Positions 1-53,296 of a DNA stretch of 53,296 bases are shown here, piece by piece. A program made the translations under genes and the position numbers. The notes under the pieces were generated by a model that was not told the DNA's origin, ran no database searches, and worked only from the letters and a program-made list of their open reading frames with translations. Origin of the DNA: Bacteroidota bacterium (lineage in GTDB: Bacteria; Bacteroidota; Bacteroidia; Bacteroidales; VadinHA17); the NCBI GenBank assembly GCA_012729475.1, contig JAAYDB010000037.1, positions 1 to 53,296 on the forward strand. The letters are read 5' to 3'. Each line of letters starts with the position of its first letter. Position 1 is the first letter of the stretch.

Positions 1-203
1 AAGATCTGGGACCAAAGACAAAAAAGGCCTCATCTTTTATCGTAATGGCTATTGTCGGTGGTGCTGTTTTCCCTCCCCTGATGGGATTTATTGCTGACAA
101 GACCAGTATGTCAGTTGGGTTCTTTGCTCCTGTCCCATTCTTTCTCTTCATCCTGTACTATGCCTTATATGGTTATAAGATAGTTGCAAAACAAAATAAT
201 TAA
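1..203 (+). CDS. MFS sugar permease, C-terminal fragment (fucose-permease-like)
   Basis: The reading frame is open from the left edge to TAA at 201-203 and encodes the last 66 residues of a membrane protein. It shows a hydrophobic helix containing FIVMAIVGGAVFPPLMGF, a charged ADKTSMS turn, then a final helix of about 20 residues and a short basic tail (KQNN). The GGAVFPP element followed by a D-K/R loop is typical of the last two helices of the FucP-type MFS sugar:proton symporters. The downstream genes are alpha-L-fucosidase relatives, so fucose or a similar deoxysugar is the likely cargo, but this is inference because most of the gene lies outside the window. The 98-base gap to the next gene could hold a promoter. 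Confidence 0.75.
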   Translation, partial: DLGPKTKKASSFIVMAIVGGAVFPPLMGFIADKTSMSVGFFAPVPFFLFILYYALYGYKIVAKQNN

Positions 204-301
204 TCTGCCATATATATTTGTTATTGATTTGATTATAAAACAGTTTTGGTTTATCCTCCATAAATTTTTCATCTTGTTCTTAAAATCCTCATAGTAAAAT
301 T

Positions 302-2974
302 ATGAAAAGAAGGAAATTTCTTAAAAATAGTGCCGTTGCAGCAGGACTGGTAAGTATTCCCGGCACTTTTATCCCTCTTACATCTTGTAAGAAAGCCTCC
401 CGAAGATCATCCGGAATTTACGGAACGGTAACAAATGATATTCGTTCCACTTCCTATCTTCAAAAGGTAAAGTCGGAAAAGATTTTGCCTAAACCATCAA
501 TCCTGCTGGGAGCATTTAATACTTCATCCGCTGTAAATGTCTCACCGATGCCACTGGCAGAGCGGATCAGACAGAAAATTGTACCGCAACGGGGTTTTTG
601 CAGTCTGGCACCCGGTGGTGATGCCCTTATCTCCGGGAATGGAGCAGTAAGTATAGAGCTGACAGGAAATCCCTACACCGAACGTATTCCTTTCAACCAC
701 GAAAGCCTTTTCGCACCACGAAATAAGTCCTTAGAGACTTCCAAAATAGCAAATGTTTTCCCTAAGGTACGAGAGATGATGCTCGACGGGAAATACCACG
801 AAGCTATTTTATTAGCTTATAACGAATGGCAAAAAAACCCTGTCAGCCGGGGGAGGGGTGGATTTGGAGGAGGAAGATTTTCCATGCTTCTGGAGTCTCC
901 GGGAACAGCATCAGTCAGGAATTACCTTCGTACAGTTGATTTCGAAAGTACTGAGGTTAAGATTCACTGGACAGATGAAAAAGGAGACTGGGTTCGCCGG
1001 ATCTTTGCTTCACGACCTGATAATGTTATTGTACAATGGCTGACAGCTCCTGACGACAAGTCATTGAATGCACGTATAACAATGTCGGAGGGAGCAGGAA
1101 GACCCACTACCGGAGGAGGGCAGGATTTTGCCGGAATACGTAGCCGCGCAGGGGCACAGGGAGCAAGCGGCGGATCAGATAACACCCAGACTGATTTCAA
1201 CGAACAGAGTCTTACTATCAAAGGCCTCCTGGATCCTTCCGTTGATAACAGAGGCTATGCCAACATCACCCGTGTGGTACGTGATGGCGGTTCAGCCAGT
1301 ATGGATGCAGACACCCTGGTTATTGAGAATGCATCGTCGGTTATGCTTCTCACACGTATAGAATATTTCCCCGACTACAGCGAAGAAAATGTTGAAAATG
1401 TCCGGCAGTCGCTGGAAAAACTAACTCCTGACTATGCCGTTCTTCTTGAGCGGGCACGTAAGGTACAGTCTGAAATGCTTAACCGTATTACAATAGATTT
1501 CGCGGACGATTCAAAATATGGTCTGTCTTCAGAGGAACTTCTGTCTGATCAGCGTTCCAGCAAAGGTTTTTCAGGAGCTTTTCTCAAGACCTTTTTCGAG
1601 ATGTGCCGCTACTGGTTCATCTTACAAAGTGGCAAATATTTAAGCGTATCAGCCCTGACCAATGTCAATATTAATCTGCAGATCGCTCCAATTAGTATAG
1701 GTAATTACTGTGAAGGAGAAATGGCCTATTTCGACTGGGTTGAAAGTCTTGTCAATGACTACCGGACCAATGCAAAGAACATCTACGGTATGCGTGGAAC
1801 CCATTATCCTATTGCACCATCGAAAGATTCAGGGGTTTTTAACATGTTCGACTATGCTGATAATACCGGGGAGATATGGCCTCATCCTTACTGGATCAGT
1901 GCAGGTGGCTGGGTTGTACGGCCGTTCTGGGATCACTACCTTGTTACTGGTGACCTGGATTTTCTTGCCAGGCGTATGGTACCCGTTTATAAGGATCTGG
2001 CATTGTTTTACGAGGACTTCCTGACAGTAACAGACAAAAACGGCAATTATATTTTTGTTCCATCATTTTCTCCGGAGAACAATCCCGGTAATCTGAATCC
2101 CGGTTGCATGGCTGTAATCAATGCCACAATGGACATTTCGGTATGCCGCGAAGTTCTGGCCAATCTGGTGGAGGCTTGCGAGCTACTGGGCATTGAAGCC
2201 GAAAATGTGCCGAAATGGAAAACTATGCTTGCCAAACTACCGCCCTATCTGCTAAATCCGGATGGAACCCTTAAGGAATGGGCATGGCCTGATCTGGAAG
2301 ACCGTTATAATCACCGGCATATATCTCAATGCTACGGTGCATGGCCCGGCGATGAAATTGATCCGGACCGCACACCTGAACTAGCCAAAGCTGCGGTCAT
2401 AGCAGCCCGGAAACGTGTACCGGAGCGTCTGGCTGCTCATAGTCATTGCCAAAAAACTTTGGTTGCAGCAAGACTAAAGGACGGTTTTATGGTTGACAGC
2501 CAGTTAAGGCTGATGATTGAACAGGGATTCGTGGGCACTACACTTATTTGTCCTCACGACCCCTACGCCGCCATGCGGATAGCTGATGCACAAGGTGGTA
2601 TTCCGGCTATCATGATGGAAATGCTGGCTTATTCACGTCCTGGTGTTATTGAGATTCTTCCTGCCCTTCCTCCTTCTCTGATCAGGGGATCTATTAACGG
2701 AATGCTCCTGCGCACTTGTGCGAGAATGGATAAACTGGCCTGGGACATGAATGAAGGTATAGTGGACTTTACAGTCACCTCAATTAAAAAACAGGATGTG
2801 ACTTTAATTGCCCGTTATGGTATTGAAAGAATCTCCGTTTCATCCGGAGTCCTGGATACTAAGCCTCAACCCGGAGAAGCTGCCTGCACTTTGCATTTGC
2901 CGGAAGAAAAAGCAGTGGAGGTTCATCTTGAAACAGGTAAGCGCAACCCACTGGATTGGATTAACTGGGTGTGA
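302..2974 (+). CDS. Divergent GH95-like glycosidase, Tat-exported putative lipoprotein
   Basis: This 890-residue protein starts with a twin-arginine signal (MKRRKFLK, hydrophobic segment to about residue 25). It is followed by a lipobox-like PLTSC with Cys29, so a Tat-exported lipoprotein is likely. An N-terminal beta-sandwich (about 75-400) precedes an (alpha/alpha)6-barrel as in GH95. Comparing it by eye with the canonical GH95 gene downstream, I place Asn456/Asn458 (NVNINLQ), Glu592 (SFSPEN) and Asp762 (IADAQGG) at the catalytic Asn/Asn/Glu/Asp positions. The usual MNYWP that follows the Asn pair is missing, and the conserved [13 protein letters not shown] stretch is reduced. The protein may therefore act on a different sugar or linkage from 1,2-alpha-L-fucose. 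It is the first gene of an apparent three-gene operon and has a close tandem paralogue 34 bases downstream. Confidence 0.8.
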   Translation: MKRRKFLKNSAVAAGLVSIPGTFIPLTSCKKASRRSSGIYGTVTNDIRSTSYLQKVKSEKILPKPSILLGAFNTSSAVNVSPMPLAERIRQKIVPQRGFCSLAPGGDALISGNGAVSIELTGNPYTERIPFNHESLFAPRNKSLETSKIANVFPKVREMMLDGKYHEAILLAYNEWQKNPVSRGRGGFGGGRFSMLLESPGTASVRNYLRTVDFESTEVKIHWTDEKGDWVRRIFASRPDNVIVQWLTAPDDKSLNARITMSEGAGRPTTGGGQDFAGIRSRAGAQGASGGSDNTQTDFNEQSLTIKGLLDPSVDNRGYANITRVVRDGGSASMDADTLVIENASSVMLLTRIEYFPDYSEENVENVRQSLEKLTPDYAVLLERARKVQSEMLNRITIDFADDSKYGLSSEELLSDQRSSKGFSGAFLKTFFEMCRYWFILQSGKYLSVSALTNVNINLQIAPISIGNYCEGEMAYFDWVESLVNDYRTNAKNIYGMRGTHYPIAPSKDSGVFNMFDYADNTGEIWPHPYWISAGGWVVRPFWDHYLVTGDLDFLARRMVPVYKDLALFYEDFLTVTDKNGNYIFVPSFSPENNPGNLNPGCMAVINATMDISVCREVLANLVEACELLGIEAENVPKWKTMLAKLPPYLLNPDGTLKEWAWPDLEDRYNHRHISQCYGAWPGDEIDPDRTPELAKAAVIAARKRVPERLAAHSHCQKTLVAARLKDGFMVDSQLRLMIEQGFVGTTLICPHDPYAAMRIADAQGGIPAIMMEMLAYSRPGVIEILPALPPSLIRGSINGMLLRTCARMDKLAWDMNEGIVDFTVTSIKKQDVTLIARYGIERISVSSGVLDTKPQPGEAACTLHLPEEKAVEVHLETGKRNPLDWINWV

Positions 2975-3008
2975 TCAAGAAGCAAAAAACAAAATAATAT
3001 ATAACCGA

Positions 3009-5741
3009 ATGAAACGCAGGAAATTTGTCAAAACAAGTGCAGCCGCTGCCGGACTGGTGGGTACTATGGAAATATCGCCAATCCTGGCTGTAACAGAACA
3101 GGAATCACCGCAAACAGGAATACCTTCAGCGGACAATCGTCCGGCTGACTATCTTAACCGTGTTCAGGGAGACTCATTCCTTCCTGATCTGCCGGAAATC
3201 GGAAGACCCTATCCGATCTCACCAATGTCTCTGGAAAAACGGATCAGGACGAATGTTGTACCCCGGAAAGGCTTTTGCAGCGTTACTCCCGGCAAGCTGG
3301 TGAGTGAGGCCCTTATATCCGGGAATGGGAAGATGAATATTGAGTTGATGGGCGATCCATATTCAGAACAAATACTTTTCCATCACGAAAGCCTGCTTAT
3401 GCCCTGGGAAAAGCCAATGGAGGCACCCAACGTAGCAGATATTTTTCCGCAATTGCGGCAAATGATACTCGATGGAAAAAACCGCGAAGCATTTGCTCTT
3501 GCTCTTCAGTACATGAATGAAAGCCCGGTTAAAGCGGATACCGAACCACATCTGACTATTCCTGCCTTCCTGATGAAGCTCGATCTCCCTAATACCACTT
3601 CCGTCAGAAACTACCTTCGTACAGTTAATTTCGAGAACAGCGAGATAAAAGTTATCTGGACTGATGAAGATGGCGAATGGGTTCGTCAAACCTTTACTTC
3701 CCGTCCCGACAATGTAGTTGTTCAGTGGCTCACTGCCCCGGAAGGTAAGACAATGGATGTCCGGATCTCCCTGGAAAAGTCTGGACCATGGACAATGGTA
3801 TCCGGGATGGACTGGGGAGCACGAAGGGGAATTGGAACCACAGACCCGGATATGAAAGCATTCGTTCAGTTGACAGCTGATCAGAAAAAATTTGCCCCAA
3901 AAGGTGTGGAAGCTTGCGAGGTCCGCCAGGATTTCAATGAGCAAGACCTGATTTACAAATGCCGTCTTGACCCCTCTGTGGATAACAGTGGCTACGCCGG
4001 AATGACGAGAGTTGTTACCAACGGTGGTACGGCCAGAATGAATGGAAACACTCTCGTCATCGAGAAAGCTTCTTCAGTAATGTTGCTTACACGAATTGAA
4101 TATTTCCCGGACTTCCGTGAGGAAAATGTTAAAGCTCTGCAGGAAGAGGTGGAAAAACTAACACCTGATTATCGGGCGTTGCTGCAACGGCATGAAAAGA
4201 TCCAGTCGGAAATTTTAAACCGCGTCACAATAGATTTAGGAGGCGACTCTCAATATGGAATGGCAATTGAGGAACTTCTTACAGACCAGAGATCGAGACC
4301 GGATTATTCCCCGGCATTATTGGAGAAGGTCTTTGAAATGGGACGATACTGGTTCATCCTTAACAGTGGAAATTATCCTGTTATAGCAGCAGGGATCAAC
4401 TCCACTATTAATCTTCAGACAGCAGGCGCTGTGCAGGGCGACCTGCGGGAAGGCATGGAAGCCTACTTTAAATGGATGGAGGAAATAGTTCCGGATTGCA
4501 GAAACAACGCCAGGAATATTTTTGGTTTTAAGGGTACTTCTTATCCCCTTTTCCCGGATAAGGGATTCGGTGTCAATTTTTATTATACCGCCAGCTCCGA
4601 CATCGGCATCTGGCCTTACTGGATTTCTGCCGGAGGCTGGTTATTACGACAGTTCTGGGATTATTATCTGGTTACCGGAGATATGGAATTTTTGCGTAAT
4701 CGCGTGGTCCCAGCCTATAAAGAACTGGCTCAGTTCTATGAGGATTTTCTGACTGTCACCGACAAAGACGGGAATTATATTTTTGTACCATCCATCTCAC
4801 CGGAGAACATACCCTATAACACGGACCCATCCGGTCCTGTACTTATCAATGCCACCATGGACATTGCAGTATGCCGGGAAATACTGACCAATTTGATTCA
4901 GGCATCAGAGATACTTGGCAGCGACTCTGACAACGTGACAAAATGGAGGGCAATGCTGGACAAGATGCCACCTTACCTTGTCGAAGCTGACGGCACACTG
5001 AAGGAATGGGCCTGGCCTTCATTGCGGGAACACTACAGTCACAGACATGTGTCTCATCTCTATGGTGTCTGGCCGGGCGATGAAATTGATCCTGACAGCA
5101 CACCTCAACTGGCCCTGGCTGCAGAAATAGCTGACCGGAGAAGAACGTTTGATACCATGTCAACAGCTGTTGCCGGGGAGACTCTGGCTGCATATGCACG
5201 CTGCCACAGAGCTCTGGCCGGAGCACGTCTTAAAGACAACCTGTTGGTTGACGTACACTTACGGCAGTTGCTTGAACAGGGTTATGTAAGCACTGCTCTT
5301 AGGTGTTCCCGTGAACCTTATGGAATACCTATACCTGATGGACAGGGCGGAATTCCCGCTATCATAATGGAGATGCTTCTGTATTCACGCCCGGGAGTGA
5401 TAGAGCTGCTTCCGGCTCTTCCCCCTACTCTTGTGAAAGGATCAATAAACGGCATGCTGGCCCGCACTTTTTCGAGGATCAATAAACTGTCATGGGATAT
5501 GCAGGAGAGAACAGCTGACATAACGATTACATCTCTAAAAGACCAGGACATTACACTAATTGCCCGCTATGGTATAGATGATATTTCTGCTCCTTCGGGA
5601 ATTATCAAAAGCTTCAGGAAAGGTAATGCAGACTGTGAAATAAACTTACCTGAGAATAAGCCTGTAGAAATACATCTGGAACTTGGTGAACACAACCCAT
5701 TGGAATGGATTGCTCATGTGAGTCGGAAAAATGTTCAATGA
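3009..5741 (+). CDS. Divergent GH95-like glycosidase, Tat-exported (tandem paralogue)
   Basis: This 910-residue protein is clearly paralogous to the preceding gene across its whole length; shared stretches include the RNYLRTV and SPEN regions, and both end with NPL(D/E)WI. I chose the start at 3009 because it gives a Tat signal, MKRRKFVK plus an Ala-rich hydrophobic stretch. The longer open frame begins inside the upstream gene. Unlike its sister it has no lipobox Cys, so it may be released into the periplasm. Of the GH95 catalytic set I see Asn468, Glu599 and Asp777. The position of the first catalytic Asn is Thr466 (STINLQ), so the Asn pair is broken. Substrate is unknown; the genomic context suggests a fucosylated or otherwise L-sugar-bearing plant or algal glycan. 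It sits 34 bases after one GH95-like gene and 21 bases before the next. Confidence 0.8.
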   Translation: MKRRKFVKTSAAAAGLVGTMEISPILAVTEQESPQTGIPSADNRPADYLNRVQGDSFLPDLPEIGRPYPISPMSLEKRIRTNVVPRKGFCSVTPGKLVSEALISGNGKMNIELMGDPYSEQILFHHESLLMPWEKPMEAPNVADIFPQLRQMILDGKNREAFALALQYMNESPVKADTEPHLTIPAFLMKLDLPNTTSVRNYLRTVNFENSEIKVIWTDEDGEWVRQTFTSRPDNVVVQWLTAPEGKTMDVRISLEKSGPWTMVSGMDWGARRGIGTTDPDMKAFVQLTADQKKFAPKGVEACEVRQDFNEQDLIYKCRLDPSVDNSGYAGMTRVVTNGGTARMNGNTLVIEKASSVMLLTRIEYFPDFREENVKALQEEVEKLTPDYRALLQRHEKIQSEILNRVTIDLGGDSQYGMAIEELLTDQRSRPDYSPALLEKVFEMGRYWFILNSGNYPVIAAGINSTINLQTAGAVQGDLREGMEAYFKWMEEIVPDCRNNARNIFGFKGTSYPLFPDKGFGVNFYYTASSDIGIWPYWISAGGWLLRQFWDYYLVTGDMEFLRNRVVPAYKELAQFYEDFLTVTDKDGNYIFVPSISPENIPYNTDPSGPVLINATMDIAVCREILTNLIQASEILGSDSDNVTKWRAMLDKMPPYLVEADGTLKEWAWPSLREHYSHRHVSHLYGVWPGDEIDPDSTPQLALAAEIADRRRTFDTMSTAVAGETLAAYARCHRALAGARLKDNLLVDVHLRQLLEQGYVSTALRCSREPYGIPIPDGQGGIPAIIMEMLLYSRPGVIELLPALPPTLVKGSINGMLARTFSRINKLSWDMQERTADITITSLKDQDITLIARYGIDDISAPSGIIKSFRKGNADCEINLPENKPVEIHLELGEHNPLEWIAHVSRKNVQ

Positions 5742-5762
5742 TATACTATTAACTGCGCTGAA

Positions 5763-8216
5763 ATGAAAAAAATACTTATCTCTTTGTTATCTGTTGTTGC
5801 AGTAATAACAAATATTACCGCGCAAAATGATACTTACCTAAAACTCTGGTATACTCAACCTGCCAAACAGTGGGTAGAAGCGTTGCCTGTTGGAAACGGA
5901 CGCCTGGGTGCAATGGTATACGGAGATCCATCGAAGGAACTCATTCAGCTTAATGAGAGTACAGTATGGGCCGGTTCACCATACCGCAATGATAATCCTG
6001 AGGCAAGGCAAGCACTCTCTGAAGTCAGAAGACTGATCTTCGAAGGTAAATACAAAGAAGCTCATGATATTGTCAATGAGAAATTTATCAGTAAGATCTC
6101 CCATGGTATGCCCTACCAGACGATGGGAAACCTGAGACTGTTTTTCCCCGGTCACGAAAATTGTTCGGATTATTACCGGGAACTTGATCTGAAAGAGGCA
6201 GTTGTGTCAAGCAGGTATAGTATTGACGGTATTAAATATGAGACCAGAGTTTTTTCTTCTTTCCCGGACCAGATCCTTGTTATAAGTATTTCTGCCGATA
6301 AACCCGGCTCTGTGAGTTTTCAGGCAACACTCGACAGACCATCAGATGTTGATATAACCACAAACGGCAATGATGAGCTGGTCATGTCGGGAAGAACGAA
6401 TAATTTCGAGGAGGTAAAAGGAAACCTGCTTGAATTTATGACTAAAGTGAAAGTTCTGACAACGGGAGGTTCTGTTTCCGCAACAGATACTGCCCTTAAC
6501 ATATCAGAAGCTGATGCAGCAACACTATATGTTTCCATGGCCACAAACTTTGTAAACTATAACAATCTAAGTGCAAAAGCCGGAGAAAGAGTAAATAATT
6601 ACCTGCAAAATGCCCTGAAGAAGAACTATGATCAGTTATTTAAGGATCATGTTGTTGATTATCAGAAATATTTCAACAGAGTAAGCCTTGACCTGGGTAT
6701 TACTGATGCTGTTAATAATCCGACAGATATTCGCCTTGAACAGTTTGCAAAGAGTAACGATCCGCAATTAGTATCACTTTACTTCCAGTTTGGACGTTAT
6801 CTTCTGATCTCATCTTCACGACCCGGGGGTCAGCCAGCCAATCTGCAAGGGATCTGGAATGACCAGCTGACGCCTTCGTGGGACAGCAAATACACTATCA
6901 ACATCAACACAGAGATGAACTACTGGCCTTCCGAGATCACCAATCTCACTGAAATGAATGAACCACTTGTTCAGATGGTCCGCGATCTGTCGCAGACAGG
7001 AAGGCAAACGGCATCGGATATGTATGGTGCACAGGGCTGGGTAGCACATCACAACACTGATATCTGGCGTTTCACAGGACCGATCGATGGTGCCAGCTGG
7101 GGACAATGGCCTATGGGAGGTGCCTGGCTTGCCCAGCATCTCTTCGATAAATACGACTACAATGGTGATGTTAATTTTTTAAGATCGATATATCCTGTGG
7201 CGAAAGAAGCTTCATTATTTTTTCTGGATTTCCTCGTTGAGGAACCTGAACATAAGTGGCTTGTAGTAAGTCCTTCTCTCTCTCCTGAAAATGCCCCTTC
7301 TGTTCATCCGGGAGAAGCTATATCAGCAGGCACCACAATGGATAACCAGCTTGTCTTTGATCTGTTCACAAGAACTATAAAAGCTGCAGAAATTATTGAT
7401 ACCGACAAAGAACTGACTCTAAAACTGGAAGAAGCAATCAGGCGCCTCCCGCCCATGCAGACAGGGAGCTGGGGTCAGTTGCAGGAATGGATGCATGACT
7501 GGGATAACCAGAAAGATAACCACCGGCACGTTTCTCATCTGTACGGACTTTATCCATCAAACCAGATATCTCCCTACAGAACTCCCGAACTGTTTTCTGC
7601 AGCCCGCACATCTCTCGTTGCAAGAGGTGATGAATCGACAGGATGGTCAATGGGCTGGAAAGTGAACCTGTGGGCACGTCTCCTTGATGGCAACCACGCC
7701 TTCAAACTGATAACCGACCAGCTCACTCCTTCTATTCAGCCCGGCAGCAGAAGACAGAGAGGAGGTACTTATCCCAATCTCTTTGATGCCCATCCTCCAT
7801 TCCAGATTGATGGTAATTTCGGTTGCACTTCAGGTATTGCAGAAATGTTGCTGCAAAGTCACGACGGAGCAATACATTTGCTGCCAGCCCTTCCTGATAC
7901 CTGGCAAAAAGGAAGTGTAAAAGGTCTAAAAGCAAGAGGTGGTTTCGAAGTTGATATCGAATGGGAAAAGGGAGAAATCAAATCAGCCACAATAAAATCA
8001 TCATTGGGAAATAAGTGCCGTATCAGATCCTATTACCCCTTGAAAGGTAAAAGGCTTAAAAAAGCAAAAGGAGATAATCCGAATCCTTTCTATACAATAC
8101 CTGAAATCAAAAAACCCCTTATTAATTCCGGAATATCAGAACCAGATCTGAGAGAAATATTCGAATATGATATAAAAACCCGTAAAGGAAGAACGGTAAT
8201 AATTACAGGAGAATAA
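5763..8216 (+). CDS. GH95 alpha-L-fucosidase
   Basis: An 817-residue glycoside hydrolase with an N-terminal signal peptide ([21 protein letters not shown]), so it is secreted to the periplasm or surface. GH95 enzymes are inverting 1,2-alpha-L-fucosidases (some are alpha-L-galactosidases). The N-terminal domain has the characteristic [13 protein letters not shown] and [10 protein letters not shown] motifs. The (alpha/alpha)6 barrel carries Asn380/Asn382 in [11 protein letters not shown], Glu509 in PSLSPEN and Asp683 in FQIDGNFG. These match the general acid Glu and the Asn/Asn/Asp water-activating set established for Bifidobacterium AfcA. Length and motifs are complete. It is the last gene of the tandem GH95 operon and is followed by a convergent hairpin. 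It most likely removes fucose from xyloglucan, pectic or mucin-like side chains for uptake by the fucose-permease-like transporter. Confidence 0.92.
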
Positions 8217-8223
8217 AAAACAT

Positions 8224-8274
8224 GGAGTGACTGAAGCCCCGATATTTGTTGGTTTTATATGCTCCGGTCACTCC
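8224..8274. terminator. Inverted repeat between convergent genes
   Basis: Arms at 8224-8237 (GGAGTGACTGAAGC) and 8261-8274 (GCTCCGGTCACTCC) pair at 12 of 14 positions around a 23-base loop. The repeat lies between the converging ends of the GH95 and GH43 genes, where a bidirectional terminator is expected. There is no strong T run directly after either arm, so the call is tentative. Confidence 0.45.
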
Positions 8275-8281
8275 TGATTTT

Positions 8282-9988
8282 CTAATTTTGTACTGTTTTA
8301 ATACCTTTCGTTATTCCTGATTCATTAAAGGCATCCACACTGTAGTAATATTTCACCCCTCTGTTCAGTCCTGTAAGTGTTACTTCATTTGCTCCATATA
8401 CCATTACTGAAGAATATAATTTATCCGGTGCAATACCATAATTTACAATATAACCAGTGGCTGTTTCGTCAAAATCCCATTTTATCCCGGCCTTTCTTGT
8501 ATCCGGCTCATTGCGCACAACGGTGATATCATCAACGGCTGCCGGTGTCTGACCCTCTCTTAACCCGAATATCCTTAGATCATATAATGAGAATTTTCCA
8601 TCCGGAACTCTTACATTCTCAATCCTGATAAATTTTGTTCTGACAGGATCATCAAGTACAATATAATCATGGCAAGCATCTTTGGTGTTGTTACTGTTAT
8701 CAACAATTACATCCCATTTTTCCCCATCATCTGATGCAAGAATTTTATACTGGTAATAAATATCTCCGGATCCTGGTTTCAGGGTTGATTCATTATCGGC
8801 AAAATTAATCTGGATTGCATTGACAGTTGAATTATTGTCAAGCTCCACACTCAGCCATTCGCCCTCATCACCTGAAACAGCTGACCACCATGTCCTGATA
8901 TCTTCATCGAAAGCATTTTGTTCAGGATAATCCTCAAGCGATGATGAAGCTTCAGCATTTTTATTGTATGATAATAACATCCAGCCTTTGAAAAGATCTT
9001 CTTTTTCAAAATCGACTTTATGATCGGGAATAACAGAAGGATAATCACCAAAAGCTGTAAAGGTTCTCATTACACCATCCTCATCGAAAGCAACAGGAAA
9101 AAGGCCAAGCCGACGTTCAAACATATGACGGATGGATATGGACATTGTTGCTATATGCCAGTAATTACCATATTTATCCTGGAATGTTGAACCGTGTCCT
9201 GCTCCTCCTGCAAAACCATCAGGTTTATAGGAATACGGACTGTATGTTTCATAAGTAAATGGCCCCAGTGGTGAATCAGAGGTATAAGCACCGTCGGCAT
9301 AGGTTTTAAACTCAGTCCCGGGGGCTGCATATTGCAGGTAATAACGGTTATTATGCTTTGTCATCCATGCCCCTTCATTCCATCCGTTTCTTTCCAGTTC
9401 GTTCATTTCTCCGGGTACTTCCCATCCATTGTCTTCAGGATTATGTCTTATCAGGACTTCCGGTTCAGTAACAGCCTGCATTTTTGAATTGAGTTTTACC
9501 CCATAAATAGGTTGAACATTGGAACATCCCCAGTAAAGATACCTTTGTCCGTCATCATCCAAAAAGAAATGAGGGTCCCATACATCAAAAGGAAGGGTAT
9601 CAGGATAAACCTGCCAGTTATCACTTAGAGGATCAGTAGTATAATAAAAGGGTTTTATTACTCCTGCCGAGGCAATATAAAAAACAGTGTCATTTATTGT
9701 TATTGCATCAGGTGCATAATCCTCAATAGGCAAAGAATTGATCTTCAGATACTCCCAGGTAAGCATATCATCTGAAATCCAGTATCCTCCGCTATGTGAT
9801 GCAAAGAGAATATACTTATCCTTATATCTGATCATAGCCGGGTCAGCAGCTTCCCTGTAAGAAATATCTTCTGTGAACTGAAACCGGTAATTAAGATCAA
9901 GAGGATTACAATAAGTGTTTTCCTTCTCGGGCATCTCCCTTGAACAGGAAACAAGTATCAGAAGATAGAGTACAAGTGTTTTTTTCAT
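8282..9988 (-). CDS. GH43 glycosidase with discoidin and Fn3 domains, lipoprotein
   Basis: A 568-residue protein with a lipoprotein signal (lipobox LVSC, Cys15). The five-bladed beta-propeller of GH43 spans about residues 25-330. The expected catalytic triad is visible: general base Asp49 in REAADPAMI, pKa-modulating Asp138 in VWDPHFFLDD and general acid Glu205 in WNEGAWM. Residues of about 335-475 look like an F5/8-type C (discoidin, CBM32-like) domain (AFDEDIRTWWSA, KFIRIENVRV), and about 480-568 an Fn3 domain ending the protein. GH43 members act as beta-xylosidases, alpha-L-arabinofuranosidases or similar exo-enzymes; the exact specificity cannot be read here. It is divergent from the GH10 xylanase gene, and arabinoxylan side-chain removal fits that neighbour. 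Confidence 0.88.
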   Translation of the reverse strand: MKKTLVLYLLILVSCSREMPEKENTYCNPLDLNYRFQFTEDISYREAADPAMIRYKDKYILFASHSGGYWISDDMLTWEYLKINSLPIEDYAPDAITINDTVFYIASAGVIKPFYYTTDPLSDNWQVYPDTLPFDVWDPHFFLDDDGQRYLYWGCSNVQPIYGVKLNSKMQAVTEPEVLIRHNPEDNGWEVPGEMNELERNGWNEGAWMTKHNNRYYLQYAAPGTEFKTYADGAYTSDSPLGPFTYETYSPYSYKPDGFAGGAGHGSTFQDKYGNYWHIATMSISIRHMFERRLGLFPVAFDEDGVMRTFTAFGDYPSVIPDHKVDFEKEDLFKGWMLLSYNKNAEASSSLEDYPEQNAFDEDIRTWWSAVSGDEGEWLSVELDNNSTVNAIQINFADNESTLKPGSGDIYYQYKILASDDGEKWDVIVDNSNNTKDACHDYIVLDDPVRTKFIRIENVRVPDGKFSLYDLRIFGLREGQTPAAVDDITVVRNEPDTRKAGIKWDFDETATGYIVNYGIAPDKLYSSVMVYGANEVTLTGLNRGVKYYYSVDAFNESGITKGIKTVQN

Positions 9989-10107
9989 TTTAAAAAAGAT
10001 TTAAGATTAAACCATGCCATGCTAAGAATATATTTACAGCTAATTTGGTAAAAATAGTAAAACGTTTGTATTTGTCCTAATAATCAGGCACTTGTTAGAA
10101 AATTCCC

Positions 10108-10117
10108 CGGCATGCCG
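10108..10117. promoter_or_regulatory. 10-bp palindrome CGGCATGCCG in divergent intergenic region
   Basis: The 276-base region 9989-10264 separates the divergent GH43 and GH10 genes. It contains the perfect palindrome CGGCATGCCG roughly in its middle, which is GC-rich against an AT-rich surround. It may be an operator for a shared regulator of the two xylan genes. No second copy was found, so the role is unproven. Confidence 0.25.
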
Positions 10118-10187
10118 ATTTGCTTGATTTTCTGGCTTTTCCGTGGAAAAAATGAAATTCTTATGCCTTTATTAGTCATCTTTTTGG

Positions 10188-10195
10188 TATTTTTG
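10188..10195 (+). promoter_or_regulatory. Bacteroidota -7 box TATTTTTG upstream of GH10 gene
   Basis: TATTTTTG matches the Bacteroidota TAnnTTTG consensus. It lies about 70 bases before the xylanase start, giving an untranslated leader of roughly 60 bases. A clear -33 element is not evident. Confidence 0.4.
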
Positions 10196-10264
10196 TAGTA
10201 TACTCTTTTCTCTTATACAGTCTATATAAGTAAATTTATTTATAACTCAAAAAAACCTGTCCGT

Positions 10265-11371
10265 ATGAAAACCAGACAATCGACCATTAAAATCCTTACC
10301 AGATCATTTCTGGTGATATCATTTGCTGCAAGCATAATGTTGCTTGCCAATTGCCGTGGAACCGGTGGTAAAAAGCCCGGCGAGATAGATTCTACAAAAG
10401 GTCTGAAAGATTTCTATCAGGGTTATTTTGACATTGGAGTAGCTGTAGGACCTCATAATATTCAGGGAGAAGAAGCTGAATTAATAAAGAAACATTTTAA
10501 CAGTATCACAGCTGAAAATGTTATGAAGCCCGGACCGCTACATCCTGAAGAAGAAAGGTATAACTGGGATGATGCCGATAAGATTGTGGATTTTGCCCAG
10601 GCCAACGGAATGAAAGTGAGGGGTCATACCCTTTGCTGGCATAACCAGACTGCTCCATGGATGTTTCAGGATGAAAATGGCAATCAGGTCTCAAAAGAAG
10701 TAGCTCTGGCCAGGCTGAAAGATCATATTACTACCGTAGTATCACGTTATAAAGGAAAGATATATGCATGGGATGTTTTGAATGAAGTAATTCAGGACAG
10801 TGATTCTGCCGGTCTTTACAGGGAAACAATGTGGTTAAAGATATGTGGCGAGGAATATATCTCAAAAATATTCCAGTGGGCTCACGAAGCTGATCCTGAT
10901 GCTCTGCTGGTGTATAATGACTATAATACCGTTGATCCCGGAAAAAGGGACAGGATGTATACAATGCTAAAAAATCTTCTTGATGAAGGAGTACCGGTTC
11001 ATGCCGTAGGTCTTCAGGGGCACTGGAACATAAGTGATCCCACAGAAGAGAACCTCAGGGCAGCAATCGAAAAATTTGCCTCACTGGGCCTGAAAATACA
11101 GGTAACGGAACTGGATGTTTCTATTTACTCATCAAGGGCTGATACAATTGATACAGGTTTTACCGCAGCCAGAGAACAACAACAAACTGATTTTTACAAA
11201 ATGATCTTTGATGTATTCAGGGAAAATAAAGATGTGATCAACAGTGTAACCTTCTGGAATGTCACAGACCGGCACAGCTGGAGGGACAGACGTGGCATGA
11301 AAGTATACCCCCTGCTTTTCGACGAAAACATGCAAGCTAAAAAAGCATTCTGGGAAGTAGTAAAATTCTGA
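10265..11371 (+). CDS. GH10 endo-beta-1,4-xylanase, lipoprotein
   Basis: A 368-residue single-domain retaining xylanase that cleaves internal beta-1,4 bonds in the xylan backbone. The N-terminus has a hydrophobic stretch ending in lipobox LLANC with Cys30, so it is membrane-anchored. The GH10 TIM barrel covers about residues 48-365. It shows HTLCWH (121-126), acid/base Glu174 in WDVLNE, the NDYN element (218-221) and nucleophile Glu282 in VTELDVS. Length and motif order are normal for the family. A strong hairpin terminator follows, so it is probably transcribed alone. With the neighbouring GH43 and GH51 genes it forms a compact arabinoxylan set. Confidence 0.94.
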   Translation: MKTRQSTIKILTRSFLVISFAASIMLLANCRGTGGKKPGEIDSTKGLKDFYQGYFDIGVAVGPHNIQGEEAELIKKHFNSITAENVMKPGPLHPEEERYNWDDADKIVDFAQANGMKVRGHTLCWHNQTAPWMFQDENGNQVSKEVALARLKDHITTVVSRYKGKIYAWDVLNEVIQDSDSAGLYRETMWLKICGEEYISKIFQWAHEADPDALLVYNDYNTVDPGKRDRMYTMLKNLLDEGVPVHAVGLQGHWNISDPTEENLRAAIEKFASLGLKIQVTELDVSIYSSRADTIDTGFTAAREQQQTDFYKMIFDVFRENKDVINSVTFWNVTDRHSWRDRRGMKVYPLLFDENMQAKKAFWEVVKF

Positions 11372-11410
11372 CATAGAGAATTTTCCTTAATTAATAATAT
11401 ATTCTGCAAA

Positions 11411-11447
11411 CAAATAATATCTCCTGCATCACTGGAGATATTATTTG
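11411..11447 (+). terminator. Perfect 14-bp stem terminator after GH10 gene
   Basis: CAAATAATATCTCC (11411-11424) and GGAGATATTATTTG (11434-11447) are perfect reverse complements around a 9-base loop. They are followed by TTATTTTTATT. The hairpin lies between the GH10 stop and the GH51 gene. Confidence 0.8.
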
Positions 11448-11474
11448 TTATTTTTATTAAAAATTATAATTTCT

Positions 11475-13460
11475 ATGAAATCTGTATACATTTCCTCTAT
11501 GAGATCAATATTCCTTTATTCTGTCTTTCTTTTTTTCTTACACCAAAACGTTCACTCACAGGAATCACAGTCTGATCTGAGAAAAACCGGAGGGGTGTCT
11601 GTTCTTCTTATCGACACCGACAGGCCCCTTGGAAAGATCAGTGAAGGAGTATACGGACATTTTCTTGAACATATCAACCATTCTGTGGTTGACGGACTCT
11701 ATGCCGAACAGGTTCAGGGAAACGGATTTGAAGGAAAAGATTTTGAGAGATACTGGAAAGTATATGGAGAAAAAGAGTCTGTTGAAGTTGTAGCAGCACA
11801 TTCCGGTAACGGAGAAAAAAGTCTTCAATTCACAACAAGAAGAAGCACGGCTGGCATAAGACAGGATCGTATTTATTGTGAAGAGGGGTTTACATATGAC
11901 GGTTCAATATTGGTAAATATTACAGAAGGTTCGCCCCGTCTTATTCTGAGATTGAAAGATAATACAGGCAGAGCTATAAAGGAAATTACACTCAGGGTTC
12001 CGGGAAAAGGATGGAAAGAAGTACCCTTTTCCTTCTTATGTAATACAACTGATCACCAGGCATCCCTGGAAATTGAAACAAAGGGAACAGGCACCGTTAT
12101 GGTGGATTTCATATCCTTCATGAGAGAAGATATCCGTAAGAACGGCCGTATCCGACCGGATCTTCTAAAAGCTCTGGATGATCTGAAAGCCCCTTTTATA
12201 AGATGGCCCGGAGGGTCCTTTGCTTCCAATTACAAATGGAAAGATGGTATCGGTCCTTATAAATCACGCGTATATCATCCCAACATTGACTGGGGTGGTT
12301 ACGCTGATTATTATGGTTTTGGGACACATGAGTTCCTGGAGTTATGCCGGCAACTTAACACCGAACCTTTGATTGTTTTACCGGCACCCGGTACGACAGA
12401 AGAAGATATCAGATATGCAATGGAATGGGTACATTATCTTAATGACCCGGTTACCACAGAACATGGTAAACTGAGAGCTGCCCACGGACATCCTGACCCC
12501 TGGAATGTAAAATATTTCCAGATCGACAATGAACCCATGAATTATAATCTTTCTCCTGAACAATATGCTCAGCGTGTAAATCTGTATGGCCGTGAACTTC
12601 GTAAAATTGATCCTGACCTAAAAATAGTGGCATGTGGCCAGAAAAGATCCAATGATCTCAACTGGAGCCAGATAGTAATTGATATTGCCGGAGATAATTT
12701 TGATATTCTCGGATGTCATAATTATGAATATGAAAGTGAAAACTTCCAGTCAGGTATCATAAGAATTGAGAACTACCTCATCAGGCTTCGTGATTACATA
12801 AGAACATCCTCTCATCCCGACATTGAACTGGCTGTTCTTGAATGGGGTCTTTGCAGGTCTTATGACTGGAGAGCAGGACTTCACGCAGCCGGAAGCCTTA
12901 TTATGTACGAGAAACTCGGGAAAGAACTCACCATGACCTGCCCCGCACTCCTGATGCGCAATACAAGCGATGATCCTACCTGGACAGCTTTTATTTATCA
13001 TGACCATGTTTCATGGTTCCCCGGAGGAGGATATGTGGTCGAACGCTTATTCCGTGAACATTATGCTGAAACATTTTTCGCCTCAGCATCAGGTACTTTC
13101 AGTGATATAAAAGAAAGAAATCAGTTTTTCGATGATATTTCTCAAATGAAACCTGAAAACTGGAAACCCGGGACAGTCGATGCGATAGCCTCAGGATCAG
13201 CTGACGGAAAAAGAATAATCATAAAAGCCGTTAATTACGAGAATTGTAAAAATACCCTACTCGCACGTTTACAAGGCCAGGCAATAACTGAAAATGCCGG
13301 TGTTAAGATATTCACCATACAAGCCGGATTATATGACAAAGCAGCAATAGAGAATCCTGATGCTATTAAACCTCGGGAAAGTTCAATGCCTTTTTCCAAA
13401 GATATTTCCCTTGAACTGGAGCCCTTCTCTGTAGTGCTAATTGAAATTGTTATGGAATAA
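11475..13460 (+). CDS. GH51 alpha-L-arabinofuranosidase
   Basis: A 661-residue secreted enzyme that releases terminal arabinofuranose from arabinoxylan or arabinan. I start it at the ATG at 11475, which gives a signal peptide ending near VHSQ; another ATG at 11499 is possible. The longer TTG-initiated frame begins inside the terminator stem and is unlikely. The order is an N-terminal sandwich/CBM-like insert (about 75-210), then the TIM barrel with RWPGGSFASNYKWKDGIGP. Acid/base Glu353 is in FQIDNEP and nucleophile Glu456 is in LAVLEWG, and a C-terminal beta-domain closes the protein. These are the standard GH51 retaining-enzyme signatures. It is placed directly after the xylanase and matches its substrate. 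Confidence 0.92.
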   Translation: MKSVYISSMRSIFLYSVFLFFLHQNVHSQESQSDLRKTGGVSVLLIDTDRPLGKISEGVYGHFLEHINHSVVDGLYAEQVQGNGFEGKDFERYWKVYGEKESVEVVAAHSGNGEKSLQFTTRRSTAGIRQDRIYCEEGFTYDGSILVNITEGSPRLILRLKDNTGRAIKEITLRVPGKGWKEVPFSFLCNTTDHQASLEIETKGTGTVMVDFISFMREDIRKNGRIRPDLLKALDDLKAPFIRWPGGSFASNYKWKDGIGPYKSRVYHPNIDWGGYADYYGFGTHEFLELCRQLNTEPLIVLPAPGTTEEDIRYAMEWVHYLNDPVTTEHGKLRAAHGHPDPWNVKYFQIDNEPMNYNLSPEQYAQRVNLYGRELRKIDPDLKIVACGQKRSNDLNWSQIVIDIAGDNFDILGCHNYEYESENFQSGIIRIENYLIRLRDYIRTSSHPDIELAVLEWGLCRSYDWRAGLHAAGSLIMYEKLGKELTMTCPALLMRNTSDDPTWTAFIYHDHVSWFPGGGYVVERLFREHYAETFFASASGTFSDIKERNQFFDDISQMKPENWKPGTVDAIASGSADGKRIIIKAVNYENCKNTLLARLQGQAITENAGVKIFTIQAGLYDKAAIENPDAIKPRESSMPFSKDISLELEPFSVVLIEIVME

Positions 13461-13476
13461 TTTTTCTCCTCAAAAC

Positions 13477-13653
13477 TCAGCTTCCCGAAGCAACCTGCCA
13501 GTAACTGTAAATAGCTGCTGTTTCTTCAAAACCGGCACGGACACCTGTACCTGAATAAAGGATTTGGCCATTCTTTTCATATTCAATATAATTTTTGCCG
13601 CTCAATGAACCCTGAAACAATCCGGGATTGAATATTTTATACAATGAATACAT
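13477..13653 (-). pseudogene. 58-codon ORF, possible remnant of a tocopherol-cyclase-like gene
   Basis: A complete small frame, ATG at 13653-13651 to TGA at 13479-13477. Its N-terminus, IFNPGLFQGSLSGKNYIE, resembles the opening of tocopherol-cyclase-like proteins (NPxxFQG...KNYFEGWYFK). Its second half (GQILYSGTGVRAGFEE) resembles the C-terminus of such proteins. If both matches hold, this is an internally deleted relic of a gene of normally about 300 codons. It could instead be a real small protein. It has no obvious signal peptide or membrane helix. It lies between the GH51 gene and a minus-strand membrane protein. The recognition is from memory of the family and is uncertain. Confidence 0.35.
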
Positions 13654-13721
13654 ATATATTTTAATATACCAACAATTTAAAATAGGTATTGTTTCCCGTG
13701 TATTCTGCTCACAGGATTGTA

Positions 13722-14225
13722 CTATATCTTTTCATGAGATTCATTTAGTCCTGAAAGATGTAAATCTTTGATCAATTGAGTCATTTCGTCCCTTGCTTTG
13801 GAGAAAGATTTATACTTATTAATTACTATTTTCCGGGATTTGTCCTTATTAAGAAAAGCAAGTCTGATATCATCGTTTTTTTCTGTCAGGGTCATATTCG
13901 CTCTGCTGTATGTCGTATAACTGCGGCGCGATCTGTAAATATTAAAACTGGTAAAACTATCAACAGGTAGCCATTTACCGTATTTCATTATACCAAAAAG
14001 AGCTGTGTAACTTTTTATTCTTCTTTTAATAAAATCAATTCTTGTCCCTTCATACGTAAAAGACATAAAAGCACCCGCAATTACAAGTATCAAACCGGTC
14101 CATTTAAAGTAAGTCCCGATTAACCCGAATATAATCAGGGAATAACCGGCAGCTCTTGCTGTTGATCCCATGAAATTGTCAATTTTATTATCTGATAGTA
14201 ATAATTCAGTATTATTTGGTTGCAT
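13722..14225 (-). CDS. Small membrane protein of unknown function
   Basis: Not recognised. I take the ATG at 14225 as the start (167 residues), because the longer open frame overlaps the upstream phospholipase-D-like gene. Two adjacent hydrophobic helices (about residues 25-65, containing YSLIIFGLIG and GLILVIAGAFMSF) form a hairpin membrane anchor. They are followed by a charged cytosolic domain with alternating strands (DSFTSFNIYRSRRSYTTYSR) and a C-terminal helix. The layout, a helical hairpin plus a beta-rich tail, is like small PH-like membrane proteins, but I cannot assign a family. It is downstream of the single-HKD protein and probably cotranscribed with it. Confidence 0.6.
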   Translation of the reverse strand: MQPNNTELLLSDNKIDNFMGSTARAAGYSLIIFGLIGTYFKWTGLILVIAGAFMSFTYEGTRIDFIKRRIKSYTALFGIMKYGKWLPVDSFTSFNIYRSRRSYTTYSRANMTLTEKNDDIRLAFLNKDKSRKIVINKYKSFSKARDEMTQLIKDLHLSGLNESHEKI

Positions 14226-14268
14226 ATTATCCCTTTGAGTTGTTGAAAAAAGTCCAATGCCATATCTG

Positions 14269-14787
14269 TTACAGTATAGGATCGCCGCAATAATCTCTTC
14301 GCTTACAATTCCTGCAGAATTTACCCATCCATACTTCATCAAACTGATCCATTACAGCACTTACCAGCTCTTTATCAGTTGTTACAATTCCCGATTCAAA
14401 GTTACGGGTATTATCCCCTTTCATACCTAATCCTGCTCCGGTCAGATTTGCAGACCCTGTATAAGCAAGTTTCCCATCAATGATAATATGCTTGAAATGG
14501 ACCCGCGGACAAAGCTGTCTCTCAATATTATCCCACAGCAAAGGATATTTATCAAAGCTCTTCCGGAAATTTGCTCCCGGCTCTTTTGCATGCAGAAGTC
14601 GGATAGCTACTCCCTTTTTCACCAGACTATCCAGAACAGATAAAAATGAAAAGACTCTTCCCCCCTGCTTAACATGCAGATCCTTTATATCGGCCGTCCC
14701 AATCCAAACAAAAGATTTTGCATCTGCAACAGATTCTGTTACGTCTTTGTACAATTGTGAATTTGTTATGAAATGTATATAATTCAT
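14269..14787 (-). CDS. Single-HKD phospholipase-D-like protein with C-terminal Cys cluster
   Basis: A 172-residue protein with one phospholipase D/nuclease motif: His97-Phe-Lys99-(x4)-Asp104, followed by GSANLTGAG (111-119). PLD-superfamily enzymes need two HKD motifs, so a single-motif protein of this size usually works as a homodimer, as in the Nuc/BfiI endonucleases. Possible roles are DNA/RNA cleavage or phosphodiester hydrolysis. The C-terminus adds Cys158, Cys161 and Cys167 (CRNCKRRDYC), a possible metal-binding knuckle that could target nucleic acid. The start at 14787 was chosen over an upstream in-frame start because it directly precedes the conserved region. No signal peptide is visible, so it is probably cytosolic. 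The membrane protein gene follows 43 bases downstream. Confidence 0.72.
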   Translation of the reverse strand: MNYIHFITNSQLYKDVTESVADAKSFVWIGTADIKDLHVKQGGRVFSFLSVLDSLVKKGVAIRLLHAKEPGANFRKSFDKYPLLWDNIERQLCPRVHFKHIIIDGKLAYTGSANLTGAGLGMKGDNTRNFESGIVTTDKELVSAVMDQFDEVWMGKFCRNCKRRDYCGDPIL

Positions 14788-14817
14788 ACTGTTCCTTTTT
14801 CTGTCCTGTTCTCCCAC

Positions 14818-15140
14818 TCAGTTCTGTAATATTTTATACTACAGAAAGATATAAAATTAATTAAAAAAGAAATATTCTCTGCTAATAATTTTTCTGACTA
14901 TTATCTGCAAGAAACAGGAGGTACGAAGGTTTTTATGAATATTCCCGATTACTATCTTATAATAAGTTCTATTCTCCTAAAGACAAATAATTATCTGAAC
15001 TTTATAATATTTATAATGTTATGATGATGTATCAAAGCATTTGATGAATCCAAATATTATATATTTATAGTTTCAAATTATAAGATAGAGCTACTTTAGA
15101 AAAAGCATTTTCTTAAAACAATTTCACGGTATTATAAAGT
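14818..15140. other. AT-rich intergenic region without recognised features
   Basis: These 323 bases lie between the divergent PLD-like gene and the zinc-ribbon miniprotein. I see no open frame of useful length, no RNA gene and no strong hairpin. It probably holds the two divergent promoters, but no box fits the consensus well. Confidence 0.5.
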
Positions 15141-15332
15141 ATGAATCATAAGGCATTGAATACTGTCAGACCGGAACCTGTTACCCCGCCATGTAATAAA
15201 AAGATTTATAACACAGAAGAAGAGGCTCAGGATATGATCAGGTTTATTAAAGAGCACAGGAGAACAAGAGAATTATATGCATATAAATGTCCTGTTTGCG
15301 GTCTATGGCATCTTACAAGCAAAAAGAAATGA
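15141..15332 (+). CDS. Small zinc-ribbon-like protein (63 aa)
   Basis: The protein has a helical middle (IYNTEEEAQDMIRFIKEHRR) and ends with YKCPVCGLWHLTSKKK. The CxxC plus W-H arrangement resembles half of a zinc ribbon, so metal binding, perhaps as a dimer or with His, is plausible. Its stop codon overlaps the start of the following ABC ATPase gene (ATGA at 15329-15332), so the two are translationally coupled. Whether it contributes to the exporter is unknown. Function not assigned. Confidence 0.65.
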   Translation: MNHKALNTVRPEPVTPPCNKKIYNTEEEAQDMIRFIKEHRRTRELYAYKCPVCGLWHLTSKKK

Positions 15333-16048
15333 ACAAGGAACATTTTTGTGAAAGCTGCATTGCTGCGCTTGAAAATACGAGTAAGATATATAAAACAGGA
15401 GATACATCAGTTACTGCCCTGCAGCCGTCAACAGTTATGCTGAAACCTAATGAACTGACATTAATAATAGGTCCTTCCGGTTCCGGTAAAACCACACTTC
15501 TTTCTCTTCTGGGTTGCGTAATTTATCCTACTACGGGGGATATCTGGGTCAATGGAAATCACGTCAATCTCCTCAATGAAGTTGAACTGGCCAATTTAAG
15601 ACTTAGAAACATAGGTTTTGTTTTCCAGAGTTTCAATCTTATTGCCCCGTTAAATGCAATTGAAAATGTAATAATGCCCCTCAGATTATTAAGGTTACCT
15701 GAAAGCAAAGCTCGTGAGAAAGCTCTCGAAGCTCTGGAAAAAGTAAATATGACGGATAAACAAAAAAACCTTCCAAGAGAACTCAGCGGAGGACAGCAGC
15801 AGCGTATTGCTATAGCCAGAGCCCTGGTAACAGAACCTTCGCTTATCCTTTGCGATGAACCAACAGCAGCTCTTGACACAAAGAGTGTGTCAATAGTTAT
15901 GCAGGAACTTAAATCATTGGTCTCTGTGGGAAAATCAATAGCTGTTGTGACTCACGATAACCGCCTTAAACAATTTGCTGACCGTATTTTATATGTCAAT
16001 AATGGTTTTGTTTCAGACACCCCGCCGGAAGAAGAAATATTTACCTAA
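15329..16048 (+). CDS. ABC exporter ATP-binding protein (DevA/MacB type)
   Basis: A 239-residue ATPase starting at 15329, where the ATG overlaps the preceding stop; the longer open frame would extend into the miniprotein gene. Walker A GPSGSGKT (48-55), Q-loop Gln100 (FQSFN), signature LSGGQQQR (152-159), Walker B LILCDE (172-177) and the switch His209 (VTHD) are all intact. It belongs to the LolD/MacB/DevA group that powers FtsX-like permeases. The next three genes encode a membrane-fusion protein, an FtsX-type permease and a TolC-like outer-membrane protein. The set therefore forms a tripartite efflux or export machine. Cargo is unknown. Confidence 0.9.
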   Translation: MNKEHFCESCIAALENTSKIYKTGDTSVTALQPSTVMLKPNELTLIIGPSGSGKTTLLSLLGCVIYPTTGDIWVNGNHVNLLNEVELANLRLRNIGFVFQSFNLIAPLNAIENVIMPLRLLRLPESKAREKALEALEKVNMTDKQKNLPRELSGGQQQRIAIARALVTEPSLILCDEPTAALDTKSVSIVMQELKSLVSVGKSIAVVTHDNRLKQFADRILYVNNGFVSDTPPEEEIFT

Positions 16049-16136
16049 AATTTTCAGAATAACTCAATATTTGTAATTACAGTAATAATGAAAATGTATC
16101 ATCCTTTATTCAAAATGCCGTAATAATTTAATCACC

Positions 16137-17096
16137 ATGACATTGAAAAATTTATTTTTTTTTCTACTGGTTTTTTCGGTTTTGTTTTCCTGTTCGGGCA
16201 ATAAGGAAGATTTTCCGGATCCTGTTGCTGATTCTGATCATAATACTTCAGAAAATGTACTTGTGAAAGAAGTTGTCGGAACAGGCAGGATAGAACCTGA
16301 GAACAGGATTATGTCGCTTGCCTCGGCAAGCGGAGGCCTAATTACCAATGTTTTTAAATTTGACGGTGACAGGGTAAAAAAGGGAGAAACAATAATTATT
16401 CTTGATGACGTTACAGAAAAAGCTAATCTTGATATTTTGAGATCCAGAATAAGAACCATGCAAATTCAGATTAGTCTTGACAGTTGCACTATAAAGGAAA
16501 GCGAAGTGAAACTTGCCAGTAATACACTTCTTCTTGAAAGCAGTCGCTCTCTATACCAGAATGGTGCAGAAACTGCGAAAAACCTGGAAGATCTTGTAAC
16601 AGAAGTCAGCCTGTCAGAGATAGAGCTTGCCAGGAATAAGTATAACATGAAGACCAGTGAGTCGAAGCTTGATGAACTGAGAAAAGAAGAGCATCTGGCA
16701 AAGGCAGAACTTGATCATAAGACATTGAAGGCTCCCGTTGACGGCATCATTCTGAACATGAAGGTTACAACAGGCAGTTCTCTCAGTCCACTTGCAGAGT
16801 ATTGTGATTTTGCTCCTGATGGAAAGCTCATTGCAAGATGTGAGATAGATGAAATGTTTGCAGATTATATTAAAAAAGGACAGACGGCAAAAATAACTCT
16901 TGTTGGCTCCAATGATATAATAGCTACCGGAAAGGTTATAAGGGCTGCCCCTTCCCTCAAAAGAAAGTCGCTCTTTTCAGAACTTCCGGGAGATAAAGAA
17001 GACAGAAGGGTGAGGGAGATTTGGATAATACTTGATGAAGACACAGATCTTCTTTATAATCTGCAGGTTGAATGCATCATTTCTGTTAACGGATAA
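16137..17096 (+). CDS. Membrane-fusion protein (HlyD/DevB type), lipoprotein
   Basis: A 319-residue periplasmic adaptor with a lipobox (LFSC, Cys19). An N-terminal half-lipoyl motif (SASGGLITNVFKFDGDRVKKGETIIILDD) leads into a long alpha-hairpin coiled coil (about 100-200). The second half-lipoyl segment (HKTLKAPVDGIILNMKV) and a beta-barrel domain follow. This is the standard HlyD-family architecture that bridges an inner-membrane ABC permease and a TolC channel. The short length resembles cyanobacterial DevB. It is encoded between the ATPase and permease genes. Confidence 0.88.
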   Translation: MTLKNLFFFLLVFSVLFSCSGNKEDFPDPVADSDHNTSENVLVKEVVGTGRIEPENRIMSLASASGGLITNVFKFDGDRVKKGETIIILDDVTEKANLDILRSRIRTMQIQISLDSCTIKESEVKLASNTLLLESSRSLYQNGAETAKNLEDLVTEVSLSEIELARNKYNMKTSESKLDELRKEEHLAKAELDHKTLKAPVDGIILNMKVTTGSSLSPLAEYCDFAPDGKLIARCEIDEMFADYIKKGQTAKITLVGSNDIIATGKVIRAAPSLKRKSLFSELPGDKEDRRVREIWIILDEDTDLLYNLQVECIISVNG

Positions 17097-17105
17097 GCCT
17101 TAATC

Positions 17106-18248
17106 ATGATCAAAACGGCCTATAAATTTCTTAAGTATGATAAGCCTAAAACTATTGGTGTCATTATTGGTATTGTAATATGTACTTTCTTAATAGGGCA
17201 GCAAGTTGGGATACTTACATTTCTGACCAGACTGATGGGAGGTCTGATAGATAATTCCGATACTGATACAGCTCAGATATGGATCGTCGATAAGATAACC
17301 ATAAATGTGAACGAACTGGCCAGGCTTGATGAGAGCCTTGTAAGGGAAGTAAGGAGTGTTGAAGGAGTTAAAAATTCATATCCTGTTATTGTTGCAGGGG
17401 CAATAGCTACTTTTTCAAGTGGAAAAACAGTACCCGTAACTCTTATTGGCAGTGAACCACCACATTTCTCAGCAGGCCCGAATACAGGGAAAATAGCTGA
17501 AGGCAAATTGTCTGATCTTGTATTGGAATATTCTATCTCAGCCGATTATTACGATGCATCAACATTCTCCAATACCACCGACTTAGGAACAGAACTGGAA
17601 TTAAACGGCAAAAGGGCTTTTATCAGATTGCAAACAATTGATGCACGGGGCTTTGGAGGGTCTTATATATATACCACAGTCACAAAAGCAAGATTCTACG
17701 CTAATTACCCGCAAGACAAAGTAAATGCCATAAATGTAAGTATCAAAGACGGATACACTCCTGAAGAAGTGTGTAACAGCATAAATAAAACTTTCCCCTC
17801 TGTAAGGGCCTGGGTTACAAATGATCTTAAAAAATCAACTATCCGTTTTGTTGTTTCCAGCTCCAATATTGGAACAAGCATTGGCTCTCTGGTCATATTT
17901 GCCATAATAAGCGGTTTTTTCATAATAGGACTCACACTCTATTCTGCAGCTATTGACAGGATAAGGGATTATGGAACCCTGAAAGCAATAGGAGCTACCA
18001 ATCAGTATATAACAAAACTTATTTTAATTCAATCTTTTATTTCTGCATCAACAGGATTTCTCCTGGCATGGATGCTTCTGGAAGGCTTCCGGTCAGGTGT
18101 CGCAAAAGGAGGATTGATTTTCAGTCTGTCGCCAGCTTTACTGGTCGGACTATTTCTCATTACATTGATAATTTCCGGCGGAAGCGCTGTATTTTTTTCA
18201 ATAAGGACTTTAAAAAATGTTGAGCCGGCATCGGTATTCAGAAATTAA
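17106..18248 (+). CDS. ABC exporter permease (FtsX/DevC type)
   Basis: A 380-residue permease with one N-terminal membrane helix (about 17-37), a large periplasmic domain (about 40-255) and three C-terminal helices (about 260-375). This is the type VII MacB/FtsX/DevC topology. The conserved IRDYGTLKAIGATNQYI segment after the second helix is the coupling element that contacts the ATPase. Type VII systems use ATP to drive periplasmic mechanotransmission rather than classic transport across the inner membrane. The gene is 9 bases after the membrane-fusion gene, and the next gene starts 10 bases after its stop. Confidence 0.88.
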   Translation: MIKTAYKFLKYDKPKTIGVIIGIVICTFLIGQQVGILTFLTRLMGGLIDNSDTDTAQIWIVDKITINVNELARLDESLVREVRSVEGVKNSYPVIVAGAIATFSSGKTVPVTLIGSEPPHFSAGPNTGKIAEGKLSDLVLEYSISADYYDASTFSNTTDLGTELELNGKRAFIRLQTIDARGFGGSYIYTTVTKARFYANYPQDKVNAINVSIKDGYTPEEVCNSINKTFPSVRAWVTNDLKKSTIRFVVSSSNIGTSIGSLVIFAIISGFFIIGLTLYSAAIDRIRDYGTLKAIGATNQYITKLILIQSFISASTGFLLAWMLLEGFRSGVAKGGLIFSLSPALLVGLFLITLIISGGSAVFFSIRTLKNVEPASVFRN

Positions 18249-18258
18249 CAATACAGTC

Positions 18259-19611
18259 ATGAATAACAGATATCTTGTTACAATCTTCATAATCGTTTTT
18301 TCAAACCAGCAATTCATATTTCCACAGATTTCAGATAAACAGTTATCACTTTCTTTCGATCAGGCAGTTTCCTATGCTTTACAGAATAATCCTGAGTATA
18401 AAATAAAAAACCTTGATTATCTCATTGCACAGGAACAACTCAAAGAAACACAGCTTCAGAGAGTGCCTCAGATCTACAGCAGGTATGACATTCAACGTAA
18501 TCTGATAATCCCCTCCACACTGGTGCCAATAGGTCAGTTTAATCCTGATCTTCCGTCTGATGAACTGACACCGATAAAATTCGGTACAAACTGGTCATCT
18601 GGCATAGGATTATATGGATCCTTCATAATATTTGATCCTGAGGTATCGGGTAAAATAAAAGAACAGAGGGCATCAGTTGAGCTTATTGATGTTGAAAGAA
18701 AAATATCTGAAGCCGAGCTTATCAATGCTGCCGGAATGGCTTACACTGATTGTCTTCTGGCCAGAGAACAAGTGATGTTTGCAGAAGAAGATACCATTAA
18801 CAGTAACCGTTTTCTGGCAGAATCGTATCTGCAATATGAGGCCGGAATGATCAAACAAACCGATCTTAATCAGGCAATCTTCAATCATTCAGGTGCCTTA
18901 AGCCGGTACAATGAAGCTGTCAGGATTTTATCCGCATCCTATAAAACTCTCCTTTACTGGATGGGTTATACTGAACAGGAATATACAGAACTGCTCTTAA
19001 CCGATTCCCCCGGTATACTTATGAAACGGCTGGACAGCCTTGAATATGAGTCGGTAGAACCATCTCACTCGCTGACACATCTCAGATATAACGCAATAAA
19101 TAATATTGACAAAATAAGACTCAAAAATGTTAAAGCAGGATTTTTGCCTGTTATTTCCCTTAACGGAATATTAGTCAGCGATTACTACAGCAATCAGTTT
19201 AATCCGGGAAACAAAAATTTATGGTTTGGTAACAGCAATATTAATGTTTCTGTGCAAATACCTATTACCGAAGGGATCAGCCGGACCAGGAAAATTGCAC
19301 AGCAAAACTATCAGTTGGAAGCAAACCTTGAAGAATTTAATGCAGCTCTCAATAAAAAGGAACTGGATATCCGGAGGGTTTCTGATAATATCTCATTCTA
19401 TAAAAAGGAAATGAATCTTCAGGAATCAAATCTCGAACTGGCACAGGAAAATCTGAATTCTTCCTTCAGCTTATTTGAGCAAGGCCGAATTCTTCCATCT
19501 GATCTGAATAATGCAGAAATTTCCTATAAACAGATAAAAATCGAATATCTCAAAGCCATCTACAATTATATCAATGCCCTCCTGGAGAAGAAAATGATAA
19601 TGGAATCCTGA
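18259..19611 (+). CDS. TolC-family outer-membrane efflux protein
   Basis: A 450-residue protein with a signal peptide. The start at 18259 is preferred; the longer open frame overlaps the permease gene and has a polar N-terminus. Two repeats of the TolC/OEP fold are visible: LSFDQAVSYALQNNPEYKIKNLDYLIAQEQ at the start of the first helical repeat, and a second repeat after about residue 260. Long amphipathic coiled-coil helices alternate with short beta segments. It is the outer-membrane duct of the tripartite exporter encoded with the three preceding genes. The C-terminal helix (EYLKAIYNYINALLEKK) is typical of the family. Confidence 0.88.
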   Translation: MNNRYLVTIFIIVFSNQQFIFPQISDKQLSLSFDQAVSYALQNNPEYKIKNLDYLIAQEQLKETQLQRVPQIYSRYDIQRNLIIPSTLVPIGQFNPDLPSDELTPIKFGTNWSSGIGLYGSFIIFDPEVSGKIKEQRASVELIDVERKISEAELINAAGMAYTDCLLAREQVMFAEEDTINSNRFLAESYLQYEAGMIKQTDLNQAIFNHSGALSRYNEAVRILSASYKTLLYWMGYTEQEYTELLLTDSPGILMKRLDSLEYESVEPSHSLTHLRYNAINNIDKIRLKNVKAGFLPVISLNGILVSDYYSNQFNPGNKNLWFGNSNINVSVQIPITEGISRTRKIAQQNYQLEANLEEFNAALNKKELDIRRVSDNISFYKKEMNLQESNLELAQENLNSSFSLFEQGRILPSDLNNAEISYKQIKIEYLKAIYNYINALLEKKMIMES

Positions 19612-19713
19612 TACTCTCTTTGAATATTTTTGTCATTTCGTGATCCTGGGGACAGGAAATCCTGTTATATACATATTTTATTTAAGTTCGCATTCAGAAT
19701 TATCACCAGATTA

Positions 19714-20154
19714 ATGGAAGGACTGTTTGACTATACTCTCTGGGGCTTATTCCTCGCCAGTTTTCTGTCGGCTACTGTCATCCCATTCAGTTCCGAAGCT
19801 ATGCTCAGTTTTCTTATCGTAAAAGGAACAGATCCTTATGCTGCTGTTCTCGTGGCTTCTGCCGGCAACTGGGTTGGTGGAATGAGCAGTTATGCCATCG
19901 GATACATGGGTAAATGGGTGTGGATTGAGAAATACCTGAGAATAAAACGTGTTACTATTGAAAAATGGCATGACCGTTTGTATAAGAGAGGTGCTATATT
20001 TGCATTTCTTAGCTGGATGCCATTAGTGGGAGATGTTTTTGCTGTCGGACTGGGCCTTCTGCGCTCAAATATTATTATTACTGCCAGCGCAATGTTTGCC
20101 GGTAAATTACTCCGTTATATAATATGGGGCTGGCTCACAGGACTCGTTTTCTGA
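19714..20154 (+). CDS. YqaA-like VTT/DedA-family membrane protein
   Basis: A 146-residue integral membrane protein, started at the ATG at 19714 because the upstream extension is polar and atypical. It has the family pattern: a first helix, FLSATVIPFSSEAML, a re-entrant or second helix with GNWVGGMSSYAIGYMGKW, then the RGAIFAFLSWMPLVGDVFAVGLGLLR segment and a final helix. Length matches E. coli YqaA (about 142 residues). VTT/DedA proteins are linked to lipid flipping and membrane homeostasis, but the role of the YqaA branch is not settled. It is downstream of the TolC gene by 102 bases. Confidence 0.82.
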   Translation: MEGLFDYTLWGLFLASFLSATVIPFSSEAMLSFLIVKGTDPYAAVLVASAGNWVGGMSSYAIGYMGKWVWIEKYLRIKRVTIEKWHDRLYKRGAIFAFLSWMPLVGDVFAVGLGLLRSNIIITASAMFAGKLLRYIIWGWLTGLVF

Positions 20155-20229
20155 AGAAAGAATACATCTCTGTCTATAAAATCTGAATACTAACAGCACC
20201 CCGTTTCAATACCCATGAAAAAGACTTTT

Positions 20230-20490
20230 TTACAGGCTCTTCAACCAGTCTTTATACTCCGCCTTCTGAGCGTCAGTCATATTTGTACCATTATATTCAA
20301 TGCTGTAATCGTTGAATAGCCAACGGAAAAAATTGGGGTTTGATTTTGCTTCACTCTCTGCAAAAGAACGAAGAGTAAACAATTCATTATCTTTTTCATT
20401 TTTCCCCTGTGAACTGACTTTCATCTGGTCATTTGCAAAATTCATGTTTCCCTCAAGCACTTTTTCAGCATTTTGGCGTATTGTTCTCAT
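20230..20490 (-). CDS. Small hypothetical protein (86 aa)
   Basis: Not recognised. It is a soluble, charged 86-residue protein with a Gln/Asn/Lys-rich first half and a second half (SNPNFFRWLFNDY, TDAQKAEYKDWLKSL) that looks like two short amphipathic helices. No signal peptide, membrane helix or metal motif is present. Codon use is like the neighbours and the frame is well separated from others, which supports a real gene. The region 20491-20832 upstream has no other gene. Confidence 0.55.
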   Translation of the reverse strand: MRTIRQNAEKVLEGNMNFANDQMKVSSQGKNEKDNELFTLRSFAESEAKSNPNFFRWLFNDYSIEYNGTNMTDAQKAEYKDWLKSL

Positions 20491-20832
20491 GATTAAAATA
20501 TTAATTAAATAAAAAATAAAAAGAGAACTATATAGTTCCCTTTCTGTATAACAATATAGTCTTTCTTAGTTACATATCCATGACGTAATCATATAATTCT
20601 CTTTGTTCTACCGGTTTCATTCCTTATATTTTTAAAGGTGTGCAAATTTAAGTTTCATTTTCTTTGTTAACAAATCCAAGTGGTTTTTTAGACTGTTTCT
20701 AAATAAGCATCTGTTTGATATTCTTTAATATATACCTCTACAGAGAGGGAATGCTATGAATATTTTTCTTCAGGATATTAATACTGCGATGGATAAATAA
20801 CCTCGTTTTGTTTATTTTTACATTCATGCAAT
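20491..20832. other. Intergenic region between divergent genes
   Basis: 342 AT-rich bases separate the small minus-strand gene from the ECF sigma factor gene. They hold a short imperfect hairpin (CCTCTACAGAGAGG near 20740) and T-rich runs, but no convincing promoter box, RNA gene or longer frame. Confidence 0.45.
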
Positions 20833-21408
20833 ATGAATGAAAAAGAAATAATACAGCTCATCCTTAAAGGAGACAGTGAAAAATTTCGTCTGCTTGTGGA
20901 AAAATATCAGAATATGGTATTCAGGACCTGTATTGGATTTGTTCACAACAAAGAAGACGCTGAAGATCTTACACAGGAAATATTTATCCGGGTCTATCAA
21001 TCACTGTCACAGTTTAAAGGTAATGCTGCCTTTTCTACCTGGCTGTACCGTATTGCTATCAATGCGTCATTGAATAAAATAAACAGATCTCCTTTGAAAT
21101 CATTTTTTAAGTCCCGCGATGAAAGACATGACACTGCAGGATCGGTAGAAAATATTTCAATATTTTCAGACAATGAGGATCCGGAAAAAATAATGATAAC
21201 CCGTGAACATCGCGAATGGCTCGGGAAAGCTGTTGATTCTCTGCCGGACAAACAGAAAACAGCTCTTGTACTCAGCAGGTATGACGGACTTCCACAAAAA
21301 GAAATTGCTGAAATAATGAATACAACGGAAGGAGCTGTGGAATCTCTTTTACAACGGGCAAAAAACAATCTAAGGACATTATTGACAAGCGGCAGAAAAG
21401 ATCACTGA
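20833..21408 (+). CDS. RNA polymerase ECF-type sigma factor
   Basis: A 191-residue sigma-70-family factor. Region 2 (about 10-85) has the core-binding and -10 recognition helices (DAEDLTQEIFIRVYQ, FKGNAAFSTWLYRIAIN). Region 4 (about 135-185) has the helix-turn-helix LPQKEIAEIMNTTEGAVESLLQRAK. Size and lack of region 3 place it in the extracytoplasmic-function group, which directs transcription in response to envelope stress and is held by an anti-sigma factor. No anti-sigma gene follows it here. A zinc-finger anti-sigma-like gene lies about 5.4 kb downstream (26797), and may or may not be its partner. Confidence 0.92.
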   Translation: MNEKEIIQLILKGDSEKFRLLVEKYQNMVFRTCIGFVHNKEDAEDLTQEIFIRVYQSLSQFKGNAAFSTWLYRIAINASLNKINRSPLKSFFKSRDERHDTAGSVENISIFSDNEDPEKIMITREHREWLGKAVDSLPDKQKTALVLSRYDGLPQKEIAEIMNTTEGAVESLLQRAKNNLRTLLTSGRKDH

Positions 21409-21485
21409 ATGATCCTGACTTTTCTCTTTTAAGTACCAGTTTTTAAGGTAAACTGTCATTTCCTGAAAGTCTTTTAGTATTCTTA

Positions 21486-22604
21486 TTACTTAAGAAAACC
21501 GGTGGCCACCCTGAACACCCTTTCAAAACTATTGTCAACTTCAGTTTTTGATATATTCTCTGATAAGGGGAAAGGGTTCTCATGAATATAGTAATGTGGG
21601 AAATCCCAGACTTCAACATTACAAAAACCCTTCAGAGTTTTTACGATCCCATCAGAAGGGATAACCTTATCTTTTGCCAGCCCGATGGAATAGATCCTTT
21701 CTCCTATATTTGAAAGGGCTTTCTCTCTAAAAGTTCTAAAACGACTGTAATCTATCATGGATCTGAATGACATCCCTGCACTACTGTTCACCAGATGATC
21801 AATTACCGATTTCTTCTTCTTCAATTCCGTTTCAAAATATTTCAGATAATAACGATAAACCAGGTCAAAAGCGTTTTTATCCATAATGAATTTCGACTCA
21901 CCACGCATATTACTGAAAACAGATCCACCACAAAACATAAACATCCTTGATTCTGAAAGAAGTCCTCCGGGATCAGCCATCATCATTATCTGAGCCAGAA
22001 AAGCACCTATCGAGTAAGCAAATATGTTCACAGTACTTCCTGCGGGAACAATTTCATGTTTCCCGTTCTTTATCATGGTAATCAGTTTTACTAAATCAAA
22101 AAGAGTCTGATAACCGGATTTTAGAAACCGTCTTGGATCATCACTAAGCCGGTCACTCAGAGTAATATTAGCGAAACTGGAATTCGGGATATTTCCTTTT
22201 AAACCTTTTTTTCTTCTGAAAGAATCAAGCATTGATCTTGGATCTCTCCAGGATAGCGGTGACCTGTTGACATGAAAGGAAATAGGGAACAGGATAACAT
22301 ATTGACCCGTTTCCGAGGCCAGTCTGTAAGCCCAGGTAAGATACTTGCTCCAGTTTCTTTCATTAAGTCCATGCAGAAGAAGTATCACTTTTGCAGAATT
22401 TTTATCAGCCGGCACAAAAACAGGATAAGAAAAAGTAATGTTTTCTGTTATTGAACGATCTTCTCCGCTGTAATAACCGGCTGAAATGCTGTCAGAAATA
22501 AAACTGGAATTGGCTATTCTGATGTCTGACCCGGGTATGGATATTTCATTAATACTGTGATCGAATAGTGAAACTAATTTTTTATGGCTGCTACTGTAAC
22601 TCAT
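21486..22604 (-). CDS. Alpha/beta-hydrolase-like protein (DUF6051-like)
   Basis: A 372-residue cytosolic-looking protein. An oxyanion-type motif ILLLHGLNERNW (about 74-85) and a nucleophile-elbow-like FAYSIGAF with Ser198 mark an alpha/beta hydrolase core; the elbow is AYSIG rather than GxSxG. A late Asp in LAKDKVIPSDG and a His in FPHYYIHENPF are candidate triad members. I associate the overall pattern with the Bacteroidota DUF6051 family, whose substrate is not known. The start at 22604 is taken from the second in-frame Met; the upstream one gives an unconserved hydrophobic leader. Confidence 0.7.
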   Translation of the reverse strand: MSYSSSHKKLVSLFDHSINEISIPGSDIRIANSSFISDSISAGYYSGEDRSITENITFSYPVFVPADKNSAKVILLLHGLNERNWSKYLTWAYRLASETGQYVILFPISFHVNRSPLSWRDPRSMLDSFRRKKGLKGNIPNSSFANITLSDRLSDDPRRFLKSGYQTLFDLVKLITMIKNGKHEIVPAGSTVNIFAYSIGAFLAQIMMMADPGGLLSESRMFMFCGGSVFSNMRGESKFIMDKNAFDLVYRYYLKYFETELKKKKSVIDHLVNSSAGMSFRSMIDYSRFRTFREKALSNIGERIYSIGLAKDKVIPSDGIVKTLKGFCNVEVWDFPHYYIHENPFPLSENISKTEVDNSFERVFRVATGFLK

Positions 22605-22775
22605 AATCTCAACAAAGGAATTCACAGAAAAAAAAGGAAACAAAAAAATGTGTCTGAGACCTGAGATGTGGGATAAAAATCAAATGCCTGTGACGAATCC
22701 TGGTCATTGGGGATGAATAACCATATTTTTATTTCTGTGAAATAAGCCTTAAATCAATGTGATAAATAAAAATCC

Positions 22776-22783
22776 TATTTTTG
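22776..22783 (+). promoter_or_regulatory. -7 box TATTTTTG upstream of LytTR gene
   Basis: TATTTTTG fits TAnnTTTG and ends 20 bases before the LytTR start, implying a very short leader of roughly 10-14 bases. No -33 match is obvious. Confidence 0.45.
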
Positions 22784-22803
22784 TATGAGAAAAAGTCACG
22801 ATA

Positions 22804-23658
22804 ATGCCGGATTTTCAAAAACCTGTTCCTTCATATCTTATTGAAAAGAGAAATATTGTGAACCTGATTCTCTTCACAGCTCTCTTTGCTCTTATTTTCA
22901 TTAATATTTATTCTCCTTTCGGTGCTGATAAATGGTTTAACCTTACAAGAATACAGTTTCTTACATTTTCAAGTCTTGTTATTCTTACCGGTGTTATGGT
23001 TGTTGTTATAAGCAGGATAATTATGTACCAGTTATCCAAAAAGTATACTATAAACCTGACTCACTTTCTCCTGTGGATAACAGCTGAAATATTTGCCATG
23101 GCTCTTTTTTATTCAATGTTTCAAAAGATTTTTCTGAATGATACAAGAGAATTAATTGTTCTGGTTAAAATGTCAGCGCGTAATACTGCGCTGGTTTTAC
23201 TTCTTCCATATTCAGTAGCCTGGCTTTACCTTTCATGGAAAGAAAAAAAGGAACAAATAGAATTGTTTTCAGACACTCAGCGTGTTCAGGATACTACACC
23301 GGATATGATTCCCTTCTATGATGAAAAATCTGTACTCAGATTTTCCGTCAAGAGAGACCGGCTGCTCTACCTGGAAGCAAGCGAGAATTATATTACTATC
23401 TATTATCTTAATAAAGGAGTTATTTCAAAATACCTTCTCCGTGCTACAATGAAGCGAATGGAAGAAAATTTAACTGGTACTTCCATCCTTCGCTGCCATA
23501 GATCATATATGGTTAATTTTGAAAAAGTTAAAGTTATCCGGAAAGATAAGGACGGACTTAAATTACAGCTGGACCATCCTGAAATTATTGATATCCCCAT
23601 TTCAAAAACATATTCGGATAATGTTATGCAAAAATTTGTATCATACAGCGATCAATAA
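22804..23658 (+). CDS. Membrane-anchored LytTR DNA-binding regulator
   Basis: A 284-residue protein with four predicted membrane helices in residues 18-150 (containing ILFTALFALIFINIY and LVILTGVMVVVISRIIM). A linker leads to a C-terminal LytTR domain (about 185-280) with the family hallmarks DRLLYLEASENYITIYY, ILRCHRSYMVN and IPISKTYSDNV. LytTR domains bind DNA through beta-strands. Here the receiver domain is replaced by a membrane sensor, so it probably reads a membrane or envelope signal directly. Target genes are unknown; the DUF4405 gene 96 bases downstream is a candidate. Confidence 0.88.
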   Translation: MPDFQKPVPSYLIEKRNIVNLILFTALFALIFINIYSPFGADKWFNLTRIQFLTFSSLVILTGVMVVVISRIIMYQLSKKYTINLTHFLLWITAEIFAMALFYSMFQKIFLNDTRELIVLVKMSARNTALVLLLPYSVAWLYLSWKEKKEQIELFSDTQRVQDTTPDMIPFYDEKSVLRFSVKRDRLLYLEASENYITIYYLNKGVISKYLLRATMKRMEENLTGTSILRCHRSYMVNFEKVKVIRKDKDGLKLQLDHPEIIDIPISKTYSDNVMQKFVSYSDQ

Positions 23659-23703
23659 TTCGATACATTCTGATTCAAAAAAATATCATGGTATTTGGAA
23701 AAC

Positions 23704-23715
23704 GAACATATGTTC
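23704..23715 (+). promoter_or_regulatory. GAAC-N4-GTTC operator upstream of DUF4405 gene
   Basis: GAACATATGTTC is a perfect 12-bp palindrome. It sits just before a near-consensus -7 box (TATTTTG, 23719-23725, one T short of TAnnTTTG) and 39 bases before the DUF4405 start. The position suits a repressor. The same core occurs at 25093, 41178, 44152 and 44178. Confidence 0.6.
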
Positions 23716-23754
23716 ATTTATTTTGAAAGGAATATAATATAACACGAATCAAAC

Positions 23755-24552
23755 ATGAAACTTAGCGGTAGTTTTAGATCAAAATTGAATCTTAGTATAG
23801 ATATTATTATGTTCATTCTTCTTCTTGCTATGGCAGGCATAGGTTTTCTTATAAAATATGTGGTTGTCAGTGGTGAAGTAAGAAATGTAAAGTACGGTCC
23901 TTATGTTGATCTGGAATTTCTGGGTTTAACAAGACATCAGTGGGGGTCAATACATTTAATAGTGAGCATTATATTTTTGGTTCTTTTGGTTCTGCATATT
24001 GTTTTCCACTGGCGTTGTATCCTTTCAATATATAAATGTCTTTTCCCTTCACCTTTTACAAGGTCATTTATAGCTGTTATGCTGGTATTTCTCACGCTCT
24101 TTGCTCTTATTTCTCCATTTTTACTGAAACCCGATACTGTTCCTTTTGAGCCGGAATACAGAAACCGGAATTTTTATTTCCCTGAATCATCACAAAGCAA
24201 TGCTACAGATGTAACTGAGCATGTAACTTTTTCAAATGTTTCTCAAAATGAAATTTCCCTTGATGTTAACCCCTCTGAAGATCCGGAATCAAGATCTGTA
24301 GTTTTATCATCCGAAGGAACAATACATCATGGTCCTGAATATGATCAATATGAGGTCTTCGGCTATAATACTCTCAACGAAATAGCTGAAAGATACAGTA
24401 TTTCTGCAAATTCAATTGCAGATAAGCTTGGTATTCCTGCTAACCTTTCATCAGAAAGGTTGTCATGGCTCAGAAAGAGATATCCTTTTACCATGTCTGA
24501 TGTAAGAAAGACCATTGGAGAATTGACTACACAGAAAAATAGATTGCGATAA
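23755..24552 (+). CDS. DUF4405-type membrane protein with extended C-terminal domain
   Basis: A 265-residue protein with three membrane helices (about 14-34, 65-88, 105-123). His61 and His67 (RHQWGSIH) and His81 and His85 (LHIVFH) lie in and around the second helix, a pattern like b-type cytochrome or membrane-iron/heme sites in the DUF4405 family. After a polar linker (135-205), residues of about 208-260 form a helical module (NTLNEIAERYSISANSIADKLGIP) resembling a small HTH-like domain seen fused to such proteins in anaerobes. I infer a membrane redox or heme-binding role. A GAAC-N4-GTTC operator lies upstream, linking it to the DUF5320, arsR and DUF134 promoters. Confidence 0.7.
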   Translation: MKLSGSFRSKLNLSIDIIMFILLLAMAGIGFLIKYVVVSGEVRNVKYGPYVDLEFLGLTRHQWGSIHLIVSIIFLVLLVLHIVFHWRCILSIYKCLFPSPFTRSFIAVMLVFLTLFALISPFLLKPDTVPFEPEYRNRNFYFPESSQSNATDVTEHVTFSNVSQNEISLDVNPSEDPESRSVVLSSEGTIHHGPEYDQYEVFGYNTLNEIAERYSISANSIADKLGIPANLSSERLSWLRKRYPFTMSDVRKTIGELTTQKNRLR

Positions 24553-24599
24553 TTTTACTCCTCTTCAGAGCAGTAAATTGCCGCAATCATCTAAACATC

Positions 24600-24617
24600 T
24601 GTTATTGTATAATAACA
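24600..24617. terminator. Hairpin between convergent DUF4405 and DUF5320 genes
   Basis: TGTTATT (24600-24606) and AATAACA (24611-24617) pair perfectly around GTAT. It lies in the 89-base gap between convergent genes, but lacks a strong T run, so terminator function is tentative. Confidence 0.35.
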
Positions 24618-24641
24618 AGTAACCAAAGAAACCTTTAAAAA

Positions 24642-24986
24642 CTATTCTTTCTTCTCCAATTCTTCAAGCCTTTTCCCGATCTCATTCTGAGAACGTTTCA
24701 GGGCATCTGCTTCTGATTTGAGGAACTTCATCTCCTCCTCCCGGCTCATCTCCGGTGTCCATTGATTACGCGGCATATAAGCTGGCTGGCGAAAGGAAGG
24801 ATTATAACCCCATCCACGACCGAAGCCTCTGCCCCAGCCCATACCTCTTCCATTTCCAAATCCTCTTCCCATTCCTCTCCCGGAGCCTTTTGTGTACCCC
24901 GGAGAATCAAATCCGTAACAATATCCAAATGCTCTTCCGGTTCCGGGACCCTGTCCCAGAGGTCCGCTACGATCTCCTGCTGGCAT
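24642..24986 (-). CDS. DUF5320 protein, Gly/Arg-rich with C-terminal coiled coil
   Basis: A 114-residue protein opening with MPAGDRSGPLGQGPGTGR and a GYCYGF cysteine, the standard DUF5320 start. The centre (about 32-62) is a low-complexity GRGMGRGFGNGRGMGWGRG run, and residues of about 80-113 are a charged coiled coil (EEEMKFLKSEADALKRSQNE). DUF5320 proteins commonly sit beside NifX/ORP-family metallocluster proteins in anaerobes, but no biochemical role is established. Here the gene has a perfect TGAACATATGTTCA operator about 105 bases upstream and a minus-strand -7 box. A shorter homologue is encoded at 44995 inside the NifX cluster. Confidence 0.78.
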   Translation of the reverse strand: MPAGDRSGPLGQGPGTGRAFGYCYGFDSPGYTKGSGRGMGRGFGNGRGMGWGRGFGRGWGYNPSFRQPAYMPRNQWTPEMSREEEMKFLKSEADALKRSQNEIGKRLEELEKKE

Positions 24987-25056
24987 AATTTCTTTTTTTT
25001 TATTTTACAATTAATTATTCATTTTATACATGATGTCATAATTTTATCAGTTCCTA

Positions 25057-25072
25057 ATTATGATATCATAAT
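25057..25072. promoter_or_regulatory. 16-bp palindrome ATTATGATATCATAAT
   Basis: A perfect 16-bp palindrome lies within the divergent promoter region 24987-25299, with a related half-conserved copy (ATGATGTCATAAT) about 30 bases to the left near 25030. It lies downstream of the minus-strand -7 box, in the DUF5320 leader. It may be a second operator, distinct from the GAAC-N4-GTTC site. No cognate regulator can be named. Confidence 0.35.
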
Positions 25073-25073
25073 A

Positions 25074-25130
25074 CAAATATAATAAATAAAGTGAACATAT
25101 GTTCATATTGATGTAAAAAATTTATCTTTG
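25074..25130. promoter_or_regulatory. Divergent promoter pair around a TGAACATATGTTCA operator
   Basis: On the minus strand TATATTTG (25081-25074) and on the plus strand TATCTTTG (25123-25130) both fit TAnnTTTG. Between them lies the perfect 14-bp palindrome TGAACATATGTTCA (25092-25105), placed in the spacer region of both promoters. A protein bound there could control DUF5320 (minus) and the HD-domain gene (plus) together. The remainder of 24987-25299 is AT-rich; the plus-strand leader of about 165 bases has a weak ACCTG/CAGGT pairing near 25167-25197. Confidence 0.6.
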
Positions 25131-25299
25131 AAAAAAATAACAGATAAAACTATCCTCAGTAAAAGACCTGGTTATAAAAACATATATCTCAGGTCAGGGA
25201 GATTTTACCTGATATAATTTTTTATGGTGTAAATATTATATGAATTTTGCAGAATCGTATTTTCTTTAAAAGACATTGAAACAATATATAATTCTTAGT

Positions 25300-26094
25300 A
25301 TGAAAATCCGGCTGGAAAAAAAAACAGTGAATGATCTGGAAAGCTGGTTTTCTGATTACGTAAGTGCTTTCAGATACCAGTGCAAGGAATTACAGCAAAA
25401 CATAAATTTAAAGATTGAACATACCGGCAGGGTTAAAAAGGAAATAATATCTATTGGAACTCAATTGGGGTTGGATAAAAACGAACTTAATCTGGCTGAA
25501 ATAATTGCTTTGTTCCATGATCTTGGAAGGTTTGAGCAGTATGACAGATATAAAACCTTTTCTGACAGAAAGTCTGAGGATCATGCTGAATTGGGTATCA
25601 GGATCCTGAAGAAATATAATGTTCTGGACAGTCTGGATGACACTCTAAAAGAGATCGTTTTTTGCTCTGTGAAAAATCATAATAAAGCTTTTGTTCCGGA
25701 AAATGAGACAGACGGATGCCTCTTCTATTCCAGACTTGTGAGGGATGCTGATAAACTGGACATATACAGGGTGGTAACATCATATTACCTGCGGAATGAT
25801 CTGCAGCATAATTCTGTACTGGAACTGGGACTTCCTGATACACCGGGAATATCAAAAGAAATATATGATATGCTTTTGGCCGGGACTATAGTTGATTCAA
25901 AATATGTTAAAAACCTTAATGATATGAAGTTACTACAAGCAGGATGGATATATGATCTTAACTTTCGTCCTACTGTTGAATTTATTAAAGAAAGAGGCTA
26001 TATAGAATTATTAAGAAAAGCCCTCCCTGATACCAATGAGATAAAAAATATTTTTGATTCAATAAACCTGCATATTCAAAAATCTTACAATTGA
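25300..26094 (+). CDS. HD-domain metal-dependent phosphohydrolase
   Basis: A 264-residue protein started at ATG 25300; the longer frame uses TTG. The HD metal site is complete: His41 in EHTGRV, His73-Asp74 in LFHDLGRFEQY, His95 in SEDHAELG, and a later RDADKLD motif. These residues bind a dinuclear or mononuclear metal and hydrolyse phosphate esters, often of nucleotides. The substrate cannot be read from the sequence. The promoter is shared with the divergent DUF5320 gene through a GAAC-N4-GTTC operator. The 3' end overlaps the convergent uracil-DNA glycosylase gene by 10 bases. Confidence 0.82.
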   Translation: MKIRLEKKTVNDLESWFSDYVSAFRYQCKELQQNINLKIEHTGRVKKEIISIGTQLGLDKNELNLAEIIALFHDLGRFEQYDRYKTFSDRKSEDHAELGIRILKKYNVLDSLDDTLKEIVFCSVKNHNKAFVPENETDGCLFYSRLVRDADKLDIYRVVTSYYLRNDLQHNSVLELGLPDTPGISKEIYDMLLAGTIVDSKYVKNLNDMKLLQAGWIYDLNFRPTVEFIKERGYIELLRKALPDTNEIKNIFDSINLHIQKSYN

Positions 26095-26693
26095 GTATTT
26101 CGTCGCGGTTTATAATGAGGTGAATAGTGTTCAGGGTCCACTATTTCACAATATTTATCAATGATCCTCTTACAATCCTCCCAGGCATCTCTTTTAAGTG
26201 AGGGATTACGGAGAAGTGCTGCAGGATGATAGACCGGTATGGCCGGCCTGTTTTGTACATTGATCCATTTCCCATGGTCGCGAGTAATTTTGTAATCACT
26301 CCCTGCCATATATTTCAGTGCTGTAGCTCCAAGTAAAATCAATATCTTCGGGTCAATAAGATCAATTTGTTTCAATAACCATGGCATACATACCGATGCT
26401 TCAGCGGGTGATGGTGTCCTGTTGCCTGGAGGTCTGCATTTTACAATATTATTTATGAATAACTGCTGATTTCTGCTAAACCCGCAGGCTGCAAGTATCT
26501 TATCCAGTAACTGCCCCGACAGACCAACAAAAGGTCTTCCCTGAATATCTTCATCTCTGCCCGGGGCCTCTCCAATAATCAATACATGAGCCTTCATATT
26601 CCCCTCCCCAAAGATAACATGCTGACGTGTTTTAGCTAATTCACATTTTGTACAATGTAATATCGCATTTTTTAATTCTTCAAATTCCTGCAT
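26085..26693 (-). CDS. Family 4 uracil-DNA glycosylase (iron-sulfur type)
   Basis: A 202-residue DNA repair enzyme that removes uracil from DNA. Motif 1, GEAPGRDEDIQGRPFVG (41-57), and the late motif HPAALLR match family 4 UDG. Cys14, Cys17, Cys86 and Cys102 supply the [4Fe-4S] ligands in the expected C-x2-C...C...C spacing. The C-terminal extension to residue 202 is slightly longer than the minimal domain. It is a housekeeping gene that ends convergently with, and overlaps by 10 bases, the HD-domain gene. Confidence 0.93.
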   Translation of the reverse strand: MQEFEELKNAILHCTKCELAKTRQHVIFGEGNMKAHVLIIGEAPGRDEDIQGRPFVGLSGQLLDKILAACGFSRNQQLFINNIVKCRPPGNRTPSPAEASVCMPWLLKQIDLIDPKILILLGATALKYMAGSDYKITRDHGKWINVQNRPAIPVYHPAALLRNPSLKRDAWEDCKRIIDKYCEIVDPEHYSPHYKPRRNTQL

Positions 26694-26741
26694 TATATTT
26701 CTGGTATATTTTTATTTATTAATCAGCACTAAGGAGATAAC

Positions 26742-26749
26742 TATTTTTG
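26742..26749 (+). promoter_or_regulatory. -7 box TATTTTTG upstream of anti-sigma operon
   Basis: TATTTTTG fits TAnnTTTG and lies 48 bases before the first in-frame ATG of the anti-sigma-like gene. No clear -33 element. Confidence 0.4.
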
Positions 26750-26796
26750 CTTTATTGTAAAAATAATCAAATTCAGGCGCAGGAAAAAATCAGAAT

Positions 26797-27276
26797 ATGT
26801 TTCTAAACAGTAAAAAACCAATTGAAATGAATTGCAGTTTGTGTCAAAATAATCTGGATGCATATATAAAAGGCTCATTGTCATCAGCTCTTGAGACTGA
26901 AATAAAGGTTCACCTCAAAACATGCGATGAATGCAGCCATTTATACAATGCTCAGATTCTGGCAGACAGAATTATCGATTCCGAAAAGAATACTGAACCT
27001 AATCCTTTTCTCAGCACCCGGATAATGGCCCGTATCGAGAATATTGAAGATCCGGTACATCACTCTCAGAGGGTAATAAATATCCTGAGACCTGCACTGA
27101 TAACCCTTTCTCTGGCTGCTGCTATTTTCTTTGGTGTCATGATAGGAAATCTCTCTTTTCAAAATTACAATGCAAACATGATTCCGGCCGAGCTTACCAT
27201 GATTGATGATGCTGCACTGGAATCAATTGATATACTTTCAACCGAACAGCAAATATACGATGAGACCGGAAGATAA
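26797..27276 (+). CDS. Zinc-finger anti-sigma factor-like membrane protein
   Basis: A 159-residue protein with an N-terminal zf-HC2-like anti-sigma domain: Cys13, then His39-x3-Cys43-x2-Cys46 (HLKTCDEC), the HxxxCxxC hallmark of ZAS-type anti-sigma factors. A single membrane helix spans about residues 94-116 and a short periplasmic tail follows. Such proteins hold an ECF sigma factor until an envelope signal arrives. A second start at 26827 (MNCSLCQ) would fit the family length better. The only ECF sigma gene in the window is at 20833, so the pairing is not direct. The next gene, Spy/CpxP-like, overlaps its 3' end by 17 bases. Confidence 0.78.
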   Translation: MFLNSKKPIEMNCSLCQNNLDAYIKGSLSSALETEIKVHLKTCDECSHLYNAQILADRIIDSEKNTEPNPFLSTRIMARIENIEDPVHHSQRVINILRPALITLSLAAAIFFGVMIGNLSFQNYNANMIPAELTMIDDAALESIDILSTEQQIYDETGR

Positions 27277-27829
27277 ATATAAATGGATGATATGGGCAAT
27301 TAGCTTCCTGGCAGTAATGAATATTGCCACAATCGCTACTGTCATATATAACCGCCAGAAAACTGCTGAAGAAATAACTGTGCAGGAACCTATTGAAGTT
27401 CAGGCAGGAAACAGGTCTATGAGATTCAGCCAGAGATATTTCCGCGATCAGCTTAATCTAAACAGAGACCAAATGATCATATTCAATGAACATAACATAC
27501 AATTCCGGCAAGAGGTCAGAGATATTAATCTGGAACTGATCAATATCCGTCAACAGATGTTAGAGGAAATGTCTGCCTTAAAAAGTGATACTGCACTCCT
27601 TAACAGACTTTCAGATTCGATAGGATATCTGCATTCAGAACTCAAGAAAATAACTTATAGTTACTATCTGGATATTAAAAATATCTGTGATGAACAACAA
27701 AGACAAAAACTGGAATCATTATTCGGAGGATTATTTACAATAGATGCCGCACCAGGACAGTATGGCCGGCAAAGAGGTCAATATGGAAGAGGACAGGGAA
27801 GAGGATTTAATAATTTTAATAATAATTAA
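27260..27829 (+). CDS. Spy/CpxP-like periplasmic sensor or chaperone
   Basis: A 189-residue protein started at ATG 27260, which overlaps the end of the anti-sigma gene. A signal anchor (about 8-28, WMIWAISFLAVMNIATIATVIY) precedes a helical hairpin domain with FRDQLNLNRDQMIIFNEHN and a long helix (about 90-150). This matches the Spy/CpxP/CnrX fold of LTxxQ proteins that sense metals or misfolded protein in the periplasm. The C-terminus is Gly/Arg/Gln-rich (GQYGRQRGQYGRGQGRG). In CnrYXH-type systems a CnrX-like protein works with an anti-sigma factor, so these two genes may form a metal-sensing pair. Confidence 0.72.
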   Translation: MRPEDKYKWMIWAISFLAVMNIATIATVIYNRQKTAEEITVQEPIEVQAGNRSMRFSQRYFRDQLNLNRDQMIIFNEHNIQFRQEVRDINLELINIRQQMLEEMSALKSDTALLNRLSDSIGYLHSELKKITYSYYLDIKNICDEQQRQKLESLFGGLFTIDAAPGQYGRQRGQYGRGQGRGFNNFNNN

Positions 27830-27840
27830 TTTTTATGACT

Positions 27841-28239
27841 ATGAAAGCAAAAATTTTCTTTACAGTGTTAGCCTTGATGGCTTTTACAACGATGGCTGTT
27901 GCCCAGGACAAATCTCCTGAACAACAAAGTGAAACACAAGCTGCCAACAGAACCTTTGTTGATGCTAATAATAACGGTATAAACTATTACGCCGAACAAG
28001 GTGGCAGATTTTTCATGAACAGGCGTGGAATGGGTAATGGACCTGCTATGGGATATGGACCCGGAATGGGTTACAGAAGAGGTATGGCCCCTGGCCAGGG
28101 CCGTGGAATCGCCAGAGGTCAGGGTCGTGGATTTGGACCGGGCCAGGGCCGTGGTCTGGCTCCCGGTGGAAGATACTTCGTTGATGAAAATAAGAACGGA
28201 GTCTGCGATCTGTATGAAGATGTACAAGAGAACAAATAA
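27841..28239 (+). CDS. Secreted Gly/Arg-rich protein with EF-hand-like loops
   Basis: A 132-residue secreted protein with a signal peptide (MKAKIFFTVLALMAFTTMAVAQ). Two calcium-loop-like segments, FVDANNNGINYY (about 40) and YFVDENKNGVCDLYEDV (near the C-terminus), have the DxNxNG pattern of EF-hand or dockerin loops. Between them is a low-complexity GxGRG repeat region (GMAPGQGRGIARGQGRGF). It is the third gene of the anti-sigma operon, 11 bases after the Spy-like gene. An in-frame ATG six bases earlier is an alternative start. A metal-binding or matrix role is inferred only. Confidence 0.62.
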   Translation: MKAKIFFTVLALMAFTTMAVAQDKSPEQQSETQAANRTFVDANNNGINYYAEQGGRFFMNRRGMGNGPAMGYGPGMGYRRGMAPGQGRGIARGQGRGFGPGQGRGLAPGGRYFVDENKNGVCDLYEDVQENK

Positions 28240-28317
28240 TCACTACTGCTAAATTAAGCCAACGGAATCTCGTTCCCCTATTTTTTTCTTCATACAATAA
28301 AATGTAAATTTAATATG

Positions 28318-28350
28318 TACCCCCATTATAAATGGGGGTATTTTTGTTTT
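28318..28350 (+). terminator. Strong rho-independent terminator
   Basis: TACCCCCATT (28318-28327) and AATGGGGGTA (28331-28340) form a perfect 10-bp stem with a 3-base ATA loop, followed by TTTTTGTTTT. It ends the anti-sigma/Spy/Gly-rich operon. The region 28351-28500 is a very T-rich leader for the porin gene without a clear box. Confidence 0.9.
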
Positions 28351-28500
28351 TTATACTTATTTACCACTCTGCTCCCTTTATTTTAAGGGGTTTATTTTAT
28401 TTTTTTTAATTTTTTTACATATACACCCCCTTTTTTATAAGGCATATTTAAATTTTTTGTATTTTTATGCTGAAAATTTTACTAATTAAAAATACAGATC

Positions 28501-29178
28501 ATGAAAAATCCATTTAAAATTTTGGCGGGAATAATATTATTAAGTTTAATTTCTTCCGGAAAAGCTGTAGCACAACAATCAGAAAATAATTCCCCTTTCA
28601 ATATATCTGCAGACTTTTATACCAATTACTTATGGAGAGGATCCCGTTTCGGTACCGGACCACATATTCAACCCTCTATAGAATTCGTTAAAGGAGGATT
28701 GACAGTAGGAGTCTGGGGGTCTTTTGATTTTCATGGTTATGCTGAAGCAGATCCGTATATTTCATACTCTTTTCCGTTCGGACTAAGTCTCGGACTAACA
28801 GATTATTATTATCCCGGCTCATCTTTTTTTGATGCCTCTGTTGAAGACGGGAATCATGCTTTTGAAATTAATGGTTCTTACAGTATCGGTGGATTAAGTC
28901 TTGGCGCTAACTATATTCTGAATGAAGCCGGAGGCGCCGGATCAGCAGGCAATGATCTCTATTTTCAGGCCGCTTACTCATTCGGCTCATTTGATCTCTT
29001 CGCAGGAGCAGGTAACGGATGGCATACCACTGATGGTGAGTTCAATTTTTGTAATCTGGGAATAGGTACTACTAAATCAATAGAAGTAACTGAAAAGTTA
29101 TCCATCCCGGTGACGGGCCAGGTAATACTTAATCCCGACAAAGAACAATTATACTTTACTGTTGGATTCTCTTTCTAG
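28501..29178 (+). CDS. TorF-family putative outer-membrane porin
   Basis: A 225-residue beta-barrel protein with a signal peptide ending near AVAQ. The mature protein opens with SADFYTNYLWRGSRFG, the usual first strand of TorF-type barrels, then alternates short polar-hydrophobic strands and turns (GLTVGVWGSFDFHGY, LSLGLTDYYYPG). It ends with LYFTVGFSF, a terminal aromatic of the kind recognised by the BAM complex. Substrate is unknown. It is monocistronic between the terminator at 28318 and the polygalacturonase gene. Confidence 0.75.
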   Translation: MKNPFKILAGIILLSLISSGKAVAQQSENNSPFNISADFYTNYLWRGSRFGTGPHIQPSIEFVKGGLTVGVWGSFDFHGYAEADPYISYSFPFGLSLGLTDYYYPGSSFFDASVEDGNHAFEINGSYSIGGLSLGANYILNEAGGAGSAGNDLYFQAAYSFGSFDLFAGAGNGWHTTDGEFNFCNLGIGTTKSIEVTEKLSIPVTGQVILNPDKEQLYFTVGFSF

Positions 29179-29335
29179 ATCAGAAATTAAAAACAATAGG
29201 ACAATGAAGATATAAGCCCCATATTTTTCATACACAAACATGAATGATTAAAAATGTTAATGTGAGCATAATACGTTTTCAGAGTTAAGGAAATTTTTAT
29301 TTACTTTATTTTTTATAGAATGAAAAATTTTTACT

Positions 29336-30730
29336 ATGAAAACAAGGGGCAGATCTTTACCTATACTGCTAACCTTAATATTGTTTATTAATTCTTGCTC
29401 AGAAAGAAACATATCTGCATGGGATAGTCTCTACCCGGAAATCCTTGACCAGATAAGCATCCCTGAGTTTAGCGAAACAATCTACGATATTACTGACTTT
29501 GGTGCCAAAAATGATGATCCTGCTTTTCTTAACCACAATGCAATAAATTCGGCTATTGATACGTGCAGCAGTAACGGAGGTGGTATTGTACTTATTCCCG
29601 AGGGCAGGTGGTATAGCGGTCCGCTGCTGCTTAAGAACAACGTTAACCTCTATATTTCAGAAGGAGCTTCACTGATCTTTGCTTCTGATACATCATTATA
29701 TCCTTCTGTGCTGACAAGGTGGGAAGGAATGGATTGTTACAATACTTCTCCCATGATATACGCCCATGGGCAGGAAAATATAGCAATAAGCGGAAAAGGA
29801 ACAATAGATGGAGGCGCTTCACAGGAAAACTGGTGGGGAATGGAAAGGCTCACTCCTGTTCCCGGAAAAGAACTAAGAGGAAGACCTTTACTGATGGCAT
29901 GGAATGAAAATAACACTCCTGTTGAGGACAGAATTCTCAGGCCGGCAGATAATTTAAGACCCCAACTAATCAACCTCTATAAATGCAAAAATATCCTGAT
30001 GACCGATGTAAACCTCACGTGTCCGGCTTTCTGGACCATCCATCCTGTTTTTTGTGAAAATATTACTGTCAGAGGCCTTACAATAAACACCGTCGGAGCA
30101 CCAAATGGAGATGGCTGCAATCCTGAATCATGCAGAAATGTTCTCATTGAATCCTGTTTTTTCAATACAGGAGATGATTGTATAGCCATAAAATCAGGAC
30201 GGAATAATGATGGCCGGAAATGGAACATCCCTTCTGAAAACATTATTGTCCGTAATTGCCATATGCAAAACGGACACGGAGGTGTTGTAATAGGGAGCGA
30301 AATCTCCGGAGGTTTTCGTAATCTTTTTGTTGAAGATTGTGAAATGAACAGTCCATCCCTTGACAGGGTCATCAGGATAAAGACCAATAATTGCCGGGGA
30401 GGAACAGTAGAAAACATCTATGTCCGGAATATTGATGTCGGACAATGTGGTGAAGCCGTACTGAAGATCAATCTTGTATATGAACCCGGAGAAATCTGTA
30501 AAAGAGATTTTTCCCCATATGTCAGGAATGTTTATCTCGAAAATGTTAACTGCAGACAAAGCCGTTATGGGGTATTTATAACAGGTTATGAAGAATCAGC
30601 CAACATTAGCAATATTAATGTTAGTGATTGTGAATGGACCAATGTAAAAGAAGACAACCGTCTGCAGGGTCTGATCGATAATATCAGATTCACCCGGACA
30701 TCTGTTAATGGCACAGTTGTTAAACTCTGA
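29336..30730 (+). CDS. GH28 polygalacturonase-type pectinase, lipoprotein
   Basis: A 464-residue right-handed beta-helix enzyme with a lipobox (FINSC, Cys21). GH28 signatures are complete: NGDGCNPE with Asp259, NTGDDCIAIKSG with Asp280 and Asp281, NGHGGVVIGSE with His314, and RIK (347-349). GH28 enzymes invert galacturonic acid linkages in homogalacturonan or rhamnogalacturonan. Length and context suggest an exo-acting periplasmic or surface enzyme. The N-terminal ITDFGAKNDD motif is the common opening of GH28 helices. A metallophosphoesterase gene follows after 63 bases. Confidence 0.92.
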   Translation: MKTRGRSLPILLTLILFINSCSERNISAWDSLYPEILDQISIPEFSETIYDITDFGAKNDDPAFLNHNAINSAIDTCSSNGGGIVLIPEGRWYSGPLLLKNNVNLYISEGASLIFASDTSLYPSVLTRWEGMDCYNTSPMIYAHGQENIAISGKGTIDGGASQENWWGMERLTPVPGKELRGRPLLMAWNENNTPVEDRILRPADNLRPQLINLYKCKNILMTDVNLTCPAFWTIHPVFCENITVRGLTINTVGAPNGDGCNPESCRNVLIESCFFNTGDDCIAIKSGRNNDGRKWNIPSENIIVRNCHMQNGHGGVVIGSEISGGFRNLFVEDCEMNSPSLDRVIRIKTNNCRGGTVENIYVRNIDVGQCGEAVLKINLVYEPGEICKRDFSPYVRNVYLENVNCRQSRYGVFITGYEESANISNINVSDCEWTNVKEDNRLQGLIDNIRFTRTSVNGTVVKL

Positions 30731-30793
30731 TCTGATATATGTTATAAGCCTGGAGCTATACTTTATGCAACAACATGACAGAATCTGCTGAAC

Positions 30794-31582
30794 ATGAAAA
30801 AAATTATCCACTTATCTGATTTGCATGTCGGGTACAGAAACTGTGGTAAAAGATTTCATAAAATAGTCGGGAACATAAAAACCCTTCAACAACCTGCTGA
30901 AAATTTCATTATTGTAATCACAGGTGATCTGGCAGATAATGCAAATATTAATGAACAGCGTGAAGAAGCAGCCTACTGTATTGAAGAGCTTCAACGGGCC
31001 GGATTCCGTGTACTTGTTGTCCCCGGAAATCATGATTATGGAACAGGGACAATTGGAAATCCTGTATTTGTAAGCATGTTTAAAAACAGATTTTTTGGAA
31101 CTGGTGAGGCTAATTATCCCAGACTTGATATAATTGATGATATGGCCTTTATTGGTCTTGACTCAACTGCTGAAGAGCTTAGCTGGTACGACAGGCTTCT
31201 GGCACAGGGAGAACTGGGAAAGGATCAGTTACTACGCCTGAAAAATATCCTTGAAGATCCTCTCCTGTATAAACGGAAAATAATAGTTTATCTTCATCAT
31301 CATCCTTTTGACTTTAAAGTGGGAAGGCAACTTAAAGACAGTGATAACCTCAAAGAAGTACTTAAAAACAGGGCAGATCTTCTTCTTTTCGGGCATTATC
31401 ACAGAAGTAAAGCAGATGCCCTTAAAATTTACCATGGTAAGTGGGGCATAGCCCGTTGTTACAATGCAGGCAGTGCTACACATAAAAACGGGAATCCCGG
31501 TTTTCACAGGGTAATAGATATGACTTCTTCTGATCCTGTGAATGACTATGACGGAAAATTCGATACTGATTACATGACTTAA
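30794..31582 (+). CDS. Metallophosphoesterase (calcineurin-like)
   Basis: A 262-residue cytosolic enzyme with the full dimetal set: Asp9 and His11 in SDLHVG, GDLAD, GNHDYG, the HHHPF segment and GHYHRSK. The order matches CpdA-like cyclic-nucleotide phosphodiesterases and related broad phosphoesterases. The substrate is not determined. Its stop sits at the start of a small inverted repeat (31580-31600). Confidence 0.88.
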   Translation: MKKIIHLSDLHVGYRNCGKRFHKIVGNIKTLQQPAENFIIVITGDLADNANINEQREEAAYCIEELQRAGFRVLVVPGNHDYGTGTIGNPVFVSMFKNRFFGTGEANYPRLDIIDDMAFIGLDSTAEELSWYDRLLAQGELGKDQLLRLKNILEDPLLYKRKIIVYLHHHPFDFKVGRQLKDSDNLKEVLKNRADLLLFGHYHRSKADALKIYHGKWGIARCYNAGSATHKNGNPGFHRVIDMTSSDPVNDYDGKFDTDYMT

Positions 31583-31600
31583 TACCGGTATCCGGTATTA
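31580..31600 (+). terminator. Hairpin after metallophosphoesterase gene
   Basis: TAATACCG (31580-31587) and CGGTATTA (31593-31600) form a perfect 8-bp stem with a 5-base loop beginning on the stop codon. The downstream sequence is A-rich rather than T-rich, so it could be an attenuator or mRNA-stability element instead. Confidence 0.35.
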
Positions 31601-31655
31601 AGAAAAACAAAACATTATCACTACTTTTAACAATTAATAAAAAAAACACCTGATC

Positions 31656-33815
31656 ATGAAAACACTAAAAAAGATATTGCTGGGATTTGCAATATTTCTT
31701 GGAATACTTGTAATTGCTTTTTTTATATTGAAAATCAATCCAAAACCTGAAATTATCACTCTTGAAAGAAGGGTTCTCACAGAACAGGAGATTGATAATA
31801 TGGCCCTTGAAGCTGTCAGTGAGATGAGTCTTGAGGAAAAAGTTCAAATGATGACTCCACGGCTGAAAAGCATGTTGAAATTCATGCTGGAGATGGCCGG
31901 TGACAGAATGAAATATAACCAAAAAGCTTATCAGGCTGGTGGTAATGAACGGCTCAATATTCCTACGGTAAGATTCTTTGATGGTCCACGTGGCCTGGTC
32001 AAGGCAGAAGCAACATGTTTCCCTGTGGCCATAGGCCGGGCTGCCTCTTTCGACAGGGATCTTGAATACAGGATAGGAGAAGCTATCGGAAAAGAAATAA
32101 GAGCAAATGAAGGTAATTATTTCGGTGGAGTTTGTATAAACCTCATGCGTCATCCTGCAGGAGGCAGATCACAGGAAGGTTATGGTGAGGATTCGTATCT
32201 GACAGGGCAAATGGGAAGTTCCCTGATGAAGGGAGTTCAACACCATAATGTAATGGCATGTATCAAGCATTATGCCGTAAATAACCAGGAAAATACAAGG
32301 TTTGAAGTTAATGTGGAAGTCGATGAAAGAGTTCTGAGAGAAGTCTATCTTGAACATTTCAGAGAATGTGTCAATCAGGGAGCTGCCAGCGCTATGGGTG
32401 CCTATAATAAATTCCGTGGCGACCAGGCCTGTCAAAGTCCATATCTCCTGAAAAAAGTCCTCAAGGAAGACTGGGGCTTCAGAGGCTTTACAATAAGTGA
32501 TTTTATCTGGGGAGTAAGAGATACTGAAAAAGCCGCAAAGGCAGGTCTCGATATTGAAATGCCTGCAACAAGGTTCTATGGTAAGAAACTGGTGAAAGCG
32601 GTTGAAAATGGTTCAGTACCGGAATCAGATATTGATGAAAGTGCTTTCCGTATTACCAGAACTGTTTTGAAATATGAGACCGCCCCTGATCCCCTGCCTG
32701 AGTATTCTTCCTCACTTATACTGCACAAAGACCACACAGATCTGGCACTTGAAGCTGCTTTGAAATCAATTGTGCTTATGCAGAACAAAGAAGATGTTTT
32801 ACCTTTTGATAAAAATGAAATAAAAACTCTTCTGATAGTGGGAAAACTCGGGGATAATGAAAATATCGGAGATCATGGTTCCAGCAGGGTCTTCCCTTCT
32901 TATGTGGTAACTCCCCTTGAAGGGCTGACAAATGAATATGGTTCTTCAGTTGAAATCCTATATGATTCAGGAGAAGATACAGATATATTGAAAGAAAAAA
33001 TTGAAAATGCTGATGCTGTGGTTTATGTTGTAGGCTATGACCATGATGATGAAGGTGAATTTGTCGCAAGAAACAATATTGAACTGGGAGGCGATAGAAA
33101 AAGCCTGAGGCTGCATGACGATGAAAGCAAGTTACTTCAGGAAACAGGCTCACTCAATAAGAATTCAGTTGCAGTTCTTATCGGAGGAAGTGCTATAATT
33201 ACAGAAGAATGGAGAGATAATGTCAAAGCCATTTTACATGCTTTTTACCCCGGGATGGAAGGAGGAACAGCTATTGCAAGGGTACTTTTCGGAGACACTA
33301 ATCCGGGAGGAAAATTACCTTTTACCGTGGCCAGTGATGAGAGTCATTATCCCGATTTCGACAGACATGCCCTGGAAGTTACCTATGACAGGTACCATGG
33401 GTACATAAGGATGGACCATTCAGGTAATAAACCGGCTTTCCCGTTCGGGTACGGATTGTCCTACACCAGTTTTACACAGGACGATCTGGAGATTGAAACA
33501 GATACCGCTAAATTAATGGCTTCTATCAATGTGACTAATACCGGTGACAGAAAAGGTGATCAGGTAATCCAGCTTTATATAGGTTTTGACAACTCAGCTG
33601 TTGAAAGAGAACACAAACTGCTAAAAGGATTCAGCCGTATCACTCTTGAACCAGGAGAAACACGAAGGGTAACCATAGAATGTCCTTTCGACAGACTCCG
33701 GTATTACGATCCCGAAACTGAAAAATGGATACTTGAAAAAATGGAATATCAGATATATGCCGGATCAAGCAGTGATGAGAACGATCTCATTAAATCATCT
33801 TTTCTTATTGATTAA
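31656..33815 (+). CDS. GH3 beta-glycosidase
   Basis: A 719-residue retaining glycosidase with an N-terminal membrane anchor (about 7-25). Domain order is the GH3 TIM barrel, the alpha/beta sandwich and a C-terminal Fn3-like domain (about 630-715). The nucleophile is Asp282 in TISDFIWG, and KHYAVNNQE and the RHPAGGRSQEGYGEDS loop are normal. SDF replaces the more common SDW. Specificity within GH3 (beta-glucosidase, beta-xylosidase or other) cannot be fixed. Proximity to xylanase and pectinase genes suggests degradation of oligosaccharides from plant hemicellulose. Confidence 0.9.
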   Translation: MKTLKKILLGFAIFLGILVIAFFILKINPKPEIITLERRVLTEQEIDNMALEAVSEMSLEEKVQMMTPRLKSMLKFMLEMAGDRMKYNQKAYQAGGNERLNIPTVRFFDGPRGLVKAEATCFPVAIGRAASFDRDLEYRIGEAIGKEIRANEGNYFGGVCINLMRHPAGGRSQEGYGEDSYLTGQMGSSLMKGVQHHNVMACIKHYAVNNQENTRFEVNVEVDERVLREVYLEHFRECVNQGAASAMGAYNKFRGDQACQSPYLLKKVLKEDWGFRGFTISDFIWGVRDTEKAAKAGLDIEMPATRFYGKKLVKAVENGSVPESDIDESAFRITRTVLKYETAPDPLPEYSSSLILHKDHTDLALEAALKSIVLMQNKEDVLPFDKNEIKTLLIVGKLGDNENIGDHGSSRVFPSYVVTPLEGLTNEYGSSVEILYDSGEDTDILKEKIENADAVVYVVGYDHDDEGEFVARNNIELGGDRKSLRLHDDESKLLQETGSLNKNSVAVLIGGSAIITEEWRDNVKAILHAFYPGMEGGTAIARVLFGDTNPGGKLPFTVASDESHYPDFDRHALEVTYDRYHGYIRMDHSGNKPAFPFGYGLSYTSFTQDDLEIETDTAKLMASINVTNTGDRKGDQVIQLYIGFDNSAVEREHKLLKGFSRITLEPGETRRVTIECPFDRLRYYDPETEKWILEKMEYQIYAGSSSDENDLIKSSFLID

Positions 33816-34014
33816 AATAAGCAGACAGATACAAAATTTAAAATATTTATAGCAGCAACATTAATGCGCTCATTTTCACTGAATTATTACTTGAAGAGTT
33901 ATTGAGTTTTATGCTTTTTGCCGGAGCTTTTCATATTAACTACTAAGACCTGAGTGTCCACCTGTAAAGTATTATTATTTTCTTCTGTGAACACATCTTT
34001 TCCGGCAAGGCAGA

Positions 34015-35541
34015 TTATCCTCCCATAAAGAGACTTTTGCTTGAGAATTCAGGGTCACATGATACATTCACCTTTAATTTTCTCAATCCTGCTTCATCGC
34101 CAGGTGTAGGCATATGTGTCAGATGTACTTCGCAATCTACAAGATATTTCAGGTTTTCCAATGCCATTTGGGCTGCCGGATTTGATAATGCGCTTATTCC
34201 CAGCAATATGAGAGTCTCGTCAACATCCAGACTCACCATTTTGCCATTGAGTATATCCTTTTTCAGATAAGTTACTGAATCGATTATATTTTTGGGCAGG
34301 AGAAAAAGGTTATCAGGCAGACCGGCCAGGTATTTTGTGGCATTTAAGATCAGGCTTGAAGAAGCATGCATGAGAGGAGAATTTTTTCCTGTAATTATTT
34401 TCCCATCGTGCAATTCCATAGCGGCTCCGCAATAAATACCTGCATTACCTTTACCCTTTTCTTCGGCATCCTTTGCTGCCTGCCGCGCCGGTCCGACAAC
34501 TTTTCTGTCTTCCACAACCGCTCCAATACTGTCCATTATCCTGCCTGACCTGTTAAGCGTCTCCTTATCTACAATACCCATTACGTACTCCACAGCACAT
34601 CTGAAATACCGGCGTATTATTTCCTGATGAGATGCCTCTGATATTATTGCATCATTGATTATACCTCTGCTTATACGATTTACTCCCATATCAGTAGGTG
34701 ATCTGTACATGGATTCTCCCCCGGTAATCTTTTCAAAGATCCTCTTCAGAAGATTAAATGCCTCAATATCGCGATTATAATTAACGACTTTTACATTATA
34801 GGCTTTCAGATGATGCTCATCGGTCATTACCTGATCTTTCAGATCGACAGTAGCTGCCTCATAGGCAACATTCACTTTGTGATCGACAGGCAAATCCCAG
34901 ACAGGAAATGTCTCAAATTTTGCATAACCTGCTTTAACGCCTTTTTTGTATTCATGATAAAGATTGCAGAGGCAGGTGGCAAGCTTTCCACTGCCCGGAC
35001 CAGGGCCAGTCACTATTACAATAGGCTTTTTTGTCATGATGTATTCATTGGCACCATAACCTTCATCACTTACTATAAGATCAACATCTGTGGGATAACC
35101 TTTTGTCGGATAATGCAGATATACTTTTACTCCTCTGAGCTCAAGCTTATTTTTAAAGGTTCGTGCAGGAAACTGATTCTTATAACGGGTAATAACAACA
35201 GCCGTAACCTCTATTCCCCATTCCCTGAAATCATCAATCGTCTTCAGAGCATCAGAATCGTATGTGATCCCAAAATCGGCTCTCACCTTTTTTCTTTCTA
35301 TATCTCCCGCATTAATACATAAAACAACATCTATTTTGTCCTTCAGCATTTGGAGCAACCTCATTTTGACATTGGGATCGAATCCCGGAAGAACCCTTGA
35401 TGCATGATAATCAAACAGTATCTTCCCTCCGAATTCAATATAAAGTTTATCGTTAAAACGGTTCACCCTTTCAAGAATAGCTGCAGTCTGCTCCTGAAGA
35501 TATTTCTCATTGTCAAATCCCTTCAGATTATTATTTATCAT
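34015..35541 (-). CDS. DUF1846 family protein
   Basis: A 508-residue cytosolic protein of the widespread DUF1846 family. The N-terminal part has HASRVLPGFDPNVKMRLL and repeated Rossmann-like strands. A P-loop-like IVIVTGPGPGSGKLATCL (about 173-190) suggests nucleotide binding. Structures of the family exist but no reaction has been established. Length and motifs look complete. It is flanked by a 199-base gap without features on one side and a convergent-looking acyltransferase cluster on the other; it is probably monocistronic. Confidence 0.85.
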   Translation of the reverse strand: MINNNLKGFDNEKYLQEQTAAILERVNRFNDKLYIEFGGKILFDYHASRVLPGFDPNVKMRLLQMLKDKIDVVLCINAGDIERKKVRADFGITYDSDALKTIDDFREWGIEVTAVVITRYKNQFPARTFKNKLELRGVKVYLHYPTKGYPTDVDLIVSDEGYGANEYIMTKKPIVIVTGPGPGSGKLATCLCNLYHEYKKGVKAGYAKFETFPVWDLPVDHKVNVAYEAATVDLKDQVMTDEHHLKAYNVKVVNYNRDIEAFNLLKRIFEKITGGESMYRSPTDMGVNRISRGIINDAIISEASHQEIIRRYFRCAVEYVMGIVDKETLNRSGRIMDSIGAVVEDRKVVGPARQAAKDAEEKGKGNAGIYCGAAMELHDGKIITGKNSPLMHASSSLILNATKYLAGLPDNLFLLPKNIIDSVTYLKKDILNGKMVSLDVDETLILLGISALSNPAAQMALENLKYLVDCEVHLTHMPTPGDEAGLRKLKVNVSCDPEFSSKSLFMGG

Positions 35542-35650
35542 ATTTCCCCCTCAGTATTGTTTTATGGTAATTTTTAATATTAGTAATTTTTATTATAAAT
35601 CCTTTCATAAAATTATTCCCGGCAAAAATACTTTTTTTGAAAAAACCCGG

Positions 35651-36517
35651 TTAACTATTCCAGGGCGAACACAGGCGGGCTCTTTCAATAAATGATGAAG
35701 GAAACGGCATTTCATAAACAGTTTTCCGTAAAAAATTACCCAGAGATTCCAGATCCGTATATTGCTCCAGTTCTTCCACCGATATTACATTGCCAATAGA
35801 TATCCTGGTTTCTTTATCCCTCTTATTGAATACTTCCGAAGGCATTCTTAATGATCTTATATGCCAGTTAATAAGACCCAGGAAATAAAAAAATGATGAA
35901 TTTATATCAAAAAACCTTATAGGAACAACCGGAACCTTAACATGCCTGATAAGATTAAGAATCCCTGTTTGCCACTTACGGTCTCTGACTTTCATGTCTT
36001 TAAAACTAAAATTCGAGACTGCACCGGACGGGAAAAACCCAATGGGATGACCACACTGTAAATTGCTTATTGCTTCTCTTACTCCATGAAGACTGATACC
36101 TGAAATTTTTTTAGTATTTGAAAAAGAAGGAGCAACTGTAATAAAATTCTCTTTCATGGTCTTCACCAATCCAATTATATTATTGACCATCAGTTTATAA
36201 TCAGGGCGCAATCCGGCAAAAAGGTCTATCAGAATAATGCCATCCAGACCTCCATACGGATGATTGGCAATAGTTATAAATGCTCCTCCCGGTATTTGTC
36301 TGAGCCTTTCTGAATTTCCGATTAAGTAATTAACGCCTATATCTTTTAATAAACTGGCAGCAAATTTGGCCCCAGTGAATTTTCCGGAATTCTCATATAC
36401 CTGATTAACTTTATCAATAGACAGTAATCGCATGATATACCTGGCCCGCCGATGCCCCCTCTCTCCTCTGAAAAAAGGAGAAAGATTTTCCAGAAATGTT
36501 TCATCAAGCACTTTCAT
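35651..36517 (-). CDS. Lysophospholipid/N-acyltransferase (PlsC-like, HPYGGLDG type)
   Basis: A 288-residue membrane-associated acyltransferase. Start at 36517; the longer frame uses TTG. The catalytic motif is NHPYGGLDG with His86 and Asp92, an H-x5-D variant in place of the usual H-x4-D of PlsC. Motif III FPSGAVSN and the later VPVVPIRFFD segment follow. The HPxGGxDG version is frequent in Bacteroidota acyltransferases, including enzymes that make glycine or serine lipids, so either phospholipid or N-acyl-amino-acid lipid synthesis is possible. Confidence 0.8.
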   Translation of the reverse strand: MKVLDETFLENLSPFFRGERGHRRARYIMRLLSIDKVNQVYENSGKFTGAKFAASLLKDIGVNYLIGNSERLRQIPGGAFITIANHPYGGLDGIILIDLFAGLRPDYKLMVNNIIGLVKTMKENFITVAPSFSNTKKISGISLHGVREAISNLQCGHPIGFFPSGAVSNFSFKDMKVRDRKWQTGILNLIRHVKVPVVPIRFFDINSSFFYFLGLINWHIRSLRMPSEVFNKRDKETRISIGNVISVEELEQYTDLESLGNFLRKTVYEMPFPSSFIERARLCSPWNS

Positions 36518-36780
36518 AACTAAACCCAAATTTAACTATTTTTTGTTTCCTTATCCATTTAAAATGAATATGCCTATATCCTGAAAAAAATGAATGAGCA
36601 GAATTATCCCTAATAATCTCTTAGCAACAAGGTTAATGTAAAAAGATTGGATATCACTTGCTATATTGATAATAATTACTATCTTAAATGCTCATGAATG
36701 ATAAGCTTTATTAAGAGTATTGTGCTAATACTGCCTATTAAAGTTTTATCAGACTAAAAAGCTTTAAATACTATTTATAT

Positions 36781-37857
36781 ATGAAGAAAGAGATCATTCA
36801 AAAACTGGCATCTGAAACAAACAAGCCATGTGTTACCATTTCATTAAATACTCATCGCACCAGGCCGGATAATGAAAAAGACCGTATCGTTATCAAGAAT
36901 ATGTGTAAAGTGACAGAAAAAAGACTGTTAAAAGAATTCGGGAAAAGGGACATTTCTCGCTTACTGGATAAATTAAAAACGATCCCTGATGAAATTGATA
37001 TAAGCTTAAATCTTGAAAGTTTGCACATATTCCTGTCAAATGACACTAAAGAAATTATCAGATCTTCATGGCCTGTACATGACGATAAAATTCATATTAC
37101 TGACAGATTTGCATTACGTCCTTTGATTTACGCATTAAACAGGAATGAAGAATACCTTATTCTCCTGTTATCACAAAGCTCCGTGAGCTTATTTGAAACA
37201 TTGAATGATTCTATTGTTAAAGAGATTACAACTGAAGGATTCCCTTTTCCCGAAAATCCTTATTTTCTGACAGACAAAGCCAGGATAAGTGACCCTAAAG
37301 CGGTTGACAATATGGTAAGGGAATTTCTGAATATTGTTGATAAAGCAATAGTCAAAGTGTACAACAAATCAGGTATGCAGTGCATCGTTATCTGTACTGA
37401 AGATAATTACAGCCGTCTTTTGCAGGTAGCGGATAAACCGGAGGTATACCTGGGTTATGTCAGAATAAATTATAATAATACTGCTCAGCATTATATTTCC
37501 GGTCAGGCCTGGGATTTTGTAAAAAAAATCCATTCAGACAGAGTTGCTGAAGCACTCATGGAAATGAAAAATGCGGTTCCTCAGGGAAAAGTAACTACCG
37601 ATCTGTATGAAATATATATGGCTGCAAAACAAGGCAAGGGTGATATGTTAGTTATGTCAAAGGATTTTTATCAGGCAGTAAGGATTAAGGAAGGTTTTTC
37701 TATTGAGCTTGTAGATGATCCTTCATTACCGGGTGTAATTGATGACATTACTTCAGTTATTGCATGGGAGGTTATCTCCAAAAACGGGAAAGTATTCTTT
37801 CCCACAAGAGATGAAATGAAAAGTTTCGGGAATATAGCCCTGAAGTTGAGATACTGA
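36781..37857 (+). CDS. Balon-like ribosome hibernation factor (baeRF family)
   Basis: A 358-residue protein of the bacterial archaeo-eukaryotic release factor group. I recognise the family pattern of AOC03_06830-type proteins: an N-terminal domain opening CVTISLNTHRTRPDNEKD, a middle domain with YLILLLSQSSVSLFET and a late tail SVIAWEVISKNGKVFF. The founding member, Balon from Psychrobacter, binds the ribosomal A site with EF-Tu during cold or stationary phase. I see no GGQ motif, in keeping with hibernation rather than peptide release. The 263-base leader region (36518-36780) has no clear box. The gene precedes a P-type ATPase by 66 bases. Confidence 0.75.
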   Translation: MKKEIIQKLASETNKPCVTISLNTHRTRPDNEKDRIVIKNMCKVTEKRLLKEFGKRDISRLLDKLKTIPDEIDISLNLESLHIFLSNDTKEIIRSSWPVHDDKIHITDRFALRPLIYALNRNEEYLILLLSQSSVSLFETLNDSIVKEITTEGFPFPENPYFLTDKARISDPKAVDNMVREFLNIVDKAIVKVYNKSGMQCIVICTEDNYSRLLQVADKPEVYLGYVRINYNNTAQHYISGQAWDFVKKIHSDRVAEALMEMKNAVPQGKVTTDLYEIYMAAKQGKGDMLVMSKDFYQAVRIKEGFSIELVDDPSLPGVIDDITSVIAWEVISKNGKVFFPTRDEMKSFGNIALKLRY

Positions 37858-37923
37858 TAAGCATTTTATTAATCTGGCTGTTATTGGTTTTTTGTTCTTT
37901 CGTTTTTTTAAATAACATTTTCT

Positions 37924-40650
37924 ATGGATTCAATCCCAAGGAAAAAAAATTTTGATGAACCATGGCATTCATTTTCAGCAGATGAATCATTCAGTAAAAT
38001 GGATGTGAGTACAGAAGGCCTGGATTCGGATGAGTCTGAAAAAAGATTTAATTTTTATGGACCTAACAATTTGCCTGAAGGGAAAAAAATCACTTTAAGA
38101 CAAATCATCCTGAATCAGTTAATAAACCCTCTCATTTTCATCCTCATTGCTGCTGCTGTGGTATCACTGGTAATAGGTGAAGCAAAAGATGCCATCTTTA
38201 TTTTCATTGTAATCATTTTAAACAGTGCTCTTGGAACATATCAGGAATATAATGCTGAAAAGAGTGCTTCAGGACTCCGGAAATTAATGAAAATAAAGGC
38301 AAGAGTTATCCGTGAAGGTAAATCTTATGAAATTTTATCGGAGAATGTAGTTCCAGGTGATATTGTTTATCTTGAATCAGGTCTGAAAGTTCCGGCAGAT
38401 ATAAGACTTTTTGAAACATCAAATTTAGAGATTGATGAAAGTTTTCTTACAGGAGAATCGATAGCTGCAAAAAAGCAATCCGGTAAACTTCGTGAGGATA
38501 TTGGTATTGCTGAGAGATCAAATATGGCTTTTGCAGGTTCTACAATAATTTCAGGCAGAGGCAAAGGAATTGTTGTAGGGACAGGGATAAATACACAGGT
38601 TGGCATTATTTCACAAAATGTGACTGAAGGAAAATCTGCCAAGCCGCCTTTGATCCTCCGGATAGAAAAGTTTACCCGTCAGATTACCTTATTTACTGTT
38701 GTCCTCAGTATAATACTTGGTATTATGTTAAGGCTTCAGGGAAATGATTTCAAAGCTGTATTTTTCTTTGTTGTCGCTCTTGCCGTATCTGCAATACCCG
38801 AAGGATTACCCGTAGCCTTAACAGTTGCTCTGTCAATTGCTGTAAGAAAAATGGCCCGGCGAAATGTAATAGTCAGGAAACTTACCTCCGTTGAAAGCCT
38901 TGGTAGTTGCACAATTATTGCCAGTGACAAAACAGGGACTCTTACTGTAAATGAGCAGACTGCAAAAAAAATTATACTTCCCGGCGGTAAAATTTTTTCT
39001 ATTACAGGTGAAGGCTATAACGGAGAAGGAAAAATCACTGACAATAATAACAATACTGTTAATCTTCCTGATCATCACGATCTTGAAACTCTTATTAGAA
39101 TTTCTGCACTGGCAAATGAAGCTACTCTTAATAAAAATGATAAAGAATGGGAATATCACGGTGATGCCATAGATATTGCTCTTCTCGGTATGGTTTTCAA
39201 GTCAGGAACCGATCCTGAAAAAATTAAGAAAGACTTTCACCAGACAGATAAGATTCCTTATGAATCAGAAAGAAAATTTTCGGCCTCTTTTTGCGAAATA
39301 AACGGAAGTGTTTATATCGGTATGAAAGGAGCTGTTGAAACAGTAATCTCTTTTTGCGACAAAATGTATGAAGAAGATTCTGTTAAAAAAATTAATAAAG
39401 ATCTTGTGCTGGATCAGGCTGATAAGATGGCTGAACAGGGTTACAGGGTCCTTGCCTTTGCCAGCGGTGAATTTAAGGATTTTGTACAACGCGACGATTA
39501 TAAAAATGAAAATCTCCCCCCTCTGACATTTTACGGACTGGTCTGTTTCATTGACCCGCTGAGACCCGAAGCTAAAAAATCAATTGAAAAATGTAAGAAA
39601 GCTGGAATAAAAGTAATAATGATTACAGGTGATCATCCAGCCACAGCAAGTACCATAGCCCATGAACTAGGTATACTTGAAAGTGAAAATAACGCTGTGA
39701 CAGGCGGCATGCTCGAAAAAGCCGGACCTTCTGATTCTCCCGCTTTTGAAAAATTAGTGACATCAACAACAGTCTTTGCAAGGGTAAGTCCTGTTCAAAA
39801 ACTTGAAATAGTAGATGTACTCATCCGTAAAGGAGAATTCGTGGCTGTAACTGGTGATGGTGTAAATGATGCTCCCGCACTCAGACGTGCAAACATAGGT
39901 GTTGCAATGGGATCAGGTACTGATGTTGCAAAAGAAGTCGGATCAATGATAGTGGTAGATGATAATTTCGCCTCAATTGTTGCAGGTATTGAAGAAGGCA
40001 GATATGCATACGACAATGTAAGAAAAGTAATTTACCTCCTCATCTCAACAGGTATTGCAGAAATAATAATATTTATCCTGGCAATAAGTACCAAATTACC
40101 TCTTCCCTTTCTCCCTGTTCAGTTACTGTGGTTAAACCTGGTAACAAACGGTATCCAGGATATAGCTCTCGCTTTTGAAGGAGGAGAACCCGGAACAATG
40201 CTTAAAAAACCAAGAAAGCCATCAGAACCAATATTTGATCGTACAATGATCAAACAGACAATCGTCGCAAGTTTCACAATGAGTATCATCATTTTTGGCT
40301 TCTGGTTCTGGCTGAATAACTATTCAAATCACCCTGAATTGTACTCACGAAATTTATTACTCCTGCTTATTGTATTCTTTCAAAATTTCCATGTATTCAA
40401 CTGCCGTTCAGAAACAGCCTCTGTATTTAAAATCCCCCTTAAAAGAAACACATTACTCATCTTTGGAGTTTTAATAGCCCAGGGAATTCATCTTCTGGCA
40501 ATGCATATCCCCATTATGCAGGATATCCTTCAGGTCCAGCCTGTAACTTTCCAGGAATGGTCCTTCACTCTGTTACTCGCAATCCCAATGGTGCTAAGCA
40601 TAGAAATATATAAATTTATCACAGGAAAAATTTATAAACGAAACTCTTAA
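37924..40650 (+). CDS. P-type cation-transporting ATPase (type II)
   Basis: A 908-residue pump with N-terminal cation-ATPase domain, ten predicted membrane helices and the complete catalytic cycle motifs: TGES, phosphorylated Asp335 in DKTGTLT, KGAVE, MITGDHP and TGDGVNDAPAL. The M4 motif PEGLPVALTVALS and an M6 segment NLVTNGIQDIALAF point to the IIA/IIC-like group that moves Ca2+, Na+ or Mn2+. The Asn-Gln-Asp of the M6 site differs from SERCA's NLVTDG, so the exact ion is uncertain. It probably is transcribed with the preceding hibernation gene or separately. Confidence 0.9.
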   Translation: MDSIPRKKNFDEPWHSFSADESFSKMDVSTEGLDSDESEKRFNFYGPNNLPEGKKITLRQIILNQLINPLIFILIAAAVVSLVIGEAKDAIFIFIVIILNSALGTYQEYNAEKSASGLRKLMKIKARVIREGKSYEILSENVVPGDIVYLESGLKVPADIRLFETSNLEIDESFLTGESIAAKKQSGKLREDIGIAERSNMAFAGSTIISGRGKGIVVGTGINTQVGIISQNVTEGKSAKPPLILRIEKFTRQITLFTVVLSIILGIMLRLQGNDFKAVFFFVVALAVSAIPEGLPVALTVALSIAVRKMARRNVIVRKLTSVESLGSCTIIASDKTGTLTVNEQTAKKIILPGGKIFSITGEGYNGEGKITDNNNNTVNLPDHHDLETLIRISALANEATLNKNDKEWEYHGDAIDIALLGMVFKSGTDPEKIKKDFHQTDKIPYESERKFSASFCEINGSVYIGMKGAVETVISFCDKMYEEDSVKKINKDLVLDQADKMAEQGYRVLAFASGEFKDFVQRDDYKNENLPPLTFYGLVCFIDPLRPEAKKSIEKCKKAGIKVIMITGDHPATASTIAHELGILESENNAVTGGMLEKAGPSDSPAFEKLVTSTTVFARVSPVQKLEIVDVLIRKGEFVAVTGDGVNDAPALRRANIGVAMGSGTDVAKEVGSMIVVDDNFASIVAGIEEGRYAYDNVRKVIYLLISTGIAEIIIFILAISTKLPLPFLPVQLLWLNLVTNGIQDIALAFEGGEPGTMLKKPRKPSEPIFDRTMIKQTIVASFTMSIIIFGFWFWLNNYSNHPELYSRNLLLLLIVFFQNFHVFNCRSETASVFKIPLKRNTLLIFGVLIAQGIHLLAMHIPIMQDILQVQPVTFQEWSFTLLLAIPMVLSIEIYKFITGKIYKRNS

Positions 40651-40790
40651 TCATATTATTTATTAAAACTTATATATTCGTAAATAATTATCCGGCAAGA
40701 TTTAGTTGAAGTCCACATGATTACAAAAAAAATATAATTACTAAAATCCTGTTATTTCGATGTAACCTTTAAAATCAAATTCACTTACAC

Positions 40791-41051
40791 ATGAATAATC
40801 AATCTGCAAAATTTCATCTTTCTCCAAAACAGGTAATTAACATTATTTTACTCGTAGTACTTCTGATATTTATAGGACAAAATGTCCATAGTGTGAGCAT
40901 TAAATTCCTGTTATGGAGACTGGAAATGCCTGTGATAATAATTATTCTTGCATCTTTCTTTATGGGATTCTACACATCAAGGGCATTTTCAAAAAAAATA
41001 AAACCTGAAAAAGACAAAGTAACTGAATTGGTCAATAAAACTGACGAATAA
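40791..41051 (+). CDS. LapA-domain (DUF1049) membrane protein
   Basis: An 86-residue protein with two membrane helices (about 13-29 and 43-65) and a charged basic tail (FSKKIKPEKDK). The INIILLVVLLIFIGQNVHSVSIKFLLW segment is typical of LapA/YciS-like domains, in which the second helix follows a short periplasmic NxxxVxxxF(L)W loop. In Enterobacteria LapA helps control lipopolysaccharide synthesis; here the role is unknown. A hairpin at 41104 probably ends transcription before arsR. Confidence 0.75.
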   Translation: MNNQSAKFHLSPKQVINIILLVVLLIFIGQNVHSVSIKFLLWRLEMPVIIIILASFFMGFYTSRAFSKKIKPEKDKVTELVNKTDE

Positions 41052-41103
41052 GTTTACACTCCTATTACCTCTCCGGTAAAATGTTTCAGGAAGTCAGGTG
41101 ACG

Positions 41104-41127
41104 GCTTTTAAAAAAAAGCTGCATTTT
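41104..41127 (+). terminator. Terminator after LapA-domain gene
   Basis: GCTTTT (41104-41109) and AAAAGC (41114-41119) form a 6-bp stem with an AAAA loop, followed by TGCATTTTTTT. Weak stem but a good T run. Confidence 0.45.
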
Positions 41128-41160
41128 TTTATTATATATAAATCAAATTCAAAAATTATA

Positions 41161-41190
41161 TATATTTGCAAACACTTGAACAGTTGTTCA
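41161..41190 (+). promoter_or_regulatory. arsR promoter with SmtB-type operator
   Basis: A consensus -7 box TATATTTG (41161-41168) is followed by the perfect 14-bp palindrome TGAACAGTTGTTCA (41177-41190), covering the expected transcription start 14-27 bases before the arsR ATG. Known SmtB/CzrA operators have the same TGAAC...GTTCA core, so autorepression is the natural reading. Confidence 0.75.
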
Positions 41191-41203
41191 TATATTTAAT
41201 TAT

Positions 41204-41569
41204 ATGAGAAAGGCAAAACCAAATATTACAGAGCTGGAATGTATTGAAGAAAACAAGGTCAGGTCGGTATTAAACAGAATGAAATCGGAGAGTTTTTTTC
41301 ACGATCTGGCAGAAACATTCAGTGCAATGAGTGATACAACCAGGGTTAAGATAATATATAGCCTTTGCCTGGAAAATGAACTATGCGTCCGGGATATTGC
41401 TGCAATAATAGGAACATCCGATTCTGCAATATCTCATCAGTTGAGAACTCTGAGAAATATGAAACTGGTCAGATACAATAAAGTTGGTAAAATGATTTAT
41501 TACTCTCTTGACGATATACATATTAATAATCTGGTTGCAGAGGGTTTAAGACATGTTGATGAGAAATGA
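41204..41569 (+). CDS. SmtB/CzrA-type ArsR-family metal-sensing repressor
   Basis: A 121-residue winged-helix repressor that releases DNA on binding metal. The recognition helix is TSDSAISHQLRTLR. The alpha5 metal site is complete and numbered as in SmtB: Asp104-x-His106-(x10)-His117-x2-Glu120. The other site is partly present, with Cys13 near the N-terminus and Cys61/Asp64 in ELCVRD. On established SmtB/CzrA chemistry this predicts a Zn(II)- or Co(II)-responsive sensor. The operator TGAACAGTTGTTCA overlaps its own promoter. feoA and feoB follow on the same strand, so metal status may control this iron-type transporter. Confidence 0.9.
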   Translation: MRKAKPNITELECIEENKVRSVLNRMKSESFFHDLAETFSAMSDTTRVKIIYSLCLENELCVRDIAAIIGTSDSAISHQLRTLRNMKLVRYNKVGKMIYYSLDDIHINNLVAEGLRHVDEK

Positions 41570-41619
41570 TCACCTGTAATATCATTATGTGGTTTTTTGA
41601 AAAAGTTAAATAAATTCAT

Positions 41620-41865
41620 ATGAACAAAGATAAGGAGCAAGTCCGCTTACTGGATCTCGAAGATGGCCGGACAGGAATAATAATTTCTATCACTGGGGGG
41701 AAAATGCTTACAAAAAGGCTGGCGGATCTTGGGCTTTCAACAGGAACAAAAATCAAGATCCTGCGAAAAACCCCCTTTTCCGGACCGGTTCAGGTTGAAG
41801 TAAGAAGTTCGAAACTGGTACTGGGAAGGGGACTGGCATATAAAATCATGGTGGAAATACAATGA
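41620..41865 (+). CDS. feoA: FeoA-domain protein
   Basis: An 81-residue SH3-like protein of the FeoA family, with the usual RLADLGLSTGTKIKILRKTPFSGPVQVEV strand pattern and a C-terminal GRGLAYKIMVEI strand. FeoA is a cytosolic partner of the ferrous-iron transporter FeoB. The stop codon overlaps the feoB start (ATGA at 41862-41865), so translation is coupled. No separate promoter is seen after arsR (gap 50 bases). Confidence 0.85.
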   Translation: MNKDKEQVRLLDLEDGRTGIIISITGGKMLTKRLADLGLSTGTKIKILRKTPFSGPVQVEVRSSKLVLGRGLAYKIMVEIQ

Positions 41866-43793
41866 CAGAGGGAAAGAAGATCAACATTGTTCTTGCTGGT
41901 CAGGGTAATGCCGGAAAATCAACTATATTCAACTATTTAACCGGGTTACACCAGCATACAGGCAACTGGGCCGGTAAAACCATAGAAAAATTTGAAGGCA
42001 CACTATATTATAAAGGATACACCATTGATGTCTTCGATCTTCCCGGAATATATTCCCTTACAACTTATTCAGTAGAAGAAGTTATTTCCCGCGAATATAT
42101 TATTAAGCAAAAGCCTGATGTAGTAATAAACATCATTGATTCAACCAATCTTGAGAGGAATCTGATTTTCACTTTACAACTTCTTGAACTTGAATGTCCG
42201 GTTATTCTTGCTTTGAACATGGTTGATCTGGCCTTGAAGAAAGGTATTACCATTGACAGTGCAAAGCTTCAGAAGATCATAAATGCCCCGGTAATACCAA
42301 CAATTGCCTCCCGTGGTTCAGGCCTCACTGATATTATTGATAAAGCTATCGAACTAAAGGAAGGAAAAACTGAGTACAGGGTTCCCCGGTATGGTAAAGA
42401 AATTGAAAGCAGAATTGAGGATCTTTCGCAATATGTAAAGGATGTTGATCTCCCTTATCCAAGTAGATGGATTGCTATCAAGCTTCTTGAAAAAGACAGA
42501 GACATTGTAACAAACATCCGGGGAAAAGATCCCCGCATCCTCAAAGAGGCCGGAGAAGCTATTTACAGGCTGGAGGAAATTCACGGTCATGATTCTTCTG
42601 TGGTAATATCTGATGAAAGAACTCTTCTGGCTTCTCATATCACTCGTGAGATAGTAAATATTAGACCTCACAGGAAATTGTCTCTGAATGAAAAGCTTGA
42701 AATAATCACCACACATAAAATAATTGGTTATTTCATTATGATACTTATTCTTGGAGCAATGTTTGTCGGGGTATTCAGTTTTGGTAACTGGCTTTCATCC
42801 CTGTTCGAATCAGTTTTTCAAAACTGGCATGAATGGTGGAACAATGAGCTTGGAACAACATTAACTGCAGCACTGGGATGGGCAGCAGTTGAGAGTGTCC
42901 TTGCACTGGTCCAGATAGCTCTTCCATATATACTTCCTTTCTATATATTACTTTATATACTTGAGGATTGGGGTTATATAGCACGTATTTCTTTTCTTAT
43001 GGATAATTTTATGCATAAGATGGGAATACATGGTAAAGGTTGTATATCTTTTATTATCGGACTGGGATGCAATGTCCCCGGTTGCCTTTCATGCCGTATC
43101 ATGGAATCAAAGAGAGAAAGGTTTATAACAGCTGTTCTGGTTACATTGGTTCCCTGTTCTGCCGTATCTGTCATTATTTTCGGACTTGTAGGAAAATATG
43201 TGGGTCTGCTATGGGCTTTGGGTCTGTACCTTTTTGCGATGATTGTGATCTTTTTGACAGGGAAACTCTCATCAAAATTTATCGGAGGAGAACCTGTTGA
43301 ACTCATCATGCCTATGCCTGATTATAAAACACCTAATCTGAAAACCATATTATATGAAACATGGGATGCCCTTAAGGAATTTATTTATATAGCAGCTCCG
43401 ATAGTAATAATTTCAGGCGTTTTCATTCAGGCTATAAATCTTGCCGGCTGGATGCCTGCAATATCATCATTCCTGAGTCCTGTTACCGAAAAATGGCTGG
43501 GCCTTCCTGCTGTTACAGGAATTTTACTCATTTTCGGTATTCTCAGAAAAGAATTGATCCTCGTAATGCTGGCAGCTTATCTTGGAACAACAAGTTTTAT
43601 TGATGTACTTAGCCCTCAACAGATGATTACACTTTCAGTAGTCAGTATGTTCTATGTTCCCTGTGTTGCAACAATTTCAGTTTTGTGGAAAGATTTTGGC
43701 TGGAAAAAAGCCATGGCAGTCTGTATACTTGAAATATTGTTCGCAATAGCAATTGCAGGTATAGTAAAAAGAGCCCTTGATCTTGTTTTCTGA
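41862..43793 (+). CDS. feoB: FeoB-like ferrous iron (or other divalent metal) transporter, short divergent form
   Basis: A 643-residue protein with an N-terminal G domain and a membrane domain of about ten helices. G1 is GQGNAGKST (13-21), differing from the usual GxPNxGKT/S; G2 is in NWAGKT, where NWPGVT is typical; G3 DLPG (59-62) and G4 NMVD are normal. The gate core GLGCNVPGCLSCRIMESKRERF then LVPCSA is recognisable. It carries three Cys in the GCNVPGCLSC stretch, where many FeoB proteins have a small-residue motif. At 643 residues it is shorter than E. coli FeoB (773). Linkage to an SmtB-type regulator rather than Fur raises the chance that the cargo is not only Fe2+. Confidence 0.85.
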   Translation: MTEGKKINIVLAGQGNAGKSTIFNYLTGLHQHTGNWAGKTIEKFEGTLYYKGYTIDVFDLPGIYSLTTYSVEEVISREYIIKQKPDVVINIIDSTNLERNLIFTLQLLELECPVILALNMVDLALKKGITIDSAKLQKIINAPVIPTIASRGSGLTDIIDKAIELKEGKTEYRVPRYGKEIESRIEDLSQYVKDVDLPYPSRWIAIKLLEKDRDIVTNIRGKDPRILKEAGEAIYRLEEIHGHDSSVVISDERTLLASHITREIVNIRPHRKLSLNEKLEIITTHKIIGYFIMILILGAMFVGVFSFGNWLSSLFESVFQNWHEWWNNELGTTLTAALGWAAVESVLALVQIALPYILPFYILLYILEDWGYIARISFLMDNFMHKMGIHGKGCISFIIGLGCNVPGCLSCRIMESKRERFITAVLVTLVPCSAVSVIIFGLVGKYVGLLWALGLYLFAMIVIFLTGKLSSKFIGGEPVELIMPMPDYKTPNLKTILYETWDALKEFIYIAAPIVIISGVFIQAINLAGWMPAISSFLSPVTEKWLGLPAVTGILLIFGILRKELILVMLAAYLGTTSFIDVLSPQQMITLSVVSMFYVPCVATISVLWKDFGWKKAMAVCILEILFAIAIAGIVKRALDLVF

Positions 43794-43936
43794 TTCTGAA
43801 TAGAAATATGTTTTCTCCTCTTTTGTGCGGTTCGCATCTTTTCAGGTTTTCCCCCCACACATTAAGGACTGAAGATTTATTATAATTCAAATTCTGCCAC
43901 GTATATTTAAAAAAATCTGCGCCATGCAAAACCTAA

Positions 43937-43982
43937 CCCCTGTAACACTACTTCTTCAACTTCCTTCAACCCCTTACAGGGG
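43937..43982. repeat. Nested inverted repeats in feoB-DUF134 intergenic region
   Basis: CCCCTGTAA (43937-43945) pairs with TTACAGGGG (43974-43982). A second smaller hairpin, CCCCT-TAC-AGGGG (43970-43982), uses the same right arm. The two pairings are mutually exclusive, as in attenuators. The 403-base gap 43794-44196 otherwise has no gene; it is GC-richer than most intergenic sequence here and could contain a decayed element or terminator. Confidence 0.4.
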
Positions 43983-44151
43983 ATCGGAGGTCGAACAAGC
44001 AGCGAATTCCGGCAATAATCATATAAAATTTATTTTGGGTGTCTTTCGCGCAAAACACCAAATATGTTTTCCCTCTCCCTGAAATTTATATTACCTATTT
44101 ATAATGCATTACCTGTTACAGACAAAAGATGACTTTTTATTGTTTTTTTAA

Positions 44152-44189
44152 GAACATTAGTTCATTATCTTTGTGGCGAACTATAGTTC
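44152..44189 (+). promoter_or_regulatory. DUF134 promoter with two GAAC-N4-GTTC operators
   Basis: A consensus -7 box TATCTTTG (44166-44173) is flanked by GAACATTAGTTC (44152-44163) in the spacer and GAACTATAGTTC (44178-44189) at the expected start point, 7 bases before the DUF134 ATG. A TTG at 44140-44142 may be the -33 element. Two sites bracketing one box suggests cooperative repression, by the DUF134 protein itself or by the SmtB-type regulator. Confidence 0.7.
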
Positions 44190-44196
44190 TTAACAA

Positions 44197-44664
44197 ATGT
44201 CACCCAGGCCTTTCAGATTAAGAAGAATAAGTGATCCTCCGGTTATATCAGGCTTTAAACCATACGGTGGTAATAACAAAGGAGAAAATGAAAGTGTATT
44301 TCTTCATCTTGAAGAATATGAAGCACTGCGATTATGTGATCATGAGATGCTGAATCATCATCAGGCTTCATTACTGATGTCTGTCTCACGACCTACACTG
44401 ACACGTATTTATTCCAGTGCCAGGAAAAAAGTAGCTGAAGCTATCGTTATGGGGAAACAGATAATTATTGAAGGAGGTAAGGTGTATTTCGACAGTGAAT
44501 GGTACTCTTGTAATAACTGTGGATGCTTTTTTAATAATCCTGATAAAATAAATGGAATACTTGAGTGTCCCTTATGCAGAAAAAAAGATTTTTCAAAATT
44601 TAATAATATATCTGATGAATCTGGAGATTCTCCAGCAGAAAAAGTAACAATAAAAAACAAATGA
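44197..44664 (+). CDS. DUF134 HTH regulator with C-terminal zinc-ribbon
   Basis: A 155-residue DUF134 protein. The N-terminal MSPRPFRLRRISDPPVISGFKPYG opening and the HTH helices (LEEYEALRLCDHEMLNHHQASLLMSVSRPTLTRIYSSARKK) are the family signature. A C-terminal metal knuckle (CNNCGC...CPLC) follows. DUF134 proteins are predicted DNA-binding regulators that sit next to NifX/ORP metallocluster genes in anaerobes. It starts a run of same-strand genes, only 1 base before the next gene, and its promoter has two GAAC-N4-GTTC sites, so self-control is likely. Confidence 0.85.
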   Translation: MSPRPFRLRRISDPPVISGFKPYGGNNKGENESVFLHLEEYEALRLCDHEMLNHHQASLLMSVSRPTLTRIYSSARKKVAEAIVMGKQIIIEGGKVYFDSEWYSCNNCGCFFNNPDKINGILECPLCRKKDFSKFNNISDESGDSPAEKVTIKNK

Positions 44665-44665
44665 T

Positions 44666-44983
44666 ATGAAAATAGCCATCACGAGTACAGGTAATAGTCT
44701 TGAAAGTAAAATTGATCAACGCTTTGGCCGTTGTGCTTATTTTGTTGTTTATGATCTTGAAACAAAAGGGATTGAGTACATTCCAAATCCCAACGTAGAT
44801 GCACTGGAAGGTGCCGGTCCCGCATCAGTTCAGGTTGTAGCATCAAGAGGTGTATCCAAAATAATATCCGGAGAATTTGGTGTTAAAGTTAAATCACTCC
44901 TTGACAGTCTGAAGGTACAGATGATAGTTATCAAAGAGCCGGAAAAAACAATAAATGAAATAATAAATATGTTTAACGATTAA
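44666..44983 (+). CDS. NifX/ORP-family (MTH1175-like) metallocluster-binding protein
   Basis: A 105-residue single-domain protein of the dinitrogenase iron-molybdenum cofactor family (NifX/NifB-C/MTH1175/ORP). The fold is marked by KIAITSTGNSLESKIDQRFGRCAYFVVYD and ISGEFGVKVKSLLDS. These proteins bind or carry Fe-S or Mo-containing clusters; orange protein carries a Mo-Cu-S cluster. No nitrogenase genes are present, so nitrogen fixation is not implied. It forms a two-gene unit with DUF134 and is followed by a DUF5320-like miniprotein and a second NifX-like gene. Confidence 0.85.
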   Translation: MKIAITSTGNSLESKIDQRFGRCAYFVVYDLETKGIEYIPNPNVDALEGAGPASVQVVASRGVSKIISGEFGVKVKSLLDSLKVQMIVIKEPEKTINEIINMFND

Positions 44984-44994
44984 ATATTATTATC

Positions 44995-45168
44995 ATGCCA
45001 AACAGGGATGGAACAGGACCTGAAGGAAAAGGTTCCAAAAGCGGTCGTGGTATGGGTCGCTGTAAAAAGAGTACCGGAAATGGAGATAGTCCTGCCAAAG
45101 GTACGGGCAAAAACCGTAGAAACGGTGGAGGCCAGGGAAAAGGGAACAGATCACAAAGAAGTTCCTGA
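44995..45168 (+). CDS. DUF5320-like Gly/Arg-rich miniprotein (57 aa)
   Basis: A 57-residue frame (ATG 44995, TGA 45166-45168). The N-terminus MPNRDGTGPEGKGSKSGRG matches the MPxGDGxGPxGxGPxTGRGxG opening of DUF5320 proteins. A single Cys (GRGMGRCKK) and a Lys/Arg/Gly tail follow. It lies between two NifX-family genes (11-base and 28-base gaps), a typical DUF5320 position. It is the short partner of the longer DUF5320 gene at 24642. Confidence 0.7.
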   Translation: MPNRDGTGPEGKGSKSGRGMGRCKKSTGNGDSPAKGTGKNRRNGGGQGKGNRSQRSS

Positions 45169-45196
45169 GTATTAATTATTAATTCAAAAAAACTCA

Positions 45197-45535
45197 ATGA
45201 AAAAAAGAATCGCTGTCCCACTGGAAAACGGGATATTATGTTCTCATTTTGGTCATTGTCAGAAATTTGCAATTATTGACGCAGACAATAACATTATTAC
45301 AGGTGAAGAACTGCTAACACCTCCGCCTCATGAACCAGGTCTACTTCCTGCATGGCTCGCAGAAAAAGGTGTAACAGATGTTATAGCAGGAGGAATGGGG
45401 CAAAGAGCTATAAATTTGTTCATTCAGCAAAATATTAATGTTTTTGTTGGAGCTCCCATTAAAAATCCAAAAGAACTGGCCAGTGACCTTCTCGGTAATT
45501 CCTTGAAGGCAGGAGCTAATTATTGTGATCATTAA
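45197..45535 (+). CDS. NifX/ORP-family metallocluster-binding protein (second copy)
   Basis: A 112-residue member of the same family as the gene at 44666, recognised from KRIAVPLENGILCSHFGHCQKFAIID and the GGMGQRAINLFIQQNINVFVGA core. Cys residues in LCSHFGHC and the C-terminal ANYCDH could provide cluster ligands that the first copy lacks. Two divergent paralogues side by side suggest donor/acceptor or heteromeric cluster handling, as proposed for ORP systems. The DUF89 gene follows after 11 bases. Confidence 0.85.
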   Translation: MKKRIAVPLENGILCSHFGHCQKFAIIDADNNIITGEELLTPPPHEPGLLPAWLAEKGVTDVIAGGMGQRAINLFIQQNINVFVGAPIKNPKELASDLLGNSLKAGANYCDH

Positions 45536-45546
45536 TCTGCTTGCTT

Positions 45547-46443
45547 ATGATTTGTGATTATCGCTGCTTCTTTTGTTTTACCAGAGCTGTCGAAAAATTA
45601 CTTCAGAAAGAACCTGTATCTCAAGAGGAAAAAGGACTTATTGTAGATAAAATGATCACTGCTTATCAAAACAGTAGAAATAATTTTTCAGCCCCTGAGT
45701 TCTCCCGTGAAATAAATCTTATAATACAGAAATATTCAGGAAATAATGATCTGTACAAAGAAGAAAAGAGAGAAACCAATAATTTGGCAATAAGTATGTT
45801 ACCGGAACTAACCCTGATCACGGAAAAATCAGATGACCGGTTTAATACAACATTGAGGATAGCAATAGCAGGTAATATAATGGATTTTGCTGCCAATGAT
45901 AATTTTAACCTGCAGGAGACCGTACAAAAAACTCTTAAGGAAGATTTTGCAATAGATCATTCAGTACAGTTAAAAGAAGCACTGAAAAATGCAGGGTCGG
46001 TTCTTTATCTTGGTGACAATGCAGGAGAAATAGTATTTGATAAACTTTTTATCAAAACCACAGGCTTGCAGAATGTTACTTTCGTGGTAAGAGGAGGAGC
46101 TGTTCTGAATGATGTAACGGCAGAGGATGCTGAATATACAGGTATGAAAGAGATAGCAAATGTCATTTCTAACGGATATGACGCTCCTTCAACTCTTCCT
46201 GATAAATCCAGTGAAGAGTTTTGTGATTATTACAATAAAGCAGATGTTATTATTTCCAAAGGACAGGGTAACCTTGAGGGACTGTATCACCTGAAAGATA
46301 AAAGAATATTTTTTCTGCTTCTTGTAAAATGTGATGTCATTGCAGAATCACTAAAAGTTCCAAAAAACAGTATAGTAGTATATAATTCGTCTTATTATGA
46401 AACGAACATGAGCAACAACTCACAACAGGAAATAATTGTATAA
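45547..46443 (+). CDS. DUF89/ARMT1-like protein
   Basis: A 298-residue protein of the DUF89 group, started at ATG 45547 (a TTG lies 6 bases before). The N-terminus MICDYRCFFCFTRAVEKLL carries the CxxC characteristic of archaeal/bacterial DUF89 proteins. The core has LYLGDNAGEIVFDKLF, FVVRGGAVLNDVT and the ISKGQGNLEGL motif with metal-binding Asp/Asn residues. DUF89 proteins are metal-dependent phosphatases or carboxyl methyltransferases acting on damaged metabolites. Its frequent presence beside NifX-like genes suggests a role in cofactor repair, but this is inference. Confidence 0.8.
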   Translation: MICDYRCFFCFTRAVEKLLQKEPVSQEEKGLIVDKMITAYQNSRNNFSAPEFSREINLIIQKYSGNNDLYKEEKRETNNLAISMLPELTLITEKSDDRFNTTLRIAIAGNIMDFAANDNFNLQETVQKTLKEDFAIDHSVQLKEALKNAGSVLYLGDNAGEIVFDKLFIKTTGLQNVTFVVRGGAVLNDVTAEDAEYTGMKEIANVISNGYDAPSTLPDKSSEEFCDYYNKADVIISKGQGNLEGLYHLKDKRIFFLLLVKCDVIAESLKVPKNSIVVYNSSYYETNMSNNSQQEIIV

Positions 46444-46522
46444 ATCATGTAAGTTCCATTTGGCCAATGAAATAATATAATTAACGAATGAATAAAATAA
46501 TCAAATATAATTCATCAGAATC

Positions 46523-47467
46523 ATGATATGCTTCGGACCGGTACCATCGAGAAGACTTGGGAAAAGTCTTGGAGTCAATAATATTATTGCACCAAAAACC
46601 TGTTCTTACAGTTGTGTTTATTGTCAGGTCGGACCAACAATGAAAGAAAGCATTAAAAGAGATATACACTTTAAACCTGATGTAATTCTGGACAATGTAA
46701 AACATCATATTAGTCTTCTTAATAAGAATAATTATCCTGATTATATTACACTCGTGTCAAATGGTGAACCCACTCTTGATATTCATCTTGGTGAAACTAT
46801 CAGCCTTCTTAAGCTTACCGGGTTCCCTGTTGCTGTAATCACAAATGCATCTCTTCTGACAGATGATTCCGTACGGGAGCATCTGTCTCTGGCTGACTGG
46901 GTATCATTAAAAATTGATGCAGCAAATAAAGACGTATGGAAAACAATTAACAGACCGCATAAAAATCTCGATTTTGACAGATATATAGAGAGTATTCTTC
47001 TTTTTGCCCATAATTTTAAAGGGAGCCTACATACAGAATCGATGATAATACAGGGAATAAATGATACAGATGAACATATTCCCTTACTGGCAGGAACAGT
47101 AAAAAAGATCAATCCTAATATAGCTTACCTTTCTGTCCCTGTCAGACCTCCCTGCGAAACATGGGTGAAACCACCAGATACAAAACGCCTGAACATAGTA
47201 TGGCAGACTTTTACACAGAATAATATCACAACAGAACTGCTTACCGGTTTCGAAGGCTCTGATACAGGATTCACCGGCAATATATATGAAGATATTCTTA
47301 ATATTACTGCTGTCCATCCTCTTAGAGAGGACTCTATGCGCTCATTGCTTGAGAAAGATAATGCTGAATTTCAAGTTGTTGAATCTCTTCTAAAACAGAA
47401 ACTGATAAAATCAACTACTTACAAAGGGAAAAAATACTTTATCAGGGAATATCATATTAAATCTTAA
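46523..47467 (+). CDS. Radical SAM protein
   Basis: A 314-residue radical SAM enzyme. The [4Fe-4S]-SAM cluster motif is CSYSCVYC (CxxxCxxC) after FGPVPSRRLGKSLGVNNI, an opening used by the COG0731-like Fe-S oxidoreductases. VSNGEPTLD supplies the SAM-binding GE motif, and the C-terminal residues (about 245-310) form a wHTH-like extension. The product is not known. As a member of the NifX/Hdr run it could build or insert a cofactor. A 79-base gap precedes it and the deformylase gene follows after 6 bases. Confidence 0.82.
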   Translation: MICFGPVPSRRLGKSLGVNNIIAPKTCSYSCVYCQVGPTMKESIKRDIHFKPDVILDNVKHHISLLNKNNYPDYITLVSNGEPTLDIHLGETISLLKLTGFPVAVITNASLLTDDSVREHLSLADWVSLKIDAANKDVWKTINRPHKNLDFDRYIESILLFAHNFKGSLHTESMIIQGINDTDEHIPLLAGTVKKINPNIAYLSVPVRPPCETWVKPPDTKRLNIVWQTFTQNNITTELLTGFEGSDTGFTGNIYEDILNITAVHPLREDSMRSLLEKDNAEFQVVESLLKQKLIKSTTYKGKKYFIREYHIKS

Positions 47468-47473
47468 ATCATC

Positions 47474-47998
47474 ATGGCTCTTCCAATTATACTGTATGGT
47501 TCAACTGTTTTACGCAAGCATTGTTTTGAAGTGAAGGAAGAAGATAATCTGAAAGAAATATCTGATGAATTATTTGATACTCTTAAGAAGGCCCGGGGAA
47601 TAGGTCTGGCAGCTCCTCAGATAAATCTACTGAAAAGGATCTTCGTAATTGACACTACTCCCATGGTGAAAGATGATGTAAGCATTGAACAATTTGAAGG
47701 CGTTTATTTGAATCCTGAAATACTTGATTATGAAAAAGACAGTGTAACTTACACAGAAGGTTGTCTGAGCATACCTGATATCTTTGAGGAGGTAAAAAGA
47801 CCTGATAAAATATATGTCAGATACCAGGATATTTCATTGAAAACGCATGAGGAAGAACTCGATGGGATTATAGCCAGGATTTTTCAACATGAATATGATC
47901 ATCTTGAGGGTATATTGTTCATCGATAGAATGAATCTTCTGAAGCGTAAACTTATTGCCGGTAAATTGAACAACATTAAACGATCTTCCATAACATAA
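47474..47998 (+). CDS. def: Peptide deformylase
   Basis: A 174-residue metalloenzyme that removes the formyl group from nascent Met. All three motifs are intact: GIGLAAPQ (motif 1), EGCLS with the metal-binding Cys (motif 2) and HEYDH (motif 3). It is of type 1/2 bacterial length. It lies inside the anaerobic redox run, 6 bases after the radical SAM gene and 11 before the HdrC-like gene, which is an unusual home for def and may be only co-transcription. Confidence 0.93.
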   Translation: MALPIILYGSTVLRKHCFEVKEEDNLKEISDELFDTLKKARGIGLAAPQINLLKRIFVIDTTPMVKDDVSIEQFEGVYLNPEILDYEKDSVTYTEGCLSIPDIFEEVKRPDKIYVRYQDISLKTHEEELDGIIARIFQHEYDHLEGILFIDRMNLLKRKLIAGKLNNIKRSSIT

Positions 47999-48009
47999 TA
48001 TTTTTAATT

Positions 48010-48693
48010 ATGCCAACATTATATGAGCAGCTGGAAAAAGATGTCCGTTATATTGAAGGATCAAAAGCCTGCATGAACTGTGGTGTTTGCACAGCTATCT
48101 GTCCTGCTGCAGAAGTTAGTGATTATGATCCACGTATGATCGTATCACTGGTACAGCAAAAAGATGAAGCTGAACTTGAAAAACTCTTAAAGAGCGATAC
48201 AATATGGCGATGTGGTGAGTGTCTTTCATGCAAAACAAGATGCCCCAGAGGAAATGTTCCCTGTTATATTATCCAGGCTTTAAGAGCATTATCAATCGAA
48301 ACCGGATTATTCATTGAAAGTGAACAGGGAAGAAAACAGCTTGCAATAAAACGTACTGTTGGAGATCATATTCTCAAATATGGATATTGTATTTATTTCG
48401 ACGAAGTGGATCTTGAAACCTATCCTGAACAGGGACCTGTGTGGGACTGGTTCAGAAATAACAGGGAATCAATGATGGAAAGACTGGGAACAAGCTACAA
48501 AAAGAATACCTCAGGAACTCTAAGGAATACATCAAAGGAATCACTGGATGATCTGAAAAAGATCTTCGATGAAACAGGTGGCACACAACGTTTTGAGAAA
48601 ATAGAACAATATTCTTCGGTCAAAGCAAAAGAATTAAAGAAGGATTTCAGCGGTGAAAAAGATGAATACTGGAAATACCTGTATAATGAATAA
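48010..48693 (+). CDS. HdrC-like iron-sulfur subunit
   Basis: A 227-residue protein with two [4Fe-4S] motifs typical of the HdrC subunit of heterodisulfide reductase: Cys21/24/27/31 (CMNCGVCTAICP) and Cys68/71/74/78 (CGECLSCKTRCP). A helical tail of about 120 residues follows; HdrC is usually about 185-200 residues, so this extension is longer. It passes electrons between the flavin subunit and the HdrB cluster. The next gene encodes the HdrB-like partner, followed by a flavoprotein instead of an HdrA. Confidence 0.87.
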   Translation: MPTLYEQLEKDVRYIEGSKACMNCGVCTAICPAAEVSDYDPRMIVSLVQQKDEAELEKLLKSDTIWRCGECLSCKTRCPRGNVPCYIIQALRALSIETGLFIESEQGRKQLAIKRTVGDHILKYGYCIYFDEVDLETYPEQGPVWDWFRNNRESMMERLGTSYKKNTSGTLRNTSKESLDDLKKIFDETGGTQRFEKIEQYSSVKAKELKKDFSGEKDEYWKYLYNE

Positions 48694-48747
48694 GCTATAT
48701 TTTCCATTTTTATTAGCACACTTACATACTAATTAATAAACCATCCC

Positions 48748-49815
48748 ATGAAGATCCGGATCAACGAAATATGGGCAGCACACCAGAAAGAGATCGCAGA
48801 AGATCACTATTATTTTGCCCGCAGTTGCATCAGGCAAAATATTTTCCCCGCTGCGGAAAACCTGTATCTGAATATTCTTAAAGATGAACTCGGAAAAGAT
48901 ATTTTTGATGATGAGCGCCATACAACATGTACCGGTATAGCTTATCATTCGGGTTTAATTCCGATGGAAACAATAATGACTGTTGTTGCCCGGCAATTTG
49001 CTCTTATGAATGAAGCCGGTTATGAAAACTTTGTTGTATCGTGTGTTACTTCATTCGGCATTTATGTAGAAATGCTGGAAACATGGAAACATTTTCCTGA
49101 GACTTTGCACAAAACCCGGACAGCTTTAAAAAAAGCTACCGGAAAAAGCTTTGAAATACCTAAGAATCTTGTACATGCCAGCGATATAATTTATAAATTC
49201 CGTAAAGAACTGTCGGATAAGACCAGATATAAACTGGTAAATCAAAACACAGGTGAGCCATTGAAAGTAGTTGATCATATTGGATGCCATTATGCCAAGA
49301 TCTTCCCATCGCATGGTGTTGGCGGTGCTGAATATCCATACGTACTTGCCGGTCTGACAGACGAATGGGGAGGAAAGCAGGTTGACTATCCGGAAAGAAG
49401 ACACTGCTGCGGTTTTGGCTTTAGACAATATCTTCTGAAATCAAACAGAGGATACTCCGTAACGAATTCCAAAAAGAAATTTGAATCAATGTACCCTTAT
49501 AAACCGGATGTTATTATTGCTAATTGTCCGGGGTGTACTTTCTTCCTTGACCGCTGGCAATATGTTATTGCCGAACAGCAAGGCAAAACATATGGAGAAA
49601 ACGGCTTTGGAATACCAGTACTTACATATGAAGAAATTGCTGGTCTTCTGCTGGGTTATGATCCATGGGATATAGGACTGCAGATACATCAGGTTACCGT
49701 GGAACCACTTCTTGATAAACTTGGAATAGAATATGACCCGGAAAAGAAATACAAAGGAATAAACGGGGAAGATATTGGTATACCGGAAAAACCGAATATT
49801 TTGAAATCAGTTTAA
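48748..49815 (+). CDS. HdrB-like CCG-domain subunit
   Basis: A 355-residue protein with a good C-terminal cysteine-rich CCG motif: Cys181, Cys221-Cys222, Cys261 and Cys264. This set binds the unusual [4Fe-4S] cluster that splits disulfides in HdrB. The N-terminal copy is decayed: Cys27, Cys61 (TCTG instead of CCG), Cys99 then CVTS instead of CxxC, so it probably holds at most a damaged cluster. HdrB-type proteins reduce heterodisulfides such as CoM-S-S-CoB or, in bacteria, unknown thiols. It is preceded by the HdrC-like gene and followed by a FAD/NAD disulfide reductase-like gene. Confidence 0.85.
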   Translation: MKIRINEIWAAHQKEIAEDHYYFARSCIRQNIFPAAENLYLNILKDELGKDIFDDERHTTCTGIAYHSGLIPMETIMTVVARQFALMNEAGYENFVVSCVTSFGIYVEMLETWKHFPETLHKTRTALKKATGKSFEIPKNLVHASDIIYKFRKELSDKTRYKLVNQNTGEPLKVVDHIGCHYAKIFPSHGVGGAEYPYVLAGLTDEWGGKQVDYPERRHCCGFGFRQYLLKSNRGYSVTNSKKKFESMYPYKPDVIIANCPGCTFFLDRWQYVIAEQQGKTYGENGFGIPVLTYEEIAGLLLGYDPWDIGLQIHQVTVEPLLDKLGIEYDPEKKYKGINGEDIGIPEKPNILKSV

Positions 49816-49886
49816 AACTGGCAAATGATTAATTCAATTTGTAAGTTCCATACAACTATCGAAATAATAATTAAATAAAAAAACAT

Positions 49887-51242
49887 ATGAAAACAACTGA
49901 CGTATTAACAATTGGAGGAAGCGCTGCCGGCATGGTTGCTGCGCTGACAGGTAAATCATCCTGGCCAAAAAAGGATTTCGTCCTTGTAAAAAAACAAAAG
50001 GAAATGATGGTTCCCTGCGGAATACCATACATTTTCGGAACCCTCAGTAATATCGATCAGAATATTATGCCTGTTGATGCCATGATGGAAAAAGCAGGTA
50101 TTGAATCCATTGTTGATGAAGTTTTAAGAATTGATACCGAAAAGAAGATAGCTGAAATGGCCAGTGGCGAAAGCATACAATATAATAAGCTTGTCATGGC
50201 TACCGGATCTCTCCCCGTCAAACCAAAATGGCTTATCGGAGGTGAGAAAGAAAATGTCTTCACAATACCCAAGGATAAAGTCTACCTTGATGAAATGAAA
50301 CAAAAACTTGAAGGTTGTAAAAAAGTTGTTGTGGTTGGAGCCGGATTCATTGGAGTGGAATTTTCTGATGAGCTTCTCAAGAGTGGACATGAAGTTACTC
50401 TTGTTGAAAAATTATCAGATATTTTAATGCTTGCCTTTGATGTTGAACTATCAAAGAAAATTGAAGAGATACTTGCAGCAAGAGGAGTTAAAGTCGTTAC
50501 AGGCAAGGGAATAAAACAGATCAACGGAGATACAAAAGTTGAGTCTGTAACTCTTGAAAACGGAGATGTAATTGAATCTGATGCCGTTATTCTCTCTGTT
50601 GGATATAAACCAAATGCTGAACTGGCACGCAATTCAGGAATATATGTTGACGAAAGTGGTTTTATTGCCGTTGATGAATACATGAGAACTCATGTAAAAG
50701 ATATTTTTGCTGTAGGTGACTGTGCACAAAAACGCGACTTTGTAACAAGAGCCCGTGTTTCAACAATGCTCGCTTCAACAGCCTGTGCAGAAGCCAGAAT
50801 TGCAGGCATGAATCTTTTCGCCCTTAATGTGGTTAAAACTTTCAGCGGAACAATTGCCATCTACTCAACTGCCGTTGGTGATACCGGTTTTGGAACAGCA
50901 GGTATCACAGAAGCAAAAGCCATTGAAGAAGGAATTGATACGGTTACCGGTACCTTCGAAGGTATTGACCGTCATCCCGGAAATCTACCTGGCGCTCACA
51001 AACAACTTGTAAAACTGATTGTTGCCCGGCAGGCAGGTGTTATTATAGGTGGTGAAGTTATTGGCGGATTAAGTGCAGGAGAATTAACCAATGTAATTGG
51101 AATAATAATACAAAACAGAATGTCAGTTAATTCCCTGCTTACAGCCCAGATAGGAACACATCCCTGCCTGACAGCTTCACCTGCCGGCTATCCTCTTATT
51201 AAAGCAGCAGAGATGATTGCAGCTAAAATAAGGATAAAATAA
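49887..51242 (+). CDS. FAD/NAD(P)-dependent disulfide oxidoreductase (CoA-disulfide reductase/NADH oxidase type)
   Basis: A 451-residue flavoprotein. FAD-binding GGSAAG at 10-15, redox Cys44 in VPCGIPYIF, NAD(P)-binding GAGFIGVE (about 152-159) and a second FAD motif in FAVGDCAQ place it in the NADH oxidase/CoA-disulfide reductase branch, where the single Cys forms a mixed disulfide or cysteine sulfenic acid. It probably supplies or receives electrons for the HdrBC-like pair, in place of the classical HdrA flavoprotein. Its C-terminal dimerisation domain is complete. Confidence 0.88.
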   Translation: MKTTDVLTIGGSAAGMVAALTGKSSWPKKDFVLVKKQKEMMVPCGIPYIFGTLSNIDQNIMPVDAMMEKAGIESIVDEVLRIDTEKKIAEMASGESIQYNKLVMATGSLPVKPKWLIGGEKENVFTIPKDKVYLDEMKQKLEGCKKVVVVGAGFIGVEFSDELLKSGHEVTLVEKLSDILMLAFDVELSKKIEEILAARGVKVVTGKGIKQINGDTKVESVTLENGDVIESDAVILSVGYKPNAELARNSGIYVDESGFIAVDEYMRTHVKDIFAVGDCAQKRDFVTRARVSTMLASTACAEARIAGMNLFALNVVKTFSGTIAIYSTAVGDTGFGTAGITEAKAIEEGIDTVTGTFEGIDRHPGNLPGAHKQLVKLIVARQAGVIIGGEVIGGLSAGELTNVIGIIIQNRMSVNSLLTAQIGTHPCLTASPAGYPLIKAAEMIAAKIRIK

Positions 51243-51252
51243 AAAATAACTA

Positions 51253-51392
51253 TCTGAGGGTATTTTAATCTGATAATCATTTCTATGGAAATAACCAGGA
51301 TTGGGATTATTATTTGCCACAGGTATAATACCTGCACAGGGGGAAAATGCTTCAGACCGGCATTATTACTGGAACTCCCCCTGTGCCTCAGA
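51253..51392 (+). ncRNA. Candidate structured leader RNA upstream of ferredoxin-ATPase gene
   Basis: Three nested or adjacent perfect pairings lie in the 249-base gap 51243-51491. P1 is TCTGAGG (51253-51259) with CCTCAGA (51386-51392). P2 is the 15-base palindrome CAGGTATAATACCTG (51320-51334). P3 is GCACAGGGGGA (51334-51344) with TCCCCCTGTGC (51376-51386), an 11-bp stem with an AAATGC...GGCATT loop. The fold is a compact multi-stem domain followed by about 100 bases before the ATPase start. It could be a riboswitch, an attenuator or a terminator plus leader. I do not recognise a known riboswitch core. Confidence 0.4.
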
Positions 51393-51491
51393 AATATTAT
51401 GAAATTCACACAAAACTTAAAACATGGATTGACTCCTTCTTGTAGGATTCAGCCAGACTGACTCTTACAGATCAATTAACCAGACTAAAAT

Positions 51492-52355
51492 ATGATTAGG
51501 ATTGCTATTGCCAGCGGAAAAGGAGGAACCGGAAAAACCCTTATTGCTACAAATATTTTCAATACCCTGATATTTAACCACAGGAAAGCCACACTTGTAG
51601 ATTGTGACGCAGAGGCACCAAACGCTGCTGTTTTTTTCAGTAATAAAAAAACAGACACTTTTGATGTTCATCAGATGGTCCCGGTCATCGATACCAATAA
51701 ATGTACATATTGCGGAAAATGTCACGACTATTGTGTTTATAATGCTATATTCCTATTACCTCCCATGAAGGTGATAAAAGTGATAGAAGATCTCTGCCAT
51801 GGATGCGGTGCCTGTAGTTATGCCTGTGAATACGGAGCAATAACTGAGAAAACGGTTTCACTGGGACAGGTAAACAACTATTTAACCAATTCAGGATATA
51901 AAATAACAGAAGCCCGGATGAACATAGGAGTAATGTCTCCGGTCCCTGTTATTAAAGCTGCAATAAACCATGCAGACAAAGATGAAATAATCATAATGGA
52001 CTCACCCCCGGGTACCTCCTGCCCTTTCATTCAGACAGCCTCCAAAGCCGATTATATAGTCCTTGTTACAGAACCCACTCCCTTCGGATTAAGCGATCTG
52101 AAACAAAGTGTTTATACTTTACAAAATATGGATAAACCATTCGGAGTTATTATTAACAGGGCAGGCCTGGGAAACAGAGATGTTTATAAATGGCTCGAAG
52201 AAGAAAATATTGATCTTATAATGGAACTGCCCTTTAATGTGAATATTGCAAAAATATATTCAGAAGGTAAACTTATCACTGATGAATTGCCGGATTATAA
52301 AACGGAATTTTTTGATCTGACAAATAAAATTAATGATGTAATAAAAAATAAATAA
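51492..52355 (+). CDS. MinD/Mrp-type P-loop ATPase with inserted ferredoxin domain
   Basis: A 287-residue ATPase of the MinD/Mrp/NifH superfamily. Deviant Walker A GKGGTGKT (9-16), VDCDAEAPN and DSPPGTSCP switch regions are intact. A 2x[4Fe-4S] ferredoxin insert (about 65-116) has Cys71/74/77/81 and Cys102/105/108/112. This domain combination defines the ATPases encoded with the orange-protein (ORP) complex of Desulfovibrio. It likely supplies ATP-gated electrons or carries Fe-S clusters for the NifX/ORP proteins. ORP loci usually have two such genes in tandem; only one is seen here. Confidence 0.88.
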   Translation: MIRIAIASGKGGTGKTLIATNIFNTLIFNHRKATLVDCDAEAPNAAVFFSNKKTDTFDVHQMVPVIDTNKCTYCGKCHDYCVYNAIFLLPPMKVIKVIEDLCHGCGACSYACEYGAITEKTVSLGQVNNYLTNSGYKITEARMNIGVMSPVPVIKAAINHADKDEIIIMDSPPGTSCPFIQTASKADYIVLVTEPTPFGLSDLKQSVYTLQNMDKPFGVIINRAGLGNRDVYKWLEEENIDLIMELPFNVNIAKIYSEGKLITDELPDYKTEFFDLTNKINDVIKNK

Positions 52356-52456
52356 TCCTGCCTCCATTTCTTTAGTCCTCCTGCAACCAATTAACCGCCG
52401 GATATGAAAGAAAATGAAAAGAATGTTTTATTAACCAAAAAGTCTCTGCAATTAAA

Positions 52457-53296
52457 ATGAATTTTTTGATAAGAATATCGCGTATTATTGTTGGTCTTGT
52501 CTTTGTTTTTTCAGGTTTTGTAAAAGCAGTTGATCCGTTGGGATCAACATATAAGTTCATTGATTATTTCAATGCCTTTAATATGCCATGGCTTGAGCCG
52601 GCAGCCCTGCCCTTTTCCATAATTCTCAGTGGTTCCGAATTTCTCATCGGTATCTGCCTCTTATTATTCATCCAGAATAAACTGGTAAACTGGGGAGCTC
52701 TTATTTTTATGGGAATATTTACTCCTTTAACCTTATGGCTGGCACTTGAAAATCCGGTTCAGGACTGCGGATGCTTTGGTGATGCAATAATTCTAACAAA
52801 CTGGCAAACATTTTATAAAAACATTGTTATTCTGGTATTTGTAATAATTTCCTTTATTTACAAAGATACTATCAAACCCCGGATGTCACTTAAAACAGAA
52901 TGGATCATAACCATTGCCACAGGTCTGACCATTACCTTATTCTCATGCTACAACCTGAGACATCTACCTGTGATAGATTTCAGACCCTACAAGACCGGGA
53001 CCTATATTCCCGATGGTATGATAATACCCGAAGATGCACCGGCAAATATCTACAAACAGGATTTCACACTACTTGATACTATCAGCGGAAAAGAAATAAC
53101 CATAGACAGTGATGAATATATGAATGATTCTACTTACTGGATGACAGGTACCTCATGGATATTTATTTCATCATCTGATCCTGTATTGGTAAAAGCCGGA
53201 TATGTGCCACCAATTCATGATTTCAGTATAACATCACTCTCTGGGGAGGATATTACTGACCTGGTTCTCTCGGATCCGGGATATACTTTTGTTCTG
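52457..53296 (+). CDS. DoxX/MauE-family membrane protein of BT_3928 type, truncated by window edge
   Basis: The frame starts at ATG 52457 and remains open to the window end, 280 codons without a stop. The N-terminal half has four membrane helices (about 5-150) of the DoxX/MauE type with the family motif VQDCGCFGD. The second half continues with a fifth helix and a soluble region starting LLDTISGKEITIDS, as in the Bacteroidota BT_3928 family. MauE-like proteins are tied to disulfide or quinone redox. The neighbouring ATPase gene lies 101 bases upstream. Confidence 0.75.
   Translation, partial: MNFLIRISRIIVGLVFVFSGFVKAVDPLGSTYKFIDYFNAFNMPWLEPAALPFSIILSGSEFLIGICLLLFIQNKLVNWGALIFMGIFTPLTLWLALENPVQDCGCFGDAIILTNWQTFYKNIVILVFVIISFIYKDTIKPRMSLKTEWIITIATGLTITLFSCYNLRHLPVIDFRPYKTGTYIPDGMIIPEDAPANIYKQDFTLLDTISGKEITIDSDEYMNDSTYWMTGTSWIFISSSDPVLVKAGYVPPIHDFSITSLSGEDITDLVLSDPGYTFVL

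Follow-up and report, generated by a model that had tools for sequence, protein, structure and literature searches.

Does the gene run at positions 44197-52355 of the window, i.e., of the whole stretch of 53,296 nucleotides analyzed here, form one functional system, and what does an Hdr-type pair contribute to it? A sequence-only reading had listed the genes as an ordered series on one strand. Profile searches and the list of open reading frames located every gene it named, in that order and on the forward strand; it had missed a peptide deformylase between the radical SAM protein and HdrC.

The run opens with a DUF134 protein (44197-44664; PF02001, E 2.3e-22), to which we presumptively assign a DNA-binding HTH role. 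It is followed by NifXa (44666-44983; PF02579, E 1.2e-15), an ORP/Orp8-like protein that is of the Orp8 type by its match to the D. gigas ORP (PDB 2wfb, E 1.2e-10) and also matches MTH1175 (1eo1, E 3e-11). A miniprotein of 57 residues with the motif GRGMGRC (44995-45168) clusters with small proteins at the equivalent place in relatives; we take it to belong to DUF5320, the family named in the earlier reading. NifXb (45197-45535) carries the motifs CxHFGHC and CDH and matches, as a protein on its own, the Di-Nase half of MrpORP (NF041136, E 5.8e-35, model positions 264-364, below the whole-protein cut-off). Next come a DUF89/ARMT1-like damage-control phosphatase family protein (45547-46443; PF01937, E 2.1e-59; PDB 2g8l, E 1.2e-40), a radical SAM protein with CxxxCxxC (46523-47467; PF04055, E 6.9e-15), for which no PDB sequence match was found at E 0.01, and the peptide deformylase Def (47474-47998; PF01327, E 1.6e-49). 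The DUF89 reading frame has a TTG opening at 45541 and an ATG at 45547. HdrC (48010-48693; NF041779, 99.3 bits, cut-off 350) has two CxxCxxCxxxC motifs and precedes HdrB (48748-49815; PF02754; NF041780, 136.8 bits, cut-off 450), an NADH flavoprotein resembling CoA-disulfide and persulfide reductases (49887-51242; PDB 3kd9, E 6.8e-48), and MinD1 (51492-52355), an Orp3/Orp4-like MinD-type ATPase with two ferredoxin motifs.

From DUF134 to MinD1, the intergenic gaps measure 1, 11, 28, 5, 79, 6, 11, 54, 71, and 249 bases. The last gap is the place of a CGGC-gene remnant (51285-51496, forward strand) in two pieces, corresponding to residues 1-28 and 102-147 of a relative, one of them with a stop; loci L007 and L012 have an intact CGGC gene between the flavoprotein and MinD. 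The contig ends at 53296 within a gene for a MauE/DoxX-type membrane protein (52457-53296, forward strand; PF07291 was found in the L084 relative), and of the two MinD genes usually present, the window contains only one. Contig C109 of the same genome, when reverse-complemented, begins with the nine bases that close the window, an overlap spotted by eye, as the scripted test covered overlaps of at least 11 bases only. Next on it are residues 285-388 of the MauE/DoxX-type gene, as in L084; MinD2 and a NUBPL/Mrp ATPase follow.

The run is a form of the orange-protein (ORP) locus found in Bacteroidales. The ORP complex of Desulfovibrio vulgaris is composed of Orp3, Orp4, Orp5, Orp8, and Orp9/MrpORP. 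Common to both systems are a pair of MinD-like ATPases, each with two [4Fe-4S] motifs (here MinD1 and MinD2), a NifX resembling ORP, an Mrp domain, and a Di-Nase domain. The last contains CxHFGHC and CDH, which the available part of PMC6345978 assigns to MrpORP. However, MrpORP is one two-domain protein in D. vulgaris and is split into NifXb and NUBPL here. Two divergent sigma54-dependent operons are described for D. vulgaris in that part of the source, in contrast to one co-directional run with SmtB-type operators in our case, and DUF134, DUF5320, DUF89, radical SAM, Def, HdrCB, and the flavoprotein go beyond the D. vulgaris set. According to the same extract, Fe-S clusters are passed in vitro from MrpORP to Orp3-Orp4-Orp8, and the role of the ORP complex, with cell division named, is still only putative.

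The neighborhood comparison upheld the proposal of an ORP-like locus with an attached Hdr-type pair that is kept together in relatives. Among 79 fetched MinD loci, NifX lies within 10 kb in 71 and DUF134 in 62, and HdrCB-containing runs are seen again in L007, L012, L032, L077, L084, L088, and L089; the gene run is thus not a product of chance. At least two MinD genes occur in 75 of the 79 loci, and each of the eight ferredoxin cysteines is present in at least 152 of 156 MinD sequences. Of the 159 NifX proteins scored, 48 contain CxHFGHC, 39 of these together with the CDH end; 49 lack every scored motif. Only 14 of the 79 MinD loci have HdrCB nearby, and hence ORP works without it.

Given the computed gene content, linkage, operator sites, site sharing, and cysteine pattern, we consider it plausible, though short of probable, that this ORP-type operon serves to assemble or load clusters of the iron-sulfur or metal-sulfide kind, with putative roles for the flavoprotein, for HdrCB, and for a switch responsive to a presumed metal. 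Clusters would be carried and inserted by the MinD pair with its ferredoxin motifs and by the NUBPL/Mrp ATPase and NifXb, the two parts of a split MrpORP; NifXa may hold a metal-sulfide cluster.

The eight cysteines of the two [4Fe-4S] motifs of HdrC are found in 64 of 64 sequences. In HdrB, whose PDB sequence relatives are 9sfi and 5odc, the C-terminal CCG site is complete in the alignment of 62 sequences. The N-terminal site reads C27, T/S60, C61, C99, and S102 in 62 of 62 (numbered via alignment to the PDB relatives), such that two of five cysteines are missing, one of them at the position aligned with the bridging Cys81. The pair therefore resembles HdrABC in HdrC and in the intact CCG site but differs in the degenerate one and in its scores below the NCBIfam cut-offs. 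Since this site is degenerate, classical two-cluster disulfide chemistry is unlikely, and an Hdr-like disulfide step appears doubtful. A CCG domain minus a ligand cysteine beside an intact one is also found in EtfD of mycobacteria, where Thr replaces the ligand Cys, a linear [3Fe-4S] cluster occupies the altered site, and the clusters form an electron wire (PMC13083937, in part). EtfD, however, is membrane-bound and fused, whereas HdrB has lost two ligands, one at a different position. With its one intact CCG cluster, HdrC-HdrB might pass electrons onward to a sulfur or cluster acceptor.

All 36 orthologues of the flavoprotein retain Cys44, the active-site cysteine in PCGIP, and an acidic residue following the second strand of the NAD site. 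An acidic residue at this place goes along with a preference for NADH, which suggests NADH as the predicted cofactor. A catalytic cysteine next to FAD is shared with CoA-disulfide reductase and Npsr, but the score is below the family cut-off of the former (TIGR03385, 220.6 against 578.8 bits), and the profile search found no rhodanese domain in the window protein, unlike the C-terminal one of Npsr. In L014 and L140, flavoproteins from this superfamily that are 30-31% identical and fused to rhodanese lie near MinD. Npsr reduces persulfide and polysulfide with NADH, as stated in part of PMC7969121. By its sequence, the window protein looks NADH-linked and persulfide-reductase-like, and it could reduce persulfide or polysulfide, thereby supplying sulfide or keeping the system reduced.

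The sequence-only reading went further and joined HdrCB and the flavoprotein into one module, a disulfide reductase without HdrA that would depend on NADH and be charged by the ORP cluster. HdrB and flavoprotein are indeed adjacent in the window, L005, L007, L012, L077, L079, and L089, a rhodanese-type flavoprotein adjoins HdrC in L014, and the co-occurrence of the A-type HdrB (HdrB-A) with the flavoprotein has a within-genus p of 0.026. Over 196 genomes, however, this co-occurrence is not significant (p 0.16), and the degenerate N-terminal CCG site of HdrB also argues against such an enzyme. The flavoprotein instead tracks the MinD pair: MinD is found in 38 of the 43 genomes with the flavoprotein against 44 of the remaining 153, and the two genes lie within 10 kb in 23 of the 43, at many of these sites without HdrCB. 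We regard the joint reductase as very improbable.

Upstream of DUF134, the paired sites AGAACATTAGTTCA (44151-44164) and CGAACTATAGTTCT (44177-44190), forward strand and 26 bases apart, bracket TATCTTTG, which we take to be a Bacteroidetes-type -7 box by the promoter consensus. Within one mismatch, the site is present in 41 of 59 DUF134-NifX operons against a mean of 0.4 for mononucleotide-shuffled sequence, and where two such sites occur (16 operons), their spacing is 26 in 14. A strict paired pattern was found nowhere in the window genome, since the window pair departs from it. The sites are inverted repeats of the 12-2-12 type over the promoter with TGAACA-N2-TGTTCA-like cores, a class of SmtB/ArsR operators described in the available part of PMC8790569, and are candidate operators of this type, newly seen here over an ORP promoter.

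Further sites of this kind link the run to other genes of the window. TGAACAGTTGTTCA (41177-41190, forward strand) precedes an SmtB/ArsR-family gene (41204-41569; NF033788, E 4.1e-24; SmtB 1r1t, E 5.7e-21) whose product carries the alpha5 motif DxHx10Hx2E at residues 104-120, followed by feoA (41620-41865; PF04023, E 2.5e-20) and feoB (41862-43793; PF02421, E 2.2e-59) for ferrous iron uptake, all on the forward strand. FeoB also adjoins or lies within the run in L135, L098, and L078. The SmtB-like protein is a candidate regulator of the run; since just two of the fetched loci contain its gene, the role may instead belong to DUF134. GAACATATGTTC (23704-23715, forward strand) precedes a DUF4405 membrane protein (23755-24552, forward strand; PF14358, E 8.5e-13), cytochrome-b-like by our reading of its sequence; L084 and L071 have relatives of it between Def and HdrC. 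On the reverse strand, TGAACATATGTTCA (25092-25105) precedes a second DUF5320-type gene (24642-24986), 18 of whose 29 relatives have an upstream site. An SmtB/ArsR-type repressor on the paired operators over the promoter could switch on the operon and feoAB in response to metal.

A sensor of this type would also suit a store against metal or sulfide stress, in which thiometallates or surplus metal would be sequestered by NifX and by the small proteins rich in glycine. Besides the alpha5 motif and the 12-2-12-like operators, the binding of thioferrate by IssA of the NifX family (PMC6345978, in part) is in line with this. But iron import by feoAB behind the same kind of site speaks for demand rather than detoxification, and the Mrp/MinD ATPases would point to cluster transfer. 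We hold the store to be decidedly unlikely.

The same sites bear on where HdrCB belongs. Profile searches found no HdrA in the window run, but contig C71 of the same genome carries QmoC-HTH-HdrA-HdrA-FlpD-TusA, and in L010 a single operon reads DsrE2-TusA-FlpD-HdrA-HdrA-QmoC-HdrC-HdrB, with an overlap of 4 bases between QmoC and HdrC. The Qmo-like HdrA set is present in 16 of 31 genomes with HdrCB against 27 of 165 others (or 17 of 31 against 35 of 165 when fragments and fusions are included), in tests that, like the other co-occurrence tests here, ignore shared ancestry. An HdrA-free Hdr module, as first proposed, does not agree with this association. HdrCB could then be the HdrBC part of a Qmo-like, energy-conserving HdrA/FlpD/QmoC complex acting on TusA/DsrE-carried sulfur, merely housed in and co-expressed with the ORP operon. 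This arrangement resembles the QmoAB-HdrBC complexes described in part of PMC10504309, and also type II Qmo complexes, except that HdrCB lies apart in the window genome, inside the ORP operon.

Against it, and against the cluster-building reading as well, a close QmoA is absent from 15 of the 31 HdrB-A genomes. The Qmo-set genes are also practically without operator (HdrA 1/60, QmoC 1/20, FlpD 0/15, TusA 0/15, DsrE2 0/14), whereas HdrCB located elsewhere than in the Qmo operon frequently has it in common with ORP. A gene of the HdrCB unit carries a site in 23 of 41 non-B loci but in 0 of 24 paralogous B-type loci (Fisher 1.4e-6, with split genes counted once and relatedness ignored); some of the 18 non-B loci without a site are cut by contig ends. 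Among HdrCB units led by DUF89 and lacking MinD in the stretch, 6 of 6 have a site, all of one clade; among those led by Def, 2 of 2 do. Against the cluster-building reading, no site was seen where HdrCB follows QmoC, directly (L006, L010, L068) or with DUF89 in between (L082, L087), and 7 of 36 A-type HdrB loci show neither context in the fetched stretch, partly because contigs end. A role in sulfate reduction is unlikely in this genome, since aprA exceeds its cut-off in 9 of 196 genomes, the window genome not among them, and dsrA in none of the 196. On balance, we find the energy-conserving alternative unlikely.

Within the preferred reading of a cluster-building ORP operon, the electrons for HdrC-HdrB would probably come from the Qmo-like HdrA complex whose genes lie on contig C71. 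Its fullest form is a metal-sensing regulon for an ORP assembly complex with its own sulfur and electron supply, in which the flavoprotein and the one-site HdrCB would reduce sulfur or nascent clusters with Qmo-like electrons, and Hdr would serve metallocluster assembly, not energy metabolism; stated in full, this is unlikely. The operator common to ORP genes, ferrous iron uptake, the DUF4405 membrane protein, and one-site HdrCB outlines one testable regulon, with the SmtB-like protein and DUF134 as its two candidate regulators. If HdrCB does serve cluster assembly, Hdr proteins would be used outside energy metabolism.

The ORP-like (orange-protein) run at 44197-52355 lies on a single strand with small gaps, and gene and family searches bore out the genes and family names of the sequence-only reading, which had overlooked a peptide deformylase gene (Def; profile match) between the radical SAM gene and HdrC. 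The radical SAM protein reveals no sequence relative in the PDB at E 0.01. The 249-base gap ahead of MinD holds two fragments of a CGGC-domain gene, one of them with a stop, and an intact CGGC gene stands at the equivalent place in the related loci L007 and L012. The window is the entire contig C176, and its end at 53296 falls within a MauE/DoxX-type gene. By-eye comparison revealed that the first nine bases of contig C109 of the same genome (G000), when reverse-complemented, equal the last nine of the window; C109 then continues with the rest of the MauE/DoxX-type gene, a second MinD gene, and NUBPL. The order MinD, MauE/DoxX, MinD, NUBPL is the same in L007 and L084. After NUBPL, at 2104-3403 of the reverse complement of C109 (L188), a metallo-beta-lactamase-type gene and a second DUF134 gene lie on the opposite strand, convergent to the run. 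A polygalacturonase-type gene (GH28) at 29336-30730 of the window has no relation to the run.

Neighbourhoods were compared, as the sequence-only reading had suggested, using 34 related HdrB loci in named records and 196 related genomes; genes on the fetched stretches were labelled with profiles built from clusters of the same loci. The MinD sample comprises 79 loci, drawn from 78 genomes out of the 82 in which MinD occurs, with L103 and L177 excluded for weak MinD matches. Same-contig duplicates (L037, L069, L070, L072-L076, L080, L081, L085, and L107) were removed from the neighbourhood, cysteine, and operator counts. Within 10 kb, at least two MinD genes occur in 75/79 loci, NifX in 71/79, DUF134 in 62/79, NUBPL in 34/79, and CGGC in 31/79, followed by radical SAM (22/79), DUF89 (21/79), HdrCB, i.e., the HdrC-HdrB pair (14/79), and Def (7/79). 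When the sample is restricted to loci flanked by at least 6 kb on either side (n = 30), NifX is present in 30, DUF134 in 27, NUBPL in 16, CGGC in 15, DUF89 in 10, radical SAM in 8, HdrCB in 6, and Def in 3. The core kept in relatives is thus the ORP-like locus of the order, to which HdrCB, DUF89, radical SAM, and Def are additions. In one genome (G058), a FeoB-like gene lies within the run (L078:6734-8452), with Def on one side and HdrC on the other.

The promoter of the run carries paired palindromes of the SmtB/ArsR type before DUF134, GAACATTAGTTC and GAACTATAGTTC, spaced by 26 bases and with TATCTTTG lying between them. The window has five copies of the pattern GAACN4GTTC where 0.6 would be expected, and 0/100 dinucleotide shuffles attained five. 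Two of the five sites form the pair ahead of DUF134; the others precede an SmtB-like gene, itself upstream of feoAB, a DUF4405 membrane protein gene, and a second DUF5320 gene on the opposite strand. In L084 and L071, relatives of the DUF4405 gene separate Def from HdrC. Across loci, sites with at most one mismatch were sought in a stretch reaching from 120 bases upstream of the gene start to 60 bases past it, using single-letter shuffles as background. Such a site was found in 41 of 59 DUF134-then-NifX operons (shuffled mean 0.4); 16 of the 59 have two, and the spacing is 26 in 14 of these 16. Genes inside the run rarely have a site of their own (MinD 1/167, NUBPL 0/44, CGGC 0/40, radical SAM 0/31, HdrB 0/68, HdrC 1/64, flavoprotein 1/49, NifX 5/157), as expected for a single transcript. 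A strict paired-operator pattern has no match in G000, which says little because the window's own pair deviates from the strict letters. A small cysteine-containing membrane protein gene (cluster c29; L071:3892-4182 and relatives), which adjoins a second DUF134-OsmC-NifX set, has the operator in 9/9 copies.

Two candidate regulators emerge. The product of the SmtB-like gene at 41204 has SmtB (1r1t, E 5.7e-21) as its nearest solved structure by sequence and carries DxHx10Hx2E at residues 104-120. In PMC8790569, this motif is the alpha5 signature, the operators of the class, which lie close to the transcription start, are inverted repeats of the 12-2-12 form, and one Anabaena repeat has the core TGAACA-GA-TGTTCA. 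We infer that the 41204 protein binds the operator sites. An SmtB-like gene was found in one other fetched locus only, L135, alongside FeoA, FeoB, and ORP genes. DUF134, the first gene in most such runs, is the second candidate.

HdrB falls into two kinds. Kind A comprises 36 aligned sequences including that of the window (74-85% identity to the window's HdrB), while the 26 sequences of kind B (59-68%) mostly belong to a separate complex, HdrC-HdrB-HdrA-HdrC2-cytochrome b/HdrD, which is common among related genomes and also present in G000 (L038, contig C71:1500-21400). A wider spread of the window's HdrB in the phylum was rejected: among 395 sampled genomes, G000 alone has a match at E 1e-100, in a sample where at least five further genomes belong to the same order and 374 are not itemised. 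An A-type HdrB (76% identical) at L033:10001-11035 lies on a contig titled Alphaproteobacteria, which is perhaps misplaced in that assembly.

In all 62 aligned HdrB sequences the C-terminal CCG site is complete and the N-terminal site is degenerate: C27, C61, and C99 are kept, position 60 is T or S, and position 102 is S. By phmmer alignment, the CC pair has its first cysteine opposite T60, and the N-terminal motif has its final cysteine opposite S102. This final cysteine we take to be Cys81. According to PMC13083937, the bridging role at the catalytic irons of HdrB falls to Cys81 and Cys234, and in EtfD a CCG site lacking one cysteine holds a linear [3Fe-4S] cluster in a protein that acts as an electron wire. 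Given the degenerate N-terminal site and the EtfD precedent, classical two-cluster disulfide cleavage by the window-type HdrB is unlikely.

In the main rival explanation, HdrCB is part of a Qmo-like energy complex, and the pair is only co-expressed with the ORP run. A-type HdrB loci (n = 36) occur in either setting: 14 have ORP context, 12 a Qmo-like set, three both, and seven neither in the fetched stretch; the ORP label changes at least five times within kind A on a quick tree with 15/59 inner branches well supported. In L010, DsrE2-TusA-FlpD-HdrA-HdrA is followed by QmoC, whose end overlaps HdrC by 4 bases. QmoA is present in 16/31 HdrB-A genomes versus 27/165 others (p 6e-5), or 17/31 versus 35/165 (p 2.6e-4) with the fragments and fusions of G032, G037, G085, G092, G097, G098, G128, G140, and G185, both tests ignoring shared ancestry. 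G000 itself carries QmoC-HTH-HdrA-HdrA-FlpD-TusA on contig C71. A role of this set in sulfate reduction was rejected for G000, in which neither aprA nor dsrA has a match; among the 196 related genomes aprA exceeds the cut-off in 9 and dsrA in none. In L133 the Qmo-like set adjoins the ORP run directly, and the stretch contains no HdrCB.

The operator also bears on this question. Outside the B context, a unit gene has a site in 23/41 HdrCB loci (weak in L086 and L101), versus 0/24 in the B context, split HdrB genes (L089, L101, and L035) being counted once per locus. Sites mark 6/6 DUF89-led units of one clade (L090, L091, L092, L094, L095, and L096), which adjoin the Qmo-like set and have no MinD within the stretch, and both Def-led units (L008 and L009). 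L005 has a site about 160 bases upstream of HdrC. In L015, two sites precede HdrC, in upstream sequence that it shares with a divergent DUF134 gene. No site was found where HdrCB follows QmoC directly or via DUF89 (L006, L010, L068, L082, and L087). Genome G086 carries two A-type copies, one in an ORP run with an internal stop in HdrB (L089), the other in a DUF89-led unit beside the Qmo-like set (L090).

The flavoprotein is associated with MinD. It is present in 43/196 genomes (E 1e-60); MinD (E 1e-40) occurs in 38/43 of these versus 44/153 without it, and the two lie within 10 kb in 23/43. Many flavoprotein-MinD loci lack HdrCB. With HdrB-A, the flavoprotein shows no significant co-occurrence across the 196 genomes (p 0.16) and a weak one within the genus (p 0.026). 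The locus-level label is loose (12/48 rows below 50% identity), and the counts are therefore drawn from the genome-wide search and co-occurrence tests. As the flavoprotein tracks MinD, a single enzyme of HdrCB and flavoprotein was rejected, and the functional join of the two proposed by the sequence-only reading found no support. The protein resembles CoADR/Npsr and scores under the CoADR cut-offs; the PCGIP cysteine and an acidic residue suggestive of NADH are conserved in 36/36 orthologues (at least 50% identity). More distant rhodanese-domain flavoproteins occur near MinD in L014 and L140, pointing to persulfide chemistry as in Npsr (PMC7969121).

Our best guess is a metal-switched cluster assembly by the ORP parts, a role assigned from Desulfovibrio, whose MrpORP transfers Fe-S clusters in vitro to the Orp proteins (PMC6345978). 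The remainder we infer: Feo would supply ferrous iron to the assembly, the flavoprotein sulfide or reducing power, and HdrCB electrons. Among the literature matches listed, from a search outside which most subscription papers fall, none concerns the gene run, DUF134 as its regulator, or HdrCB with ORP. The run thus brings together known parts in a combination that is unusual and recurrent, and apparently co-regulated.
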